Shown: in pieces, positions 1 through 64,000 of the stretch
How the letters are laid out: the number at the start of each line of letters is the position of its first letter
Position numbering within the stretch: position 1 is the stretch's first letter
Assembly: GCA_030604135.1 (NCBI GenBank)
Contig: JAUVWL010000007.1
Coordinates: 1 to 64,000 of the forward strand
Length of the DNA stretch: 64,000 nucleotides
Direction: 5' to 3'
From: Burkholderiales bacterium
Lineage (GTDB): Bacteria; Pseudomonadota; Gammaproteobacteria; Burkholderiales; Burkholderiaceae_C
Position numbers and translations under genes: made by a program
The notes under the pieces: model-generated
The model's database searches: none
The model's input: the letters and a program-made list of their open reading frames with translations, nothing else
Told to the model about the DNA's origin: nothing

Positions 1-1821
1 CTCCAGCACGCGGTAGGGCTCGGCCTTCCAGCCGTCTTCGCTGATGAGGTAGGCGTCGTCCTGCATCGTGCCGGCCCAGTAGTCCATCAGGTGCTGGTAG
101 ACGGCGTAGGGGTCGATCAGGTGCCAGCCCCTGGGCGGGTGTTCGTAGTGGTCGAGCAGGCCCTCGGCCACTTCGGCGATCAGTGCCTTGGGGTGGAAGC
201 CTTGGTCCAGGTCTTTCAGGTAGGGCGTGACCTCGTCGCGCCAGGCGGCGAAGTGGGCGGCCATGGTCTGGGTGAAGGCCTGGAATTCGGGGTGCTGGTG
301 GATGGCGGCCTTGACGCCGGCGGGCGGCACGGTCAGGGCCAGGTAGCCGGGGCGGCGTGGCTGGAACAGTGCGTCCTTGAGCTCGGGGCAGACGGCCCAG
401 TAGCGACCCAACGTGTGGCCCAGGTTGTCGGGGGCCAGCACGTCGGCCTCGGGGATGCCGCCGTTGAGGTGGGCGTCAATGTCCTGCGCGTCTTCGGGCG
501 TGCTGCTGTCGATGTAGCGCGGCAGGTTGAGGTTGAAGTCGTTCTTCTCGATCTCGTCCAGCCCCACCATGCGGGCGTAGCGCGGATCGCTGCCGTCCAG
601 CCGTGTGAAGGTGTCGACGATGCGGTGGATGTCGCGCTCGCGCAGCCGGTTCTTGGGGCCGTCTTTCATGAAGCCCTGGGCGGCGTCGATCATGAAGATG
701 CCCTTGCGAGCGGCGGCGCCGGCCTTGTCGATGACGATGATGCAGGCCGGGATGCCGGTGCCGTAGAAAAGGTTGGCCGGCAGGCCGATGATGGCCTGGA
801 TGAGGCCGCGCCGCACCAGGCTCTTGCGGATTTCGGCCTCGGCGTTGCCGCGGAACAGCACGCCGTGCGGCAGGATGCAGGCGGCCCGGCCGGTGGGCTT
901 GAGCGAGCGCACGATATGCAGCAGGTAGGCGTAGTCGCCCTGCTTGTCGGGCGGGGTGCCGAAGCCTTTGAAGCGTTCGTACTTGTCGCCGCCCAGGCCG
1001 GTGCTCCAGCGCTTGTCGGAAAACGGCGGGTTGGCCACCACGTAGTCGAAGGTCTTGAGCTGATCGCCGTCGAGGAACTTGGGGTCGGCCAGGGTGTTGC
1101 CCTGTTCGATGACCGCACCGGGGTTGTGGTGCAGGATCATGTTCATGCGGGCCAGGCCGCTGGTGACCTCCTCCTTTTCCTGGCCGTAGACGCTGACGGC
1201 CGTGGGCGCGGCCTCGGCCACCTTGAGCAGCAGCGAGCCGGAGCCGCAGGTCGGGTCGTACACCGTGGTGTCGGGGCTGGTCTTGGCCTGGGCAATGCCC
1301 AGCACCTGGGCCATGACGCGGCTGACCTCGGCGGGTGTGTAGAACTGCCCTTTGCTCTTGCCACTTTCGGTGGCGAAGTGGCGCATGAGGTATTCATACG
1401 CGTCGCCGAGGATGTCGTCGCCGTCGGCGCGATGGCGGCTGAAGTCCAGGTCTTTGGATTCGAAGATGCCGATCAGGTTGGTGAGCTTGTCGACCTTTTC
1501 CTTTCCGGAGCCCAGCAGCGCGTCGTCGTTGAAGTCGGCCTTAATGCGCAGGCGGTTGGCTTCTTCCAGCGGGCGGACGATCTTCTTGTTGATCTGGTCA
1601 CCGATGTCGCTCTTGCCCTTGAGGGCCACCATGTCGGCAAAGCTGGCGCCTTCGGGAATCTGGATGGGCGCGAAAGGCAGGCCGGCGTACTTGTCGCTGA
1701 TGTATTTGATGAACAGCAGGACCAGCACGTAGTCCTTGTACTGGCTGGCGTCCATGCCGCCGCGCAGTTCGTCACAGGAGGCCCAGAGTTTGGAGTAGAG
1801 GTCGGATTTCTTGATGGGCAT
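1..1821 (-). CDS. hsdM: Type I restriction-modification DNA methylase subunit, 3' end beyond window
   Basis: Adenine-N6 methyltransferase subunit of a type I restriction-modification enzyme. The frame is open for 607 codons from ATG to the window edge, so the C-terminus is missing. An HsdM N-terminal helical domain covers about residues 5-130, then QFYTPAEVS, the SAM-binding motif DPTCGSG (189-195) and the catalytic NPPF (264-267). The later FNLNLPRYID segment is typical of HsdM. The family usually has 480-550 residues, so at over 607 this is a long form with extra C-terminal sequence. It starts 51 bp after the NYN/LOTUS gene on the same strand. HsdS and HsdR partners, if present, lie outside the window. 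It differs clearly from the second HsdM near 42 kb. Confidence 0.93.
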   Translation of the reverse strand, partial: MPIKKSDLYSKLWASCDELRGGMDASQYKDYVLVLLFIKYISDKYAGLPFAPIQIPEGASFADMVALKGKSDIGDQINKKIVRPLEEANRLRIKADFNDDALLGSGKEKVDKLTNLIGIFESKDLDFSRHRADGDDILGDAYEYLMRHFATESGKSKGQFYTPAEVSRVMAQVLGIAQAKTSPDTTVYDPTCGSGSLLLKVAEAAPTAVSVYGQEKEEVTSGLARMNMILHHNPGAVIEQGNTLADPKFLDGDQLKTFDYVVANPPFSDKRWSTGLGGDKYERFKGFGTPPDKQGDYAYLLHIVRSLKPTGRAACILPHGVLFRGNAEAEIRKSLVRRGLIQAIIGLPANLFYGTGIPACIIVIDKAGAAARKGIFMIDAAQGFMKDGPKNRLRERDIHRIVDTFTRLDGSDPRYARMVGLDEIEKNDFNLNLPRYIDSSTPEDAQDIDAHLNGGIPEADVLAPDNLGHTLGRYWAVCPELKDALFQPRRPGYLALTVPPAGVKAAIHQHPEFQAFTQTMAAHFAAWRDEVTPYLKDLDQGFHPKALIAEVAEGLLDHYEHPPRGWHLIDPYAVYQHLMDYWAGTMQDDAYLISEDGWKAEPYRVLE

Positions 1822-1872
1822 GCAGAAGCTCGGTGTCTGTCTCGGCCCGACCGCGTCGGGCCACCGGCGATC

Positions 1873-2625
1873 TTAGGCCGTCTCGGTGCGAACGCTCACC
1901 CAGTGGCCGCCGCCTTCCTGAACCAGCACGAGGTCTCTATAGGTCCTGAGCATTTCGAGCAGGCCGGAATGCCCGTACTTCTTGGGGGAGAACGAGGGGT
2001 CGGCGCGCTTGAGGTACGAACCCAGGCCGCCCAGGCTCACTTTGCCTTCTGAGGCTTCTGCGGCCAGCAGGGTGACCGCCTCGACCACCAGGGGCGGCTG
2101 CTGTTTGGGGACGGGTTGGGCAGGGCCTGGTTTGGTGGCCCCGTCCTTGGCGCTGGTCTTGGGCTGCTCTGCAACTGGCTCCGGCTTCACCCATTCAAAG
2201 AACTGATCACTGGCATTGCGCAGGGCATCCGGACTCTTGGCTTCGCCCACGATGTGCACCGTGGCTCCGCGCTCACGCAGCTTGCGGCAAAGGTAAGCAA
2301 AGTCAGAGTCGCTGGTGACCAGGCAAAAGGTGTCAGCCCGCTGGTCGAACAGGGCCTCCATGGCATCCAGTGCCAGCGCAATGTCGGATGTGTTCTTGCC
2401 TGCGGCGTACTGGTACTGCAGGCAGGGCGTGAAGGCCAGGCGAACCAGTGCTTCCTGCCACTTATTGGCCAGGGTGCTGTGGTTGCCGTAGCCGCGGCGT
2501 AGCACCACGCGGCCAAACTGGGCGACGACGCGCAGCGCGTATTCGAGGATTTCGGGTGTGGTGTTGTCGCAGTCCACCAGGACGGCGACGCGTGATTCTT
2601 GGTCTGGTTGGCTCGTGTTGGCCAT
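1873..2625 (-). CDS. NYN-domain (PIN-like nuclease) protein with C-terminal LOTUS/OST-HTH domain
   Basis: Predicted RNA-directed protein of 250 residues. The N-terminal NYN/DUF88 fold (about 12-145) carries the expected acidic residues: D18, D20 and N21 in VAVLVDCDN, D81, and D106/D108 in TSDSDF. A Pro/Gln-rich linker (150-178) leads to a LOTUS/OST-HTH domain (about 180-248) with the typical LGSYLKRADPSFSPKKYG stretch. NYN proteins are metal-dependent RNases and LOTUS domains bind RNA; the specific target here is unknown. I chose the ATG at 2625 because AGGGAG sits just upstream. The frame stays open further upstream but without good coding character. It probably shares a transcript with the methylase downstream and diverges from the NERD gene. 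Confidence 0.85.
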   Translation of the reverse strand: MANTSQPDQESRVAVLVDCDNTTPEILEYALRVVAQFGRVVLRRGYGNHSTLANKWQEALVRLAFTPCLQYQYAAGKNTSDIALALDAMEALFDQRADTFCLVTSDSDFAYLCRKLRERGATVHIVGEAKSPDALRNASDQFFEWVKPEPVAEQPKTSAKDGATKPGPAQPVPKQQPPLVVEAVTLLAAEASEGKVSLGGLGSYLKRADPSFSPKKYGHSGLLEMLRTYRDLVLVQEGGGHWVSVRTETA

Positions 2626-2816
2626 GGTTTGAAGCTCCCTGTATCGAAAAGTAATGATAGGGGAGTTCTTGCGGGTGGCAAGCGGGGTAGGTCCCACCTG
2701 CATAGGTCCATTAGTCCATTGCCTTGTGCCGCACATCGGCCCCAGACCGGCAGTGCTGGAATGGGCTTGTTTCTCCCAGATACCATCGTGACCGTTTTCA
2801 GGGAAGGACCTCACTC

Positions 2817-3794
2817 ATGCTGCTCAAATCAGCAGATGACAAGACTAAGCGCGTGCGCTTGCTGGAAGACCTGCAGAAGTCAACCCAGCTGGATGCGCGC
2901 CAGCGGGACTGGTTGAAGGACGAACTGGATCGGTTGCGCAAGGGCATGGCGGGCGAGAAGGCCGCTGCACACTACCTGGACAACCACCTGGCAGCAAGCA
3001 AGAACAACGTGCTCTTGCACGATCTGCGGTTTGAGGTGGACGGTGAGGTGGCGCAGGTCGATCACATGGTGATCACCCGCGCTGCCGGCATCTTGCTGTT
3101 CGAGACCAAGAATTTCAGCGGCAACCTGCGCATCAATGAACACGGTGAGTTCAGCGTGAACTACGGGTCGCGTGAGTACGGCATTCCGTCGCCGCTGGAG
3201 CAAAGCCGGCGCCATGCCAATGTCTTGCAAAAGCTGCTGGACAAGCTGGAGATCACGTCGCGCATCGGCAAGCGCATGGAGTTTCGGCACGTGGTGCTGG
3301 TGGACCCCAAAGCCACGATCACGCGGCCTGCCGCGAAGGCGTTCGACACCAGTATGGTGATCAAGGCGGACCAGTTTCCGGACTGGCACAAGCGCTTTGC
3401 TGACGAGGACCTGGGCGTGCTGGATGTGGTGAAGACCCTGGGCAACCTGCGCAGCCCGGAGACCGTCAGGGGATGGGGTGAGAAGCTGCTGCGCCAGCAC
3501 CGCCCGGCCGATTTGCTCAGGCTGCCCGATTTCATGGCGCCAAAGGGCCCTGCTGTGCCCATGGTGGACGCACCGGCCGCCCCGGCCGGGGTGGTGCAGG
3601 AGCGTTCGGCCTGCTACAAGGCGGCGCCTGCACCTTCTGCCACCGACGCTCCCAGCCCCGATCTGGCCCGCAAGCTGATCTGCGCCCACTGTCGCGGCAA
3701 GATCAGTTTTGCGGAGGGCAGGTTCTGCTGTAACAACGAGAAGCGGTTTGGCGGGCTTCAGTATTGCCGGGAGCACCAGGCGCTGGTGCGATGA
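2817..3794 (+). CDS. NERD-domain nuclease-related protein with C-terminal Cys/His zinc-ribbon-like tail
   Basis: Protein of 325 residues with a NERD (nuclease-related) domain. The PD-(D/E)xK-like core is visible as D82 followed by E96-T-K98 in LLFETKNF, after a conserved GEKAA helix (about 46-50). NERD proteins are predicted DNA-processing enzymes; the substrate is not known. The last 40 residues hold CAHC, a CC pair and YCREH, consistent with a small zinc-binding module. The start ATG has a GGGAAGG ribosome site. The gene diverges from the NYN/LOTUS gene with 191 bp between starts, a common layout for defence-linked genes. A degenerate second copy of its 3' end lies 1.3 kb downstream. Confidence 0.85.
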   Translation: MLLKSADDKTKRVRLLEDLQKSTQLDARQRDWLKDELDRLRKGMAGEKAAAHYLDNHLAASKNNVLLHDLRFEVDGEVAQVDHMVITRAAGILLFETKNFSGNLRINEHGEFSVNYGSREYGIPSPLEQSRRHANVLQKLLDKLEITSRIGKRMEFRHVVLVDPKATITRPAAKAFDTSMVIKADQFPDWHKRFADEDLGVLDVVKTLGNLRSPETVRGWGEKLLRQHRPADLLRLPDFMAPKGPAVPMVDAPAAPAGVVQERSACYKAAPAPSATDAPSPDLARKLICAHCRGKISFAEGRFCCNNEKRFGGLQYCREHQALVR

Positions 3795-3804
3795 CGGCTG
3801 GCGT

Positions 3805-3871
3805 GGCATCGCTCACCTGCACCGCCTGCACCTGCGCCATGGCCGGGCCGTGGGGGGGCCCAGTCAATGAG
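3805..3871 (-). pseudogene. Acylphosphatase 3' fragment (about 66 bp)
   Basis: This stretch is nearly identical to positions 5285-5350 inside the intact acylphosphatase gene, including the core CACCTGCACCGCCTGCACCT. It lies only 10 bp after the NERD stop codon and has no start or remaining gene body. I read it as a scar of a duplication or replacement event that also left a NERD fragment further right. Confidence 0.75.
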
Positions 3872-3915
3872 TTTGAGCAAGGCGGCGGCTGGCTGACCAC
3901 CGCCCTCGGCCCAGG

Positions 3916-4686
3916 TCAGGCGGCAGCGGCGACGCGCTCGGCCTTGCGGGCCACGCGGCGGGCGGCGTTGGAGGTTTGGGTGGCGGTGTCGGCCACGGCC
4001 TGGCTCACGCGCTGGGTGATCTGCTTGCGCTGGGCCACGGCTTTCTTGACCTGCTGGTTGGCCGTGCGGGTGGCGGTCTTGGTGACGGTCTTCTTGAGCT
4101 TTTTGCCAGCGGTCACGGCCTGATCCACCTGCTCGGTGGCGGCCTGGGTGACCTGGCGGCGGGTGGTTGCGGCTTTGCGCTTGGAGGCGTTGAGCTTGCG
4201 GGTGGCCACGGCTTTGGCGGGCATGGTTTTGCCGGCCACGAGTTTGACAAGCTCGGTGCTGCCTTCTTCCAGGCGCACGGCCACGTTGCTGAGCAAGGTG
4301 GCAGCCGGCAGGGCGGCGCGGGTGATCTTGTCCAGCGTGTTCAAGTTGGCGCTGCGCTCCAGGCGCCTGGCGTTGGTGGCGACCAGGCTCACGCCTTTGG
4401 TGGCCAGGTCCACGGCCACGCCCACGGCGGCCTGTGCGCGGTCGGTGCCCAGGCGCAGGCCCTTCACATACAGGCCGCTCACGCGCTGCTGGTTGGCGAT
4501 CAGGGTGGTGCGGGCGTTCTTGCCCAGTGACGACGCGCAGCGGGTCACGGCGGTTGCAAAACGCTCGTCGAAGTAGCCGATGACGCGCTCGCCACCGAAA
4601 CGGGTGCTGTTGATGACGTTGGTGGCGGCCATGCCGGACGCTTCGATGGCCTGGGTGGCGACGGTGGACAGGTTCTTGTTCGACAT
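3916..4686 (-). CDS. Phasin-like protein with Lys/Arg/Ala-rich histone-H1-like tail
   Basis: Protein of 256 residues with no certain family. The N-terminal part (1-130) is helical and Ala/Val rich, as in phasins that coat polyhydroxyalkanoate granules. The C-terminal half (about 150-256) is strongly basic, full of Lys, Arg, Ala, Thr and Gln with repeating TATRTANQQVKKAVAQRK-type segments, like histone-H1-type nucleoid proteins. A dual granule and DNA role, as in PhaM-type proteins, is an inference. The start is supported by GGAG 8 bp upstream. The upstream 130 bp holds the palindrome CCCTAGGG and a repeated CTAGGG motif that may be promoter related. No PHA synthesis gene is visible nearby. 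Confidence 0.65.
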   Translation of the reverse strand: MSNKNLSTVATQAIEASGMAATNVINSTRFGGERVIGYFDERFATAVTRCASSLGKNARTTLIANQQRVSGLYVKGLRLGTDRAQAAVGVAVDLATKGVSLVATNARRLERSANLNTLDKITRAALPAATLLSNVAVRLEEGSTELVKLVAGKTMPAKAVATRKLNASKRKAATTRRQVTQAATEQVDQAVTAGKKLKKTVTKTATRTANQQVKKAVAQRKQITQRVSQAVADTATQTSNAARRVARKAERVAAAA

Positions 4687-4853
4687 GGTGAACTCCAGAA
4701 TGTGGATGAGATGGAATCGGCTGGCGGGTGGGCCCTGGGCTCACCGGCTTCAGACGGGTGTTCACACAGTGTGTCGAAAAGCCCTAGGGGTGACACCTCA
4801 AATCAAGGGTTTTCCCTAGAGCATGGCGTCTAGGTTCGACCATGCCAGCGCTT

Positions 4854-5060
4854 TCAGGCGTAGAAGTGGAAGGCGTTGCTGTCCCGGCTGAGCAGTTGCA
4901 TGAGCTTGGGGTGAATGAAGAGCTTCTCTTTCCCGAAGGGCATTTCGCGCAGCACGCCGAGGGCGGCAAGGTTGTGCAGGTAGCGTGAGGCGGCCTGGCG
5001 CTGGGAGATGCCTTTGTCCACCAGCTCGCGGGTGTAGATCTTGGGCAGGTGCGTGCGCAC
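4854..5060 (-). pseudogene. Fic-family protein remnant (C-terminal winged-helix segment)
   Basis: An open stretch of 68 codons matches the end of Fic-domain AMP-transferase proteins. IYTRELVD is followed by GISQRQAASRYL, LAALGVLREM and GKEKLFIHPKLMQLL, the usual wHTH tail. The catalytic HxFx(D/E)GNGR motif and everything before are absent. About 15 residues normally found between RELVD and KGISQRQ also appear deleted, so the fragment carries an internal deletion too. It abuts the NERD fragment. An expressed DNA-binding micro-protein is possible but less likely. Confidence 0.7.
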
Positions 5061-5062
5061 GT

Positions 5063-5149
5063 GATCGGTTTTCGGAGGGCAGGTTTTGCTGGAACAACGA
5101 GAAGCGGTTTGGTGGGCTGCAGTAATGCCGGGGGCACCAGATGCTGGTG
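5063..5149 (+). pseudogene. Second copy of the NERD gene 3' end (degenerate)
   Basis: About 87 bp aligns with the last part of the NERD gene (from 3701), sharing GGAGGGCAGGTT, AACAACGAGAAGCGGTTTGG and GCACCAG with scattered substitutions. The copy has small indels and an early TAA where the intact gene reads TAT, so it cannot encode the tail. It sits directly left of the Fic remnant boundary and upstream of acylphosphatase. Confidence 0.8.
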
Positions 5150-5165
5150 GGTTGAGCTGTTGGGT

Positions 5166-5195
5166 GGATTCCCGCGTTCGCGGGAATGACGGGGG
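5166..5195. repeat. REP-like palindrome
   Basis: A perfect 9-bp inverted repeat ATTCCCGCG / CGCGGGAAT with a TT loop is followed by GACGGG. The same unit recurs near 7.0, 14.3, 16.5 and 29.9 kb, always between genes. This is the usual behaviour of repetitive extragenic palindromes in this group. Confidence 0.85.
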
Positions 5196-5230
5196 AGGAA
5201 GCGAGGATGACGGGGCTGCGGCGGGGTGGC

Positions 5231-5515
5231 TTATGCCGTCTCCCGCTGCTCAAACCCTTTGAGAGCCTCATTGTCGTCCTGCACGGCATCACTCACCTGC
5301 ACCGCCTGCACCTGCGCCATGGCGGGGCCTTGGTAGGCCCAGTCGATGAGGGCCTGCACGGCGTCGGCCGGGCCGTGGGCCAGGGCCTCTACGCTGCCGT
5401 CTAGGCGGTTGCGCACCCAACCCTGGATGTTCAGGGCCTGGGCCTGTTGGGCCATGTGCCAGCGGTAGCCCACGCCTTGCACTCGGCCGGTGATGCGCAG
5501 GTGGCGGGTGATCAT
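5231..5515 (-). CDS. acyP: Acylphosphatase
   Basis: Small cytosolic hydrolase of acyl phosphates, 94 residues, the standard length. The signature GRVQGVGYRWHM (residues 10-21) supplies the phosphate-binding loop and its Arg. GWVRNRLDGSVEALAHG (32-48) holds the catalytic Asn and the second signature. The C-terminal tail after about residue 78 is a little longer than in many homologues. A 66-bp piece of its 3' part is duplicated beside the NERD gene. Confidence 0.95.
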   Translation of the reverse strand: MITRHLRITGRVQGVGYRWHMAQQAQALNIQGWVRNRLDGSVEALAHGPADAVQALIDWAYQGPAMAQVQAVQVSDAVQDDNEALKGFEQRETA

Positions 5516-5598
5516 GGTGGGCAGCAGGGTATGGCGCGGTGAGAGCGACGCTGGCGCAGCGGGGTCTGCCTGTCCGCTGCGCCAGGGTCACAGTCCTG

Positions 5599-6351
5599 TC
5601 AGGCCAGCTGTTTGCGCAGGCGCTCGGCGCGGTCTTTGGGTGCAGGGTGCGTGGACAGGAAGCTGCTGGAGCTGCCGCCCGACAGTGCCGACAACTTCTC
5701 CAGGGCAGAGACACACGCTTGCGGGTTGTACTTCTTGGCCTTCATGAACTTCAACGCGTAGTCATCGGCTTCGCGTTCGTTCGACTGCGAGTGCTGTGCC
5801 CGGATGACCTTCTCGGCCAGATCGCCCAGCTCGGTGCTGGCCAAAACACCCGCCTTGGTGTTGGACGACTCCACCCCTTTGCGCAAGGCACTGGTGCGCA
5901 ATGCTGCCTGCATACGGGACTTGGAGTGGCCGCTCTTGACGTGACCGATTTCGTGGCCAATGACGTAGCGCACTTCATCGTCGGTGAACTTGTCCATCAG
6001 GCCCGAGTAGACACGGATGGTGCCATTGGCCATGGCAAAGGCGTTGATCTGATCCGTCAGGTACACCTTGAAGTTCAGCTTCAGCCCATCGTGGTTCTGC
6101 AAGCCGGACACCATCTTGCTCAGGCGCTGCGCGTACGCGTTGCTGGCCGGGGCCACCGCGTTTTGTTTGTCCATTTGTGCGGAGACTTGATCAAAGTAAG
6201 CCTGGAGGTCGGCGTCAGAGATGGTCTCTGCCTTGACCAGGTCTTTGCCGGCGTCCAGCGCCTTGCCAAGGTTGAACTGCGCCCACACAGGTGAGACGGC
6301 ACTGATGCCAGAGGCCAGAACGGACAAGGTGACGAGGTCGCGACGGTTCAT
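5599..6351 (-). CDS. Secreted M48-family zinc metalloprotease
   Basis: Periplasmic metallopeptidase of 250 residues. A signal peptide (about 1-24, ending PVWAQ, with a twin-arginine-like MNRRDLV start) precedes the M48 domain. HEIGH (133-137) gives two zinc ligands and the catalytic Glu, and SNEREADDYA supplies the third ligand. Lacking the transmembrane helices of HtpX and the TPR region of BepA, it resembles the short LoiP/YcaL-type proteases. I prefer the second in-frame ATG because AGGGA lies at good spacing; the ATG at 6360 is an alternative. It appears monocistronic. Confidence 0.9.
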   Translation of the reverse strand: MNRRDLVTLSVLASGISAVSPVWAQFNLGKALDAGKDLVKAETISDADLQAYFDQVSAQMDKQNAVAPASNAYAQRLSKMVSGLQNHDGLKLNFKVYLTDQINAFAMANGTIRVYSGLMDKFTDDEVRYVIGHEIGHVKSGHSKSRMQAALRTSALRKGVESSNTKAGVLASTELGDLAEKVIRAQHSQSNEREADDYALKFMKAKKYNPQACVSALEKLSALSGGSSSSFLSTHPAPKDRAERLRKQLA

Positions 6352-6602
6352 GTTATGCATCCCTAATTAAGTGGTTATTACCAGTTGAATAGCCCGCTGA
6401 ACGGCAAGCGAGCGCTCAAATATAGTCAATTTGTCGCATACTCCATTGCCGTCGATCGACCTGATCGGCCCGTTCAACGGTTGTGTTGCACCCCAGCCTG
6501 CCGACGCCGGGGCGCAAAGCACAGCCAAGCTCGTGCTGCGGCGCACATGGGCAACGCAGCAGGGCGGGAATGACGGAGTGGAGCGGGGCTTTGCCCAGCG
6601 GT

Positions 6603-6896
6603 TCAGGCGGCGGCCTGGTCGTCGTTATGACGGTGGCTGGTGCCGGGGGCGGCGGTCTGCAGAGCTTCCAGCGACGCAATCAGCTGGTCGATCTGGGCCA
6701 GGAACTCTTCGCGGCTCTGGTGCGGGCTTTCGGTGACGATGCGTGAAGCCTGTTCGGCCAGGCCTTCACGGCCGGCGCCACGGGCCCAGCGGCGCACGTC
6801 GCAATAGGCAACAAAGGCCAGCCGGCCCAGATCCGCCCTTCGGCGGGCGTGATGCAGGTCGGCCAGCAGGTCGTCCAGATCCCATTGGCTGTTCAT
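6603..6896 (-). CDS. Hypothetical small protein
   Basis: A 97-residue protein, rich in Ala, Arg and acidic residues and predicted largely helical, with no signal peptide or membrane segment. I recognise no family. The composition is coding-like (LADLHHARRRADLG, EEFLAQIDQLIASLEAL), but no clear ribosome site precedes the ATG. It stands alone between the M48 gene and a REP element. Confidence 0.55.
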   Translation of the reverse strand: MNSQWDLDDLLADLHHARRRADLGRLAFVAYCDVRRWARGAGREGLAEQASRIVTESPHQSREEFLAQIDQLIASLEALQTAAPGTSHRHNDDQAAA

Positions 6897-7005
6897 GGCG
6901 TGTTGCGACTTCTATGTTGCAGTGCAGCATAGTCTCTGCCTGCAATGGGCGACTGTCAAGCCCTTGGCTGGACTGGGCAGTCTAAAGGGCGACAAGCGGG
7001 GGTGT

Positions 7006-7030
7006 GGATCCCCGCGTTCGCGGGGATGAC
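7006..7030. repeat. REP-like palindrome variant
   Basis: ATCCCCGCG / CGCGGGGAT with a TT loop and a following GAC. It is the same element as at 5.2 kb with a compensatory T-to-C / A-to-G change in both arms, so the stem is preserved. Confidence 0.8.
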
Positions 7031-7072
7031 AAAAGGAACGGCGCCGGGATGACGCCAGGATGGGCGCGAGGC

Positions 7073-7621
7073 TCAGTTGCCGCTGTAGGGCAGCGACGAG
7101 TGGTGCACCACGATGCGCAGGTTGCCGGCGTCGTCCTTGACGTATTTCCAGGTCTTGTCGACGGTGGTGACCTGGCCGTCCTTGCCGGTGATCATGACAT
7201 TGCCCATGGTGGTGGCCGAGTCGCCGGTGATGAACACGGCGGCGTTCTTGGCTTCACATTTTGTCCAGCCTTTGAGGGCAAAACCGGTGTCCTTGGGGAA
7301 GTCGCTGTCGCCACCGACAAAGTAAGCCAGCGCGCCGGCGCGGGTGGTGCGGAAGGTCTGGGGGGCGACGGTCAGGGTGGGTTTGAACAGCACGGCGCCC
7401 ATCTGGTAACCGTAGGCGCCGTCGATGACTTTTTCGGCCAGGGCCTTGGCGGCCGCCTGGCCACCGCTGTCGTTGGCGGCGCTGATGTCCACCAGGGCCT
7501 TGCACCAGGCCTGCTGGGCGGCGGTCACTTCGGCTTCGGTGATGGCCCGGTTGACGACGGTGGCCGAGGCCAGGCCGGTGATGCTTGCCAGGGCGAGAGG
7601 GACGAGGATGCGCTTGTTCAT
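7073..7621 (-). CDS. Exported NTF2/SnoaL-like protein
   Basis: A 182-residue protein with a signal peptide (MNKRILVPLALASITGLASA). The mature part resembles the NTF2-like/SnoaL (CaMKII-association-type) fold: a helical AWCKALVDIS start, central sheet strands and a closing WKYVKDDAGNLRIVVHHSS. Similar proteins in Burkholderiales are sometimes labelled phosphoribosyl-AMP cyclohydrolase, but none of that enzyme's metal motifs is visible. The molecular role is unknown. It is divergent from the sensor-kinase gene, and the space between holds an array of 11-bp-spaced repeats, so co-regulation is possible. Confidence 0.75.
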   Translation of the reverse strand: MNKRILVPLALASITGLASATVVNRAITEAEVTAAQQAWCKALVDISAANDSGGQAAAKALAEKVIDGAYGYQMGAVLFKPTLTVAPQTFRTTRAGALAYFVGGDSDFPKDTGFALKGWTKCEAKNAAVFITGDSATTMGNVMITGKDGQVTTVDKTWKYVKDDAGNLRIVVHHSSLPYSGN

Positions 7622-7724
7622 GAGAAAACTCCTTGATGTGATGAATGGGCTGACGCCTGGGTGTGACGAAGAGCGCACGGCTGCACAGCCGCACCCAGGC
7701 ATTGAAGCGGGGCAACTTGAATCT

Positions 7725-7775
7725 GCGTTGAACGGCAGATGAGCAGCGACTGACAGCCAGATGAACGCCAGATGA
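7725..7775. promoter_or_regulatory. Candidate OmpR-type operator: CAGATGA repeats in 11-bp phase
   Basis: CAGATGA occurs at 7736, 7758 and 7769, spaced 22 and 11 bp. The 11-bp slot between the first two holds the degenerate CGACTGA, and another weak copy may lie at 7725. Direct repeats at helical periodicity are typical of OmpR/PhoB regulators. The array ends 40 bp before the sensor-kinase start, suggesting autoregulation or control of the divergent exported protein. Confidence 0.5.
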
Positions 7776-7814
7776 AAGGGGGCTCTGTGTCGATTCAGCC
7801 CTGAAAATGGCGCC

Positions 7815-9461
7815 ATGTTCCGCCGCCGTCTGACCCTGGTGCTGTTGTTGCTGGCCGCTGCCGTGGTGTTGCAGGGCGTGGCCGCAGTGTTCGCCGTGCG
7901 CGAAGCCGAGCGCCAGGTGGTCCGCGGACGGGTGGCCAGCGACATCTTGCAGCGCTTTGTTGACCTGTCGGCCACCAAACAGCGCTTGCGCACCTGGGTG
8001 ACGCAGGACCAGATTGGCGCTGGCGGCGACCCGGCCGAGCGCGATGCGCTGGAGGAGCGCATGCGCACCCATGTGCTGGAGCTGGCCTCGTTGACGGGCG
8101 AGGCGGTGGCCATCGGGCTGGCAGCCAAAGAGGCGACCGAGCAGGCGGCCCGGCTCGATGCGCTGCAGGTGCTGGCCCAGAGCATGGAGAACCTGAGCGC
8201 GGCGATCCGCCAGCGGCCACCGCTGTCCCCCGACGTGCAGGCCCGTCAGGCCTGGGATGCGCTGGCCGAAGTGTTCGAGAAGTCCAACGGACGCGACCTG
8301 CGCCAGCTGATTGCCGACAGCATTGAGCGCGAGAAAGCGGCCATGGTGCGCGAACGGGTGGCGGCCGATGCGTCGCTGGCGCGCATGCGGGCATTGTGGA
8401 TGGGCACGGCGCTGCTGCTGGCGCTGGTGGCGCTGGGCGCGACCTTTTATTTCGGTCGCGGCCTGAGGCGCCCGCTGCACGCGCTGGCCTCGGGGGCGCA
8501 GGCCTTGCAGCAGGGGCAGTTGCAGCATCGCATCGACTTGCCCGGGCGCGACGAGTTCTCTGACGTGGCACGCAGCATGAACGCCATGGCCGAAGAGCTG
8601 GAGAGCCACCGCCGGCGCGAGGAACAACAGCGCCAGTTGCTGGAGGCCACGGTGCGCGAACGCACCGCCGATCTGCACCAGGCCAATGAGTCGCTGCGGC
8701 GCACCGATGTGCGCCGGCGGCAGCTGCTGGCCGACATCAGCCACGAGCTGCGCACACCCACCACCGCCATCCGCGGCGAGGCCGAGGTGACGCTGCGCGG
8801 CACCGACCGACCAGCAGCCGAGTACCGCGAGGCGCTGGGTCGCATCGTCGACACCTCGCGCCAGCTGGGCTCGGTGATCGACGACCTGCTGGCCATGGCC
8901 CGCAGCGACATGGAGACCTTCAGCCTGGTGCGCCAGCCGGTGTCGCTCAAGCGCCCTCTGCTCGATGCCCTGGGCCAGGCGGCCGCCCTGGCCGGCGAGA
9001 CCGGCGTTTCACTGACGCTGGAAGGCAAGCTGCCGGACAAGCTGACGGTGTTCGGCGACAGCCAGCGCCTGACCCAGCTCTTGCTGCTGTTGCTGGACAA
9101 CGCCATCCGCTATTCGCTGCCGGGTGGCACGGTGCGCTGGCGCATCGACCTGCAGAACGGGGTGCTCACGCTGCAGGTCAAGGACGAAGGCATCGGTATT
9201 CCTCCAGAAGAACTGCCACAGATCTTCGAGCGCCATTTCCGGGGTTTGGTGGCACGCCGGCACCGCGCCAGCGGCAGTGGGCTGGGCCTGCCGATTGCGC
9301 GCGCGCTGGCCCAGGCACACGGGGGCACACTGGACATCAGCAGCCACTTTGCCGGCGCCGACCAGGCCGGCAGCACCACCGCCGTGTTGCGCCTGCCCTT
9401 GTGGCAGGGTCCGCAGGCCGATGACGAAAGCCGACCCATGGCGCTGGGCACCGACAGCTGA
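7815..9461 (+). CDS. Membrane sensor histidine kinase
   Basis: Two-component sensor of 548 residues. Membrane segment 1 (about 7-28) and segment 2 (about 193-213) bracket a periplasmic, mostly helical sensor of about 165 residues with no recognised ligand motif. HAMP (about 214-266) and a short coiled coil lead to HisKA with phospho-acceptor H310 in ISHELRTP. The ATPase domain follows, with DNAIRYS (N box), DEGIGIP (G1) and GSGLGLPIA (G2). It lies 2 bp upstream of its response regulator. The start has only a weak ribosome site. The stimulus cannot be read from sequence. Confidence 0.95.
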   Translation: MFRRRLTLVLLLLAAAVVLQGVAAVFAVREAERQVVRGRVASDILQRFVDLSATKQRLRTWVTQDQIGAGGDPAERDALEERMRTHVLELASLTGEAVAIGLAAKEATEQAARLDALQVLAQSMENLSAAIRQRPPLSPDVQARQAWDALAEVFEKSNGRDLRQLIADSIEREKAAMVRERVAADASLARMRALWMGTALLLALVALGATFYFGRGLRRPLHALASGAQALQQGQLQHRIDLPGRDEFSDVARSMNAMAEELESHRRREEQQRQLLEATVRERTADLHQANESLRRTDVRRRQLLADISHELRTPTTAIRGEAEVTLRGTDRPAAEYREALGRIVDTSRQLGSVIDDLLAMARSDMETFSLVRQPVSLKRPLLDALGQAAALAGETGVSLTLEGKLPDKLTVFGDSQRLTQLLLLLLDNAIRYSLPGGTVRWRIDLQNGVLTLQVKDEGIGIPPEELPQIFERHFRGLVARRHRASGSGLGLPIARALAQAHGGTLDISSHFAGADQAGSTTAVLRLPLWQGPQADDESRPMALGTDS

Positions 9462-9463
9462 AC

Positions 9464-10189
9464 ATGAACATCCTGCTGATCGAAGACGACCCCCGCATCG
9501 CCGACTTCCTGTTGCGCGGGCTGCGTGCCGAGGGGCACCAGGTGCAGCGCGCGGCCAACGGCCTGGATGGCCTGACCCTGGCCCAGGATGCGGCCCGCGA
9601 GGCCCACCCTGGCGACGCGCCCACGGTGCTGGTGCTGGACCTGATGCTGCCGGGCATGAACGGCATGGAAATCTGCCAGACCCTGCGCGCCGCCGGGGTG
9701 AGCATGCCGATTCTGATGCTGACGGCACTCAGCGGACTGGAAGACAGGGTGGCCGGTCTGCGCATGGGGGCCGACGACTACCTGTGCAAACCTTTCGAGT
9801 TCGAGGAACTGCTCGCCCGGCTGGAGGCGCTGGCGCGGCGCACCCGGCCACTGCAGCAGGGCCGGGTGCAACGCCTGCAGGTGGCCGACCTGGTGCTCGA
9901 CCGCGAGAGCATGAAGGCCACACGTGCCGACCAGCCCTTGAGCCTGACCGCACGGGAGCTGGCCCTGCTGGAGCTGCTGATGAGCGCACCCGGGCGCCTG
10001 TTCAGCCGCGAGCGCATCCTGGCCAGTGTGTGGGGGCACAGCGAGGACCCGCTGACCAACGTGGTGGACGTGTACATCCGCCGCCTGCGCAGCAAGATCG
10101 ACGAGGGCCACGCCACCGCGCTGATCCACACCGTGCGCGGACTGGGCTACCGGCTGGAAGCCCAGCCGGGGTCGACCGGCGGCGGCTGA
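9464..10189 (+). CDS. OmpR/PhoB-family response regulator
   Basis: Cognate regulator of the preceding kinase, 241 residues. The receiver domain has the acidic pair D8/D9 and phospho-acceptor D59 in LVLDLMLPG. The switch Thr (LTAL) and the Lys in YLCKPF are present. The C-terminal winged helix (about 140-235) contains LTARELALLELL and VVDVYIRRLRSKID, diagnostic of the OmpR/PhoB class. The stop codon lies inside a GC hairpin (GGCGGC TGA GCCGCC) that may slow transcription before the convergent next gene. Confidence 0.95.
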   Translation: MNILLIEDDPRIADFLLRGLRAEGHQVQRAANGLDGLTLAQDAAREAHPGDAPTVLVLDLMLPGMNGMEICQTLRAAGVSMPILMLTALSGLEDRVAGLRMGADDYLCKPFEFEELLARLEALARRTRPLQQGRVQRLQVADLVLDRESMKATRADQPLSLTARELALLELLMSAPGRLFSRERILASVWGHSEDPLTNVVDVYIRRLRSKIDEGHATALIHTVRGLGYRLEAQPGSTGGG

Positions 10190-10214
10190 GCCGCCCGCAC
10201 ACCTCGGGGCGCTT

Positions 10215-11000
<786 letters not shown>

Positions 11001-11063
11001 GAGAAACCTCGTCGGTCAGGAGCGGTCAGGGGAAAGCAGGCAGTGTAGTGGGCCGGGGCGCGC

Positions 11064-11489
11064 TCAGCGCGCCGAGGCAGGCAGGCCGAACAGGCGGTCG
11101 AACACCCAGCTGAAAGCGAAGGTGTAGACAAGGAAGAAGACGATCAGGCCCAGATCGAGCACGAAGGCCTGCCACAGGCTGATGTCCAGCCACCAGGCAA
11201 AAAAGGGCACCAGGGTCAGGATGAGGCCGGCCTCGAAGCCGGCGGCGTGGGCCACACGGCGCTTCCAGCTGCGGCCGCGCACGATCTGGCGCAGCTCCCA
11301 GCGCTCGAACACGGTGTTGTAGATGAGGTTCCAGATGACGGCAATCACCGATGAGACCACGGCCGCCACGCTGGCGCGGCCGACCGAGCTGTCGGAAAAG
11401 TAGGCCAGGCCAGCGGTGCTGATGGCGATGGCGAACAGCTCGAAGAAACTGACGTAGACGATTTTTCGGCGGATGCCCTGCAATTCCAT
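11064..11489 (-). CDS. PACE-family multidrug/biocide efflux protein
   Basis: Inner-membrane protein of 141 residues with four predicted transmembrane helices arranged as two related hairpins, the PACE (AceI-like) layout. The first helix begins RKIVYVSFFELFAI and holds the family's membrane-embedded Glu. NLIYNTVFERWELRQ and the later VYTFAFSWVFDRLFG are the paired signature loops. AceI-type proteins export cationic biocides and polyamines using proton exchange. It lies 9 bp downstream of a heavy-metal-associated-domain-like ORF. Confidence 0.88.
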   Translation of the reverse strand: MELQGIRRKIVYVSFFELFAIAISTAGLAYFSDSSVGRASVAAVVSSVIAVIWNLIYNTVFERWELRQIVRGRSWKRRVAHAAGFEAGLILTLVPFFAWWLDISLWQAFVLDLGLIVFFLVYTFAFSWVFDRLFGLPASAR

Positions 11490-11498
11490 GGGTCCGCC

Positions 11499-11711
11499 TC
11501 AGCCCTGCACCTGGGCCTCGTAGCCGGCCTCGGCCAGTGCAGCCGCGATGTCCTCGGGCGCAATCATGGAGGTGTGGCTGACCCAGGCGGTCTGCGCGGC
11601 CAGGTCGACATCGGCCTGGCTGACGCAGGGCAGGTCCTGCAGTTCGAACATGACGGCGTCGGCGTCGTCCTGGGTCTTGAGGGTGGGGATGTGGAAGGTG
11701 GTTTCGGGCAT
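11499..11711 (-). CDS. Small heavy-metal-associated-domain-like protein lacking CxxC
   Basis: A 70-residue protein with the beta-alpha-beta pattern of HMA metal chaperones: FHIPTLKTQDDADAVMFELQDLPCV, then VDLAAQTAWVSH and EDIAAALAEAGYEA. The metal-binding CxxC is replaced (TQDDAD region), leaving one Cys elsewhere, so copper or zinc transfer by the usual mechanism is unlikely. The start is uncertain: no good ribosome site precedes this ATG, and an upstream in-frame ATG would add 13 or more residues. It is probably co-transcribed with the PACE gene. Confidence 0.7.
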   Translation of the reverse strand: MPETTFHIPTLKTQDDADAVMFELQDLPCVSQADVDLAAQTAWVSHTSMIAPEDIAAALAEAGYEAQVQG

Positions 11712-12088
11712 GGCGGACAGGCTGGCAAGTTTCCCGGTCGAAGACGTCATTGTGCGACGCAAAATAAACGCTGTACTTTCCGAGCAATACCGTCTACATT
11801 AGTTGAAGGGGTTGTTTTGACGCCGGTCTTCATGACCTGAACGACTGAACAGACCCAGCCGGTGGCGCCCCAGGCCCCGGTCCGCTGCGGCCTGGTGGCC
11901 GCCTGCGATGCCAGCCGAGCTGCTGGCCGCTTGCTCCCCATTCACTCTCTGCTCAAGCCCCAATTGGCGCGCCCCGGTTTTTTGCCGGCCCTGCGCCTGT
12001 TCCAGCGGTGTCGATGTGATGCCGCTTTCTCTCTGGCGCCCCCCTTTGAAACGGGATCCGGCCGCCTTCTCTCTCTGAAAGGCTCAAC
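11712..12088 (+). other. Intergenic region with probable long leader of the RRM gene
   Basis: No gene is supported here. The first part is comparatively AT-rich (AAAATAAACGCTG, TACATTAGTTG), as expected for promoters of the divergent genes. The remaining roughly 250 bp before the RRM start is pyrimidine-rich (TTCTCTCTCTGAAAGG). Long structured leaders are common for cold-inducible RNA-binding proteins, so a thermosensing 5' UTR is plausible but unproven. Confidence 0.4.
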
Positions 12089-12397
12089 ATGAGCAACAGC
12101 AAACTGTACGTTGGCAACCTGCCTTATTCGGTGGACGACGCCGCCCTGCAAAACAACTTCGCCGAATTCGGCACCGTGGCCTCGGCCAAGGTCATGACCG
12201 ACCGCGACAGCGGCCGCTCCAAGGGCTTCGGCTTTGTCGAGATGGGCTCCCCCGAGCAGGCCGAAGCCGCCATCCGCGGCATGAACGGCCTGTCGGTCGG
12301 CGGCCGCTCGATCGTGGTGAACATTTCCCGTCCGAAGGAAAGCACCGGCGGCGGTTTCGGTGGTGGCTACCGCGGCGAGCGCCGCTCGGCCTACTGA
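12089..12397 (+). CDS. RRM-domain RNA-binding protein (cold-inducible type)
   Basis: Single-RRM protein of 102 residues. RNP2 is LYVGNL (6-11) and RNP1 is KGFGFVEM (about 47-54), giving the RNA-contact aromatic residues. The tail after residue 85 is Gly/Arg rich (GGGFGGGYRGERR), as in small bacterial and cyanobacterial Rbp proteins that act as RNA chaperones, often at low temperature. AAAGG lies upstream of the start. A strong two-hairpin terminator follows, so it is monocistronic. Confidence 0.93.
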   Translation: MSNSKLYVGNLPYSVDDAALQNNFAEFGTVASAKVMTDRDSGRSKGFGFVEMGSPEQAEAAIRGMNGLSVGGRSIVVNISRPKESTGGGFGGGYRGERRSAY

Positions 12398-12417
12398 GCG
12401 ACCGCACGCTGACCGGT

Positions 12418-12484
12418 GGTCGGCCCCACGGGGCCGATGCCGGGAACTGATGAGGCTCCACCTGAAAAGGTGGGGCCTTTTTTT
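12418..12484 (+). terminator. Intrinsic terminator of the RRM gene
   Basis: A perfect hairpin TCGGCCCC / GGGGCCGA (12420-12437) is followed by a second stem, GGCTCCACC / GGTGGGGCC with a TGAAAA loop (12454-12477), and a run of seven T. This is the clearest Rho-independent terminator in the window. Confidence 0.92.
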
Positions 12485-12574
12485 CGTGTGGGCGTGTTTC
12501 GGTGCGACACGTGAGCCGAAACAGGGCACGGCACACGCAGGCGCCGCCCATGTGCACCGATCTGATGCGCCAAT

Positions 12575-12586
12575 CTTGCATACAAG
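12575..12586. promoter_or_regulatory. Candidate GntR/FCD operator
   Basis: CTTG-CATA-CAAG is a perfect inverted repeat with a 4-bp centre, 69 bp before the GntR-type regulator start. FCD-subfamily regulators bind short palindromes of this size near their own promoters, so autoregulation is a reasonable inference. Confidence 0.4.
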
Positions 12587-12654
12587 CCCTGTAAACAGGT
12601 TGCAGAGGGCTGGCACGGTTCTGGCAAGTGGGTGGACAACACCGCTTGTCCACC

Positions 12655-13428
12655 ATGAACTCCAGCGACATCGCCGACCGCATTGTTGAAGCCATCCTGG
12701 CCCAGAAACTGGCGCCGGGCAGCCGCCTGGGCGAGCAGGCGCTGTCGATGCTGTTCGACTGCAGCCGCACCCTGGTGCGCGAGGCCATGATGCAGCTGGC
12801 CGCGCGCGGCATTGTGACGGTGAGCTCACGCCGCGGCTGGTTTGTGGTGGAGCCGTCGGAGGTGGAAGCGCGCGAGGCCTTCGAGGCACGGCGTGTGATC
12901 GAGACCGGCCTGATCCGCAGCGCGGGCCCGATGGACAAGGCCAAGCTGGACAAGCTCAAGCGCCACATCCGCGAAGAGAAGCAGTCGCTCAAGGGCACCG
13001 ATGTGGGCCGGCGCAGCTACCTGCTGGGCGACTTTCATGTGTGTCTGGCCGAGTGCCTGGGCAACCAGCTGCTGGCCGACACGCTGCGCGATTTCACCGC
13101 CCGCACGACCCTGATTGCCATGCTCTACCAGAGCACCCACGACGCGGCGCATTCGTGCCAGGAGCATGTGGAGATCGTGCAGGCGCTGGAGGCCGGTGAC
13201 ACCGCCCGCGCCGAGGCGCTGATGGCACAACACATCGGCCATGTGCAGCAGGCACTGCGGCTGGACACGGCCGCGGCCGACCCGCTGGCCGAGTTGCGCG
13301 CGGCGCTGGCCCCGGTGGCCGCGCCCGGCCGCACCCGCACACCCCGTCGGCGCCTGGCCAAGAGCGACGCTGCCGATGACCCGCTTTCCTCCCCCACCCC
13401 TTCCACTTACCTAGGAGCCGTTCTATGA
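12655..13428 (+). CDS. GntR-family (FCD/FadR subfamily) transcriptional regulator
   Basis: DNA-binding repressor or activator of 257 residues. The N-terminal winged helix (about 4-70) has LGEQALSMLFDCSRTLVREA, the GntR recognition helix. The FCD ligand domain (about 80-225) carries the metal-site residues typical of this class: FHVCLAE, the HDAAHSCQEHVEIV helix, and MAQHIGHV. A basic low-complexity tail follows. Its stop overlaps the ATG of the solute-binding gene by 4 bp, so regulator and transporter form one operon and the regulator probably senses the transported solute. A GTG 27 bp upstream is an alternative start. Confidence 0.92.
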   Translation: MNSSDIADRIVEAILAQKLAPGSRLGEQALSMLFDCSRTLVREAMMQLAARGIVTVSSRRGWFVVEPSEVEAREAFEARRVIETGLIRSAGPMDKAKLDKLKRHIREEKQSLKGTDVGRRSYLLGDFHVCLAECLGNQLLADTLRDFTARTTLIAMLYQSTHDAAHSCQEHVEIVQALEAGDTARAEALMAQHIGHVQQALRLDTAAADPLAELRAALAPVAAPGRTRTPRRRLAKSDAADDPLSSPTPSTYLGAVL

Positions 13429-14219
13429 ACACGACCAAACGACACCTGCTGGCCCTCACCGCCGGCCTGACCCTGGCTGCCCTGACCCCGGGGGCCTTCG
13501 CGCAAACGGCGCTGGCCGACATCGAGAAGAACAAGCTGATCAAGATTGCGGTGCCGACCGACTTCCCGCCCTATGGTTTTGTGGGGGTGGACCTCAAGCC
13601 GCAGGGCCTGGATGTGGACATGGCCAACTACATCGCCGAGAAGATGGGCGTGAAGATCGAGCTGGTGCCGGTGACCAGCGCCAACCGCATCCCCTACCTG
13701 CAGACCAAGAAGGCCGACCTGGTCATCTCGACCCTGGGCAAGAACCCGGAGCGCGAAAAGGTGATCGACTTCACTGCGGCTTACTCGCCGTTCTTCCAGG
13801 GCATTTTTGGACCGAAGAACATCGAACTGAAGTCGATGGCCGACCTGGCGGGCAAGAGCATCGCCGTGACGCGAGGAGCCATCGAGGACCAGGAGCTGAC
13901 CAAGGTGGCTCCGGGTGGTGTCGACATCCGCCGCTTTGAAGACAACAACGCCACCGTGTCCGCCTTTGCGTCGGGCCAGACGCAGCTGATCGCCACTGGC
14001 GTGTCGGTGGCCGAGAACATGATGCAGCGCAACCCGCGCCTGGGCGCCGAGTACAAGCTGCTGCTCAAGGACAGCCCCAACTTCATCGGCGTGGCCAAGG
14101 GCGAGGACGCGCTGCGCACCAAGGTCAACGAGATCATCGCGCAGGCCAAGGCCTCGGGTGACCTGGACAAGATGGCACAGAAGTGGCTGAAGCGGCCGGC
14201 CGGCAACTTGCCCGAATGA
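13425..14219 (+). CDS. Amino-acid-type ABC transporter periplasmic binding protein
   Basis: Solute receptor of 264 residues in the SBP_bac_3 family (polar amino acids, opines and related). A signal peptide covers 1-26 (LTPGAFAQ). The mature start IKIAVPTDFPPYGFVGVD is the classic ligand-pocket segment, followed by QGLDVDMANYIAEKMG, DLVISTLGKNPERE and the hinge region. It feeds the two permeases and ATPase encoded downstream. The exact ligand is unknown. Confidence 0.93.
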   Translation: MNTTKRHLLALTAGLTLAALTPGAFAQTALADIEKNKLIKIAVPTDFPPYGFVGVDLKPQGLDVDMANYIAEKMGVKIELVPVTSANRIPYLQTKKADLVISTLGKNPEREKVIDFTAAYSPFFQGIFGPKNIELKSMADLAGKSIAVTRGAIEDQELTKVAPGGVDIRRFEDNNATVSAFASGQTQLIATGVSVAENMMQRNPRLGAEYKLLLKDSPNFIGVAKGEDALRTKVNEIIAQAKASGDLDKMAQKWLKRPAGNLPE

Positions 14220-14259
14220 ACATGACAGACGCCCCCACGCTGCGCCGCTGCCACCGGCC

Positions 14260-14346
14260 CGTCACTCCCGCGTACGCGGGAGTCCACGGCGGGCCGACGC
14301 CTTGTCCTTGGCGAGCGTGAATTCCCGCGTACGCGGGAATGACGGG
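14260..14346. repeat. Inverted pair of REP palindromes (BIME-like)
   Basis: Two palindromes face each other: ACTCCCGCG-TA-CGCGGGAGT (from 14264) and ATTCCCGCG-TA-CGCGGGAAT (from 14321), with GTC and GAC flanks in opposite orientation. They separate the binding-protein gene from the permease genes. This is a typical place for mRNA stabilisation or differential expression. Confidence 0.85.
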
Positions 14347-14404
14347 CTGGATCGCGGAAGTGATGGGATCCGGTTGCCATTCAAGGCTTTGAGCACCTAC
14401 CTCT

Positions 14405-15076
14405 ATGCAGATTGAACTGGACTTCATGGCCGTGCTGGCCCAATGGCCTCTGCTTTTGCGGGGCGCCGCGTGGACGCTGGTGTTGACGGCCATCTCGGCG
14501 GTGCTGGGCGTGGCGCTGGGCATTGCCTGTGCCTGGGCTCGCACCGAAGGTGCGGCGCCGCTGCGCTGGGTGGTGGGCGCGTATGTGGAGCTGATCCGCA
14601 ACACGCCCTTCATCGTGCAGCTGTTCTTCATCTTCTTCGGCCTGCCGGCGCTGGGCCTGCGCCTGTCGCCGGAATGGTCAAGCGTGATCGCCATGGTGGT
14701 GAACCTGGGGGCTTACGCGGCCGAGATCGTGCGCGCCGGTGTGCAGGCCACCCCCAAGGGTCAGTTCGAGGCCGCCATGAGCCTGGCATTGACCCGTGCG
14801 CAGACCTTCTTGCACGTGGTGCTGCCGCCGGCGCTGCGTCGGGTGTGGCCGGCGCTGGTGTCGCAGATCATCATCGTGATGCTGGGCTCGGCCGTGTGCG
14901 GGCAGATCGCCACACAGGAGCTGAGCTACGCGGCCAACCTGATTCAGAGCCGCAACTTCCGTGCCTTCGAGGCCTTCATCGTCGCCACGCTGATGTACCT
15001 GCTGATGGCCATCGCCATCCGGCATCTGCTCAATCGCCTGGGCGACCGGTTCCTGTTCGGAGGGCGCCGTGGTTGA
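14405..15076 (+). CDS. Amino-acid-type ABC transporter permease 1
   Basis: Inner-membrane subunit of 223 residues in the HisM/GlnP family. It has about five transmembrane helices and the cytoplasmic EAA-like loop (EAAMSLALTRAQTFLHVVLPPALRR, around 121-145) that docks to the ATPase. YVELIRNTPFIVQLFFIFFGLP is the family signature. It overlaps the second permease by 8 bp. The preceding gap holds the REP pair, and no strong ribosome site is seen at the ATG. Confidence 0.93.
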   Translation: MQIELDFMAVLAQWPLLLRGAAWTLVLTAISAVLGVALGIACAWARTEGAAPLRWVVGAYVELIRNTPFIVQLFFIFFGLPALGLRLSPEWSSVIAMVVNLGAYAAEIVRAGVQATPKGQFEAAMSLALTRAQTFLHVVLPPALRRVWPALVSQIIIVMLGSAVCGQIATQELSYAANLIQSRNFRAFEAFIVATLMYLLMAIAIRHLLNRLGDRFLFGGRRG

Positions 15077-15719
15077 CTTCACTTTGTGGGACATCGTGCG
15101 CAACCTGCTGCTGGCCGCGCGCTGGACGGTGGCGCTGTCACTGATCGCGTTCGTCGGCGGCGGCCTGGTGGGTCTGACACTGCTGTTGCTGCGTTCGCTG
15201 GACAGCCCATGGCTGCAACGCCTGGTGGGCTGGTACGTGCAGCTGTTCCAGGGCACGCCGCTGCTGATGCAGCTGTTCCTGGCGTACTTCGGGCTGGCCC
15301 TGATGGGTGTGGAGACCTCGGCCTGGTTTGCCGCCTCGCTGGCGCTCACGCTCTACACCAGCGCCTTTCTGACCGAAATCTGGCACGGCTGTGTGCGTGC
15401 GGTGCCACGCGGTCAGTGGGAGGCCGCGCAGAGCCTGGCGCTGAGCTTCATGGAGCAGATGCGCCACGTGGTGTTGCCGCAGGCGGGTCGCCTGGCGGTG
15501 GCGCCGACGGTGGGTTTTCTGGTGCAGGTGATCAAGGGCACGGCCCTGGCCTCGGTGATCGGCTTTGTGGAGCTGACCAAGGCCGGCACCATGATCACCA
15601 ACGCAACCTTCCAGCCCTTCCTCGTCTACAGCTGCGTGGCGCTGATGTACTTCGCGCTGTGCTACCCCATCAGCTACTACTCCCGTGTTCTAGAGGGACG
15701 GCTTCATGTCAGACACTGA
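15069..15719 (+). CDS. Amino-acid-type ABC transporter permease 2
   Basis: Second HisM/GlnP-type permease, 216 residues, starting with GTG inside the end of permease 1. YVQLFQGTPLLMQLFLAYFG and the EAAQSLALSFMEQMRHVVLPQAGR coupling loop match the family. The two permeases form a heterodimeric channel. Its end overlaps the ATPase start by 14 bp, implying translational coupling. Confidence 0.93.
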   Translation: MVDFTLWDIVRNLLLAARWTVALSLIAFVGGGLVGLTLLLLRSLDSPWLQRLVGWYVQLFQGTPLLMQLFLAYFGLALMGVETSAWFAASLALTLYTSAFLTEIWHGCVRAVPRGQWEAAQSLALSFMEQMRHVVLPQAGRLAVAPTVGFLVQVIKGTALASVIGFVELTKAGTMITNATFQPFLVYSCVALMYFALCYPISYYSRVLEGRLHVRH

Positions 15720-16464
15720 TCAGATCAAGGACGGCGCGGCCGTCAGCATTCAGGGGCTTCGCAAGTCCTACGGGTCCAACGAGGTGCTCAAGGGCATCGA
15801 CCTGGAGGTCAGGCCCGGCGAGGTGATTGCCATCATCGGCAAAAGCGGCTCGGGCAAGAGCACGCTGCTGCGCTGCGTGAACGGGCTGGAGGTGTTCCAG
15901 CACGGCGAACTCAGGGTGCAGGGGCAGCCATTGGTCTACCAGGACGCGGCCGCCATGCGCTCCCTGCGCCAGCGTGTGGGCATGATCTTCCAGCAGTTCA
16001 ATCTGTTCCCGCACCTGAGCGTGGGCCGCAACGTGATGCTGGCGCCAGGCCTGGTGAAGAAAGAAAGCGGGGCGGCGCTGGAGGAGCGCGCCAAGCAGCT
16101 GCTGGCGCGGGTGGGCCTGGCCGACAAGTTCAGCGCCTACCCGGACCAGCTGTCGGGCGGGCAGCAGCAACGGGTGGCGATTGCGCGCGCGCTGGCCATG
16201 AGTCCCGGCATCCTGCTGTGTGACGAGATCACCTCGGCGCTCGACCCCGAGCTGGTGGGCGAGGTGTTGGGCGTGGTGGAGAGCCTGGCGGCCGAGGGCA
16301 TGACGCTGTTGATGGTGACACACGAGATGGGCTTTGCCCGCAAGGTCAGCAACCGGGTGATCTTCATGCACCAGGGAAGGGTGCACGAGGTGGGGCCACC
16401 GGCCGAGCTGTTTGCCGCGCCACGGACGCCGGAGTTGCAGCAGTTCCTGGCGTCGATTCACTGA
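15706..16464 (+). CDS. Amino-acid-type ABC transporter ATPase
   Basis: ATP-binding subunit of 252 residues (GlnQ/HisP class). Walker A is GKSGSGKST (about 43-51), the signature is [14 protein letters not shown], and Walker B is [14 protein letters not shown], followed by the switch His in VTHEMGF. It energises the importer encoded by the two preceding permeases. It is the last gene of the operon; a REP palindrome lies 24 bp after the stop. Confidence 0.95.
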
Positions 16465-16487
16465 GGCCGGGCGGGTTGATGGACGTG

Positions 16488-16516
16488 GATTCCCGCGTGC
16501 GCGGGAATGACGGGGG
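16488..16516. repeat. REP-like palindrome
   Basis: GATTCCCGCG-TG-CGCGGGAAT followed by GACGGGGGG, downstream of the ABC operon. It is the same family as the elements at 5.2, 14.3 and 29.9 kb. Confidence 0.85.
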
Positions 16517-16536
16517 GTGTGGTTCGGGTTGCCGGA

Positions 16537-16568
16537 CTGTTGGGCTGTTGGGCTGTTGGGCTGTTGGG
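16537..16568. repeat. Tandem repeat, four perfect 8-bp units
   Basis: CTGTTGGG is repeated exactly four times, 88 bp before the DUF2817 gene start and just after a REP element. Such short arrays can change copy number by slippage. Being outside a gene, any effect would be on promoter spacing. Confidence 0.85.
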
Positions 16569-16656
16569 CAGGCGACATGTAAAAGCATGTTTCCTTCGTA
16601 ACCGCAAAGTGTTACCCTTGCGTTCTTCGACGTGGGAATGACCGGAGGCGGATGTG

Positions 16657-17931
16657 ATGGGCGGCTGGATCTGGCGCGCACTGGGAGGTGTGGTCCTGTT
16701 CGTGCTGGGTGCGGCAGGCGTGAGCGTGTGGCAATTTGCCAGTTACGCCCCTCAAGACATCCCCTTGCCTGAAGACAGGGCGGCGCTGGCCTGGTTCATC
16801 GACGACTACACCCAGGCACGGCAGGACTTCCTGATGCGGGCCGAGGTGCTGACCCGGCAAATGCAGGGCACGCGGGCGATCGAGATCGAGGTGCCCAGCG
16901 GCTCCAGCACCACCGAGCTGTTTGTGGACGGCCTGTACATCCCGGCCCAGGGCGGCGACAAGCGCCGCCTGCTGGTCATCAGTTCCGGGGTCCATGGGGT
17001 CGAAGGACCGACCGGAAGTGCGGTGCAACGCCTGTTCATGCACGATTTCCTCACGCCCGAGCGTCTGGTCGGGCCGCTGGCCGACACCGGCATCTTGCTG
17101 CTGCACGCCGTCAACCCTTACGGTTTTGCCCATCAACGCCGCTTCACCGAGAACAACGTCGACCTCAACCGCAATGCCTCGGTGGACGAGGCGCTGTACC
17201 GCACGGTGAACGCGGGCTATCCGCTGGTGGATCCGCTGATCAATCCGCAAGGCCCGGCCAGCACCGGTTCGCTGGGTCACCGGCTGTTCCACCTGCGCTC
17301 GATCGCCATGATCGCGCAACACGGCATGCCCGCCCTGCGTCAGGCGGTGCTGCAAGGGCAGTACCAGGTGCCCAAGGGCATTTACTACGGCGGGCGCGCG
17401 CTGGAGTCGCAGCTGCAGACCCTGGGCCCGATTCTCGCGCCGATTCTTGACGGGTACCCGCTGTCGATGGTGATCGATCTGCACACCGGTTATGGCGAGC
17501 GCGGCACCCTGCACCTGTTCTTCGACCCACCCGAGAACCCCAAGGTGCGCCAGGGTCTGGAGGCGGCCTTTGCGGGCCAGCGCATCGACTGGGGCTCAGG
17601 CGACGACTTCTACACCGTGACCGGCGATTTCGCCGGCTGGCTGGGTCAGCTGCGCAGCGGCGGAACACACCTGCCAGCGGTGTTCGAGTACGGCACCATG
17701 GACAGCCAGAAGACGCTGGGTTCGATCAAGTCGCTGCACATCACGGTGCTGGAGAACCAGGGTGCGCAGCACGGCTACGCCTCGCCAGCTGACGAGGAGC
17801 GCATCCGCCGCGCCTACCGGGAGATGTTCTACCCCTCGTCGCCTCACTGGCGCACCAAGGTCATCCGCGACAGCCAGAGCATGTTCCAGACCGTGCTGGC
17901 CAACTGGCCTCGGGTCGGCGCGGAGCACTGA
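16657..17931 (+). CDS. DUF2817 (M14-like) zinc carboxypeptidase-type protein, membrane anchored
   Basis: Protein of 424 residues. An N-terminal hydrophobic segment (about 8-28) acts as a signal or anchor. The DUF2817 domain, related to M14 carboxypeptidases, shows SSGVHGVEGPTGS (HxxE zinc ligands), ENNVDLNRN (substrate Asn-Arg) and VIDLHTGYGE (third His ligand). The natural substrate is not known. GGAGGCGG precedes the ATG; a GTG one codon earlier is an alternative. It ends 4 bp before the MFS gene, so the two are probably co-transcribed. Confidence 0.88.
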   Translation: MGGWIWRALGGVVLFVLGAAGVSVWQFASYAPQDIPLPEDRAALAWFIDDYTQARQDFLMRAEVLTRQMQGTRAIEIEVPSGSSTTELFVDGLYIPAQGGDKRRLLVISSGVHGVEGPTGSAVQRLFMHDFLTPERLVGPLADTGILLLHAVNPYGFAHQRRFTENNVDLNRNASVDEALYRTVNAGYPLVDPLINPQGPASTGSLGHRLFHLRSIAMIAQHGMPALRQAVLQGQYQVPKGIYYGGRALESQLQTLGPILAPILDGYPLSMVIDLHTGYGERGTLHLFFDPPENPKVRQGLEAAFAGQRIDWGSGDDFYTVTGDFAGWLGQLRSGGTHLPAVFEYGTMDSQKTLGSIKSLHITVLENQGAQHGYASPADEERIRRAYREMFYPSSPHWRTKVIRDSQSMFQTVLANWPRVGAEH

Positions 17932-17935
17932 GGCC

Positions 17936-19111
17936 ATGGCAGGCCAGCTGGGCGTGGTGGCCCGCCTGGGCACCACCCAGACCCTGGCCTGGGCCTCGTC
18001 CTACTACCTGCCGGCCCTGTTGGCCGCCCCCATGGCGGCCGAGCTGGGCATGGCCGAGGCCCAGGTGTTCGCCGCCTTCACGCTGGCGCTGGTGATCTCG
18101 GCCGTGGTGGGGCCGCGCGCCGGCCGCGCCATCGATGAACTGGGCGGCCGCACCGTGCTGCTGGCCACCAACGGCCTGTTTGCGCTCGGTCTGGCCGGCC
18201 TGGGGCTGGCGCAGACGGGCTGGCAGGTCTGGCTGGCCTGGGCCGTGCTGGGGGTGGCCATGGGCAGCGGGCTGTACGACGCCGCCTTTGCCACGCTGGT
18301 GCGCCTGTACCCGGTGCGGGCACGCAACGCCATCACCGGCATCACCCTGGTGGCCGGCTTTGCCAGCACGGTGGGCTGGCCACTGACGGCCTGGGGCATC
18401 GACGCGCTGGGCTGGCGCGGCACCTGCCTGGGCTGGGCCGCGTTGCACCTGCTGCTGGGCCTGCCCCTTCACCTGGGGCTGCCCCGGTCCCCAGTGGAGG
18501 CCGCGCCGTCGCCCGAGCCTGCGGTGGACAAAGACGGTGTGGCGGTGCCAGCCCAGCAACCGCCGGGCATGGGCATGGCGGTGGCCATCAGCGCGGTGTT
18601 TGCCATCACCTGGTTCACCAGCACCGCCATGGCGGCCCACCTGCCGCGCCTGCTGGAGGTCCAGGGTCTGACACCAGCCGCTGCGCTGGGTGTGGCCATG
18701 CTGGTCGGACCGGCCCAGGTGGCCGGGCGGCTGCTGGAGTTCGGTCTGCTGCGCCGGGTGCATCCGCTGCTGTCGACCCGGCTGGCGGCCGCCGCCCACC
18801 CGCTGGGCGTGGCCACGCTGGTGGCGATAGGGCCGGCAGGCGCCTGGGCCTTCGCCGGCCTGCACGGGGCCGGCAACGGCATTCTGACCATTGCCAAGGG
18901 CACCTTGCCGTTGGTGGTGTTTGGCGCTGCCGGCTACGGCCAGCGGCAGGGCTGGCTGATGGCACCGGCACGGCTGGCACAGGCGGTGGCACCGCTTCTG
19001 TTCGGACTGGCCATGCTGCACTGGGGCGCTGGCGCGCTGTGGCTGACGGCGGGGCTGGGTGTGGTGGCGCTGGTGCTGCTGCAGGGGATGGCGGGGCGAC
19101 TGGGGCGGTGA
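17936..19111 (+). CDS. MFS transporter
   Basis: Inner-membrane carrier of 391 residues with about 12 hydrophobic segments and a short central loop (about 185-210, EAAPSPEPAVDKDG). The sequence GPRAGRAIDELGGRTVL between helices 2 and 3 corresponds to the conserved MFS loop. The substrate is unknown. It lies 4 bp after the DUF2817 gene, which may supply its substrate. No regulator is adjacent. Confidence 0.87.
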   Translation: MAGQLGVVARLGTTQTLAWASSYYLPALLAAPMAAELGMAEAQVFAAFTLALVISAVVGPRAGRAIDELGGRTVLLATNGLFALGLAGLGLAQTGWQVWLAWAVLGVAMGSGLYDAAFATLVRLYPVRARNAITGITLVAGFASTVGWPLTAWGIDALGWRGTCLGWAALHLLLGLPLHLGLPRSPVEAAPSPEPAVDKDGVAVPAQQPPGMGMAVAISAVFAITWFTSTAMAAHLPRLLEVQGLTPAAALGVAMLVGPAQVAGRLLEFGLLRRVHPLLSTRLAAAAHPLGVATLVAIGPAGAWAFAGLHGAGNGILTIAKGTLPLVVFGAAGYGQRQGWLMAPARLAQAVAPLLFGLAMLHWGAGALWLTAGLGVVALVLLQGMAGRLGR

Positions 19112-19144
19112 AGTCCGGCAATGGATGTGACCGAATTTCGCGCA

Positions 19145-20035
19145 TCAATGCGGTCGACGAAAATCGAGCTCCCGCAGCAGCTTGACGGTCTCCAACGTCA
19201 GCCGGCTCAAGGGCCTGGCGGTGGGAATCGCCAGCATCAGCTGGTTGCGCATGGCCGGCGGCCCGATGGGCGAGTGGCAGACCCTGGGCGGCTGCGTGCC
19301 CAGCAGCAGGGCGCTCTCTGGCAGGATGGAACAGGCCAGTCCGCGTTCCACCAGGGACAGTGCACTGTGCACAGCGCCCACCTCGGCAATCAGGTTCAGG
19401 CTGATCTTGCGGGGCAGCAGCACGGCATCGACCAGGGTGCGGATCGGGTTCGGTCGCGCCGGCAACACCATGGCAAAGTCACGCAGGGCAGGCAGGCTCA
19501 CCTGGGCAGGCAGGCGGTAGCCCGACGGGGTGACCAGTACCAGGCGTTCCCGCATCAGGCTTTCATACTTCAGCAAAGGCGTGGGAGCCGGATCGAACAA
19601 CAGGCCGGCGTCGATACGCCCGGCGATCAGACCTTCGCGCAAAGACAGACTCAGGCCTTCCACCACCGACAGCATGGCGTGCGGAAAGCGTTGCCTGAAT
19701 TCGCGAACCAGAGGCACACACAGGCCTGAGGCCACCCGGTGTGGCAACCCGACCACCACCTTGCCGGCGGGCTCGTTCTTCATTTCCCGGATCTCGAACC
19801 GGGCCTGCTCGGCCGCCGACAGCATCACCCTGGCGTGGGCCAGAAGTGCATGACCGGCGTCGGATGGCTGCACCCCACGTCCATTGCGTTCGAGCAGCCG
19901 CTGGCCCAGCTCCTGCTCCAGCAGGGCCACCTGCCGGCTGATGCTCGGCTGCGAGAGGTTCAGGCGCACCGCGGCCCGACTGAAACTGCCCGACTCGCAG
20001 ACGGCCACGAAGTAGTCCAGTTGTTTGAGATCCAT
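19145..20035 (-). CDS. LysR-type transcriptional regulator of the catabolic cluster
   Basis: Regulator of 296 residues. The N-terminal HTH (1-60) reads LDYFVAVCESGSFSRAAVRLNLSQPSISRQVALLEQ-type LysR sequence. The effector domain (about 90-290) resembles the CatM/CbbR type that binds small aromatic or muconate-like acids. It is divergent from the SDR-led operon with 95 bp between starts, the usual LysR arrangement. That gap is AT-rich with ATATCTGGTATAG as a possible half-site pair. Confidence 0.93.
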   Translation of the reverse strand: MDLKQLDYFVAVCESGSFSRAAVRLNLSQPSISRQVALLEQELGQRLLERNGRGVQPSDAGHALLAHARVMLSAAEQARFEIREMKNEPAGKVVVGLPHRVASGLCVPLVREFRQRFPHAMLSVVEGLSLSLREGLIAGRIDAGLLFDPAPTPLLKYESLMRERLVLVTPSGYRLPAQVSLPALRDFAMVLPARPNPIRTLVDAVLLPRKISLNLIAEVGAVHSALSLVERGLACSILPESALLLGTQPPRVCHSPIGPPAMRNQLMLAIPTARPLSRLTLETVKLLRELDFRRPH

Positions 20036-20130
20036 AGGAAAAAAACATATCTGGTATAGGAGCCATTCAGTTTATGCCAAGCCTATCCTGGTGGAGACTT
20101 GCTTCGACAAATGGATTGACAGGTGCGAAC

Positions 20131-20928
20131 ATGAACCGTTTTGGATCGAAGGTGGCCATCGTGACCGGCGCCGGTTGTGTGGGCCCCGGCTGGGGCAACG
20201 GTCGTGCCATGGCGGTGCGCCTGGCCGAAGAAGGTGCACAGGTGCTGGCCGTGGACCGCGACCCTGCCCGGCTGGCTGAAACCCTGGAGCGCGCAGGCGC
20301 AGCGCGGGAATCGATCATCACCTGCGAATGCGACGTCACGTCTTCAGCCAGCGTCAAAGCCATGGCGGACCGGGCTATTGAAGCCTTCGGCCGCATCGAC
20401 ATCCTGATCAACAACGTGGGCGGCTCCGCACCGGGTGGTCCGGTGGAGATGAGCGAGGAAGTCTGGGACAGCCAGGTGGACTTCAACCTCAAGAGCGTGT
20501 TCCTCACCTGCAAGCACGTGCTGCCGACGATGAGGGCACAAGGCAGCGGCGCCATCGTGAACGTGGCCTCGACCTCGGGTCTGCGCTGGACTGGCAGTGC
20601 CCAGGTCGCTTACGCCGCCACAAAGGCGGGCGTCATTCACCTCTCTCGCGTGGTGGCGGTGCAGCATGCCAAAGAAGGAATTCGCGTGAACACCGTGGTT
20701 CCCGGTCAGCTGCACACCCCCATGGTCGAGGCCCGTCTGGCCGGTCAACGCGCAGGCGGCGATGTGGATGCGCTGCTGGCCCAGCGCCTGTCGCGCATTC
20801 CGCTGAGCTTCATGGGCGATGGCCGCGACACCGCCAGTGCCGCCCTGTTTCTGGCCAGTGACGAAGCCCGCTTCATCACCGGCACCGAGCTGGTCGTGGA
20901 TGGCGGCATGACCGCTCGCTGCGACTGA
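20131..20928 (+). CDS. SDR-family oxidoreductase
   Basis: Short-chain dehydrogenase/reductase of 265 residues. The Rossmann motif is an expanded form, TGAGCVGPGWGNGRA, longer than the usual TGxxxGIG. NNVG and the catalytic Ser/Tyr/Lys (NVASTSG and YAATK) are present, and the C-terminus ends VVDGGMTAR. It is the first gene of the operon and presumably oxidises a hydroxylated intermediate of the same pathway. I chose the second ATG because family alignment begins there. Confidence 0.92.
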   Translation: MNRFGSKVAIVTGAGCVGPGWGNGRAMAVRLAEEGAQVLAVDRDPARLAETLERAGAARESIITCECDVTSSASVKAMADRAIEAFGRIDILINNVGGSAPGGPVEMSEEVWDSQVDFNLKSVFLTCKHVLPTMRAQGSGAIVNVASTSGLRWTGSAQVAYAATKAGVIHLSRVVAVQHAKEGIRVNTVVPGQLHTPMVEARLAGQRAGGDVDALLAQRLSRIPLSFMGDGRDTASAALFLASDEARFITGTELVVDGGMTARCD

Positions 20929-20968
20929 ACCCGAGTTTCTTTCCATCCATTACCAACGGAGACAAAGC

Positions 20969-21934
20969 ATGAAGAGAAGAACCCTGATCGCGCTGACCGC
21001 CGCCGTGCTGGCAGCCCCGACCATCGCACTGGCGCAGGCTGGCTCCAAGCCGGTTCGCATCATTGTGTCCTTCAATGCCGGTGGTCCGGTGGACACCATG
21101 GCCCGGACACTGGCCGGCCCGCTGGGTCAGGCGCTGGGCCGCACCGTGATTGTCGAGAACAAGCCCGGAGCCAACGGCGCCATCGGTGCCAACGAGGTCT
21201 TGCGCAGCGACCCTGACGGCAGCGCCATCTGGATCACCAGTGTCGGCGCCGCGGCCATCAATCCCACGGTCTATCCGAATCTGCCGTACAACATGCAGCG
21301 CGATTTCGCACCGGTGTCCCTGGTGGCCAACAACGTCGAGCTGTTCGTGGTCAACACCAAAGAGCCGGCCCAGGATGCCGCCGAGTTCGTCGCCAACATC
21401 AAGTCGGGCAAGTCCTCGCCGGCCATCGCCTCTTCGGGTATCGGCAGCATTCCGCACCTGGCGCTGGCGCAGCTGGAGCTGGCCACCGGACTGAACCTGC
21501 TGCATGTGCCATACAACGGCATGGCGCCCGTTCTCAATGACCTCATGGGTGGCCAGGTGGCCGGGGTGTTCGCTGACGTTCCGGCTGTGATGAACCATGT
21601 GCGCGGCGGCCGACTCAAGCCGCTGGGCATCGCATCGCCAACCCGCCATCCGCTGCTGCCCGATGTGAAGACGTTCCAGGAACAGGGGTTCCCGAACGTC
21701 GACACCAACAACTGGTATGCCATGTTCGTCTCAGCCAAGACGCCACCTGCCGTGGTCGAGCAGTTGAACACGGCGGTACGGGCCGCCGTGGCCGACCCGG
21801 AAGCCAACGCGAAGATTCTTCAGTCGGGCGCCGAGCCCAAGAGCTCCACACCGCAAGAGCTCGCTGCCCTGCTCAAGGCCGACACCGACAAATGGGCCAA
21901 GCTGATCAAGGACCGCAACATCGAGGTGAAGTGA
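20969..21934 (+). CDS. Bug-family (TctC-like) tripartite tricarboxylate transporter receptor
   Basis: Periplasmic receptor of 321 residues with a signal peptide (1-23, ending IALAQ). The mature protein has the Bug signatures VRIIVSFNAGGPVDTMART and GKSSPAIASSGIGSIPHLAL. Bug proteins bind carboxylates, including aromatic acids, and are greatly expanded in Burkholderiales. No TctA/TctB membrane genes are next to it, so it must share a membrane partner encoded elsewhere or act in sensing. A good ribosome site (GGAGAC) precedes the ATG. Confidence 0.93.
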   Translation: MKRRTLIALTAAVLAAPTIALAQAGSKPVRIIVSFNAGGPVDTMARTLAGPLGQALGRTVIVENKPGANGAIGANEVLRSDPDGSAIWITSVGAAAINPTVYPNLPYNMQRDFAPVSLVANNVELFVVNTKEPAQDAAEFVANIKSGKSSPAIASSGIGSIPHLALAQLELATGLNLLHVPYNGMAPVLNDLMGGQVAGVFADVPAVMNHVRGGRLKPLGIASPTRHPLLPDVKTFQEQGFPNVDTNNWYAMFVSAKTPPAVVEQLNTAVRAAVADPEANAKILQSGAEPKSSTPQELAALLKADTDKWAKLIKDRNIEVK

Positions 21935-22461
21935 TGGCAGCACCGTCCGTGCGGGTGCCCCTGGTCGAGCCTGGCAGCCGACCCGAACTCGGCGACATCG
22001 AGGCGCGCATTCTGAAGGAACGTGGACGCATCTCGCTGCTCTACCAGGTGCTGCTCAACAGCGCGCCCATCGCCCAGGGCTGGGAATCCATGCTCACAGC
22101 GGTGCGCAACCGCACCTCGGTGCCGGCGGACCTGCGCGAGCTGATCATCCTGCGGGTGGCGGTGCTCAACCGCGCCAGGTTCGAGTTCGACGCCCACATT
22201 CCGCATGCTCAGGCGGCTGGCGTGTCGAGTGAAAAGATGGAAGCGGTGAGGCAGTCCACGCTTGCCCCGGTGTTCAACGAGGCCGAGCGTCGCGTTCTGG
22301 CGCTGACCGACCACATGACCCGCGACATCGAGGTGCCCGAGGCCCTGATGGCCGAGATCGGACAACACCACACGCCCGCCGAGGTGGTGGAACTGGTGGC
22401 AACCGTGGCGGCCTACAACATGGTCTCGCGTTTTCTGGTGGCTCTGAATGTCGGTCACTGA
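21934..22461 (+). CDS. Carboxymuconolactone decarboxylase-family protein
   Basis: Protein of 175 residues in the CMD/AhpD superfamily. LRELIILRVAVLNRARFEFDAHIPHAQAAGVS is the characteristic helix pair with the His that serves PcaC-type decarboxylases. The AhpD CxxC redox motif is absent, favouring a decarboxylase or other lactone-processing role over peroxidase support. It overlaps the Bug stop codon by 1 bp (TGATG) and runs 14 bp into the next gene, so it is tightly coupled. Confidence 0.88.
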   Translation: MAAPSVRVPLVEPGSRPELGDIEARILKERGRISLLYQVLLNSAPIAQGWESMLTAVRNRTSVPADLRELIILRVAVLNRARFEFDAHIPHAQAAGVSSEKMEAVRQSTLAPVFNEAERRVLALTDHMTRDIEVPEALMAEIGQHHTPAEVVELVATVAAYNMVSRFLVALNVGH

Positions 22462-22945
22462 AACCCTGAAGACCTGCTGGATTCCTGCCTCCCAGGCAAG
22501 GCCCACCGACGACGCCATCTGGTTCCTCGCCCTGGACGGCAGCGGCTGGCGTGGGTATTCGGACGGACCGGTCGCAGACCCGCGCTGGGAAGCCCTGGTG
22601 CCACTGCTGGCACTGCCGGGGGCGAACGCAGAGGCGCACGCCAGCCACCACTATGTGGTGGAGACCGATGTGCCGCCCGATGCGGAATCCGACTTCAATG
22701 CCTGGTACGACCAGGAGCACATGCCTGGCCTGGCCCGGGTGGCAGGCACGGTGCGCGCCATGCGCTTTCGTCGGGCCCGGGGTCACCCGGTCTACATGGC
22801 CTGCTACGACCTGGTTTCTCCGGACGTGCTGGGCTGCGAGGCCTGGCTGGCCGTGCGCGGAACGCCCTGGAGTTCGCGTGTGCGGCCGCAGTTCTTCAAC
22901 ACCCGGCGCACCATGCACCGGCTGGACCAGACTCCAACCCCATGA
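22448..22945 (+). CDS. EthD-like dimeric alpha/beta-barrel protein
   Basis: Protein of 165 residues whose second half resembles the EthD/DUF4286 ferredoxin-like fold: HHYVVETDVPPDAESDFNAWYDQEHMPGLARVAG, with the WYDQEHMP motif common in these small accessory proteins. The function is unknown; relatives often assist or complete aromatic and ring-cleavage pathways. It overlaps both neighbours, by 14 bp upstream and 4 bp downstream, showing it belongs to the operon. Confidence 0.7.
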   Translation: MSVTETLKTCWIPASQARPTDDAIWFLALDGSGWRGYSDGPVADPRWEALVPLLALPGANAEAHASHHYVVETDVPPDAESDFNAWYDQEHMPGLARVAGTVRAMRFRRARGHPVYMACYDLVSPDVLGCEAWLAVRGTPWSSRVRPQFFNTRRTMHRLDQTPTP

Positions 22946-23658
22946 TCGACAAGATTTCACCGAGTGTCGCCGACGCCCTGAGGGGCATCGAAGACGGTGC
23001 CACCGTGCTCATCGGCGGCTTCGGCACCGCCGGCATCCCCAATGAACTCATCGACGGTCTGATCGAGCAGGGTGCGCGCGAGCTGACCGTGGTCAACAAC
23101 AACGCCGGCAACGGCGACCACGGCCTGGCCGCTCTGCTCAAGGCCGGGCGCGTGCGCAAGATCATCTGCAGCTTTCCGCGCCAGGCCGACAGCCACGTGT
23201 TCGACGGCCTGTACCGCAGCGGCCAGATCCAGCTGGAGCTGGTGCCCCAGGGCAACCTGGCCGAGCGGCTGCGCGCCGCCGGTGCCGGCATCGGCGCCTT
23301 CTTCACCCCCACCGGCTTCGGCACCGAACTGGCTCTGAATGCCGACGGCAGCCCCAAGGAAACCCGCGTCATCAACGGTCGCCCCTACGTGCTGGAGTAC
23401 CCCATCCACGGCGACCTCGCGCTCGTCAAGGCCGAGCGCGCTGACCGCTGGGGCAACCTGACCTACCGCAAGGCCGCGCGCAACTTCGGCCCGGTGATGG
23501 CCACGGCGGCCAGGCGCACCATTGCCAGCGTGTTCGAGGTGGCCGAGCTGGGCACGCTGGATCCGGAAAGCATCGTCACCCCGGGCATCCATGTCAGCGC
23601 GGTCGTGAAGATTCCGCGCGTGGTCACCCAGGCCGGCGGTTTCAAGAGCGCCGCCTGA
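22942..23658 (+). CDS. pcaI: 3-oxoacid (3-oxoadipate-type) CoA-transferase subunit A
   Basis: Alpha subunit of a family I CoA-transferase, 238 residues. GGFGTAGIPNELIDGL is the CoA-binding signature; NNNAGNGDHGLAALLKAG and GAGIGAFFTPTGFGT are typical of PcaI/ScoA. Together with the next gene it moves CoA from succinyl-CoA to a 3-oxo acid. The 3-oxoadipate assignment is an inference from sequence style and the carboxymuconolactone-type neighbours. Acetoacetate is the alternative. Confidence 0.85.
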   Translation: MIDKISPSVADALRGIEDGATVLIGGFGTAGIPNELIDGLIEQGARELTVVNNNAGNGDHGLAALLKAGRVRKIICSFPRQADSHVFDGLYRSGQIQLELVPQGNLAERLRAAGAGIGAFFTPTGFGTELALNADGSPKETRVINGRPYVLEYPIHGDLALVKAERADRWGNLTYRKAARNFGPVMATAARRTIASVFEVAELGTLDPESIVTPGIHVSAVVKIPRVVTQAGGFKSAA

Positions 23659-23672
23659 AAGCAAAGTACACC

Positions 23673-24320
23673 ATGAGCTACACCAGAAGAAGCAAGGACG
23701 AACTCGCCAAGCGCGTGGCGCAGGACATCTTCGACGGCGCCTATGTCAACCTGGGCATCGGCCAGCCCACGCTGGTGGCCAACCACATACCGGCCGGCCG
23801 CGAAGTCATCCTGCACAGCGAGAACGGCATCCTGGGCATGGGCCCGGCGCCGGCCCCCGGACAGGAAGACTACGACCTGATCAACGCCGGCAAACAGCCG
23901 GTGACGCTGCTGCCCGGCGGCGCCTACTTCCACCACGCCGACAGCTTTGCCATGATGCGCGGCGGCCACCTGGACATCTGTGTGCTCGGCGCCTTCCAGG
24001 TCTCGGCCAGCGGCGACCTGGCCAACTGGAGCACCGGCGAGCCCGGCAGCATTCCGGCCGTCGGCGGCGCCATGGACCTGGCCATCGGGGCCAAACAGAC
24101 CTGGGTCATGATGGACCTGCTGACCAAGGCTGGTGCGAGCAAGGTGGTCAGACAGTGCACCTACCCCCTGACGGGCATCGGCTGCGTCAAGCGCATCTAC
24201 ACCGACCTGGCCACCCTGGCCTGCTCGCCCGACGGGCTGCAAGTCATCGACATGGTCGAGGGCCTGACGCTGGCGACGCTGCAGGAGATCGTCGGTCTAC
24301 CCCTGTCACCCGCAACATGA
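23673..24320 (+). CDS. pcaJ: 3-oxoacid (3-oxoadipate-type) CoA-transferase subunit B
   Basis: Beta subunit, 215 residues. It carries the catalytic Glu in SENGILGMG, preceded by VNLGIGQPTLVANHIP and followed by GGHLDICVLGAFQVS, all standard for PcaJ/ScoB. It follows subunit A by 14 bp and overlaps the amidohydrolase start by 4 bp (ATGA). The thiolase that would finish a beta-ketoadipate route is not in the cluster. Confidence 0.87.
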   Translation: MSYTRRSKDELAKRVAQDIFDGAYVNLGIGQPTLVANHIPAGREVILHSENGILGMGPAPAPGQEDYDLINAGKQPVTLLPGGAYFHHADSFAMMRGGHLDICVLGAFQVSASGDLANWSTGEPGSIPAVGGAMDLAIGAKQTWVMMDLLTKAGASKVVRQCTYPLTGIGCVKRIYTDLATLACSPDGLQVIDMVEGLTLATLQEIVGLPLSPAT

Positions 24321-25231
24321 ACACCATGACCTCCATGCAAGCAGCACCTGCCGAGATGGTTCAGACCTTTCTGGATGAACCCCGCACACCGTCCGTTCGC
24401 CTGCCCCGGGGTGCCTGCGACAGCCACGTTCACGTGTTCGGTCCCTATGCCCGTTTTGCAGCGGCAGAAGGCCAGCGCGTCATCCCGGCCGAGGCCCCCA
24501 AGGAGAAGCTGTTCGGGCTGCACCGGCGCGTGGGCATCGAGCGTTGTGTCATCGTCCAGTCCATGGTGCACGGCCACGACAACCGCGTCGTGGAAGACGC
24601 CATTGCAGCCGGTGGCGGGCGCTACCTGGGCGTGGCGCTGGTGCCGACCGATGTCCCGTCTGCCGAACTGGCACGACTGGCGGCTGCCGGATTTCGCGCC
24701 GTGCGGTTCAACTTCATGAAGCACCTCACCGGCGGCCACACCGTCGAGGATGTGCTGGCACTCACCCCGCGGCTGGCTGAGGTGGGCATGCACCTGCAGG
24801 TGCATTTCGAAAGCAATATGGTGCACACCGTGGGTCAGCAACTGCAGCGCAGCGCGGTGCCGGTGGTGATCGACCACATGGGTCGGGTGGATGCCACACT
24901 GGGCCCGATGAACACGGACTTCCAGGCGCTCATGGGTTTGCTGGAGAAGCCTGGCATGCATGTCAAGGTCAGTGGCATCGACCGCGTGGAGTCCGGTGCC
25001 CGGGCCGGCAGCGGTTACCCGATGGGCGTGGCACTGGCGCGGGAGCTGGTGAGCCGCTTTCCGGATCGCTGCGTATGGGGACTGGACTGGCCCCACCCCA
25101 ACCACACCCACATTCCGGACGACGGTGAGCTGGTGAACGCGCTGGCGCGCATTGCGCCAACGGAAGACTTGATGCGCCAGCTGCTGGTGGACAACCCGCT
25201 GAAGCTCTACCGCTTCGAATCGCAGACTTGA
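24317..25231 (+). CDS. Amidohydrolase, 2-pyrone-4,6-dicarboxylate lactonase-like
   Basis: TIM-barrel hydrolase of 304 residues in the COG3618 amidohydrolase family. ACDSHVHVFGP gives the HxH metal-site motif on strand 1; the later VQSMVHGHDN, VIDHMGRVD and GLDWPHPNHT segments provide the remaining conserved residues. Characterised relatives open lactone rings (PDC lactonase LigI, sulfomuconolactone hydrolase). In this operon it most likely hydrolyses a lactone formed upstream; the exact ring is unknown. It is the last gene of the cluster and convergent with the glycosidase 10 bp away. Confidence 0.85.
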   Translation: MNTMTSMQAAPAEMVQTFLDEPRTPSVRLPRGACDSHVHVFGPYARFAAAEGQRVIPAEAPKEKLFGLHRRVGIERCVIVQSMVHGHDNRVVEDAIAAGGGRYLGVALVPTDVPSAELARLAAAGFRAVRFNFMKHLTGGHTVEDVLALTPRLAEVGMHLQVHFESNMVHTVGQQLQRSAVPVVIDHMGRVDATLGPMNTDFQALMGLLEKPGMHVKVSGIDRVESGARAGSGYPMGVALARELVSRFPDRCVWGLDWPHPNHTHIPDDGELVNALARIAPTEDLMRQLLVDNPLKLYRFESQT

Positions 25232-25241
25232 ACAGGGCGCA

Positions 25242-27497
25242 TCAGCGCAGCACGACGTACATGCTGCCGGCCGGAAAGCGCAGCCGCACGCCGTCCTTGT
25301 CACGCTGCAGGGGCACATCGGCCAACGGCATGCCGTTCATGTCGAGCGCGGTGGCCCGACGCAACCCGGGGTTGCGCAGCGACACGTCCAGCAGCGGCTG
25401 CACCACCCGCCAGGGCGCCTGACCAAAGGCCAGCACCTCGCGCCCCTGGACAGTGCGGCCGTTGTCCAGCCGCAAGGTGGCGGGCTGGTCCTTCCAGCCG
25501 GTCGGGCGGCTGCGGGTGGCGTACTGCAGCAGCACATGGCCCGAGCTGGCCAGCGGCTGGCCGTCCACCGAGACGGCCATCAGGGCACCAAAGTCGTTGT
25601 CCGAGCGCGCACCCAGCACACTGAGCTGGTGTTCGCGCGCCTGGCCAAAGTGGGCGGCCACGCCCTGGGTGCGCGGGGTGTCGATGGTGGCGACACCCAG
25701 GCGGTGGTCCAGTGCCAGCTCGCCGGTGTTGGCGCGCACGCGTTGGGGTTCGATGTAGCGCGACAGGTCGGCCGAGGTGACGCGCGCCTGCTCTGCGCCG
25801 AAGACCACCTGCACCGGCCCGACCAGAAAGGTCTCGGGCGGCACCGGCCCCTGGTGGGTCGCCGGCAGCGACTGCCTTGCTGTCTCGTCGCGGTTGGGGT
25901 CAAAGCCGGGCTGCTCGGGCAATGACACGGCATCGCGCCGCCACAGTGATGGCAGCGGACGTTCGTCGACCAGCACCGGCTCGCCACGGCGGATGTCGCC
26001 GCGCCGGTAGGCCAAGGCCGCGGCCGGAAAACTGCCCAGCACCTCGGGGGTGCCCGTCGTCCACTTCTGCAGCGAGGGCAGGTAGCCATTGGCCGAACGC
26101 GGCGCCACCCATGCGTCCTGGTCTATGGCGAACCAGTGGTAGCCGGCCACGCCGGTGAGCGAGGTGTAGGCCGACACCAGAAACGGCGCTTCGGCACCGT
26201 GGCTGTTGGGCGGCACCCAGCTGCTTTCGGTGACCATGATGGGCCGACCCCGTGTCTGACGCAGGTTGACCGGCAGGCGCCAGGGCGCCCTGAGGGCACT
26301 CTCATCGGTGAAAAGGTCGCCGTTGACGATGGCCCAGCCTTCGTAAGGGCCACGGTGTATGTCGCTGAAATAATGGTTGACCGCGTCGACCTCGCCGGGT
26401 GTGTAGCTCCAGCGTTCGACATCGGCCAGGCGCTCGGCGCTGGCGGTCTTCCAGTTGCCGGCGTTGATCAGGCTCTGCACGCCCAGCTCGCGCCGAAGGT
26501 AGTCGACCGTCTGGCGGTTGAACTCATGCATGGTGCGGGCGAAGAACTCGGTCTGATCGGCCAGGCGGCGTGCCTTGCCGGTGCCCGACACCGGCTGGGT
26601 CAGCTCCCACAGCGACAGCAACGAGAGCCGGCGCTGGAACAGGTGGTCGCGCCAGAACGCGTGGCCGCGCCAGGCCCACAGGGCTGACCACAGCGAGCCG
26701 TGTTTCTGCCGCACGAAGTCCGTGAACCGGCGCTCCAGCGTCTCGCGCTGCGGGCCCTGGATGGCATCGACGGTCCAGAACAGCAGGCTGTCCTCGTTCT
26801 GCAGCTGGAAGACGGCCAGGCTCGGGTCGCGCGCCAGCGCCATACCGGTGTGGGGGTTCTCCACCGTCAGCAGCTGGCGCAGCCACGACCGGTAGGCCGC
26901 CTGCAACTGCTCGTCGAAGAACAGCAGGCCCAATGCCGACTGTTCGTGCCCGCCGCTGATGCCCCAGCGCTGCGCGAACTTCATGGGCACCGCCCAGTAG
27001 GGCGAGAGCGTGGTGTAGATGCCTTCGCGGCGCATGGCGGCGACGGTGCGCCAGATGGCCTCGCGCTCGGCTTCGTTGATGTTGTTCAGGGCCGCGTCAG
27101 GGCGGGCCTCCAGGTCGGGGCTGACCTGCCGGTGCAGGCGCACCATGTTGACACCACGCTTGGCCAGGAAGCGTGCGTGGTGGGCCAGGTCTTCGCCTCC
27201 CGGGCCCCACAGGGGACGCACCTCCGAAGGCTCGCGGCGCGCCAGGTCCGTGTTGACAGCCCAGAAGCGGATCGGCTGGCCGTCACCGCGCACAAAACCG
27301 CCCTGCCCGTCGGTGCGCACAAAGCCCGACTGGCCCGCCACCGCTTCATTGAGGCCGCGCAAGTCGAGCAGGGACGCCGCCTCGAACCGGTCGCGCGCGG
27401 GCTCGAAGGCCCAGGTGTCCGCCTCGCTGGCGTGCAGTGCGGTTGCCGCCACCAGGGTGCAGCACAGCAGAAGGAATCGGCGCAAGAAGACGGGCAT
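25242..27497 (-). CDS. Secreted clan GH-A-like glycoside hydrolase
   Basis: Large exported protein of 751 residues. A signal peptide (1-23) precedes a TIM-barrel region. The segments FLAKRGVNMVRLHRQ, AVFQLQNEDS (candidate acid/base E235) and PIMVTESSW (candidate nucleophile E424) follow the clan GH-A plan with the catalytic Glu after strands 4 and 7. Residues beyond about 560 look like beta-sandwich accessory domains. The substrate is unknown. It stands alone, with no sugar transporter nearby. Assignment to a specific GH family needs a profile search. Confidence 0.8.
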   Translation of the reverse strand: MPVFLRRFLLLCCTLVAATALHASEADTWAFEPARDRFEAASLLDLRGLNEAVAGQSGFVRTDGQGGFVRGDGQPIRFWAVNTDLARREPSEVRPLWGPGGEDLAHHARFLAKRGVNMVRLHRQVSPDLEARPDAALNNINEAEREAIWRTVAAMRREGIYTTLSPYWAVPMKFAQRWGISGGHEQSALGLLFFDEQLQAAYRSWLRQLLTVENPHTGMALARDPSLAVFQLQNEDSLLFWTVDAIQGPQRETLERRFTDFVRQKHGSLWSALWAWRGHAFWRDHLFQRRLSLLSLWELTQPVSGTGKARRLADQTEFFARTMHEFNRQTVDYLRRELGVQSLINAGNWKTASAERLADVERWSYTPGEVDAVNHYFSDIHRGPYEGWAIVNGDLFTDESALRAPWRLPVNLRQTRGRPIMVTESSWVPPNSHGAEAPFLVSAYTSLTGVAGYHWFAIDQDAWVAPRSANGYLPSLQKWTTGTPEVLGSFPAAALAYRRGDIRRGEPVLVDERPLPSLWRRDAVSLPEQPGFDPNRDETARQSLPATHQGPVPPETFLVGPVQVVFGAEQARVTSADLSRYIEPQRVRANTGELALDHRLGVATIDTPRTQGVAAHFGQAREHQLSVLGARSDNDFGALMAVSVDGQPLASSGHVLLQYATRSRPTGWKDQPATLRLDNGRTVQGREVLAFGQAPWRVVQPLLDVSLRNPGLRRATALDMNGMPLADVPLQRDKDGVRLRFPAGSMYVVLR

Positions 27498-27563
27498 GGG
27501 ACGGGTCGGCGTGGTGCCAACCAGTATCGCACCCGGTGCGCGGCGACGGCCGCCGGCAGTCCC

Positions 27564-28850
27564 TCAAACGTCCACGGCCCGCGCCAGCGCCTGGTCGATG
27601 TCCCAGAGGATGTCGTCGATGTGCTCCAGGCCAACCGAGATGCGCACCATGTCCGGCGGCACGCCAGCGGCCAGCTGCTGGGCCTCGTCGAGCTGGCGGT
27701 GGGTGGTGCTGGCCGGGTGGCTGATGAGGGTGCGCGTGTCGCCGATGTTGACCAGGTGGCTCATGAACTGAGCGCTCTCGATGAACTTCACGCCCTGGGC
27801 CAGGCCACCCTTCACCCCGAAGGCCAGCAGACCCGAGGCACCGCGCATCTGCCGCTTCATCAGCTCGTGCTGCGGGTGGCTGGGCAGACCGGGGTAGCTG
27901 ACCCAGCCCACGCGCGGGTCGCTCTGCAGGTATTGCGCCACCGCCATCGCGTTGGCGCAGTGGCGCTCCATGCGCAGCGGCAGGGTCTCGATGCCCTGCA
28001 GGATCTGCCAGGCACTGGTGGGCGCCAGCGAAGCGCCGAACACGCGCAGACCCTCCATGCGGCAACGCATGGTGAAGCCGAAGTTGCCGAAGGTCTCGTA
28101 GAACTTCACGCCGTGGTAACCGGGCGAGGGCTCGGTCATGCCGGGGAACTTGCCGTTGTCCCAGGGGAAGGTGCCGCTCTCGACCACCACGCCGCCCAGC
28201 GTGGTGCCGTGGCCGGCGAGGTACTTGGTCGCGCTGTGCACCACGATGTCGGCGCCGAACCGGATGGGGTTGCACAGGAAGGGGCTGGGCACGGTGTTGT
28301 CCACCACCAGTGGCAGACCGTGCGCGTGGGCCACGTCGGCCACGGCCTGGATGTCGAGCACCACCATGCTGGGGTTGCCCAGGGTCTCGGCGAACAGGGC
28401 GCGGGTGTTGGGCCGGATGGCGGCGGCAAAGGCCTCGGGGTCGGTGGCGTCCACAAACGTGGTCTCAATGCCAAACTTCTTGAGGTTGACCGCCAGCATG
28501 GTGACACTGCCGCCGTAGAGAGCGCCGGCCGCAACCACATGGTCGCCGGCCTGCAGCAAGGTGGTCAGCGCCAGCGCCTCGGCCGCCATGCCACTGGCCG
28601 TGGCCACCGCGGCCCGGCCGTTTTCCAGTGCGGCGACGCGCTCTTCCAGCGCCGCCACCGTCGGGTTGGACAGGCGCGAGTAGACGTTGCCGAAGGTCTG
28701 CAGGTTGAACAGGCTGGCCGCGTGGTCGGCGCTGTCGAACACAAAGCTGGTGGTCTGGTAGATGGGCAGGGCGCGCGCGCCGGTGGCGGCGTCGGGGATC
28801 TGGCCGGCGTGGATGGCCAGGGTCTCGGGCTGGAACGTGCGGTCGGCCAT
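27564..28850 (-). CDS. metY: O-acetylhomoserine sulfhydrylase (Cys/Met metabolism PLP enzyme)
   Basis: Cytosolic PLP enzyme of 428 residues that makes homocysteine (or methionine) from O-acetylhomoserine and sulfide (or methanethiol). The PLP Lys lies in HSATKYLAGHGTTLGG. The N-terminal TLAIHAGQ, YQTTSFVF, YSRLSNPT and the C-terminal SLGLEH-type VRISVGLEHIDDI are all typical of the long MetY subgroup. It begins 5 bp after the CoA-binding-protein stop, so both share a transcript. Confidence 0.9.
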   Translation of the reverse strand: MADRTFQPETLAIHAGQIPDAATGARALPIYQTTSFVFDSADHAASLFNLQTFGNVYSRLSNPTVAALEERVAALENGRAAVATASGMAAEALALTTLLQAGDHVVAAGALYGGSVTMLAVNLKKFGIETTFVDATDPEAFAAAIRPNTRALFAETLGNPSMVVLDIQAVADVAHAHGLPLVVDNTVPSPFLCNPIRFGADIVVHSATKYLAGHGTTLGGVVVESGTFPWDNGKFPGMTEPSPGYHGVKFYETFGNFGFTMRCRMEGLRVFGASLAPTSAWQILQGIETLPLRMERHCANAMAVAQYLQSDPRVGWVSYPGLPSHPQHELMKRQMRGASGLLAFGVKGGLAQGVKFIESAQFMSHLVNIGDTRTLISHPASTTHRQLDEAQQLAAGVPPDMVRISVGLEHIDDILWDIDQALARAVDV

Positions 28851-28855
28851 GGCGC

Positions 28856-29323
28856 TCACCCCTGTCTCGGCCGGTGGGCCGAGATCACCTTGGTGTTGAC
28901 ACCGGCCCAGTTCAGGCCGCCGAACAGGCGCGCGTGTTCGATCTTCACGCAACGGTCCCAGACCGAATCCAGCCCGGCCTCGGTGGCCGTGCGGTCGGCC
29001 TCCTCGCTCATCAGGCCCAGCTGCTGCCACAGCGTCTTGGCACCGATGGCGACCGCGCTTTTCGCAATCGCCGGTATCTCCTCGACCTTGCGGAACACGT
29101 CCACCATGTCGACCGGAAAGGGAATGTCCTCCAGCCGGGCGTAGCTCTTCTCGCCCAGGATCTCGGGGTAGCGCGGGTTGACCGGCACGATGCGGTAGCC
29201 GCGTTCCTGCATGTACTTGGCGGCAAAGTAGCTGGGCCGGTGCCATTCGGCCGACAGGCCGACCACGGCAATGGTGCGGTCGCGCGCAAGGATGCGGCGC
29301 AGGGTGGGGATGTCGTCTTGCAT
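28856..29323 (-). CDS. CoA-binding domain protein (YccU-like)
   Basis: Small Rossmann-fold protein of 155 residues. TIAVVGLSAEWHRPSYFAAKYMQ is the nucleotide-binding start, and RIVPVNPRYPEILGEKSY and VDVFRKVEEIP match the YccU/CoA_binding_2 family, whose cellular role is poorly known. It lies directly upstream of metY and is divergent from a ferredoxin gene with only 19 bp between the ATGs, so their promoters must overlap the coding starts. Confidence 0.9.
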   Translation of the reverse strand: MQDDIPTLRRILARDRTIAVVGLSAEWHRPSYFAAKYMQERGYRIVPVNPRYPEILGEKSYARLEDIPFPVDMVDVFRKVEEIPAIAKSAVAIGAKTLWQQLGLMSEEADRTATEAGLDSVWDRCVKIEHARLFGGLNWAGVNTKVISAHRPRQG

Positions 29324-29342
29324 GGACCGACACAATAGCGCC

Positions 29343-29564
29343 ATGGCCACGGAGCGCAAGTCCCTGCCCGTCATTGACACGACACGCTGCACCGGCTGCG
29401 GCTGGTGCGTGGCCGTCTGCCCGCCCCATGTGCTGTCGCTGCAGACCCTGCCGGGCTGGCAGAAAAAGAGCACCCTGCACGACCCGGCGGGCTGCACCGG
29501 GTGTGCGAAATGCGCGGTCCGGTGCCCGTTCGATGCGATTGCGATGCGCCGGGCTGCCGGCTGA
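29343..29564 (+). CDS. Small 2[4Fe-4S] ferredoxin-like protein
   Basis: Protein of 73 residues with two cluster motifs, CTGCGWCVAVCP (about 14-25) and CTGCAKCAVRCP (about 50-61), each CxxCxxCxxxCP. The two motifs are about 36 residues apart, with LQTLPGWQKKSTLHDPAG between, as in many ferredoxins of this class. It would act as an electron carrier in the cytosol. It has its own promoter region squeezed against the divergent CoA-binding gene. Confidence 0.9.
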   Translation: MATERKSLPVIDTTRCTGCGWCVAVCPPHVLSLQTLPGWQKKSTLHDPAGCTGCAKCAVRCPFDAIAMRRAAG

Positions 29565-29577
29565 GTGTGGGAATGCC

Positions 29578-29787
29578 CTACTTCTTGGACAGGAACCACG
29601 CCACCAGGGCATTGGCGTGGCCATGCCCCAGCCCGTGCTCGGCTTTCAGATGGCCGACCAGCTCCATGTGCTTGAGTGGGCCGGCCTTTTGCAGCACATC
29701 CATCCAGTGCGCAATGGGTTGGCCGTAGGTCTTCTCGATGGACGGGAAGTAGGAGGCCGGGCCTTTGACGGGGGTTTCAGCGGACAT
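29578..29787 (-). CDS. DUF4287-type small protein
   Basis: Protein of 69 residues. SYFPSIEKTYGQPIAHWMDVLQK and KHMELVGHLKAEHGLGHGHANALVAW are the two helical halves typical of DUF4287 proteins, whose function is unknown. An excellent AAGGAG ribosome site lies 7 bp before the ATG. It is convergent with the ferredoxin gene, 13 bp apart. Confidence 0.85.
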   Translation of the reverse strand: MSAETPVKGPASYFPSIEKTYGQPIAHWMDVLQKAGPLKHMELVGHLKAEHGLGHGHANALVAWFLSKK

Positions 29788-30182
29788 GGTGATCTCCTTC
29801 GGTGGCTGCATTTTCTTCATCACTGCCGCGGAAAGCCTACCTCCGGCGAAAGCGGGGGCGGGAGTCCGCGATGGTTCGCCTTTTTTCGCTTGACGGACGT
29901 GGATTCCCGCGTGCGCGGGAATGACGGTGTTGACGGTATTGGCGGTGATGATGGGTAGTGACAGGGAATGGCGGGGAATGGCGCGGGTGGAGTGGCAGGC
30001 GCCTGAAGCACGACGAACAAGGGTTTCGGATTTCGACAACCAGGGAAGGACACCCACACTGCGGCCCGGGCCGAAACGGGTGCTACCGCGCCGTGCCGCG
30101 CAGCGATGACGGGGGCCGTGCGAACTTCGCGGTGACGCTGCCGGGGCAGCAGGCCTTGGTGCCGTTGTTGGCGGCGCGGCGC
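29788..30182. other. Intergenic region with REP palindrome
   Basis: No gene is supported. A REP palindrome (GGATTCCCGCG-TG-CGCGGGAATGACGG, from 29901) and a degenerate GC-rich relative near 29840 are present. Beyond 29950 the sequence has no good start or codon pattern on either strand. Confidence 0.7.
29901..29926. repeat. REP-like palindrome
   Basis: ATTCCCGCG / CGCGGGAAT arms with a TG loop, followed by GACGG. Its sequence from the preceding GGACGTG onward matches the copy at 16.5 kb almost exactly. Confidence 0.85.
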
Positions 30183-31058
30183 CTACCCCGCGTGCGCGCG
30201 CAGCCAGGCCACGATGTCGGCCGTCACCTCGTCGCGGTTGGTCTCGTTCAGGATTTCGTGGCGGCCGCCCGGGTACAGCTTGACCGTCACGTCAGCCAGA
30301 CCCGCCTCGCGGTAGCGCTGGCCCAGCAGCCCGATGAGCGCGCCGCCGCCGGCCAGCGGGTCGGCGTCGCCTGAGGCGATCAGCACCGGCAGGTCGCGGC
30401 GGATGCCGGCCAGCCGCGCCGGGTCGGCCACCCGGGGCGCGGGCTCGAACAGCGCGGGAATCACGTCGGCCGGCACGTCCCAGCCGCACCAGGGGTTGGC
30501 CACGTAGGCGTCCACCTCGGTCGGGTCGCGGGACAGCCACTCGTAGCCGGTGCGGTGTTCGAACCCGGCGTTGAAGGCCTCCAGCCCGGCAGGCCCGTCC
30601 GCGGGGGCATTGGCCATGGCGGCGGCAAACGCGTCCAGCGCCGTCGAGCCGGACAGCACCACGCCCGACCAGGTGGCGGAGTGGTCGAGCATGGCCGCCT
30701 GCGCGGCAAAAGACCCCATCGAATGCGCGAACAGAAACACCGGCAGGCCGCCGTGCTGCGCCCGCAACGCGGCACCGAACTGGGCCACGTCGGCAATCAG
30801 GCCGTCAAAGCCGGCCGCGCCGAAGTCGCCCAGGTGCCCGTTGGCGGTGCGACCGTGCCCGCGGTGGTCAACCGCGTGCACCACAAAGCCGGCCGCGTTG
30901 AGCGCCCGGGCAAAGCGGTCATAGCGCTCGCCGTGTTCGGCCAGCCCGTGCGCGATCTGCACCACACCGGTGGGCGGGCCGGACACGTCAGACCAGGTGT
31001 AGGTCACGACCCGGGTGCCGTCTGCGTTGGAGAGGAAGGAGGAGGTGGAGGTGCTCAT
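30183..31058 (-). CDS. Alpha/beta hydrolase (monoacylglycerol lipase/lysophospholipase type)
   Basis: Cytosolic serine hydrolase of 291 residues in the Hydrolase_4 family. QIAHGLAEHGERYDRFARAL (oxyanion loop) and DHRGHGRT are diagnostic. The nucleophile is S113 in AHSMGS; the catalytic Asp is in LIASGDADPLA and the His in YPGGRHEILNE. Substrates are probably monoacylglycerols or lysophospholipids, by family. It starts at ATG 31058, 66 bp downstream of the GST gene on the same strand. Confidence 0.9.
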   Translation of the reverse strand: MSTSTSSFLSNADGTRVVTYTWSDVSGPPTGVVQIAHGLAEHGERYDRFARALNAAGFVVHAVDHRGHGRTANGHLGDFGAAGFDGLIADVAQFGAALRAQHGGLPVFLFAHSMGSFAAQAAMLDHSATWSGVVLSGSTALDAFAAAMANAPADGPAGLEAFNAGFEHRTGYEWLSRDPTEVDAYVANPWCGWDVPADVIPALFEPAPRVADPARLAGIRRDLPVLIASGDADPLAGGGALIGLLGQRYREAGLADVTVKLYPGGRHEILNETNRDEVTADIVAWLRAHAG

Positions 31059-31124
31059 CGCTCCATTCTCACCCCGCAGACCCTGCGCCCGACCTAGTGA
31101 AAACGGCAGGGCGTTCCGATGTGC

Positions 31125-31730
31125 TCAGGCGTCGATCTGCATCGCCGGGCGCGCCTGCACCTTCTGCAGCCAGGCCATCGTGGTCGGGTGCTTGTCCACC
31201 GGTGCGCCGAGGTAGACGCTGTAACCGATGACCGAGGCCACGATCAGGTCGACCAGGGTGTAGGCATCGCCGAGCAGCCAGGGCTGCTGGCTCAGGCGTC
31301 CGTCGAGCACGGTGAGCAGTTCGTCCAGGGCCTTGTGCGCCGCGGTGCCGTGGGCGTCGTCGGGTGTGCCCATGTCTTTTGCGGCCTGCAGCCGCACCAG
31401 CTGCGCGCCGTAGGTCACGTAGGACCAGGTGCTCCAGGCCATGGCCTGCAGGCGTTGGGGTGTGCCTTCGGCGGGCCACAGACCGCTCTGCACGCCGTAG
31501 GTCTGGCCCAGCCACAGCTCGATGGCCAGCGCCTCGAACATCGGCGCGCCGTCCACCGTGAGGGTGGGCACCTTGCCGTTGGGGTTGAGGGCCAGGTAGT
31601 CGGGCCGGCGCTGCTCACCGGTGGTGATGTCGACCTTGACGCGCTCGTGCGGCACGCCGAGTTCGGCCAGAGCGCAGGCGACCGGGGTGGCGCTGGACAT
31701 GGGATGCCAGTAGAGAACGATCTGGGACAT
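31125..31730 (-). CDS. Glutathione S-transferase family protein
   Basis: Protein of 201 residues. The N-terminal thioredoxin-like half begins MSQIVLYWHPMSSATPVACAL, with NPNGKVPTLTVDG (cis-Pro) and the glutathione-contact EALAIELWL. The C-terminal helical half has LLGDAYTLVDLIVAS, the conserved N-capping box. It conjugates or reduces small electrophiles; the substrate is unknown. It is divergent from the WYL regulator by 113 bp, suggesting that regulator controls it. Confidence 0.9.
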   Translation of the reverse strand: MSQIVLYWHPMSSATPVACALAELGVPHERVKVDITTGEQRRPDYLALNPNGKVPTLTVDGAPMFEALAIELWLGQTYGVQSGLWPAEGTPQRLQAMAWSTWSYVTYGAQLVRLQAAKDMGTPDDAHGTAAHKALDELLTVLDGRLSQQPWLLGDAYTLVDLIVASVIGYSVYLGAPVDKHPTTMAWLQKVQARPAMQIDA

Positions 31731-31843
31731 GGTGGGCTCCTTGAAGGTGTGGACAGCGGGCCCGGCACCGCGCCGAACCCGTGACTGCAATGTCGCGCCC
31801 ATTGCGGACAGTTTCGGCCCTCAATAGAAGTTAGAGTGCGGCC

Positions 31844-32812
31844 ATGCTGTCGTCGTCCTCGCGCCTGCTGCGCGTCCTCTCGCTGCTGCAGACCCGCAGC
31901 CACTGGGCCGGCCCCGAGCTGGCCGAGCGGCTCGCCGTGCACCCGCGCACGCTGCGGCGCGACATCGACCGGCTGCGCCAGCTCGGCTACCCCATCCACG
32001 CCAGCAGCGGCGTGGCGGGCGGCTATGCGTTTCGCGCGGGGCAGTCGCTGCCGCCGCTGCTGCTGGACGACGAAGAGGCGCTGGCGGTGGCCATTGCCCT
32101 GCAGATCGCCGCGGCTGGCACCGTGAGCGGTGTGGAAGAAAGCTCGCTGCGCGCGCTGGTGAAACTGGAACAAGTGATGCCCACCCGCCTGCGCCGCCGC
32201 ACGGGCGCGCTGCGCTCGGCCATCGTGCCGGTGCAGCGCATGGGGCCCACCATCGACGCCAGCGTGCTCGCCACCCTGGCCACGGCCTGCCGCGACCAGC
32301 TGCAGGTGGGCTTCAGCTACCGCGACCTGCGCGGCCAGGCCAGCGTGCGCCAGGTGCAGCCGCACGGGCTGGTGCACACCGGCCACCACTGGTACCTGGT
32401 GGCCTGGGACCCGGCGCGCGACGACTGGCGCACCTTCCGCATCGACCGCGTGCAGGGCACACCCCGCACCGGCGCGCACTTCGCGCCACGCCCGCCGCCC
32501 GCGGGCGACCTGCGCGCCTACGTCACCGGGGCCATGGCCGGCGTGCACCCGCAGGGCGAGCAGGCGCGCGTGGTGCTGCACCAGCCGCGCGAGGTGATGG
32601 CGAAAACCATCCCCCCATCCGCCGCCACGCTGGAAGCGATCGACGACGCGCACTGCCTCATGCTCTGCGGCACCGGCCAGCTGGACTCGCTGGTCTACTG
32701 GCTGATGGCGCTGGACGTCGAGTTTGATGTGCTGGAGCCGCCCGTGCTCAAGGAGCGGCTGCGTCGGGCGTGTGAGCGGGTGGGAAGGAGTCTGGCGCGG
32801 GGTGGTGGGTGA
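31844..32812 (+). CDS. WYL-domain transcriptional regulator (YafY type)
   Basis: Regulator of 322 residues. The N-terminal HTH_11 (about 4-60) reads LAERLAVHPRTLRRDIDRLRQLGYPI. The WYL domain (about 140-215) includes QVGFSYRD, the HHWYLVAWD motif and FRIDRVQG. A C-terminal WCX region follows. WYL domains sense nucleic acid or nucleotide ligands and are frequent in defence islands. Here the nearest divergent gene is a GST and the type I restriction operon starts beyond the stop, so either could be its target. Confidence 0.9.
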   Translation: MLSSSSRLLRVLSLLQTRSHWAGPELAERLAVHPRTLRRDIDRLRQLGYPIHASSGVAGGYAFRAGQSLPPLLLDDEEALAVAIALQIAAAGTVSGVEESSLRALVKLEQVMPTRLRRRTGALRSAIVPVQRMGPTIDASVLATLATACRDQLQVGFSYRDLRGQASVRQVQPHGLVHTGHHWYLVAWDPARDDWRTFRIDRVQGTPRTGAHFAPRPPPAGDLRAYVTGAMAGVHPQGEQARVVLHQPREVMAKTIPPSAATLEAIDDAHCLMLCGTGQLDSLVYWLMALDVEFDVLEPPVLKERLRRACERVGRSLARGGG

Positions 32813-33091
32813 GCCTCGATGGCCTTGGCGAAGATTGAGAGGTTCATATGAAGACCGGCATAGGCTGTATCGACTCATTCAGAGCTCTGTGCCTGAGCCA
32901 CTGCAAGCGGGCGGGTTCAGACTGCTGATTTCCTGCAAGCTGACTCTTCGAGCACTTCGAGGCACGGGGATAGTGGTAGCAATACAGCCAACCAGACAGC
33001 ATCTCGTTGGTCCGCCTTGGCCGGCTTGTCTCGACCACACCTTGCTTCAATCTACGTTTTCGATCAGGCCTCCGTCTCTGGCTTGGCAAGC

Positions 33092-34690
33092 TCAAACAGC
33101 CTGGAAAGACACGACAAAACCTCTTCTCACCAACTCTCCAACCAGTCGTGAGATGCCGCATTTCGCAAAGAACGGCAAATCACTGAGTTGCTTGCCCATC
33201 AGAACCATGCAGAGATTCCATTCATGCCGCTTCGGCTGGGTTGTGAGCCAAGTGGTATCCCAGCCATTTCCGACAGCGGTTACTCTGGCTGCAAGCTTTT
33301 GGCGGTAGGTCGGGTCGGTGTCAAAGAACGTCTCCGCCGTTCGACGAACTTGCTCACACAGGTGACTTACTCCTGCTGAACCTGTCGGGTGTTTGACGAA
33401 GTACAGCGTCTTCGACGGCAGGTGCATGAGGTCACAGAACTCGAAGCGCGACGATCCTCCTCCAAACTGGACAAGCTCCTTGTCAAAGAGCCAAAGGTCG
33501 GGATCGGCGTTTGCAGCTTTCTCGTTGTAGGGCCCTTCATGGTCTACCGAGTCCCAAGCCAGTAGGTTCAGTGTCGGTGCGCCAATGGTCCCCAAGATTT
33601 GGTTCGTACTGGTGATGAACTGGTGATCTGCTGCGTACCAAGAACCGGACGACAGGACATGCGTGATGCCCCCATGGGTGACTTCAACACCCATGCAGGC
33701 ATACATTGAACAAGAGTCGATCTCCTCCTTGTCAGCATCCAACAAATGAATTCGCGTGGCCTTCGCCGCTTCGAGGTTGGCCGTCTCGCCTCTTGACTGA
33801 ACATGACTCTTCCAACTTGCATAGGTCAAGTATGGAGATGTAGTTGGATTGGCCCGCATACGACCGATAACAAAATGCTGCGGATAGGGCTTGTCACCGC
33901 TGCGCTCTGTCGGGGCCGCAAATGTGATCGAGTTCTCCGGATGTGGCCCTCCAAGGACTCCATCCAACAGCGCATCCAGTTGATCGACCACGGCTTCGTC
34001 ACGCACCGGAACAAGGTTGTTCGCTTGAGGCCAACGAGTACGGTGCTCGTTCGAGTCAAAACGCTCAGTGATTTTGTCCAGCGTCTCAAGTAGCTTGGCT
34101 ACATCCAGGTCGAACTTGAAAGAAACCCCGCCACGTACTTTCTTGCCGAGAAGCGGCCAGTACAAGATCTCCGGGATACCTTCCACGGCAGTCACCAGGT
34201 CACGGTCAGGTTCAAAACCGAATTCGCGGACAGAGGACGCGGCTGGCGCGCGCTCGTTCGCGATGTGACGCTTAGCGAAAACCTGCTCTGCACGGACTTC
34301 GCACACCTGTACCTGTGGAACGATGGCCAACGCAACGGTCTTTCCGAACTCCGGATCCACCCACTCATCCTTGACCTTCGAATGGCCATACCCGAATGTG
34401 AATGCAAAGGTCTTCCCATTCCGGGGTACCCAGAGAATGCCTCCAGGAGATTGGCTCTCCAGCTGTAGATTTGAGCCAGCCGGGATTAAGGACGAAATCG
34501 GATCAAGCCATTTGGGAGGTGATGGATCAGAAGGCAGGGCTAAAAACTTGCCCTCTGGAATCGATTCGATCAGTGTCGAGCTGGATGCGCTAGCTGCCTC
34601 CAGTTGTTGAAGCGCCTCTGAGACCTTGGATGCTCTCAAAAGGTACAAGCTGACGGTAAGCCGAGTTGGTTCTCCAGTGGCAGTTGCCAT
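33092..34690 (-). CDS. DUF6119/TIGR04141-like sporadically distributed protein
   Basis: Protein of 532 residues. The opening RLTVSLYLLRASKVSEALQQL and later segments such as GKTFAFTFGYGH, WPLLGKKVRGGVSF, the CMGVEVTHGG run and FEFCDLMHLPSKTLYFVKHP fit the TIGR04141/DUF6119 family, known for patchy occurrence near restriction systems. The biochemical role is unknown. The Cys, His and Asp residues around 345-350 and 430-445 might be catalytic, which is speculative. Base composition is visibly lower in GC than the flanks, suggesting transfer. GGGAGG precedes the ATG; it is the last gene of the restriction operon, 35 bp after the metallopeptidase. Confidence 0.72.
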   Translation of the reverse strand: MATATGEPTRLTVSLYLLRASKVSEALQQLEAASASSSTLIESIPEGKFLALPSDPSPPKWLDPISSLIPAGSNLQLESQSPGGILWVPRNGKTFAFTFGYGHSKVKDEWVDPEFGKTVALAIVPQVQVCEVRAEQVFAKRHIANERAPAASSVREFGFEPDRDLVTAVEGIPEILYWPLLGKKVRGGVSFKFDLDVAKLLETLDKITERFDSNEHRTRWPQANNLVPVRDEAVVDQLDALLDGVLGGPHPENSITFAAPTERSGDKPYPQHFVIGRMRANPTTSPYLTYASWKSHVQSRGETANLEAAKATRIHLLDADKEEIDSCSMYACMGVEVTHGGITHVLSSGSWYAADHQFITSTNQILGTIGAPTLNLLAWDSVDHEGPYNEKAANADPDLWLFDKELVQFGGGSSRFEFCDLMHLPSKTLYFVKHPTGSAGVSHLCEQVRRTAETFFDTDPTYRQKLAARVTAVGNGWDTTWLTTQPKRHEWNLCMVLMGKQLSDLPFFAKCGISRLVGELVRRGFVVSFQAV

Positions 34691-34725
34691 TCATCCTCCC
34701 TGTTGTCGGTTTTGATTTGATGTTG

Positions 34726-35475
34726 TTAGACGCGGAACACCACTTCCGCCATGTTGTCGAGCTTCTCCTTCACCGCTCGCCAGTTCGGCATGTGCCGATC
34801 CAAGGTGCGATAGAACTTGGGGCTGTGGTTGTGGTGCAGCAGGTGGCACAGTTCATGGAGCAGCACGTAGTCGATGCACTCACGTGGCGCCTTCACCAGC
34901 AACGGGTTCAGCGTGATGCGGCCCGAGGGTGAGCAACTACCCCATTGCACCGTCATGAACTGCAGGCGTGTTGGTGGAAGCTGCTTCACCCATCGCAAGG
35001 GGGCCTCCACGGCGGCAAGGCGATCCGCGAAAACTTCCCGTGCTCGCTGCCGATACCAAGCATCCAAGGCCATCTTGATCGGGGCCGAAGCTTGTTCAGG
35101 CGTCGTCACGGTGATGAAAGCGCCGCGCATCCGAGCCTCTGCCCTGGCCCCTGCGTCGATGACGACCTTCAAGCGGTAGCGGCGCCCCAGATAGTGCAGT
35201 GATTCGCCGCTCACATACTCGCGGGGCAGCACATGGGCCAGCCGTGCCCTAGCTGCTTGCACATGCTGGCTGATCCAGCGTGCCCGCTTTTTCACGGCAG
35301 TCAACACATCAACCAAGGGCGCTGCATCGGGTGCATCCACCAGCACGCGTGCGTCTGGCTCCACATGAATGGCAACGCGCGTCACAGTGCGCGATGGTTG
35401 GCGGCGCAGACTGAAGACAATGACTTCATCGCCATAGGCGATGCGGTGCTGCGAGACGCGTTCAGTGACCTGCAT
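34726..35475 (-). CDS. YgjP-like metallopeptidase (DUF45/M48-type) of the restriction operon
   Basis: Protein of 249 residues with the YgjP/DUF45 fold. RWISQHV, YLGRRYRLKVV and WGSCSPSGRITLNP are family segments. HELCH (207-211) and the following H-x-x-x-F (HNHSPKFY) form the zinc site. YgjP-like genes often sit directly beside hsdR in type I loci, where a maturation or regulatory protease role is suspected but unproven. Its ATG is 2 bp after the HsdR stop, so translation is coupled. Confidence 0.88.
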   Translation of the reverse strand: MQVTERVSQHRIAYGDEVIVFSLRRQPSRTVTRVAIHVEPDARVLVDAPDAAPLVDVLTAVKKRARWISQHVQAARARLAHVLPREYVSGESLHYLGRRYRLKVVIDAGARAEARMRGAFITVTTPEQASAPIKMALDAWYRQRAREVFADRLAAVEAPLRWVKQLPPTRLQFMTVQWGSCSPSGRITLNPLLVKAPRECIDYVLLHELCHLLHHNHSPKFYRTLDRHMPNWRAVKEKLDNMAEVVFRV

Positions 35476-35477
35476 GC

Positions 35478-38400
35478 TCAAGACTTGCTCAACCCGACAC
35501 GCGTGATCTGGATGACTTGCTCGACCACCAGCTTGGCGTTGTCCAAACCCAGCATGCCAAACAACAGCGGCAGCAGACCCTTGCGAATGGCAGCCTCGAT
35601 GTTCTGAGGGTTAAGCGAGTTCTCCGCGACGGCGTCGCGCACCACGGTGTCCATGGCAATTGCTTGCTGCACCAGCTTGTCCGTGGCATCGCCACTCAGC
35701 GCGGCAAAGGCCTCATCCCCCAGCACCAGGCGCATGGCGCCAAAGTAGGCCTTGGCATGCGGCTTGTCTGCCAGTGCATCCGGCATATCCGGGGTGGCAC
35801 GGGCATCCAGCTTTTCCTCAAAGGACTTGAACAGGGCGTACTGCTTCAACGGATGGTCGAACATGGCTTCCGCTTCCGCGATGGCCTGACGCAGCAGTTC
35901 GCCAAACACCTTCTGCGCATAGGGGTCGGCCGCCAGTTCCTGCTCGATTGTCTTGCGCAGCCGGGTGCGGATCATGTCCGTCTCGTTGCGCGTTTTCTCT
36001 TCCGACCAGTCCTTCGGATCTTCTGCTTGCCCCAATTGGTGCACCAGATAGACACCCTCGGGTTCGCGCACTGCTGTACCGATGACCTGCTTGTCCACCA
36101 GCTTGCGGATTTGCTCTTCGTAGACGCTGTAGTCCACCGTCTCCATGGCATCGCGACGGGCGGTCTGGCGCAGTTCGGTGAAGAAGCGAAGATCGGCCTT
36201 GTACTGGGCAATCTGTGCCTCGGAGAAGCTCTTGTCCTCAAAGAAGCTGCGTGATGAAAGTGCGGTCTGCAAGCACAAGCCGAAAGCGGTCAGGGCCTCG
36301 TAGAAGTCGTCTCGCAGCTTCTGCCGCTCGTCATACTCCTCGCCATCACTGCCCTTCACGAATTTCGGTGCCAGCACCTGCCGGTACTGCTCGCGGTCGA
36401 GCTTGTTGGTCACCGACTTGAAGAACGACCACAATTCATCGTGCAAAGCAGGCAGGCGCTTGTACTCCGTGCTGAACTGGTGATACAGGCCCTCCAGGTC
36501 GCTGATGTCAAAGCCGCCTTGCGTACGGGCTTCCAGGTCCTGGTAGGCACGGATGGCGGTGTCGAGTTCCTTCAAGATGCCTCGGTAGTCCACCAACACC
36601 CCGTACCGCTTGGCGTCATGCAGCCGGTTGACGCGCGCCACGGCCTGAATCAGGTTGTGCCCTTTCAGTGGCTTGTCGATGTACAGCACCGTGTTGCGCG
36701 GCTCGTCGAAACCCGTCAGCAACTTGTCCACGACGATCAGCAAGTCGGGCGCGCCATCCGTGCCAAAGTCATTGACCACCTGTTTCTCATAGGTCTCGGC
36801 ATCATTGCCGCAGGTGGCCATGGCCTGTTTCCACCATTTCTGCACCTCGGGCAGCGTGTCCTCGTCCACATCGGAGTTGCCTTCGCGCGTGTCCGGGGCC
36901 GAGATCACCACCGCACTGGTCACCAAGCCGGTGTCGTCAAACGCCTTTTTGTAGCGGATGGCGTCGAGCTTGCTGTCGGTGGCCACCTGCCCCTTCAGGC
37001 CAAGCTCCAGTTTCTTGATGTTCTCGTTGAAGTGGGTGGCAATGTCCCAGGCGATCAGCTCGATGCGATTGGCTGCACCGTAGATGGCACCCTTCTTGGC
37101 GAACTTCTTTTTCAGGTCGGTGCGCTGGGCATCGCTGAGGTTGCTGGTGATCTTCTCGAACCAGCGGTTCACCGCCTCTTCGTTGATGTCCAGCTCGGGC
37201 ACACGCTCTTCGTACAGCAGCGGAGCCACGGTTTCATCCTCCACCGCGCGCTGCATGGTGTAGGCGTGCACGATGGGGCCGAACTTGTTGGCGGTCTTTT
37301 CATCCTTGAGCAAAGGGGTGCCGGTGAAGGCGATGTAGGCCGCCTTGGGCAGGGCCTTCTTCATGCGTTCATGGGTCTCGCCGCCGTGGCTGCGGTGGCC
37401 TTCGTCCACCAGCACGATCATGTCGGCCGAGTCGTTGCGGCACTCCGGCAACTTGGAGGCCGTGTTGAACTTGTGCACCAGCGTGAAGGTGATGCGCTCC
37501 ATGCCCTTGCCGATGCGCTGGGCCAGGTCACGACCAGACAGAGTGCGGCTCTTCTCGCCATCCTTCTGCGTGGCGATACTGGAGCCAAAGGCGCCGCCGG
37601 TCATGAAGTTGCGGGCGAGCTGGGTTTCCAGGTCAATGCGGTCGGTCACCACCACCACGCGGCATTCCTTCAAGGCGTCTACCAACAGAAGAGCCTTGGT
37701 CAGGAACACCATGGTGAAGCTCTTGCCAGACCCCGTGGTATGCCACACCACGCCACCCTCGCGGCCACCACCTTGCGATTCGGGTTTCTTCTGACTGATA
37801 CGCGCCAGCAGCGCACGGATGCCGAAGAACTGCTGGTAGCGGGCCACGATCTTGCCCACCTTGCGGTCGAACAGCACATAGCCGCGCAGGAATTCAAGCA
37901 ACCGTGCCGGGGTCAACAGGCTCACCAGCAAGCGGTCCTGTTCGGTAGCCTGCATGGGGGCACTCCAGAGCGTGTCGAAGTACGCCGCCAGCGCGGCAGG
38001 CTTGCCGTCGAACAGCGCCGCACGCACATCTGGCTTGAGTGCCTTGTTCTTGAGCGCCTGCATGTGGGCTTCGTCGAACTCCTCTTCCCGCCACTTGGCC
38101 CAAAACTTGGCCGCCGTGTGCGTGGTGCCGTAGCGCCCCTCAGTCTGGCTGATGGACAGCAGCAGTTGGGCATAGGCAAACAGATTGGGAATCTCGTCTG
38201 GCCGCTGGTTGCGCAGGTGTTGGCTGATGCCCTCCGTCACCATCGCCTTGGCGGGGTGGCTGCCGCCGCCCGACTCGGGCCGCTTGGCCTCGATGACGAC
38301 CAACGGGATACCGTTCACATACGCCACCACGTCCGGCGTGCGATGGTGCGTACCCTGCGCGGCCAGCACCTCCAGCTCTTCGGTCACATCCCAACGGTTG

Positions 38401-38789
38401 GCGGTGGCATCCGTCCAATCGATCACGTGGATGGTGGGCTGGTGCTTCTTGCCATCGGGCATGAACTCCGTCACCGTGATACCCAGCGCCAGCTTGCCGT
38501 ACAGCCGCTCGTTGGCGGGCATCAGCCCTTCGGCCAGGCTGAGTGCCGACAACTCCCGCACGATCTGGTCGATGCCGCCGGGCGACAACGGGTACCACTG
38601 GCCCTTGTATTCGTAGCGCCGGGTTTGCAGCACTTCGATCAGCCGGGGCTTGAGCAGCACTTCGCGTGTGCTGCCACGCAGGGTCAGCGCCTGCGCGGTG
38701 GTGAGGAAGTTCCAGCCCAGGTTGCACAGCAGGTGCAGCGCGGGCAAGTGGGCGCTGTATTGCTCGCGGGAGTTGGGCGTGGTGTTCAT
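35478..38789 (-). CDS. hsdR: Type I restriction endonuclease subunit R
   Basis: Motor and nuclease subunit of 1103 residues. The N-terminal PD-(D/E)xK nuclease has D153 in TPDVVAYVNG and E167-x-K169 in VVIEAK. The SF2 translocase follows: Walker A TTGSGKS (351-357), DEGHRSHGG as motif II (462-465), FTGTPL as motif III, and the later QAVARVNR motif VI. The C-terminal third is the HsdR helical domain. Length and motif order are complete. It overlaps HsdS by 4 bp. ATP-driven translocation followed by cleavage of unmodified DNA is the established role. Confidence 0.97.
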   Translation of the reverse strand: MNTTPNSREQYSAHLPALHLLCNLGWNFLTTAQALTLRGSTREVLLKPRLIEVLQTRRYEYKGQWYPLSPGGIDQIVRELSALSLAEGLMPANERLYGKLALGITVTEFMPDGKKHQPTIHVIDWTDATANRWDVTEELEVLAAQGTHHRTPDVVAYVNGIPLVVIEAKRPESGGGSHPAKAMVTEGISQHLRNQRPDEIPNLFAYAQLLLSISQTEGRYGTTHTAAKFWAKWREEEFDEAHMQALKNKALKPDVRAALFDGKPAALAAYFDTLWSAPMQATEQDRLLVSLLTPARLLEFLRGYVLFDRKVGKIVARYQQFFGIRALLARISQKKPESQGGGREGGVVWHTTGSGKSFTMVFLTKALLLVDALKECRVVVVTDRIDLETQLARNFMTGGAFGSSIATQKDGEKSRTLSGRDLAQRIGKGMERITFTLVHKFNTASKLPECRNDSADMIVLVDEGHRSHGGETHERMKKALPKAAYIAFTGTPLLKDEKTANKFGPIVHAYTMQRAVEDETVAPLLYEERVPELDINEEAVNRWFEKITSNLSDAQRTDLKKKFAKKGAIYGAANRIELIAWDIATHFNENIKKLELGLKGQVATDSKLDAIRYKKAFDDTGLVTSAVVISAPDTREGNSDVDEDTLPEVQKWWKQAMATCGNDAETYEKQVVNDFGTDGAPDLLIVVDKLLTGFDEPRNTVLYIDKPLKGHNLIQAVARVNRLHDAKRYGVLVDYRGILKELDTAIRAYQDLEARTQGGFDISDLEGLYHQFSTEYKRLPALHDELWSFFKSVTNKLDREQYRQVLAPKFVKGSDGEEYDERQKLRDDFYEALTAFGLCLQTALSSRSFFEDKSFSEAQIAQYKADLRFFTELRQTARRDAMETVDYSVYEEQIRKLVDKQVIGTAVREPEGVYLVHQLGQAEDPKDWSEEKTRNETDMIRTRLRKTIEQELAADPYAQKVFGELLRQAIAEAEAMFDHPLKQYALFKSFEEKLDARATPDMPDALADKPHAKAYFGAMRLVLGDEAFAALSGDATDKLVQQAIAMDTVVRDAVAENSLNPQNIEAAIRKGLLPLLFGMLGLDNAKLVVEQVIQITRVGLSKS

Positions 38790-40030
38790 GCCTGCACCTC
38801 TGTTTCGGCGTCCGGCAGCTTGACGCGGCGCTTGCCAGTCAGGAGCTGGGACATGAGGGCAGCTTTTTCTTGCCGCAATGCCTGCACCTGAGCCTGCAGC
38901 CGCGCTTCCTCTGCCCTGGCGATATTGACGACCTCGGCAATGCGCCGCTGTTCTGGCGCGGTGGGAATGTGGAGCTGCAGCTTGAAGAAGTCTGTCACGC
39001 TCACGTTCAGCAGGCCGTGGTTTCGCGCACCTTCCTGTGCGATGCCCTCAATCTCCTGATTCAGCAGGCCGGCCTCGAAGTAGTGGCGGAAGAAGTCGAA
39101 GTCGGCGTCCACGTCGTCGCGCAGTTTGAAGCACAGGTAGAGGCTTGAAACCACACCCGCGTCATAGGCCAACAGCGGCTTGATTGCCCCCATCGGGTAC
39201 CCTGCCGAGTAGCTCTTGTTGTAGGCAAAGTCATGCCGATGCAGTAGCGTGTAACCGCTAAGGTTGGCACTGGCGACGGACTTGTTGAAGTAGTCGCGTT
39301 GACTGATGAGGCCATGCTCCCCCGAGATCGTCAGCACATTGGTGTTTTGCGTGCTGTTCTTGCGCGTAACCCGTTCAAAGACGGTATCGAAATCCACGAA
39401 ACGCCACTTATCCGAGAACCCGGGAAAACGGCGGCGACCTGACAACATCGACGCCATCAGGTCACGGGTGCACCGCTGGCTGTTCGCCAATAGCCGCTCA
39501 GCAGTGGCGATGGCTTGATCCCAAGCGGAGAGAATCTCGGCGATGCGTTGCTGCTCCTGAATAGTTGGAAGTTGCAGTTGCAGCTTCTCTAGTTCGCCTG
39601 CGTTCAGATTTTTCTGTGCTCCACCAGCTTCTGCTGCAGCCGACAGACGTTCTCCAAAGGCAGAGTTCATGTACTGGCAGAAGTATTCCGCTGACAACTC
39701 GGCCTTCTTGGGGCGAACAATAAGAGACGTGAAGCATTGCGCCCCGTCATATTTCTCAGGCACAACAGCTGACACGCCTGGATAGCCCGTCCGGACGACC
39801 AACACGTCACCGGTCTTCAAACGTTTGTTTCTATGAGCAAGTTCGTACTCGGAGTCAATCTGCAAGACGTCTTGCTCATCGATGTATCCCGGTCGAATGT
39901 TCAAGTTACGAAGCATCGGAATACCGGAGCTGCAGTAGGCGTGCGTTGCCGCACTGGCAATGCCGACCATGATCTTTTCTGTCACATCGCTAAGCGTGCA
40001 GACTTTCCATTCAGTCGGATACATCTTCAC
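38786..40030 (-). CDS. hsdS: Type I restriction specificity subunit, full length
   Basis: DNA-recognition subunit of 414 residues with two target-recognition domains. TRD1 (about 1-155) ends in LPTIQEQQRIAEILSAWDQAI; TRD2 (about 205-365) ends in IPTAPEQRRIAEVV, and each is followed by a long helix that spaces the TRDs. The final helix RLQAQVQALRQEKAALMSQLLTGKRRV is typical. It overlaps RhuM and HsdR by 4 bp each. TRDs are the variable part, so the target sequence cannot be predicted here. Confidence 0.95.
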   Translation of the reverse strand: MKMYPTEWKVCTLSDVTEKIMVGIASAATHAYCSSGIPMLRNLNIRPGYIDEQDVLQIDSEYELAHRNKRLKTGDVLVVRTGYPGVSAVVPEKYDGAQCFTSLIVRPKKAELSAEYFCQYMNSAFGERLSAAAEAGGAQKNLNAGELEKLQLQLPTIQEQQRIAEILSAWDQAIATAERLLANSQRCTRDLMASMLSGRRRFPGFSDKWRFVDFDTVFERVTRKNSTQNTNVLTISGEHGLISQRDYFNKSVASANLSGYTLLHRHDFAYNKSYSAGYPMGAIKPLLAYDAGVVSSLYLCFKLRDDVDADFDFFRHYFEAGLLNQEIEGIAQEGARNHGLLNVSVTDFFKLQLHIPTAPEQRRIAEVVNIARAEEARLQAQVQALRQEKAALMSQLLTGKRRVKLPDAETEVQA

Positions 40031-41184
40031 CCCTCCTTTTTCTTATTCAGTCGCTTGGCCACCTTGCCCAAGGCTGCCACGGCATCGTCGTCGGTAGAGT
40101 TCGAACCCAGCATGAGGACGGCATAAGCCTCGCCTTCCGCCTCCAGCGCCGCCCGCCGTTGCGCCGCGAACTGCTCATACTCACTCTGCGCATGGGCCAC
40201 CGCCTGCTTGTGCGACACCTTGCCGGCACCCACCAGCACCTGCCGGTCATTGAAGCTGAGGAAGGCGTCGAGCTTTTCGGCCCAGTCTTTCAGGAACACC
40301 TCTTTGCGGCGCGTGGCCTGGTCTTCGGCAAAGTCCAGCCACATGGTGACGATGCGGTTCAACTCGCTGATTTCCTGCTCGTTCAGGTAGTTCTTGGCCA
40401 CGCCCACGTCGGCCTTCTGCACCTGCCCTTTGCGGGTGGTGGTCAGGCCCATATGGGGCTGGGTGTGGTCGGCACGGCGGCGAATGATCTCGGCAGCCGT
40501 CTGGCCCGACACGGCGTAGTGCAGCTTGTTCTGGATGATGCGAAAGAAGGTAGTGGTCTCGGGCAGCGTGGGGGCGTAGTCAGCCGCCAGGGCGAAGATT
40601 TCGCGCACGCGCAGGTACATGCGGCGCTCGCTGGCGCGGATGTCGCGGATGCGCTCCAGCAACTCGCCGAAGCGGTCTGGCAATGCCGAGTCACCCACGG
40701 GTGGGTTCTTCAGGCGCTCATCGTCCATCACGAAGCCCTTGAGCAAGTATTCGCTCAGGTTCGCCGTGGCCCATTGGCGGAACTGGGTGCCTCGCGCCGA
40801 GCGCGCCCGGTAGCCGACGGCCAGGATGACGTCGAGGTTGTAGAAGCGCACATTGCGTCGGACGAGCCGACCACCCTCTTGGCGAACTTGTAAGCCGGAC
40901 TTACAAGTTGCCTCGGGGTCGGCTTCACCCTCGGCATAGATGGCTTTCACATGCTGGGTGACGTTCTGTGGCGTGGTCTGGAACAGCGTGGCGATTTCGG
41001 CCTGGCTGAGCCACAGCGAGCCGCCTTCGGCCCGCATTTCCACGCGGGTGATGCCATCGTCGGTGGTGTAGAGAACAAATTCGCCCTGGCTTTCGGCGCT
41101 GGCTGAAGCCTGCAACTCCACCGGCGTTTTCATCGCCTTGGCGGGCGTGCTGGCACGCTTGGTAGGCCTTGGCGCTTTACTCAT
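40027..41184 (-). CDS. rhuM: RhuM-family protein inserted between hsdM and hsdS
   Basis: Protein of 385 residues of the RhuM (virulence-associated) family. The start WLSQAEIATLFQTTPQNVTQHVKAIYAEGE looks like an HTH. RFYNLDVILAVGYRARSARGTQFRQWATANLSEYLLKGF is the family core, and the LHYAVSGQTAAEIIRRRADHT segment follows. RhuM was named in a Salmonella island, but many copies sit inside type I restriction operons, where a regulatory or accessory role is suspected. Overlaps of 8 bp with hsdM and 4 bp with hsdS show it belongs to the operon. A basic, Lys/Pro-rich extension precedes the domain. Confidence 0.93.
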   Translation of the reverse strand: MSKAPRPTKRASTPAKAMKTPVELQASASAESQGEFVLYTTDDGITRVEMRAEGGSLWLSQAEIATLFQTTPQNVTQHVKAIYAEGEADPEATCKSGLQVRQEGGRLVRRNVRFYNLDVILAVGYRARSARGTQFRQWATANLSEYLLKGFVMDDERLKNPPVGDSALPDRFGELLERIRDIRASERRMYLRVREIFALAADYAPTLPETTTFFRIIQNKLHYAVSGQTAAEIIRRRADHTQPHMGLTTTRKGQVQKADVGVAKNYLNEQEISELNRIVTMWLDFAEDQATRRKEVFLKDWAEKLDAFLSFNDRQVLVGAGKVSHKQAVAHAQSEYEQFAAQRRAALEAEGEAYAVLMLGSNSTDDDAVAALGKVAKRLNKKKEG

Positions 41185-42703
41185 AGCCCAGCTCCTTCAG
41201 GTAGACGGCCATCTGGGTTTCCAGGCTGGCCAGCTCGGCCTTGAGCTGTTCACGTTCCTTGCGCACGGCCATCAGGTCGATTTCGGCTTCTTCCTCAAAG
41301 GTGTCCACATAGCGCGGGATGTTCAGGTTGAAGTCGTTCTCGGCAATCTCGGCAGGCGTGGCGAGGTGGGCGTACTTCTCAACACCCTGCCGTGTGAAGG
41401 CAGTGTTCAGGATGCGCTGCAGGTCGGTTTCGCGCAGCAGGTTCTGGTTCTTGCCGGCTTCAAAGTCGCGGCTGGCGTCGATGAACAGCACCTTGTCGTC
41501 GGCCTTGTTCTTGCGGAACACCAGCACAGCGGCGGGGATGCCGGTGCCGTAGAACAGCTTTTCCGGCAGGCCAATCACCACGTCGAGCAGGTTCTCTTCG
41601 ATCAGCTTTTGGCGAATGCGGCCCTCGGCAGCGCCACGGAACAGCACGCCATGCGGCACGACCACCGCCATGCGGCCGGTGCCGGGTTTCATGGTCTCGA
41701 TCATGTGCAGGATGAAGGCGTAGTCGCCCTTGGTTCGCGGCGGCACGCCCCGGCGGAAGCGGCTGAACTTGTCGGCATCGGCGCCCTCGAAGCCCCACTT
41801 TTCCAGGCTGAACGGCGGGTTGGCCACCACGATGTCGAAGTGCTTGAGGCTGGCGGCACCGTCGAGCAGCTTGGGGTTGCGGATGGTGTCGCCCCACTCG
41901 ATGCGGTGGTTGTCCTCGCCGTGCAGGAACATGTTCATCTTGGCCAGCGCCCAGGTGCTGCCGATGGCTTCTTGACCATAGAGCGCGTACTTGCGGGAAC
42001 CGGTGTTCTCACGAATCAGGCGGCCGCACTTCATCAGCAGCGACCCGGAACCGCAGGTGGGGTCGCAGATTTCGTCGCCCTCCTGCGGCGCCATCAGGTG
42101 AGCCATCAGTGCGGAGACTTCGGGCGGGGTGTAGAACTCGCCCGCCTTCTTGCCACTGGTGGAGGCGAAGTTCTTGATGAGAAATTCGTAGGCGTTGCCG
42201 ATCACGTCGAGTTGGCCAACGCGGCTGGGGCGCAAGTCCAACTCGGGCTTGGCGAAGTCTTCCAGCAGGTGGCGCAGGATGTCGTTCTTCTGCTGCTCGT
42301 CGCCCAGCTTGTTGGAGTTGAAACTGATGTCCTGGAACACATCACGCAGTTTGGTGATGTTGGCCTCTTCGATGGCGTGCAAGGCCTTGTCGATGCGTTC
42401 GCCATTGCCGGGGCTGTGTCGCAGGGTGTGCAGGGCATAGAAGCTGGCGCTGGCAGGCAGCACGAAACGCTCGTTCTTGAGCATTTCCTCAATCAACTCG
42501 GGGTGGTCGCCGTACTGCTGCTTGTACGTGTCGTAGTGGTCTTGCCAGACATCGGACACGTACTTGAGGAAGAGCATGGTCAGGACGAAGTCCTTATAGA
42601 TGCTGGGGTCCACGGTGCCGCGAAAGGTGTCGCAGGCGGCCCAGACGGCGGCGTTGATGTCGTCCTGGCTGACAGAGGTGATTTGGGTGGCGGTGTCGTT
42701 CAT
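41177..42703 (-). CDS. hsdM: Type I DNA methylase subunit
   Basis: Methyltransferase subunit of 508 residues, normal length. An N-terminal helical domain (about 8-165) precedes GEFYTPPEV. DPTCGSG (214-220) binds SAM and NPPF (295-298) is the catalytic motif for adenine-N6 methylation. The C-terminal coiled region EREQLKAELASLETQMAVYLKELG mediates contact with HsdS. It sits 21 bp after the half-size HsdS and overlaps RhuM by 8 bp. Confidence 0.97.
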   Translation of the reverse strand: MNDTATQITSVSQDDINAAVWAACDTFRGTVDPSIYKDFVLTMLFLKYVSDVWQDHYDTYKQQYGDHPELIEEMLKNERFVLPASASFYALHTLRHSPGNGERIDKALHAIEEANITKLRDVFQDISFNSNKLGDEQQKNDILRHLLEDFAKPELDLRPSRVGQLDVIGNAYEFLIKNFASTSGKKAGEFYTPPEVSALMAHLMAPQEGDEICDPTCGSGSLLMKCGRLIRENTGSRKYALYGQEAIGSTWALAKMNMFLHGEDNHRIEWGDTIRNPKLLDGAASLKHFDIVVANPPFSLEKWGFEGADADKFSRFRRGVPPRTKGDYAFILHMIETMKPGTGRMAVVVPHGVLFRGAAEGRIRQKLIEENLLDVVIGLPEKLFYGTGIPAAVLVFRKNKADDKVLFIDASRDFEAGKNQNLLRETDLQRILNTAFTRQGVEKYAHLATPAEIAENDFNLNIPRYVDTFEEEAEIDLMAVRKEREQLKAELASLETQMAVYLKELGYE

Positions 42704-42724
42704 GGTGTTGGGTCCCTGGGTTGT

Positions 42725-43330
42725 TCAGTGAGTGGCCTGTGCAGCATGCGCAAGACCTTCCGCAAGTGCTTGGAGTTGTTGCTCGCGGTTGTGAATGAGT
42801 TGTTGGAGGGTCTGTCGCTCCTGGCGCGCGAGGTCGGCCAGAGCAACGATGCGGTGCTGATCCGCCAGTGACGGCACGCTCAGCGTGAGCGATTCCAGTA
42901 CGGGGCGACGGATGCTCAGCTGGCTGCTGCCTTCAGCGGCTTGCTGAAGCTGACGCTGGAACGGCGGCTGGTTGATCTGCCACGCCAAAAAGGCTGGCAG
43001 CAGCGCGGCCCGTGGCAACACTTGAAGCAGGAAGAAGTGCGGACTGCACACGGCCGCACTGGGCGGCTCGTCAATGCAGACCGCATAAAACCGGGCTCCT
43101 TTGGAGACGAACAGGACGTCACCAGCTTTGAGCCAGTCCGGGTGCTTGCGACCGGCGAGGGATGTGCGGATGACGCCAGACCAGTTCACCCCTTGGTCGG
43201 GGTCAACGTCCTTCATCTGGACAGCCAGGGTGCTGCCGTCAGCCGACTCCTCTATGGAGCCCCGAAAAGGGTAGCCACCCTGCAGGGAGGCCAAGCTACC
43301 AACGGTGGAAATGTGTGCATCAATCGCCAT
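42725..43330 (-). CDS. Half-size HsdS-like specificity protein (single TRD)
   Basis: Protein of 201 residues, about half of a normal HsdS. One target-recognition domain (1-155) shows the GGYPFRGSI start, the WLKAGDVLFVSKGAR loop and PPFQRQLQQAAEGSSQLSI; a single spacer helix (VPSLADQHRIVALADLARQERQTLQQL) ends the chain. It is the first gene of the operon, ahead of hsdM. It could dimerise to form a second recognition unit, swap with the full HsdS, or be an unrelated single-TRD partner. It shows no frameshift, so it is not simply a broken gene. Confidence 0.85.
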   Translation of the reverse strand: MAIDAHISTVGSLASLQGGYPFRGSIEESADGSTLAVQMKDVDPDQGVNWSGVIRTSLAGRKHPDWLKAGDVLFVSKGARFYAVCIDEPPSAAVCSPHFFLLQVLPRAALLPAFLAWQINQPPFQRQLQQAAEGSSQLSIRRPVLESLTLSVPSLADQHRIVALADLARQERQTLQQLIHNREQQLQALAEGLAHAAQATH

Positions 43331-43345
43331 GACGCAAATGATACG

Positions 43346-43364
43346 TGCATTTTCTGAGAATGCA
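43346..43364. promoter_or_regulatory. Nested palindrome in the restriction-operon promoter region
   Basis: A 19-bp near-perfect palindrome (TGCATT...AATGCA with matching inner TC/GA pairs) lies 16 bp upstream of the first gene. It is framed by GCAAAT (43334) and ATTTGC (43370), a second outer inverted repeat. The surroundings are AT-rich, as expected for a promoter. A repressor operator is the simplest reading. Confidence 0.5.
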
Positions 43365-43521
43365 AGAGAATTTGCATCACGGCGATTGATGTTTATTTTT
43401 CGGGATGACCCTACCCTGGCCGAGGTGCTTCAACCGCAATGCGGTGATTCTTTCGACCAAGCCATCAGACATCTTCAAGTCGGAAGCTTCACTGGATCAC
43501 GCCAAGAGCGAGCTCCGGACC

Positions 43522-45363
43522 TCAGCCCTGCCGCGCCAACCACGCCCGCCAGCTCCCCAGCGCAGTGATCTCGGTCCCCCCCTCCACCCCAACCGCCTCG
43601 CACACAAACCCGCTCACCCACGCCCCATCGGCCAGCTTGACCTTGCCGATGCCCAGCGGGGCGGGGATGCCGTCGACGAAGCTGCCGAAGTGTTCGGCGG
43701 GCAGTTCCCAGACTTCCATGTCGATGGCGGCGCCGCCTTCGTTGACGCGCACCATGCCGGGCCGCTGGACCGGGCCGCCGGCGAGGGCGTAGAACTTGTA
43801 TTCGGGTGCGGACTGCACGGCGCCGAGCAGGCGCGCGCCGCGTTGGGTGAGTTGCCAGTTGAGCGGCAAACCGCTGAGGTGGGCGCCGCAGACGGCGACC
43901 TTGACGGTGCCGGCGGTGTTGCTGCCTTTGGGCAGCTCGGTGGTGGTGATGGCGGGGGTGTCGGCCAGCGTTGCGGCGGTGGCGCCGAGTGAGGGCGCGG
44001 CCTGTGCTCGGTGGAAGCGATCGGCCAGGCGCAGCAGGGGCACGTCCTTGAACGCGGGGGCGGCCAGGGTCACGCCCCAGGGCAGGCCTTGCGCGTCGCC
44101 GCTGGCCTGGAAGCCGGCGGGCACCGCGACGGCGGCGTAGTCCAGCAGGTTCATGAAGTTGGTGTAGTAGCCCAGGTTGCTGTTGAGGCGGATCGGGTCG
44201 GCCTGCATGTCGGCGATGCGGTAGATCGTTCCCGCCGTGGGCGTGAGCAGGCAGTCGATGTCCTTCCACACCGCGTCGCACACGCGCTTGAGCACCTTGA
44301 GGCGGTAGCTTGCGGCGAAGGCGTCGGCGGCGGTCTTGGCCTTACCGCCTTCGATGATGGTGCGCACGGGCGGGAACACGGCCTCGGGCTGGGCGTCGAT
44401 GAAGTCCTTGATGGCGACGTAGCGCTCGGCCACCCAGGGGCCTTCGTAGAGCAGGCGCGCGGCTTCGAGAAAGGGGGTGAGGTCCACTTCGACGGCGGTG
44501 CCGCCGAGGGCGTGCAGGCGCTCGATGCTCTGCGCGAACAGTTCGACGGCGGCCTCGTTGCCGAAGAAGTTGAGGTCCTGCGGGCGCGGCACGCCAAAGC
44601 GGAACGGGCCGGCCGAGAAATCCACACCAAAGGGCTTGGCGGCGCGGCTGAAGGCGTCGGTTTCGTCGGGCACCGCGGCCACAGCCAGCACGGCCTGCGC
44701 GTCGGCGGCGGTGAGGGCGAAGATGGACACGGTGTCCACCGACCGGCAGGCGGGCACCACGCCGGTGGCCGAGAGCAGGCCGATGCTGGGCTTGAGGCCG
44801 ATGAGGTTGTTGAAGCTGGCGGGCACGCGGCCGGAGCCGGCCGTGTCGGTGCCCAGCGAGAAGCTGACCCAGCCTTTTGCCACGCTCACGGCCGAGCCGC
44901 TGCTGGAGCCGCCCGAGACGAAGTCGGGGTTGAAGGCGTTGCGGCACGCGCCGTAGGGCGAGCGCGTGCCGTTGAGGCCGGTGGCGAACTGGTCGAGGTT
45001 GACCTTGCCCAGCGGCACGGCGCCGGCCGCAATGAGCTGCTGCACGAGGAAGGCGCTCTCCGTGGGCGTGTACGCGTATTCGGGGCAGCCCGCGGTGGTG
45101 GGGATGTGCGCGAGGTCGATGTTGTCCTTGATGGCGAAGGGCACACCGTACAGCGGCAGGCTGGCCGGGTCCACGCCGCCAGCACTTTCCAAACGGGCGA
45201 CGTAGGGCTCGATCTCGGCGTCGGTCAGGCGGTGGATGAAGGCGTTGTTCGCGTCGCTGGCGCAGCGGCGCATGGCCTCGGCGATGACGGCGCGCACCGG
45301 GGTGCCGGTGGCGTAGGCGGCGCGCAGGCTGGCGAGGTCGAAACTGAGGGTGCTGAGGTCCAT
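43522..45363 (-). CDS. atzF: Allophanate hydrolase
   Basis: Amidase of 613 residues that splits allophanate to ammonia and CO2, the final step of guanidine or urea carboxylation routes. The amidase-signature domain (about 25-440) contains the Lys of PFAIKDNID, GGSSSGSA with the cis-Ser, and the nucleophile Ser in GTDTAGSGRVPA. The C-terminal domain (about 480-613) is the allophanate-hydrolase-specific AtzF tail (TVAVCGAHLSG-type, YALAGGPVQRPGMV). It is the last gene of the riboswitch-led operon, 169 bp after the carboxylase. Confidence 0.95.
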   Translation of the reverse strand: MDLSTLSFDLASLRAAYATGTPVRAVIAEAMRRCASDANNAFIHRLTDAEIEPYVARLESAGGVDPASLPLYGVPFAIKDNIDLAHIPTTAGCPEYAYTPTESAFLVQQLIAAGAVPLGKVNLDQFATGLNGTRSPYGACRNAFNPDFVSGGSSSGSAVSVAKGWVSFSLGTDTAGSGRVPASFNNLIGLKPSIGLLSATGVVPACRSVDTVSIFALTAADAQAVLAVAAVPDETDAFSRAAKPFGVDFSAGPFRFGVPRPQDLNFFGNEAAVELFAQSIERLHALGGTAVEVDLTPFLEAARLLYEGPWVAERYVAIKDFIDAQPEAVFPPVRTIIEGGKAKTAADAFAASYRLKVLKRVCDAVWKDIDCLLTPTAGTIYRIADMQADPIRLNSNLGYYTNFMNLLDYAAVAVPAGFQASGDAQGLPWGVTLAAPAFKDVPLLRLADRFHRAQAAPSLGATAATLADTPAITTTELPKGSNTAGTVKVAVCGAHLSGLPLNWQLTQRGARLLGAVQSAPEYKFYALAGGPVQRPGMVRVNEGGAAIDMEVWELPAEHFGSFVDGIPAPLGIGKVKLADGAWVSGFVCEAVGVEGGTEITALGSWRAWLARQG

Positions 45364-45452
45364 CGGGGGCTCCGTGAAAAGGATCTGAATGTGTTTCGGT
45401 TGTCCATGGCGCCGGAGCGTCACCCGCAACGCGTGAAGCGGTCCCATCCAGG

Positions 45453-45531
45453 GGCACCGAGGAACCGGCTCTGCCGGGCCTCTGGTGCCGCCCCCATTGA
45501 GGGGGGTGACGCGAAGCGGCGCGGGGGGTGT
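45453..45531 (-). repeat. Dispersed intergenic repeat, copy 1 (post-stop)
   Basis: On the minus strand it begins 1 bp after the carboxylase stop: CCCCCCGCGCCGCTTCGCGTC, then a C-run, and a stem with outer arms GGCACC/GGTGCC around GGAACCGGC / GCCGGGCC. Copies 2 and 3 share the same order of blocks. Confidence 0.8.
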
Positions 45532-45532
45532 T

Positions 45533-48500
45533 TCATTCCACTAGCACCAGCACGTCCTGGCCGGCGGCCACGGGCGCGCCTTCGCGGCACATGAGGCGGT
45601 GCACGGTGGCGTCCTGTGGCGAGAGCACGTTGAATTCCATCTTCATGGACTCGACCACCAGCAGCACGTCGCCGGCGGCCACGCGCTGGCCTTCGCTGAC
45701 CAGCACCTTCCACACGCTGCCGGGCACGCTGCTGGCCAGCGGGCGGCCGCCGGGCGGCAGGTCCAGCTCGACGCTGGCGTCGGCCGCGGCCACGTCGGCG
45801 TCGCCCGCGTAGGCCAGTTGCCCGCTGGCGGCCCAGCGCTCGCGCTCGGCGTCGAAGGCGGCCTGCTGCTGCGCCTTGAAGGCGCCGATGCTGGCGGCGT
45901 TGTCGGCCAGGAAGCGGCGGTAGTCGCGCAGGCTGAAGGTCGTCTCTTCGACTTGCAGCGCGTAGCCGCCGTGCGGGAAGGCGGCGCGGATGCGCAGCAG
46001 CTCGTCCTGGTCCACCGGCACGAAGCGGATCTGGTCAAAGAAGCGCAGCAGCCAGGGCTGCTCGAACACCGAGCCCGGCTCGCCATGGCGCCAGCGGTTC
46101 CACATCTGCAGCGTGCGGCCGACGAACTGGTAGCCGCCGGGGCCTTCCATGCCGTAGACGCAGAGGTAGGCGCCGCCGATGCCGACGGCGTTCTCGGGCG
46201 TCCAGGTGCGCGCAGGGTTGTACTTGGTGGTCACCAGGCGGTGGCGCGGGTCCACCGGCGTGGCCACCGGTGCGCCCAGGTACACGTCGCCCAGGCCGAG
46301 CACCAGGTAGCTGGCGTCGAAGACGACCTTGAACACGTCGTCGATGCTGCCCAGCCCGTTGATGCGGCGGATGAACTCGATGTTGCTCGGGCACCAGGGC
46401 GCGTCGGGCCGCACCGATTGCATGTACTTCTCGATGGCCAGTTTCGTCTGCGGGTCGTCCCAGGAGAGCGGCAGGTGCACGATGCGGCTGGGCACCTGCA
46501 TGTCGTCGACGGCGGGCAGCGCGGCTTCGGCTTCGACCAGCACCTTCAGCAGCGCGGCGCGCGAGACCTTGGCGGGGTCGAAGTGCAGCTGCAGAGAACG
46601 GATGCCCGGCGTCATGTCGACGATGCCGGGCAGGGTGCCCGCCTCGATGCGCGAACGCAGCGCCTGCATCAGCACGTGCACGCGCAGGCGCAGTTCGATG
46701 TCGAGCACCAGCGGGCCGAACTCGACCAGCAGGTAACGGTCGCCGGCCTGGCGCACCACCATGGCGGGCACGGCCTCGTCTTCGCGCGCCGGGTCGGCCA
46801 GGACAATGGGCGTGGGGTGGGCGGTGACGTCGTCGCTTGGCTTGGCGGCCAGTGGCTGGCTGAGCGAGATGAGCGCGGCGTCGAGCATCGCGCTGCGGTC
46901 CAGCGCCTGGTCCAGCGAGAGGCGGTGGAAGCGCACCGTGTCGCCGGGGCGCAGCTGGCCGAGCTTCCAGAGTTCGGCGTCGACCACCACGGCCGGGCAG
47001 ACGAAGCCGCCGAGGCTGGGGCCGTCGGGGCCGAGGATGACCGGCATGTCGCCGGTGAAGTCGATGGCGCCAATGGCGTAGGCGTTGTCGTGGATGTTGG
47101 ACGGGTGCAGGCCGGCCTCGCCACCGTCGGGGCGCGCCCACTGTGGCCGGGGACCGATCAGGCGCACGCCGGTGCGGCTGGAGTTGTAGTGCACCTCCCA
47201 GTCGGTGGCGAAGAAGGTGGCCACGTCATCGGGTGTGAAGAAGTCGGGCGCGCCGTGCGGGCCGTAGAGCACGCCCACGTCCCAGTGGTGGTTGAAGGCG
47301 GGCACGGTGTCGGGGGATGCGCTCACGCCCGCCGTGCCGGCGCCGGGCGCGGCCAGGTGCAGCACGTCGCCGGTGCGCAGGTGGCGGCCGGCGTGGCCGC
47401 CGAACTGGCCGAGCGTGAAGGTGCTGCGGCTGCCCAGATACAGCGGCACGTCGAAGCCGCCGCCCACGGCCAGGCACAGGCGCGCGCCGCCCTCTGCACG
47501 GCCGATGGCGAGCACGCTGCCGGCGGCTACGCGGTGGCTCTGCCACATCTCCAGTGGCGCGCCGTCAAGTGTCACCTTCACCGGCGCGCCGGTCACGGCG
47601 ATCACCGCGTCGGCGTTGAAGCGCAGCGTGGGGCCGGAGAGCGTGATCTCCAGCGCGGCCGCGTCGTCGGCGTTGCCCACCAGGCGGTTGGCCATGCGGT
47701 GGGCGTAGGCGTCCATGGGGCCGCTGGGCGGCACGCCCACGTCCCAGTGACCGAGGCGCCCCGGCCAGTCCTGCACGCTGGTCTGCACGCCGGGCTCCAC
47801 CACTTCGACGGTCGCGGGACGGAAGTGGAAGCTGTTGAGAAAGCGCGTGACCTGCCGGCCTGTGCGGAACACCGGGTCGCGCACCACCTGGCGCAGGTAG
47901 CCCAGGTTGGTTTCGATGCCGGCCAGGCGCGTGGCGGCCAGCGCGGCCTCGAGCTTGTGCAGCGCCTGCTCGCGGTCGGGCGCAGTGACGATGAGCTTGG
48001 CCAGCATGGGGTCGTACCAGGCGGGCACCTCGGTGCCGCGCTCGACCCAGCCGTCCACGCGAGCATCGCTTGGGAAAGCCACCTCGGTCAGCAGGCCGGC
48101 GCTGGGCTGGAAGTTTTTCGCCGGGTCTTCGGCGTACAGCCGCACCTGGATGGACGCACCCTGCGGGGTGGGTGCCAGCGTGGCCAACGGCGGCAGATCA
48201 CCGGCGGCGAGTTGCACCATCCACGCGACCAGATCGACGCCAGTCACCTGCTCGGTCACGCCGTGTTCCACCTGCAGGCGGGTGTTGACTTCAAGGAAAT
48301 AGAACTGGCCGGTGGCGGCGTCGTAGACGAATTCCACCGTGCCGGCCGAGCGGTAGTTGACCGCCTGCGCCAGACGCACCGCGGTGGCGTGCAGTTCGCT
48401 GCGCTGCGCGTCGGTCAGGCCCGGCGCGGGCGTCTCTTCGATCACCTTCTGGTTGCGGCGTTGCACCGAGCAGTCGCGCTCGCCCAGCGCGAGCACCGTG

Positions 48501-49153
48501 CCCGCGCCGTCGCCGAAGACCTGCACCTCGATGTGGCGCGCCTGCTCGACGTACTTCTCCAGGAAGAGGCCGGCGTCTTTGAAGTTGGCGCTGGCCAGGC
48601 GCTGCACCGAGGCGAAGGCATCGCTGAGTTCGTCTTCGCTCCACACCAGGCGCATGCCGATGCCACCGCCGCCGGCCGTGCTCTTGAGCATGACCGGGTA
48701 GCCGATGCGCAGGGCCTCGGCGCGGGCCTGCGCGGCATCCTGCAGCAGACCGGTGCCGGGCAGCAGCGGCACGCCGCGCTGTTCGGCCAGGTCGCGTGCC
48801 GTGTGCTTGAGGCCGAAGGCGCGCATCTGATCGGGCGTGGGGCCGATGAAGGCGATGCCCGCGTCTTCGCAGGCCTGGGCAAAGCCCGGGTTTTCGGACA
48901 GGAAACCGTAGCCGGGGTGGATGGCCTGGGCGCCACAGTCTTTGGCAATCTGCAGGATGCGGTCGGCCCGGAGGTAACTCTCGGCCGCGGGCGCGGGGCC
49001 GAGCAAATAGGCCTCGTCGGCCTCGCGCACGTGGCGGGCCTGCGCGTCGGCTTCGGAATATACGGCCACGCTCTGCACGCCCAGCGCCTTGAGGGTGCGG
49101 ATGATGCGGCAGGCGATGGCGCCTCGGTTGGCGATCAGGACCTTGCGGAACAT
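45533..49153 (-). CDS. Biotin-dependent guanidine/urea carboxylase
   Basis: Multidomain enzyme of 1206 residues. Biotin carboxylase comes first (1-450: [21 protein letters not shown]-grasp [13 protein letters not shown]). The carboxyltransferase region follows, with the AHS2 and AHS1 domains (about 465-1040: [19 protein letters not shown] and [15 protein letters not shown]). The biotinyl domain ends the chain with Lys1171 in ESMKMEF. Genes of this type were long called urea carboxylase. Downstream of a guanidine-I riboswitch and with two DUF1989 partners, guanidine is the likely substrate, giving carboxyguanidine. The Asp/Asn residue that separates the two specificities was not located here. 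Confidence 0.9.
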
Positions 49154-49255
49154 GGGTTCTCCGGTGGCAGGCCGTCCTGCCGAGGCGATGACATCAGACG
49201 GGTCGTCCCGTCGTCAGATGGAAGAAACAGATGCGTGCACGGGCTGCTTCCAGCA

Positions 49256-49332
49256 CACACCGCGGAACCGGCTTCGCCGGGCCGCTGGTGTGGTCCCCCT
49301 GGGGGGAAGACGCGAAGCGGCGCAGGGGGGTG
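49256..49332 (-). repeat. Dispersed intergenic repeat, copy 2 (post-stop)
   Basis: It starts 1 bp after the stop of the second DUF1989 gene. CCCCCCTGCGCCGCTTCGCGTC is followed by a C-run/G-run stem and GGCCCGGCGAAGCCGGTTCC within CACACC/GGTGTG arms, aligned with copies 1 and 3. Confidence 0.8.
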
Positions 49333-49333
49333 C

Positions 49334-50011
49334 TCATGTCTGGTCCCAGACCAGCAGTTGAATGGGGGTGGGGTTGTAGGCGTTGCAGGGGTTGTTCAGC
49401 TGGGGGCAGTTGCTGATCAGCACCCACAGGTCCATCTCGGCGCGCATCTCCACGTACTTGCCCGGGCCGGACACGCCGTCGGCGAACTGGAGGTCGCCGC
49501 TGTCGGTGACCGGCACGTTCATGAAGAAGTTGATGTTGGGCACCAGGTCGCGCTTGGTCAGGCCGATGTCGGCGTGCTGCATGGCGACAAGGTAGTTGTC
49601 GCGGCAGTTGTGCATGAACTTCTTCTGCAGCGCGTAGCGCACGGTGTTGCTCTCGGCCGCGCAGGCGCCGCCCAGGGTGTCGTGGCGGCCGCAGGTGTCG
49701 GCCACGATGGTGAGCATGGGGCGGCCGTCGTTGCTGCGGATGACCGAGCCGGTGGTCAGGTAGATGCCGCCCTGGTGCACCATGGTGTCGATGGCGCTGT
49801 AGTGCTCGGCCAGGTCGTCGCGGTTGTAGAACAGCACGTCGGCGGCCTGGTTGCCCTCCAGGTCCACGATGCGCAGGGTCTGGCCCTTGTTGACCGCGAA
49901 CAGAATGGGCTCGCCCGGCGGGTGGCGCTGGTCTAGAACGGCCTGGGCCGGGTCGAGCGCACTCTCCTGGATGCGGATGTCGGTGGCCTGGTTTTCGGTG
50001 GTGGCGTTCAT
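49334..50011 (-). CDS. cgdB: DUF1989 protein, probable carboxyguanidine deiminase subunit
   Basis: One of two urea-carboxylase-associated (DUF1989) proteins in the operon, 225 residues. NKGQTLRIVDLEGNQAADVLFYN, GSVIRSNDGRPMLTIVADTCGRHD and the Cys/His-bearing ALQKKFMHNCRDNYL and DIGLTKRDLVPNINFFMNV segments are the family core. The paired proteins are known in guanidine-using bacteria as a heteromeric deiminase turning carboxyguanidine into allophanate. ATG 50011 has GGAGA upstream; a GTG 18 bp earlier is possible. The A/B naming is tentative. Confidence 0.82.
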   Translation of the reverse strand: MNATTENQATDIRIQESALDPAQAVLDQRHPPGEPILFAVNKGQTLRIVDLEGNQAADVLFYNRDDLAEHYSAIDTMVHQGGIYLTTGSVIRSNDGRPMLTIVADTCGRHDTLGGACAAESNTVRYALQKKFMHNCRDNYLVAMQHADIGLTKRDLVPNINFFMNVPVTDSGDLQFADGVSGPGKYVEMRAEMDLWVLISNCPQLNNPCNAYNPTPIQLLVWDQT

Positions 50012-50025
50012 GAAGGTCTCCGCGT

Positions 50026-50880
50026 TCACAGGTACAGAACATCCGAGTTGTGCAGGGCGCGCGCGTTCTCCGGGCGGAAGGCGCGGCAGGCGTCGTTGGC
50101 CGGTGCGGCTCCGCAGCGCCAGGCCAGCAGGCCCACCTTCTTCGGCGCGTAGACCGGGTTCGGGTCCAGCGCGTGCGGCGCGGTGCTGATGGCCAGGATT
50201 ACGTCCATGTCGAAGCGCAGCTCGACGTGGTCGCCGGCCCTGGCGTGGTCGGGCACGAACTGGAAGCGCCCCTGCGCGTCCACGCTGACCTTTGAAAACA
50301 GGTTGACTGGCGCAATCAGGTCACGCCGGGTCAGGCCGTACTTGCCGATCTCGATCAGCAACCCGTCCTTGCCGGAGCGGTACATGCCGTTGCGCGCGTC
50401 TTCGTAGCGGCGCTCGCCGTACCTGGCCGCCATGCGCTCGTTGTCCAGCAGGGCGCCCAGCGGGTCGTGCCAGCCCAGGCTGTCGGCAGTGACGCTGGCC
50501 AGGCTGCGGCCCATGTCACTCATCAGCACATGGCCGGCCCGGTAGTGCACGGTGTGCTGGGCCTTGAGGCTGTCGGGCATGTTGTAGCGCTCCAGCTTTT
50601 CCAGGGCCGAATAGAGCACCACGCTGACGTTGGGTCCGTCCTCCAGGGCCACGAAGCGGATGGCGCTGCCACGCGGCATGCGCCAACTCCAGTGGCCACC
50701 GCCGGGCACGATCTCGCTCCACATGGCGCGCGCGGTGTCCACACCGGCCAGCGCCGCCTGCGGAAAACGCTGCCACAGCGCGGGCGCGTCCACCGGGGCG
50801 GCCTGCGGCGGGTTGGCGGGCACCGGCACCTGCGGCTCGGTCCAGGGGGTGCTGGAGGTGGTGGGGGTGGTGTCGCTCAT
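50026..50880 (-). CDS. cgdA: DUF1989 protein, probable carboxyguanidine deiminase partner subunit
   Basis: Second DUF1989 protein, 284 residues, distinct in sequence from its neighbour but with the same core: GGGHWSWRMPRGSAIRFVAL, MSDMGRSLASVTADSLGWHDPLGA and YGLTRRDLIAPVNLFSKVSV. A Pro-rich N-terminal leader (1-30) precedes the domain. It lies 34 bp after the ATPase and 14 bp before the partner subunit. The deiminase role is inferred from established guanidine pathways and the riboswitch context. Confidence 0.82.
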   Translation of the reverse strand: MSDTTPTTSSTPWTEPQVPVPANPPQAAPVDAPALWQRFPQAALAGVDTARAMWSEIVPGGGHWSWRMPRGSAIRFVALEDGPNVSVVLYSALEKLERYNMPDSLKAQHTVHYRAGHVLMSDMGRSLASVTADSLGWHDPLGALLDNERMAARYGERRYEDARNGMYRSGKDGLLIEIGKYGLTRRDLIAPVNLFSKVSVDAQGRFQFVPDHARAGDHVELRFDMDVILAISTAPHALDPNPVYAPKKVGLLAWRCGAAPANDACRAFRPENARALHNSDVLYL

Positions 50881-50914
50881 GGGCGGTCTCCGTTGATCGT
50901 GGGGTCGGGCCAGG

Positions 50915-51772
<858 letters not shown>

Positions 51773-51835
51773 GGCTGTTCAGCCTTTCATGTCAGAGGTC
51801 AGCACAGGTGCGACGAGGGCGGCTGCACCCTCCAC

Positions 51836-51935
51836 ACGCACCGTGGAACCGGCTTTGCCGGGCCACAGGTGCGGTTCCCCCTCCAAGCCGAAGGCGCCAG
51901 AGAGGGGGGAAGACGCGAAGCGGCGCAGGGGGGTA
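51836..51935 (-). repeat. Dispersed intergenic repeat, copy 3 (post-stop, longest)
   Basis: It begins 1 bp after the permease stop. CCCCCCTGCGCCGCTTCGCG and TCTTCCCCCCTCTCTGGCGCC are followed by TTCGGCTTGGAGGGGGAACC and GGCCCGGCAAAGCCGGTTCC. The extra central stem is missing in the two shorter copies. Confidence 0.8.
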
Positions 51936-51936
51936 T

Positions 51937-52797
51937 TCACTTGATATACAGCCAGGGGAAGGCGCGGCGGTGCGCCAGGCGGAACAGCTGGTCCGTCACC
52001 AGGCCAATGAGACCGATGACGATGATGCCGGCGAAGATGGTGTCGGTCTGCAGGAAGCGCTGTGCCCGCAGGATGGCGTAGCCCAGGCCCGAGTTGGCGG
52101 CCACCAGCTCGGCCACCACCAGGTAGGTCCAGGCCCAGCCCATGGTGATGCGCAGCGTGTCCAGCAGGGCCGGCTTGGCGCTGGGGAAGATGACCTTCTC
52201 GATCAGCTCACGCCGGTTGGCCCCCATGGTCTGCGCCGCCTCGACCTGCGCGGCCGGCACGCGGCGCACGTCTTCGGCCACCATCAGCACCATCTGGAAG
52301 AAGGTGCCAATGAAGATGATGGCGATCTTCGAGCCCTCGCCAATGCCGATCCACAGCATCACCAGCGGAATGAAGGCCACCGCCGGCATGTAGCGGATGA
52401 AATCGGTCAGCGGTTCCAGCAGCGCCTGCACCGCCCGGTACGAGCCGATCAGCAGACCCAGCGGCAGCGCAATCACCGCCGACAGCAGAAAGCCCGCCAC
52501 CACCCGGTAGACGCTGATGCCCATGTCGCCCATCAGCCCGGTCTCGGTGGCCCAGGTCCAGGTCCTGTCCAGCACCTGCAGCGGCGCCGGCAGAAAGGTC
52601 GCGTCCATGCCGCCCCAGGCGGCCAGCACGGTCCACAACAACAGCGGCGTGACCAGGCCGGTCAGGGCCAGCACCCAGTAGGCCCGGCGCGAAATGGGCG
52701 CACGCACCGTCCACAGGTTGGAACGTCGCCGCGGCACGGCCGGTGCGCGGGCCACCGGCACAATGGCCTGGGCGGCCGGAGGAAGGGTCTGGGACAT
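51937..52797 (-). CDS. NitT/TauT-type ABC transporter permease
   Basis: Inner-membrane permease of 286 residues with six predicted helices. FIRYMPAVAFIPLVMLWIGIGEGSK and the EAA loop (VEAAQTMGANRRELIEKVIFPSAKPALL) are family hallmarks. The ATG has AGGAG 5 bp upstream and is the first start after the guanidine-I riboswitch. The binding-protein gene that usually comes first in such operons is absent here. Confidence 0.93.
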   Translation of the reverse strand: MSQTLPPAAQAIVPVARAPAVPRRRSNLWTVRAPISRRAYWVLALTGLVTPLLLWTVLAAWGGMDATFLPAPLQVLDRTWTWATETGLMGDMGISVYRVVAGFLLSAVIALPLGLLIGSYRAVQALLEPLTDFIRYMPAVAFIPLVMLWIGIGEGSKIAIIFIGTFFQMVLMVAEDVRRVPAAQVEAAQTMGANRRELIEKVIFPSAKPALLDTLRITMGWAWTYLVVAELVAANSGLGYAILRAQRFLQTDTIFAGIIVIGLIGLVTDQLFRLAHRRAFPWLYIK

Positions 52798-52811
52798 GCG
52801 GACTCCTGGAC

Positions 52812-52877
52812 GGGGACAAAAGGCGGAGAGGCTCGTGCGCATGCAACGAAGCGTCTCCCGGGCTTTTGTCCCTCCGT
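52812..52877 (-). promoter_or_regulatory. Riboswitch expression platform: competing hairpin
   Basis: On the minus strand the aptamer's 3' conserved segment GGGACAAAAGCCCGGGAGA can pair with the downstream TCTCCGCCTTTTGTCCC (10 bp plus 5 bp, 23-nt loop). Forming this stem would destroy the aptamer. No T-run follows the stem and the AGGAG site lies just outside it, so the mechanism is not a classic intrinsic terminator. Confidence 0.7.
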
Positions 52878-52966
52878 GGAGCCACGCGATGGTGGCCGAC
52901 TGCTCTCGGACCAGACAGCGCCGCGCTCTGCATGAATGCAGAAGCAGCGCCCGGAACCCTAGCGGT
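52850..52966 (-). ncRNA. Guanidine-I (ykkC) riboswitch aptamer
   Basis: The minus strand carries, in order, the conserved ykkC blocks CTAGGGTTCCG (52962-52952), a variable stem, GGTCCGAGAG (52912-52903), a second stem, and CACGGAGGGACAAAAGCCCG followed by GGAG (from 52878). Order, spacing and sequence match the guanidine-I class, which turns genes on when guanidinium binds. It lies about 55 nt upstream of the ABC permease of the guanidine operon. Confidence 0.93.
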
Positions 52967-53160
52967 CTTCAAGGCAAGCGGCGTGCAGGGCACGGCGCCT
53001 CTCTGGTCAGGGTGTTAGCAAGAGCGGTGCCAGTGTGGCGGGGGGTGTTGGGGGGTGGATGGCGGGGGGCATGCACCAGGATGGTGTGGGGCGCCCCAAG
53101 TGGGGGCGGCCAGTGGCCCCTCTGAACCTCGGCCAGCCATGTTGTCCATCTCGATCTGTG

Positions 53161-53194
53161 TTGACAACAGCTACACAATCACGGACAATTTGTC
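53161..53194 (+). promoter_or_regulatory. Probable promoter/operator of the TacA-TacT pair
   Basis: TTGACA at 53161 fits a -35 box, inside the near-palindrome TGTTGACAACA. The perfect palindrome GACAATTTGTC follows at 53184-53194, about where a -10 box would be; GACAAT is 17 bp from the -35. RHH antitoxins repress by binding such sites. Confidence 0.55.
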
Positions 53195-53227
53195 TATCTG
53201 TTGTGTATACGTCGGTAGGAGATTCCC

Positions 53228-53500
53228 ATGCGTGATGCCGCCATCAATTTGCGCGCCCTGCCCGAACAACGGGACCTGATCGATCACGCCGCCAGCCTGC
53301 TGGGCAAGAACCGATCAGACTTCATGCTCGAAGCGGCATGCGAGCGGGCGCAGGCCGTGGTGCTGGACCAGGTCTTTTTCAGCTTGGACGCCGACAGATT
53401 CAAGCAGTTCACCGACCTGCTCGACGAGCCCGCCGGCCCCAACCCCGGGCTTGAACGCCTCATGGCAGTGAAAGCGCCCTGGAGCAAACGGTCGGCATGA
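53228..53500 (+). CDS. tacA: DUF1778 (TacA-type) antitoxin
   Basis: Ribbon-helix-helix antitoxin of 90 residues. AINLRALPEQRDLIDHAASLLGKNRSDFMLEAACERA is the DUF1778 core that binds DNA. The C-terminal half (about 45-90: QVFFSLDADRFKQFTDLLDEP) wraps and neutralises the acetyltransferase toxin. It overlaps the toxin start by 4 bp (ATGA), the usual antitoxin-first order. GGAGA lies upstream of the ATG. Confidence 0.92.
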   Translation: MRDAAINLRALPEQRDLIDHAASLLGKNRSDFMLEAACERAQAVVLDQVFFSLDADRFKQFTDLLDEPAGPNPGLERLMAVKAPWSKRSA

Positions 53501-53991
53501 GCCTTCAACTGAGTGAACCCGTTCCACTGGCAGCCAGCCATGTCCTGGGCCCCTTTGCATGTGGTGAAGCCAGTCTCGATGAATGGCTCAAGCGCCGGGC
53601 GCTGGCCAACCAGCTGAGCGGCGCCAGCCGCACGTTCGTCGTGGCCGATCAGGACAGTCGCGTCTACGGGTACTACGCCATGGCCGCCGGAGCGGTTGCA
53701 CACCAAGAGGCCACCAGCGGCGTGCGACGCAACATGCCCGACCCCGTTCCGGTGATGGTGCTGGCCCGTCTGGCCGTTGACCACCAGGCCCAAGGCCTCC
53801 AGCTGGGCGCCGCCTTGCTGCAGGACGCCGTCGCCCGCGCCGTGCACGTGTCGCAGAACGCCGGCGTCAGGGCACTGCTGGTCCACGCCCTGAACGAACG
53901 CGCAAAGGCGTTCTACGAGCACCACGGCTTTCAGCAGTCGCCGCTGCACCCGATGACACTGATGCTGCGGCTGGGCTCGGTCGGGGCCTGA
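53497..53991 (+). CDS. tacT: GNAT-family acetyltransferase toxin (TacT type)
   Basis: Toxin of 164 residues that acetylates aminoacyl-tRNA to block translation. The GNAT core has VMVLARLAVDHQAQGLQLGAALL (acetyl-CoA pyrophosphate loop, about 87-108) and AFYEHHGF, with the catalytic Tyr at 140, the same position as in Salmonella TacT. The N-terminal LGPFACGEASLDEWLKRRA is also typical. All key residues are intact, so the toxin should be active when free. Confidence 0.93.
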   Translation: MSLQLSEPVPLAASHVLGPFACGEASLDEWLKRRALANQLSGASRTFVVADQDSRVYGYYAMAAGAVAHQEATSGVRRNMPDPVPVMVLARLAVDHQAQGLQLGAALLQDAVARAVHVSQNAGVRALLVHALNERAKAFYEHHGFQQSPLHPMTLMLRLGSVGA

Positions 53992-54408
53992 TCAAATCAG
54001 CGTTGGTGGCTGGCTGTTAGAAGAGATGGTCGTCGGCTTTCCACCATGAACGACCCCTGATACCTAAAACTTGTGCGGCAGGTCAAGGCTGAGTTAAGTC
54101 CTTCGCCATTACAAATCCGAATGTCCGCTGCGACCAGAAACGGGCGCGCTATCCGATGCATGTTCAATGGCCCGATTTCTTCGGTACCCTGTAGATCAAA
54201 CAGAACGCGCTGGTAGGACAGATCACTGCGCACAATGCCCGGTAATGGCAAAACCACGAATCGCTGTCATGTTTGTGCGCTTTGTCCACTTTATGCGTTT
54301 ACGACACCTTCAGGAACGGTGTGTAGTTCTGGGTTGGGCCCGACACAGTCAAATGCGTTGGATTTGGCGTGTCCGTCCCGCCAGATAGCAACGCAGTGCG
54401 ATGCTGAG
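53992..54408. other. Non-coding stretch after the toxin-antitoxin pair
   Basis: I see no convincing gene. GC is lower than in flanking genes, and open frames (for example 86 codons on the minus strand) lack a ribosome site and family resemblance. The style suggests decayed foreign sequence, possibly the rest of an acquired segment that brought in tacAT, but no transposase, terminal repeat or attachment site is recognisable. Confidence 0.5.
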
Positions 54409-55731
54409 CTACACGATCAAGACTACTCGAAAGTCGTTCACATTGGTGTGGGTGGGCCCGGTGTACACCAGATCACCGAGCGGCTCGAAGAAGCCGTAGG
54501 CGTCGTTGCGCGCCAGGTGATCGGACAGTTTCAGGCCCAGCGCCGCGGCCCGCGCCAGCGTGTCGGGTGTGACCAACGCGCCGGCGTTGTCCTCCACCCC
54601 GTCAATGCCGTCGGTGTCGGCCGCCAGCGCCCAGACCTTCGGCTGGCCGTTCAGCGCCAGCGCCAGGCCCAGGCAGAATTCGCCGGCACGCCCGCCCCTG
54701 CCCCTGGCCTGTCCCTCGGCTCTCGGGCGCACCGTCACCGTGGTCTCGCCGCCGCTGAGAATCACACACGGTGTCTCGAAGCTGCTGCGGCCCAGCGCGG
54801 TCGAGCGCGCCAGTGCCGCATGCACCTTGCCGACCTCGCGCGATTCGCCCTCGACCTCGTCGCTCAGGATGTAGGCCCTCAGGCCCAGCGCAAGGGCGGC
54901 TTCGGCCGCGGCCTCCAGGCTTTGCTGCGGCGTGGCGATCAGGTGCGTCTCGCAGCGCGCCAGCCTCGGGTCGCCGGGTTTGGGGGTTTCCAGGGCGCCG
55001 TTGTCCAGTTCGGCGCGCACCGCAGCAGGCACCTCGATCCGGTAGCGGGCCAGAATGTCGAGCGCGTCCGCGCAGCTGCTGGCATCGGCCACGGTGGGGC
55101 CGCTGGCGATCACGCTCACGTCGTCACCGGGCACGTCACTGATGGTCAGCGTGACCACGCGCGCTGGGGCACAGGCCCCCGCCAGGCGCCCGCCCTTGAT
55201 GCGCGAGAGGTGCTTGCGCACGGTGTTCATCTCGCCGATGTGCGCGCCGCTTTCCAGCAGCTGGCGGTTGATGCGCTGCTTGTCGGCCAGCGTCAGTCCG
55301 TCGCAGGGCAGTGTCAGCAGCGCCGAGCCGCCGCCCGAGATCAGACATAGCACCAGATCGTCCGCCGTCAGGCCCTGGGTGAGCGCCAGGATGCGCTGAG
55401 CGGCGGCTAGTCCGGCCGCGTCGGGCACCGGGTGCGCGGCCTCGACGACCTCGATGCGCTGGGCCAGTCCGGCGGGCCGCGGCGGCGTGTGCCCGTAGCG
55501 CGTGACCACCAGGCCCGACAGCGGCGCGTCGGCTGGCCACAGGGCTTCGACCGCATGCGCCATCGCGCCACCGGCCTTGCCCGCGCCCAGCACCAGCGTG
55601 CGGCCACTCGGCGGCGGCGGCAGGTGCGCAGCCGTGTTGTGCAGCGGCAACGCACGTTGCACCGCCACGTCGTACAGGTGGCGCAGAAGGGCGCGAGGGT
55701 CGTCCAACGAGGCGGCGCAACCGGTGAGCAT
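54409..55731 (-). CDS. Glycerate 2-kinase (GckA/TtuD, MOFRL family)
   Basis: Enzyme of 440 residues that phosphorylates D-glycerate to 2-phosphoglycerate; genes of this family are often mislabelled hydroxypyruvate reductase (TtuD). The DUF4147 half (1-240) has LVLGAGKAGGAMAHAVE and CLISGGGSALLTLP. The MOFRL half ends AADTDGIDGVEDNAGA and TGPTHTNVNDFRV. It follows the split transketolase by 4 bp, so glycerate is a likely product of the sugar pathway in this cluster. Confidence 0.92.
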   Translation of the reverse strand: MLTGCAASLDDPRALLRHLYDVAVQRALPLHNTAAHLPPPPSGRTLVLGAGKAGGAMAHAVEALWPADAPLSGLVVTRYGHTPPRPAGLAQRIEVVEAAHPVPDAAGLAAAQRILALTQGLTADDLVLCLISGGGSALLTLPCDGLTLADKQRINRQLLESGAHIGEMNTVRKHLSRIKGGRLAGACAPARVVTLTISDVPGDDVSVIASGPTVADASSCADALDILARYRIEVPAAVRAELDNGALETPKPGDPRLARCETHLIATPQQSLEAAAEAALALGLRAYILSDEVEGESREVGKVHAALARSTALGRSSFETPCVILSGGETTVTVRPRAEGQARGRGGRAGEFCLGLALALNGQPKVWALAADTDGIDGVEDNAGALVTPDTLARAAALGLKLSDHLARNDAYGFFEPLGDLVYTGPTHTNVNDFRVVLIV

Positions 55732-55735
55732 CGTC

Positions 55736-56740
55736 TCAGGTCAGCCAGGCCTTGAGCGAGGCGATCATGCGATCGGCAGAAATGCCGTATCGCTCATGCA
55801 GAGTGGGCAGCGCGCCGGCGTCCAGGAATGCGTCAGGCAGCGCCAGCTGTCGAAAGCGGGTGGGGAACACGCCCTCGCGCAACAGCAGGGCTGCCACCGC
55901 CTCACCGAGGCCGCCCACGGTGGAATGGTTCTCGGCCACCACCACCAGGCGTCCAGGCTTGCGCACCTCTCGCAGGATGGACTCTTCGTCCAGCGGCTTG
56001 ATGGTGGGGCAATGCAGCACGGCCACCTTGACGTTGTCGGCTTCTAGCTGCTTGGCCACTTCCAGGCTACGCATGGTCATGAAGCCGCTGGCGATCACCA
56101 AAACATCCGCTCCGTCGCGCAGCAACTTGGCTTTGCCCAGCTCGAAACGGTAGTCATACTCGTCCAGCAACAGAGGCACGTTGCCACGCAACAGGCGCAT
56201 GTAGACCGGCCCGTCATGGGCCGCAATCTGCGGCACGGCCTGCTCGATGTCCAGCGCATCGCATGGGTCAATCACGGTCAGCCCCGGAATGGCGCGCATC
56301 ATCGCCAAATCCTCGGTGGCCTGATGGCTGGGGCCATAACCGGTGGTCAAGCCTGGCAGGGCGCAGCAGATCTTGACGTTGAGGTTCTCTTCGGCAATCA
56401 CCTGGTGGATGAAGTCATAGGCGCGCCGCGTGCCAAACACCGCGTAGGTCGTCGCAAATGGCACCAGTCCCACCTTGGCCATGCCACCGGCAGCACCCAT
56501 GAGCAACTGCTCGGCCATGCCCATCTGGAAAAAGCGCTCAGGGTATGCCTGCCCGAACAGGTGCAGGTCGGTGTACTTGGCCAGGTCCGCCGTCATGCCC
56601 ACGATCTCGGGGTGGTTCGCAGCGTACTCCGTCAGCGCCTTGCCGAATGGCGCCGCCTTGACGCGGTGGCCCTCCGATGCAATGGAAGCGATCATCGCCG
56701 ACGTGGTCAGCCGGGGTTTCTTCTCGGTCACGGTGTTCAT
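55736..56740 (-). CDS. Split transketolase, C-terminal subunit
   Basis: Subunit of 334 residues comprising the pyrimidine-binding and C-terminal transketolase domains. The conserved Glu that activates thiamine diphosphate is in FFQMGMAEQLLMG; VPFATTYAVFGTRRAYDFIHQ and GPSHQATEDLAMMRAIPG are typical. The final domain (about 200-334) carries VVVAENHSTVGGLGEAVA. With the N-terminal subunit it forms a complete transketolase. Split forms are usually specialised for unusual ketoses, not central metabolism. Confidence 0.92.
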   Translation of the reverse strand: MNTVTEKKPRLTTSAMIASIASEGHRVKAAPFGKALTEYAANHPEIVGMTADLAKYTDLHLFGQAYPERFFQMGMAEQLLMGAAGGMAKVGLVPFATTYAVFGTRRAYDFIHQVIAEENLNVKICCALPGLTTGYGPSHQATEDLAMMRAIPGLTVIDPCDALDIEQAVPQIAAHDGPVYMRLLRGNVPLLLDEYDYRFELGKAKLLRDGADVLVIASGFMTMRSLEVAKQLEADNVKVAVLHCPTIKPLDEESILREVRKPGRLVVVAENHSTVGGLGEAVAALLLREGVFPTRFRQLALPDAFLDAGALPTLHERYGISADRMIASLKAWLT

Positions 56741-56751
56741 CTTCGGGTTCC

Positions 56752-57591
56752 TCACGGACGGTTGGCGTCCAGAATGTCCAGGGCCTGCTGCCATTCGGGC
56801 GGGTCGACACGGATGAAGTGGTTCTTGTCCCGGGTCTCCAGAAATGGCACCCCCTTGCCCATGAGCGTGTCGCACAAGATGACACGTGGACGCGCTTCGG
56901 GCAGCTGGCGTGCCGTATCAAACGCGCGAACGACGGCCGGCAGGTGGTTGCCGTCAACACGTTGTACATGCCAACCGAACGACGCGAACTTGTCGGTCAG
57001 CGGTTCGAATCCCATGACCTTTGTCGACGGTCCGTCGGCCTGCTGGTTGTTGATGTCGACCAGGCAGATCAGGTTACCCAGCCCGTGGTGACTGGCGGAC
57101 ATGGCGGCCTCCCAGGTGGAACCCTCGTCCAGTTCGCCGTCCGACATGGAGTTGTAGACAAAGGCCGGGTTGCCTCGGTGGCGAAGACCCAGGGCCATGC
57201 CCACGGCAATGGGTAAACCCTGACCCAGGGACCCGCCGGACATCTCCATGCCAGGCGTGTAGGTGGCCATGCCCGACATGGGCAGGCGGCTGTCATCACT
57301 GCCATAGGTCTCCAGCTCGTCCTCGGGGATGACGCCGGCTTCGATCAGAGCCGCATAGTGCGCGATGGCGTAGTGGCCGTGTGACAGCAGGAAGCGATCA
57401 CGGCCGTCCCAGTCAGGATCTTCAGGCCGAAACTTCAGCGCATGGCCGTAGGCCACGGCCAGCACGTCGGCATAGCCCAGGGCCTGACCGACATAGCCCT
57501 GCCCTTGCACTTCGCCCATGCGCAGGGCGTAGCGCCGAATCCTGTGGGCGCACGCCTCAAGCTCGGTCAAGGTGGATGCGGAACTGTTCAT
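56752..57591 (-). CDS. Split transketolase, N-terminal subunit
   Basis: Subunit of 279 residues with the pyrophosphate-binding domain. SHGHYAIAHYAALIEAG, GGSLGQGLPIAVGMALG and the ThDP/Mg motif SDGELDEGSTWEAAM...LVDINNQQADG are all present. It lies 11 bp before the C-terminal subunit. I chose the ATG at 57591, which starts the family alignment. The upstream extension is not coding-like. Confidence 0.92.
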   Translation of the reverse strand: MNSSASTLTELEACAHRIRRYALRMGEVQGQGYVGQALGYADVLAVAYGHALKFRPEDPDWDGRDRFLLSHGHYAIAHYAALIEAGVIPEDELETYGSDDSRLPMSGMATYTPGMEMSGGSLGQGLPIAVGMALGLRHRGNPAFVYNSMSDGELDEGSTWEAAMSASHHGLGNLICLVDINNQQADGPSTKVMGFEPLTDKFASFGWHVQRVDGNHLPAVVRAFDTARQLPEARPRVILCDTLMGKGVPFLETRDKNHFIRVDPPEWQQALDILDANRP

Positions 57592-57690
57592 GAAATCTCC
57601 AGAAAGATGGCTGGGGAATGCTCGAAGCGCTGGTGGCAGCCACCAGGGGGACACACGCCCCAAGGCACTGCGAAGAGGGTTGGACAGATA

Positions 57691-58950
57691 TCAGCGCAGG
57701 ATGCTGGCGGGTACGTATGACACCAGGGCCAGCACCAAAAACCCGATGGCGTAGAAGGGCAGCAACTCCTTGACCGTTTGCCCTACCTTGACGCGGGCCA
57801 ACTCGCTGGTGATGAACAGGGTGGTGCCCACTGGGGGTGAGTACAGCCCGATCGCCAGGTTCACCACCATCATCACGCCCAGCTGAACCGGGTCCATACC
57901 AATGCTCTGCGCGAGCGGCAGGAACACCGGGGTCAGCAGCAGGACGGCGGCCGGCAGGTCGATGAACATGCCGATCGCGAGCATCACGATGTTCATGATT
58001 AGGATGACCATCCAGGCTTCACCTACGCTCTGGCCGATCCATTGGGTCACCATGGACGGAAGCTGATCGAAGGTCAGCAGCCAGCCGATGGAAGCCGATG
58101 CCATGATCACCAGCAAAACCACCCCAGTTGCGATGCCTGAGTCCACTACCGCTTCATGCAGTCGCCTAATACTCAGGTCGCGGTAGAACACCACCGAAAT
58201 CAGCAAGGCGTACAGGGTGGAGATGATCGAGACCTCGGTCGGCGTCACAATACCAAGACGCAACAGGCTCACGATCAGTACTGGCAACATCAAGGCCGGC
58301 GCCGAGTGGCGAAGGTTCTTGCGGAACTCGGGCCAGTTGATCGGGGTGGTGTCCCGCGGGAAATTGCGGCTACGACCAGACCACCAACACACCAGCAGAA
58401 AGCCGGCACACAACAACAGCCCGGGAAGAACACCCGCCACGAACAAGGCGGCAACGGAAGCACCGGCCGTTTGCGCGTACAAGATGAGCGGGATGGACGG
58501 TGGAATCAGGATCACGATGGTGGCCGAAGCGGCCAGGGTCGCAGCCGAGAACGCTGGCGGATAGCCCAGACTCTTCTGCCAGGGGATCATCAAGGACCCG
58601 ATGGCCGATGCGTCAGCCACTGCGGACCCGGAGACACCCCCAAACACCGTGGAAGACATGACCCCAACCTGGGCTGGTCCCCCATGGAAACGGCCAATCA
58701 GCGCGGACAGCATGCCCACCAGGGCTGCCCCCAGCTTGCCGCCCATCATCAACGACCCGGTGAGCATGAAAAAAGGGATCGCAATCAGGGGAAAGCTTTG
58801 CACCTGGGCCACCATCTGCTGCACCAGCAGGTCGGCGGGAATGCGGTCGTTGGTGGCCACGGCCGCCATGGAGGCGATCAGCAACGCGTGGGCGATGGGT
58901 ACGGCAAGAGTGGCCGCACCCAAGAACACCAGAAGAATGAGTGCGCTCAT
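57691..58950 (-). CDS. TRAP transporter large membrane subunit (DctM type)
   Basis: Inner-membrane protein of 419 residues with about 12 helices. FPLIAIPFFMLTGSLM, GGPAQVGVMSSTVFGGVSGSAVADASAIGSLMIP and IPPSIPLILYAQTAGASVAALF are DctM signatures. It carries solute and sodium together with the small subunit, whose gene it overlaps by 4 bp. The ATG at 58950 is chosen because residues upstream overlap the DctQ gene in another frame. Confidence 0.95.
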   Translation of the reverse strand: MSALILLVFLGAATLAVPIAHALLIASMAAVATNDRIPADLLVQQMVAQVQSFPLIAIPFFMLTGSLMMGGKLGAALVGMLSALIGRFHGGPAQVGVMSSTVFGGVSGSAVADASAIGSLMIPWQKSLGYPPAFSAATLAASATIVILIPPSIPLILYAQTAGASVAALFVAGVLPGLLLCAGFLLVCWWSGRSRNFPRDTTPINWPEFRKNLRHSAPALMLPVLIVSLLRLGIVTPTEVSIISTLYALLISVVFYRDLSIRRLHEAVVDSGIATGVVLLVIMASASIGWLLTFDQLPSMVTQWIGQSVGEAWMVILIMNIVMLAIGMFIDLPAAVLLLTPVFLPLAQSIGMDPVQLGVMMVVNLAIGLYSPPVGTTLFITSELARVKVGQTVKELLPFYAIGFLVLALVSYVPASILR

Positions 58951-59459
58951 ACCGCCCCCGATGACGTACCTGCGGGCGGCGTCGCCGCACGCAGGTTTTG
59001 CCAAGCCGACTGCAGAGCCAGCACACACAGCAGCGCCATGCCCACCATCACACAACCGTAGGTGACAGAGCCTGGGACCTGCAAGATGGGCGACTTTTCG
59101 TCGTGCACGATTTCCAGCAGCATGTAGGTCGCCTTGACCAGATAGCCGTACAGACCCGCGACCAGCAGCCAGGCCGCCACAGCCACCCGCCGCTGCCAGG
59201 CCGGCGAAAGTGCGCCCACCAGAAAGGTGGTGGTGATGTGAGCGCCCTTGGCCGCGGCCAGCACGATGCCCGACATCACCAGCCAGGGGAACATCAGTTC
59301 GGGTACTTCGCTGGCCCACTGCAGACTACTGCCGGTGCTGTATCGCAGCAGGGTATTGGCGGTGAGGATGAAGAAGATCACCGAGACGGTGATCCAGAGC
59401 ACGACCTTGCAGATGGCGCACACCAGCCGCTCCAGCCAGCCCGTTTCGGCTTGGGACAT
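58947..59459 (-). CDS. TRAP transporter small membrane subunit (DctQ type)
   Basis: Membrane protein of 170 residues with four predicted helices. ANTLLRYSTGSSLQWASEVPELMFPWLVMSGIVLAAAKGAHI is the DctQ signature, including the WxxE-type and GAH motifs. It bridges the receptor-bound solute and the large subunit. Located 61 bp after the receptor gene. Confidence 0.93.
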   Translation of the reverse strand: MSQAETGWLERLVCAICKVVLWITVSVIFFILTANTLLRYSTGSSLQWASEVPELMFPWLVMSGIVLAAAKGAHITTTFLVGALSPAWQRRVAVAAWLLVAGLYGYLVKATYMLLEIVHDEKSPILQVPGSVTYGCVMVGMALLCVLALQSAWQNLRAATPPAGTSSGAV

Positions 59460-59520
59460 ATCGGTCTCCAGAAGGAACCCGACCCCAGCCAGGATCGGGT
59501 TGCTGACAGACAGGACAGCA

Positions 59521-60513
59521 TTACTGGGCGCGCGAAGCGGCCACCACCTGTTTCACGAAGGGCCCGATCGGGCTGGCTTCCCACTTGCTCACCACCGACG
59601 CGGTCGCCTTCTGGAAAGCGGACTTGTCCACCACGTCCACCTGGGTTCCCTTGGCCTTGAGTTCAGCCACCAGGCTATCGTCGCTCTCCTTGGACAGCTT
59701 GCGCTGCAGTGCCGTGGCCACATTGGCAGCCTCCTGCACCGCCTTGCGATCGGCATCGGACAGGCGATCCCAGGTGCGCTTGCTCATGAGGAACGGGGTC
59801 ATCTCGTACTTGTGGCCGGTCAGCGATACGTACTTTTGAACCTCATAGAGCTTGGCCGAGTGGATGTTGGTCAGCGGATTCTCCTGACCATCCACCACAC
59901 CCTGCTGCAGCGCCACGTACAGCTCGGAGAACTTGATTTGCTGGGCTTCGGCACCCAGCGCCTGCATGATGTCCACCGTGACAGCATCCGGCGGGGTACG
60001 CATCTTCAGGCCCTTGAGGTCTTCGGGCTTGAGCAGCGGTCGCTTGCTGTTGCTCATGTTCCGGATACCGTTGTCCCAGTAGCCCAGCACCACCATGCCC
60101 TTCTCCGCGGTCTTGGCGGCCAGCTCCTGACCCACTGCACCATCAAGGATCTTCCAGGCCTGCGGCAGATCGCTGAACAGGAAAGGCAGACCGAAGGCGG
60201 CATATTCAGGCACGGTGTTGGCCAGCGCGCCTTGCGAGTTGGCCGAAATGTCCAGAGCGCCGGTGCGCAATGCGGTCACCATGGCCGCGTCGTCGCCAAG
60301 CTGGGCCGAAGGTGCCACAGCCACCTCAATGCGTCCGCCGGAACGGGCCTTGAGCTCATCGGCGAATTTCACAGCCGCAGTGTGACGAGGGCTGCCAACC
60401 GGGTTGCCGTGCCCCAGTGTCAATTTGACGGCGGCCTGTGCAAAGGCAGCGCCGCTGAGAGTCAGTGCGGCAGCGGCGATCAGGCTGCGGCGCAGCATCT
60501 TGGGAAATGTCAT
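59521..60513 (-). CDS. TRAP transporter periplasmic receptor (DctP type)
   Basis: Solute receptor of 330 residues with a signal peptide (1-27, LSGAAFAQA). The conserved Arg that grips the ligand carboxylate lies in GLKMRTPPDAVTVDIM, and ELYVALQQGVVDGQENPLTNIHS is the DctP hallmark. The ligand is probably an organic or sugar acid, judging from neighbouring transketolase and glycerate kinase genes. A Leu/Arg-rich start with no upstream in-frame ribosome site supports the ATG chosen. Confidence 0.94.
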   Translation of the reverse strand: MTFPKMLRRSLIAAAALTLSGAAFAQAAVKLTLGHGNPVGSPRHTAAVKFADELKARSGGRIEVAVAPSAQLGDDAAMVTALRTGALDISANSQGALANTVPEYAAFGLPFLFSDLPQAWKILDGAVGQELAAKTAEKGMVVLGYWDNGIRNMSNSKRPLLKPEDLKGLKMRTPPDAVTVDIMQALGAEAQQIKFSELYVALQQGVVDGQENPLTNIHSAKLYEVQKYVSLTGHKYEMTPFLMSKRTWDRLSDADRKAVQEAANVATALQRKLSKESDDSLVAELKAKGTQVDVVDKSAFQKATASVVSKWEASPIGPFVKQVVAASRAQ

Positions 60514-60584
60514 CTTTGTCTCCTGGTTATGGGGTGGCCGATGGGCCACGGTGGGTTGTGGCCTCAAGGGCCCGAACGATGAAC

Positions 60585-61334
60585 TCAGTGAATCAGCATG
60601 CCGCCGTTGACATCCAGCGTGACGCCGGTGCAATACTTGGACAGGTCGCTGGCCAGAAACACCACGCAACCGGCCACGTCGTTGGGTTCGCCGATACGGC
60701 CCAGCGGAATGCCGTCCAGGATGGTCTGGCGCTTGTCCTCCGGAATCTTGCCCTTGTTGATGTCGGTGGCGATCAGGCCCGGCGTCACGCAGTTGACGCG
60801 GATGTTCTGGCCGCCGAACTCGCGGGCCATGGCGCGTGCCAGCCCCAGCACGCCCGCCTTGGCAGCGGAATAGTGGGGACCGCCCAGGATGCCGCCTCCG
60901 CGCTGCGCGGACACAGACGAGATGCAGACGATGGATCCGCTGTTCTGGGCCTGCATGACCGGCAGAACCGCCTGGGATGCGTAAAGCGTGCCGCGCAGGC
61001 TGACATCCAGAATTCGGTCGTAGTCGCCACCGGTGATGTCCAGGAACTTCACCGGTTGGGTGATACCGGCGTTATTGACCAGCACATCGATGCGGCCGTA
61101 CTTCGCCTTAATCTGCGCCACCGCGGCTTCGCACGAGCTTTTGTCGGTGACGTTCGCCACCAGACCCAGATGGTCCGTGCCCAGTTGGGCGGCGGCGGCT
61201 AGTGGGTTGGCGACCTCCAGGTCGAGGATCACGACCTTGGCCCCCTGGGCGGCCATCATGCGGGCGGTAGCGAAACCGAGGCCATTGAGGCCAGCCCCGC
61301 CCGTGATGACCGCAACCTTGTCCTTGAGCAGCAT
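60585..61334 (-). CDS. SDR-family oxidoreductase of the TRAP/transketolase cluster
   Basis: Short-chain dehydrogenase of 249 residues. VAVITGGAGLNGLGFATA is the cofactor loop (TGGxxxxGxG) and VILDLE has the acidic end of beta-2 that favours NAD. NNAG, ISSVSAQRGG and YSAAK provide Asn, Ser, Tyr and Lys, and the C-terminal VTLDVNGGMLIH closes the fold. AGGAGA precedes the ATG. It heads the minus-strand operon and faces the LysR gene across a 139-bp control region. It probably oxidises a sugar or hydroxy-acid alcohol group. Confidence 0.92.
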   Translation of the reverse strand: MLLKDKVAVITGGAGLNGLGFATARMMAAQGAKVVILDLEVANPLAAAAQLGTDHLGLVANVTDKSSCEAAVAQIKAKYGRIDVLVNNAGITQPVKFLDITGGDYDRILDVSLRGTLYASQAVLPVMQAQNSGSIVCISSVSAQRGGGILGGPHYSAAKAGVLGLARAMAREFGGQNIRVNCVTPGLIATDINKGKIPEDKRQTILDGIPLGRIGEPNDVAGCVVFLASDLSKYCTGVTLDVNGGMLIH

Positions 61335-61424
61335 GTTGATGTCTCCTGAAGATTTGCTGTGTTGACGATGGGGCGGATTCTGGGAGCCCTGTCGCCTGAA
61401 AACAAACGATATAAACTCATCCAT

Positions 61425-61449
61425 GATGCAATTCTGTTCATGTTGCATC
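61425..61449. promoter_or_regulatory. LysR-type T-N11-A operator
   Basis: GATGCAA and TTGCATC form a perfect 7-bp inverted repeat around an 11-bp centre, the classic LysR recognition box. It sits between the divergent SDR and LysR genes, 25 bp before the LysR start, suited to autoregulation and activation of the SDR-TRAP operon. Confidence 0.8.
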
Positions 61450-61473
61450 GCAATAAATGAACAAATCTCAACC

Positions 61474-62361
61474 ATGATCCCGCCGCTGAGTGCCCTACAG
61501 GCCTTTGAAGCCATTGCGCGCCGCCGAAGCTTTGCCCTCGCGGCCCAGGAGCTGCATCTCACACCTTCAGCTGTGAGCCACCAATTGGCCAAGTTGGAGG
61601 GTCTTCTGGGTGTACGGCTGTTCGAACGTTCGGCCCGCGGCGTTGAGCTGACGCCGGCCGGTCACAGCTATCTGCAAAGGGTGGCCAACGCGCTTGGCGC
61701 CATCAACACCGCCACCGAAGCCTTGCGCCACGGCATGCAAGACACGCTGCACCTGCACTGCAGCCCGAGTTTTGCCAGCTTGTGGCTCATGCCCCGCATC
61801 GCTCGTTTCCGTCGGTCCTATCCCCACGTCGCTCTGGCTTTGTCGGCCTCCCACGTGCATTCGGATTTCCAGCTCGGGCTCGTGGACATCGATATCCGCT
61901 ATGGCTTGCCCAACTGGCCCCACCTGGAAGTGGAGCCGGTCTTCACGGAGAAGGTGATGCCCCTGGCCAGTCCCGCCTTCATCCGCGAGCACACACTGCA
62001 CCGGGCCGAGGATCTGTTGCGCGCGCCGCTGATCCAGTCGGTGGTGAATGTGGCGCAATGGTCGGACTGGTTCGCGCGTTTTCATCCAGCCCAACGACCC
62101 GAGCAGATTGCCCTGCGCTTTGACCGCGCCATGATGAGTCTTGACGCAGCCGTTCAGTCACTGGGTGTTGCGCTGGAGAGCGCTACGCTGGGCCAGGCGC
62201 TGATCGCCACCGGCCGCTTGCAGCCGGTCTTTGGCAACGACATGATGCTTGAGGTGCAAGGGCATTTTCTGGTGTACCCAGCCCGGCACGCCGCCCGGCC
62301 CGAGGTCAAGGCGTTTCTCGAATGGATGCGCCAGGAAGCCCAGGGCAATGCGGGCAAGTGA
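61474..62361 (+). CDS. LysR-type transcriptional regulator (GcvA-like)
   Basis: Regulator of 295 residues. The N-terminal HTH (about 1-62) reads LQAFEAIARRRSFALAAQELHLTPSAVSHQLAKLE, the GcvA-type pattern. The effector domain (about 90-290) has LHLHCSPSFASLWLMPRIARF and VDIDIRYG. It is divergent from the SDR/TRAP/transketolase operon, with the T-N11-A box between, and upstream of the second transketolase, so it probably controls both. Confidence 0.93.
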   Translation: MIPPLSALQAFEAIARRRSFALAAQELHLTPSAVSHQLAKLEGLLGVRLFERSARGVELTPAGHSYLQRVANALGAINTATEALRHGMQDTLHLHCSPSFASLWLMPRIARFRRSYPHVALALSASHVHSDFQLGLVDIDIRYGLPNWPHLEVEPVFTEKVMPLASPAFIREHTLHRAEDLLRAPLIQSVVNVAQWSDWFARFHPAQRPEQIALRFDRAMMSLDAAVQSLGVALESATLGQALIATGRLQPVFGNDMMLEVQGHFLVYPARHAARPEVKAFLEWMRQEAQGNAGK

Positions 62362-62505
62362 GGCTGAAGCTCAGCCCCAACATGAACCAACTTCATGTAT
62401 GCCTGAATATTTGTCGCTTGTCTTCAACTGACAGCCCCTCGAAGAATCCGGGCTCAAGCAACAAATCGGAGACAAGCGCGGGCCTGCGGGTCAAGCGCCA
62501 TCACC

Positions 62506-64000
62506 ATGCCAGACCATCCCCTGCAGCCCCTGGCGCACGCCATCCGCTTTCTGTCCATCGACGCAATCGTCAAGGCCGGCGAAGGCCATCAGGGCGTGCC
62601 CCTGGGTATGGCCGAAATCGCGACCGCGCTCTACGTCAAGCACCTCAAGTACAACCCAGCCGACCCCACGTGGTGGGACCGCGACCGGGTGGTCCTGTCG
62701 AACGGGCACGGCTCCATGCTGCTGTATTCGCTGCTGCACCTCAGTGGCTATGAAGCTGTGCCGCTGACGGAAATTCAGCGCTTTCGCGAGTTGGGCGCGA
62801 TTTGCGAAGGGCACCCGGAATACCACCCTTCAGCGGGCATCGAAATCACCACCGGCCCCCTCGGTCAGGGCATTGCCAACGCGCTGGGCATGGCGGTGGC
62901 GGAGGCGTACCTCAACGCCCGTTTTGGCGCCGGTCTGGTGGACCACCACACCTACGCCTTCGTGGGCGACGGTTGCCTGCAGGAAGGCGTGGGGCAGGAG
63001 ATGATTTCGCTGGCCGGTCATCTGCAACTGGGCAAGCTGGTGCTGCTGTGGGACGACAACCTGATCACCGACGACGGACCCACCTCGCTGTCGATCAGCG
63101 AAGACGTCGCTGAACGTTTTCGCGTGGCGGGCTGGCATGTGCAGGAACTCGACGGCCACGACATCGACGCCGTTTCAGTCGCGCTGGCCAACGCCAGGAA
63201 AGACGCACGCCCCTCGCTGCTGGCGTGCCGAACGGTGATCGGCAAGGGCATCCCACGCGTGCAGGGTCAGCGGGGCGGCCACAGTGCGCGCCTGTTCGAA
63301 CAGGACGCCCAAGAGGCTCGTGCCCTGCTGGACTGGCCGCACCCACCCTTCGAAGTGCCCACCGACATCCAGGCCACCTGGCGCGATGCCGGCCGACGCA
63401 GCCTCTCCGAACACCATGCATGGCAGGAGCGCCTGGCCGCCCTGCCCACGGCCGAGCGAGCCGAGTTTGAACGCGTCATGCGCGGGGAACTGCCCGCCGG
63501 CTGGCACGATGTGCTGCTCGACTACAAGCGGCGAGCCCATGAGGCGCCAGCGGTGCCGAGCGGCATCTTTCTTTCTGGCGAGATCAACGACCTGCTCGCC
63601 CCGCTGCTGCCGGAGCGCATCGTCGGTTGCGCCGACCTGGAAGCCCCCACCAGCCACAAGCGCAGCCTGCAGGCCTTCACCGCCACCGACCGCTCCGGCG
63701 CCTACGTGCATTGCGGAGTTCGTGAACACGTCATGGGTGCCATGGCCAATGGCATGGCCGCGCACGGCGGTGTCATCCCGCTGAGCGTGACCTACCTCGC
63801 TTTCTCTGACTATGAGCGCCCCGCCATGCGCATGGCTGCGCTGATGGGACTGCCGGTGAAGTTCGTCTTCAGCCACGACTCGATCGGCATCGGCAAAAAC
63901 GGCCCCACCCACCAGCCGGTGGAAATCCTGGCTTCGCTGCGCGCGATGCCCAATATGTGGGTCATGCGTCCGGCCGACGCGGTCGAAGCGGCCGAATGCT
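62506..64000 (+). CDS. Full-length transketolase paralogue, 3' end beyond window
   Basis: The frame is open for 498 codons to the window edge. [64 protein letters not shown] and [21 protein letters not shown] match single-chain transketolases; the ThDP-activating Glu is in [13 protein letters not shown] and the phosphate/sugar loop in [13 protein letters not shown] notable change is HQG instead of the common HPG near residue 28. It follows the LysR gene by 144 bp. Beside a split transketolase it is most likely a pathway-specific isoenzyme. Confidence 0.92.

What the first reader, a model, noticed from the sequence alone, without database searches (positions are those of the whole stretch)
43522..52966. 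Riboswitch-led guanidine degradation operon where genes look like urea carboxylase
A guanidine-I aptamer precedes permease, ATPase, two DUF1989 proteins, the biotin carboxylase and AtzF on one strand. Such genes are often labelled urea metabolism. Established work on guanidine carboxylase and carboxyguanidine deiminase makes guanidine the more likely substrate, so the operon predicts growth on guanidine as a nitrogen source.
Basis: partly seen in the sequence, partly recalled or inferred. Interest (0 to 1): 0.72.

Follow-up and report, generated by a model that had tools for sequence, protein, structure and literature searches.

The report
Guanidine-use operon with missing half nearby
This bacterium carries a known kind of gene set for using guanidine, with RNA sensors for guanidine in front of it, and 22 kb away a second guanidine-sensor transcript, found in many relatives, holds the missing uptake protein plus enzymes that look able to free guanidine from a larger molecule such as creatinine.

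Summary
A Guanidine-I aptamer (82.7 bits) leads permease, ATPase, two DUF1989 proteins (CgdA/B), a biotin carboxylase and AtzF on the minus strand. The carboxylase has Asp698 where yeast urea amidolyase has Asn1330, so guanidine, not urea, is the likely substrate. This Gd-I + Gd-II layout is published for other bacteria, so the operon alone is a new member of a known kind.

The operon has no substrate-binding protein. An SBP gene lies 22 kb away under a second Guanidine-I aptamer, at the head of a tight nine-gene run: SBP, membrane desaturase, two SDRs, EamA transporter, creatininase-like and biuret-hydrolase-like enzymes, an unknown, an MBL hydrolase. In 67 genomes of the genus the desaturase occurs in exactly the 32 with this SBP. 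Outside the genus, 19 of 28 desaturase loci carry a Guanidine-I aptamer. My six paper searches found no description of this cluster.

Best reading: the window operon is the lower half of a guanidine-regulated pathway whose upper half may import and oxidise a substituted guanidine, perhaps creatinine. The lower half is well supported; the upper substrate is inference.

The parts
52853..52973 (-). Guanidine-I riboswitch aptamer (RF00442), leader of the operon
   Evidence: cmscan 82.7 bits, gathering 63
52798..52852 (-). Leader between aptamer and first gene; CTTTTGTCCC (10 nt) is complementary to the conserved GGGACAAAAG of the aptamer (possible anti-aptamer stem)
   Evidence: 10-nt match, 0 of 100 shuffles as long; MFE forms the stem; no terminator-like site with a loop of 3-8; over 32 leaders SD occlusion is no stronger than in shuffled controls
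51937..52797 (-). ABC transporter permease (BPD_transp_1)
   Evidence: Pfam/NCBIfam, start
50915..51772 (-). ABC transporter ATPase
   Evidence: Pfam/NCBIfam
50026..50880 (-). CgdA-type DUF1989 protein, UAAP1
   Evidence: TIGR03425 324.8 bits, cut-off 205.95; PF09347
49334..50011 (-). CgdB-type DUF1989 protein, UAAP2
   Evidence: TIGR03424 333.4 bits, cut-off 284.7; PF09347
49167..49214 (-). Guanidine-II riboswitch aptamer (RF01068), two ACGR hairpins, 13 nt before the carboxylase start
   Evidence: cmscan 36.2 bits, gathering 32; only match in the own-genome search; hairpin pair with varying, pairing stems in 45 of 81 loci
45533..49153 (-). Guanidine carboxylase (named urea carboxylase by NCBIfam)
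   Evidence: TIGR02712 1896.6 bits; 3va7/5i8i best PDB matches
47060..47062 (-). Codon of Asp698, aligned with Asn1330 of K. lactis urea amidolyase
   Evidence: alignment; Asp in 82 of 82 sequences; Asn in L204
43522..45363 (-). Allophanate hydrolase AtzF
   Evidence: TIGR02713 788.2 bits, cut-off 511.05; PF21986 C-terminal domain; 4gyr match
49301..49336 (.). Dispersed GC-rich repeat in the gap before Guanidine-II (further copies 51904-51939, 45500-45535)
   Evidence: 24 copies of a 25-base core with up to 2 mismatches in the genome, 0 for the reversed control

Best explanation
The window operon is a guanidine assimilation operon of the carboxylase route: ABC permease and ATPase for import, guanidine carboxylase (guanidine + bicarbonate + ATP to carboxyguanidine), CgdA/B (carboxyguanidine to allophanate + ammonia), AtzF (allophanate to 2 ammonia + CO2). 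A Guanidine-I aptamer leads the whole transcript and an internal Guanidine-II aptamer adds a second gate before the carboxylase. It works together with a second transcript 22 kb away (contig C28 74905-67214, minus strand) under its own Guanidine-I aptamer, which supplies the missing substrate-binding protein and a set of oxygenase, dehydrogenase and amidohydrolase genes. Shown here by sequence: the two aptamer classes, gene content, the Asp residue, the two-transcript layout and its conservation. From established work on these families: the enzyme steps. Inferred: riboswitch action in this strain, joint use of the distant SBP with this permease/ATPase, one transcript for the nine genes, and their role in making guanidine from a larger compound.
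For: Guanidine-I and Guanidine-II aptamers above Rfam thresholds. Asp at the site where urea-type enzymes have Asn; the one Asn relative sits with urtABCDE and shows no UAAP gene or riboswitch in 15.6 kb. Gd-I and the carboxylase occur in the same 35 of 67 genomes of the genus. The SBP occurs in 32 of those 35, with a Gd-I just upstream in 31 of 32 (tables compared by eye; in G232 the SBP is cut by a contig end). In named loci L017, L019 and L042 the desaturase-to-hydrolase run lies directly upstream of the operon on the same strand (the fetched stretch starts inside the desaturase, so their SBP is not seen). A urease alpha subunit gene lies elsewhere in the genome, so a urea carboxylase would be redundant. 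Published Gd-I + Gd-II carboxylase operons, with proteome induction by guanidine: PMC12508155 (abstract and passages), PMC12186494 (passages).
Against: No expression, binding or growth data. Gd-II was not found before the carboxylase in 6 of 35 carboxylase-bearing genomes of the genus (the search used stricter filters that lose weak matches) nor, by a hairpin search, in 5 of the 25 loci that I grouped as Hydrogenophaga, so it is not essential. Its score here is only 4 bits above threshold. The Gd-I leader shows no terminator-like site and over 32 leaders the predicted Shine-Dalgarno masking is no stronger than in shuffled leaders (0.20 against 0.19; for our own leader 0.20 against 0.31, but 0.06 when the platform is folded alone), so the output mechanism of Gd-I is open. 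That the distant SBP serves this permease/ATPase is inference from the absence of another in the operon.
Confidence: 0.85

Rival explanations
1. An extension of the best explanation: the second Guanidine-I transcript and the window operon form one pathway for a substituted guanidine. The SBP imports the compound through the window's permease/ATPase; the membrane desaturase-like oxygenase hydroxylates it next to the guanidine nitrogen; SDRs oxidise; the creatininase-like enzyme opens a cyclic amide; the biuret/guanylurea-hydrolase-like enzyme cuts an acyl-guanidine; guanidine (or methylguanidine) enters the window operon. Creatinine is the best single candidate (creatinine, creatol, oxidised cyclic intermediate, acyl-guanidine, methylguanidine).
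For: Desaturase (E 1e-30 or better) present in exactly the 32 of 67 genus genomes that have the SBP and in none of the other 35, next to the SBP in 30 of 30 SBP loci examined, also where the pair lies 1.75-2 Mb from the operon (G214, G114). Similar clusters in other families of the order: Gd-I above threshold at 19 of 28 non-genus desaturase loci, a creatininase-like gene at 50% identity or more in 18 of 35 regions examined. In Sideroxydans-type loci (L060, L064, L065) the SBP-desaturase set lies behind AtzF of the carboxylase operon. The 32 SBPs followed by the desaturase fall in one clade (support 0.984) that holds none of the 34 followed by the permease; two genomes (L249, L253) carry both kinds on divergent Gd-I transcripts. 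Creatininase 355.3 bits, cut-off 235. Guanylurea hydrolase is of the same superfamily as the cluster's IHL enzyme (PMC9800807, passages). Creatinine to creatol to methylguanidine is known oxidative chemistry (PMC3775425, abstract and passages).
Against: No substrate shown for any of the nine proteins. The residue aligned with Trp174 of P. putida creatininase is Phe/Tyr and the next Asp is Ala in 20 of 21 distinct copies (one search lists 22 rows, ours twice), so creatinine itself may not fit. The BiuH model is not reached (250.4 against 370). Only some clusters have a second desaturase for a demethylation step; ours has one. No electron donor protein seen in the cluster. No creatininase-like gene in L060, L064 or L065, and L061 (Gallionella) has the SBP and EamA gene behind the carboxylase operon without a desaturase. 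9 of 28 non-genus desaturase loci show no Gd-I.
Confidence: 0.4
2. The desaturase and its neighbours are a guanidine stress response: membrane remodelling and export (EamA) in cells exposed to a chaotrope, with the SBP simply a guanidine SBP that lies away from its permease.
For: PF00487 is named for fatty acid desaturases (117.8 bits); an EamA transporter is in the run; no other SBP in the operon.
Against: Two amidohydrolase-type enzymes, two SDRs and an MBL hydrolase fit catabolism better; 28-37% identity of permease-followed SBPs to ours and a separate clade argue against simple relocation; two genomes with the cluster also keep a permease-followed SBP (L249, L253).
Confidence: 0.2
3. The enzyme is a true urea carboxylase and the operon is for urea.
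For: NCBIfam names it urea carboxylase.
Against: Asp698, UAAP genes, two guanidine riboswitch classes, a urease gene elsewhere.
Confidence: 0.03

Closest known systems
Gd-I + internal Gd-II guanidine carboxylase operons of Raoultella terrigena, Klebsiella michiganensis, Erwinia rhapontici (PMC12186494, passages) and Vreelandella boliviensis (PMC12508155, abstract and passages)
   Same: Gd-I leader, importer genes, carboxyguanidine deiminase genes, Gd-II before the carboxylase, allophanate hydrolase
   Different: V. boliviensis carries the SBP in the operon (figure legend); here the SBP is on a second Gd-I-led run with eight other genes
mgdH/mgdL methylguanidine demethylation genes in the V. 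boliviensis operon (PMC12508155)
   Same: Extra oxidative genes that make guanidine from a substituted guanidine inside a guanidine riboswitch regulon
   Different: There a 2-oxoglutarate dioxygenase and a lyase; here a membrane desaturase-like protein, SDRs, creatininase-like and IHL enzymes; substrate unknown
Creatininase of Pseudomonas putida type (1j2t) and TIGR04448
   Same: EQHG, the aligned Asp, NGHYEN, YWDF and the EH after the flap are kept; above the NCBIfam cut-off
   Different: Trp174-Asp175 replaced by Phe/Tyr-Ala in 20 of 21 distinct cluster copies
Biuret hydrolase and guanylurea hydrolase (isochorismatase-like hydrolases)
   Same: Best PDB match 6xjm, 218.2 bits; same superfamily (PF00857)
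   Different: Below the BiuH equivalog cut-off; no sequence comparison with guanylurea hydrolase was run here

Membership tests
Guanidine-I riboswitch (RF00442) | Match above Rfam gathering score over the full model | tested here: met
   82.7 bits, positions 1-107 of 107
Guanidine-I riboswitch (RF00442) | Guanidine binding and control of the downstream gene | not testable with these tools
   needs in-line probing and reporter assays
Guanidine-II riboswitch (RF01068) | Two ACGR-loop hairpins above gathering score, before a guanidine-related gene | tested here: met
   36.2 bits against 32; hairpin pair in 45 of 81 loci, 0 of 1620 shuffles
Guanidine carboxylase | Biotin carboxylase + CT_A_B/CT_C_D + biotinyl domains of the urea carboxylase family | tested here: met
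Guanidine carboxylase | Asp instead of Asn at the KlUA Asn1330 site | tested here: met
   the Asp/Asn rule from PMC12186494 (passage)
Guanidine carboxylase | Kinetic preference for guanidine | not testable with these tools
   no assay
Urea carboxylase / urea amidolyase (urea-specific) | Asn at the discriminating site, no DUF1989 partners | tested here: not met
   Asp698; UAAP1 and UAAP2 adjacent
Carboxyguanidine deiminase CgdAB | UAAP1 and UAAP2 pair above NCBIfam cut-offs next to the carboxylase | tested here: met
   324.8 and 333.4 bits
Dual-riboswitch guanidine carboxylase operon | Gd-I leader and Gd-II immediately before the carboxylase | tested here: met
Dual-riboswitch guanidine carboxylase operon | Substrate-binding protein within the operon (feature of V. 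boliviensis; whether it defines the kind is open) | tested here: not met
   SBP at C28 73871-74905 under another Gd-I
Creatininase (gene in the second transcript) | Score above TIGR04448 cut-off | tested here: met
   355.3 against 235
Creatininase (gene in the second transcript) | Trp174 flap residue of the P. putida enzyme | tested here: not met
   Phe here; Phe/Tyr in 20 of 21 distinct copies; that Trp174 matters for creatinine is recalled
Biuret hydrolase (gene in the second transcript) | Score above NF050097 cut-off | tested here: not met
   250.4 against 370
Membrane fatty acid desaturase family PF00487 | Three histidine boxes and Pfam score above cut-off | tested here: met
   117.8 against 29.7; H59, E60, H63, H98, H101, H102, H257, H260, H261 invariant in 37 sequences

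The most novel reading that the evidence does not exclude
Guanidine-I riboswitches in many Burkholderiales control a hitherto undescribed oxidative pathway (SBP, membrane diiron oxygenase, SDRs, creatininase-like and guanylurea-hydrolase-like amidohydrolases) that frees guanidine or methylguanidine from a substituted or cyclic guanidine, creatinine being the leading candidate; the window operon is its lower half and free guanidine is mainly an intracellular intermediate and inducer.
Probability: 0.38. Interest if true: 0.82.

Novelty: new variant of a known kind. Interest (0 to 1): 0.56.

Why it matters
The operon itself is one more case where genes labelled urea metabolism are guanidine genes. 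The larger point is the second Guanidine-I-led run: it names a conserved gene set tied to guanidine sensing for which I found no experimental report. PMC12508155 states that natural sources of methylguanidine are elusive and that the authors know of no experimental evidence for enzymatic production (passage). If this cluster makes guanidine or methylguanidine from creatinine or a like compound, it would say where guanidine sensed by these riboswitches can come from, and the question can be tested with single gene deletions and growth assays.

Tried and rejected
Shine-Dalgarno masking as the output of the Gd-I leader: a first fold with hard constraints gave energies of 0.0 and was discarded; a second test with shuffled leaders showed no excess masking for 32 leaders with a CCTCTC-type platform (0.20 against 0.19; below control in 16 of 32) and a modest one for 30 SBP leaders (0.01 against 0.08; below control in 26 of 30). 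Anti-aptamer complementarity: 10 nt in our leader with 0 of 100 shuffles as long, but only 25 of 95 leaders had p of 0.05 or less, so it is not general.

A first read-out of the Asp/Asn site by fuzzy text search gave false strings such as GAPDFFTD and seemed to show variation; the alignment showed Asp in 82 of 82.

The desaturase homologue of Gloeothece PCC 7822 (the only plasmid-collection hit) lies with an ectoine synthase and a halogenase; no guanidine gene is annotated in the 19-kb stretch: no help on function. Structure: the AlphaFold2 model of the desaturase is confident (pLDDT 91.5) but Foldseek finds no PDB match at E 0.001 or better; best are two chains of chloroplast motor complexes (E 0.0036 and 0.017, TM 0.6) and AlkB at E 0.4. 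It supports a desaturase/AlkB-like fold at most, not a substrate.

Papers: PMC12452182 (passages) covers T-box plus guanidine pairs, not this layout. Sinn 2021 and Schneider 2020 are not held, so the cluster could be mentioned there or in supplements. My statement that I found no report rests, open PMC papers only: 65 listed 1 paper, 66 listed 2, 76 listed 8 (passages read in three: PMC12186494, PMC11410670, PMC11018352; five not opened), 97 none, 98 one (PMC12508155), 122 showed 10 of 394.
Full report
1. The observation. The window is contig C28:1-64000 of a 3.98-Mb genome. Rfam gives two hits in 64 kb: Guanidine-I at 52973-52853 (-), 82.7 bits, and Guanidine-II at 49214-49167 (-), 36.2 bits. 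Below the Gd-I aptamer, on the minus strand, come permease, ATPase, two DUF1989 proteins, the 1206-residue biotin carboxylase and AtzF (final coordinates and gaps: 164, 34, 14, 180 and 169 nt).

2. Guanidine or urea. The carboxylase is in the urea carboxylase family (TIGR02712). Aligned to K. lactis urea amidolyase (3va7, 5i8i), GAIDFTGD faces GAINFTGD, so Asp698 stands where yeast has Asn1330. PMC12186494 (passages read) states the rule: aspartate in guanidine, asparagine in urea carboxylases. 82 of 82 sequences from 80 relatives (one gave two copies) and our own have Asp. Of eight plasmid-borne relatives fetched, one (L205) was frame-broken and is dropped; six have Asp and UAAP genes, and one, on an Enterobacter plasmid, has Asn, urtABCDE beside it and no UAAP gene in the 15.6 kb fetched. 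Rfam finds Gd-I in five of those six Asp loci (not in Asticcacaulis L207) and none in the Asn locus. Our genome also has a urease alpha subunit gene. The segments of AtzF that I recall as active-site ones are kept in its alignment to 4gyr.

3. The internal Guanidine-II aptamer. It is the only match in the own-genome search and ends 13 nt before the carboxylase start. In 81 loci (80 relatives and ours) a pair of ACGR hairpins lies within 120 nt upstream of the carboxylase in 45, against 0 of 1620 shuffles; stem positions vary with pairing kept (for P1 pair 3: GC 28, AT 11, CG 5, GT 1) (the ACGR loops and five pairs were required by the search). Of 25 loci that I grouped as Hydrogenophaga (ours and 24 relatives, three of which, L018, L021 and L083, are not so titled) five lack the pair: in L018, L019 and L042 the two genes join with no room for it, L033 has other sequence, L017 keeps one strong hairpin. 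In 67 genomes of the genus, 29 of the 35 with the carboxylase have a Gd-II next to it; two more (G211, G223) have one without the carboxylase (weak matches may be lost). The Gd-I plus Gd-II layout is published for Raoultella, Klebsiella, Erwinia and Vreelandella, so it is not new.

4. The missing part. The operon has no substrate-binding protein. The second Gd-I of the genome (C28:74957-75057, 82.9 bits) leads an SBP of the NMT1/SsuA type (C28:73871-74905). The SBP is followed, on the same strand, by a PF00487 membrane desaturase-like protein, two SDRs, an EamA transporter, a creatininase (TIGR04448, 355.3 bits against 235), an isochorismatase-type hydrolase (best PDB match biuret hydrolase 6xjm), a protein without a family hit, and an MBL hydrolase; gaps are 79, 120, -4, -4, 12, -4, 21 and -4 nt. 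That this is one transcript is inference from spacing.

5. Conservation in the genus. Four relatives at 95-96% carboxylase identity are titled Hydrogenophaga, so I take the genus as Hydrogenophaga. The SBP is in 32 of these; the desaturase (E 1e-30 or better) is in exactly the same 32 and in none of the other 35. Comparing the tables by eye, a Gd-I lies just upstream of the SBP in 31 of 32; in G232 the SBP is cut by a contig end. In the 30 SBP loci issued the desaturase is beside the SBP in 30, also in G114 and G214, where the pair is about 2 Mb (G114) or 1.75 Mb (G214) from the operon. In named loci L017, L019 and L042 the run desaturase to MBL (no MBL hit in L017) sits upstream of the operon's own Gd-I, same strand; the fetched stretches begin inside the desaturase, so their SBP is not seen. 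In our genome about 14 kb of other genes lie between.

6. Conservation beyond the genus. In 399 genomes of the order, 31 (29 outside the genus) have a desaturase at E 1e-30 or better. Of the 28 non-genus loci that issued (one per genome, G560 without), 19 carry a Gd-I above threshold (18 of 20, L222); none in L223 (SBP at a contig end), L238, L239, L241-L246. I fetched 36 regions and examined 35 of them, L222 left out, for gene order. The layout Gd-I, SBP, desaturase, SDR, SDR, EamA, creatininase, isochorismatase recurs, in whole or part; a creatininase-like gene at 50% identity or more is in 18 of 35. In Sideroxydans-type loci (L060, L064, L065) SBP and desaturase lie behind AtzF of the carboxylase operon, without a creatininase-like gene; in Gallionella L061 the SBP and EamA gene are there but no desaturase; in Methylotenera L085 a desaturase follows AtzF. 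In L249 and L253 two divergent Gd-I aptamers drive the cluster one way and an SBP-permease-ATPase-CgdAB-carboxylase operon the other.

7. Two kinds of SBP. In a tree of 83 SBPs (82 from fetched loci and ours) the 32 followed by the desaturase lie in one clade (support 0.984, 39 tips, the other seven followed by neither); the 34 followed by a permease lie outside, at 28-37% identity to ours against 49-88% for the desaturase-linked ones. I infer that our operon's permease and ATPase work with an SBP of another ligand range than that of the classical operons.

8. What the second transcript may do. Oxygenase, dehydrogenases, cyclic-amide hydrolase and an amidase of the superfamily of guanylurea and biuret hydrolases (PMC9800807, passages), under a sensor of free guanidine and in lock-step with the SBP, suggest release of guanidine from a substituted guanidine. 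Creatinine fits chemically: oxidation to creatol and on to methylguanidine is known (PMC3775425, abstract and passages); the further intermediates are recalled. Against creatinine as such: the Trp174-Asp175 pair of P. putida creatininase is Phe/Tyr-Ala in 20 of 21 distinct copies, ours has a single desaturase, and no electron donor is seen. The model of the desaturase is confident but says only desaturase/AlkB-like. In V. boliviensis the analogous job, methylguanidine demethylation, is done by enzymes of other kinds.

9. Regulation. The Gd-I leader of the operon holds a 10-nt complement to the conserved aptamer strand, which would exclude the aptamer when paired; no terminator-like site was found, the scan being limited to loops of 3-8, and predicted Shine-Dalgarno masking does not exceed shuffled controls over 32 leaders. 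How Gd-I acts here is undecided. Gd-II as a translational switch is from the literature.

10. Verdict. The finding is real and its main point, guanidine instead of urea, stands. As an operon it is a new member of a known kind. Taken with the second Gd-I-led run it is a new variant: a split guanidine regulon with two Gd-I leaders, one internal Gd-II and an upstream gene set for which I found no report. Searches for prior reports: (open PMC papers only, extent given in Tried and rejected; PMC12625717, passages, notes a creatininase-like gene near biuH in an archaeal MAG; the passages seen name no riboswitch there).

Noticed in passing
window 45500-45535, 49301-49336, 51904-51939: A dispersed GC-rich repeat sits in three of the five gaps of the operon; a 25-base core occurs 24 times in the genome with up to 2 mismatches, 0 for the reversed control.
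   Followed up: partly
window 38786-42703 (-): Type I restriction genes (specificity subunit 38786-40030, HsdM 41177-42703) with a RhuM-family gene between (40027-41184) just downstream of the operon.
   Followed up: no
window 53497-64000 and on to contig 67200: About 14 kb between the two guanidine gene runs hold a GNAT protein, a MOFRL-type gene, transketolase parts, a TRAP transporter, an SDR and a LysR regulator; in L019 and L042 the two runs are only about 0.6 kb apart.
   Followed up: partly
L047, L050, L054, L057, L058, L066 upstream of the carboxylase: Gd-II-like hairpin pairs in these Thiobacillus/Hydrogenophilales-type loci have an ACGC loop in one hairpin in place of ACGR; possible variant of the riboswitch.
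   Followed up: no
genomes G211 and G223 (same genus), G212:C3:171722: Gd-II hits away from any carboxylase match, gene under control not looked at.
   Followed up: no
L263:15692-17857: A PAS-GGDEF-EAL protein lies within the Gd-I-led cluster of an order relative, between the MBL hydrolase and the protein without family.
   Followed up: no
L250, L252, L253, L259, L266, L272: Some clusters outside the genus carry a second desaturase, and L250, L252, L253 and L259 also a second SBP-like gene, within the same run.
   Followed up: no
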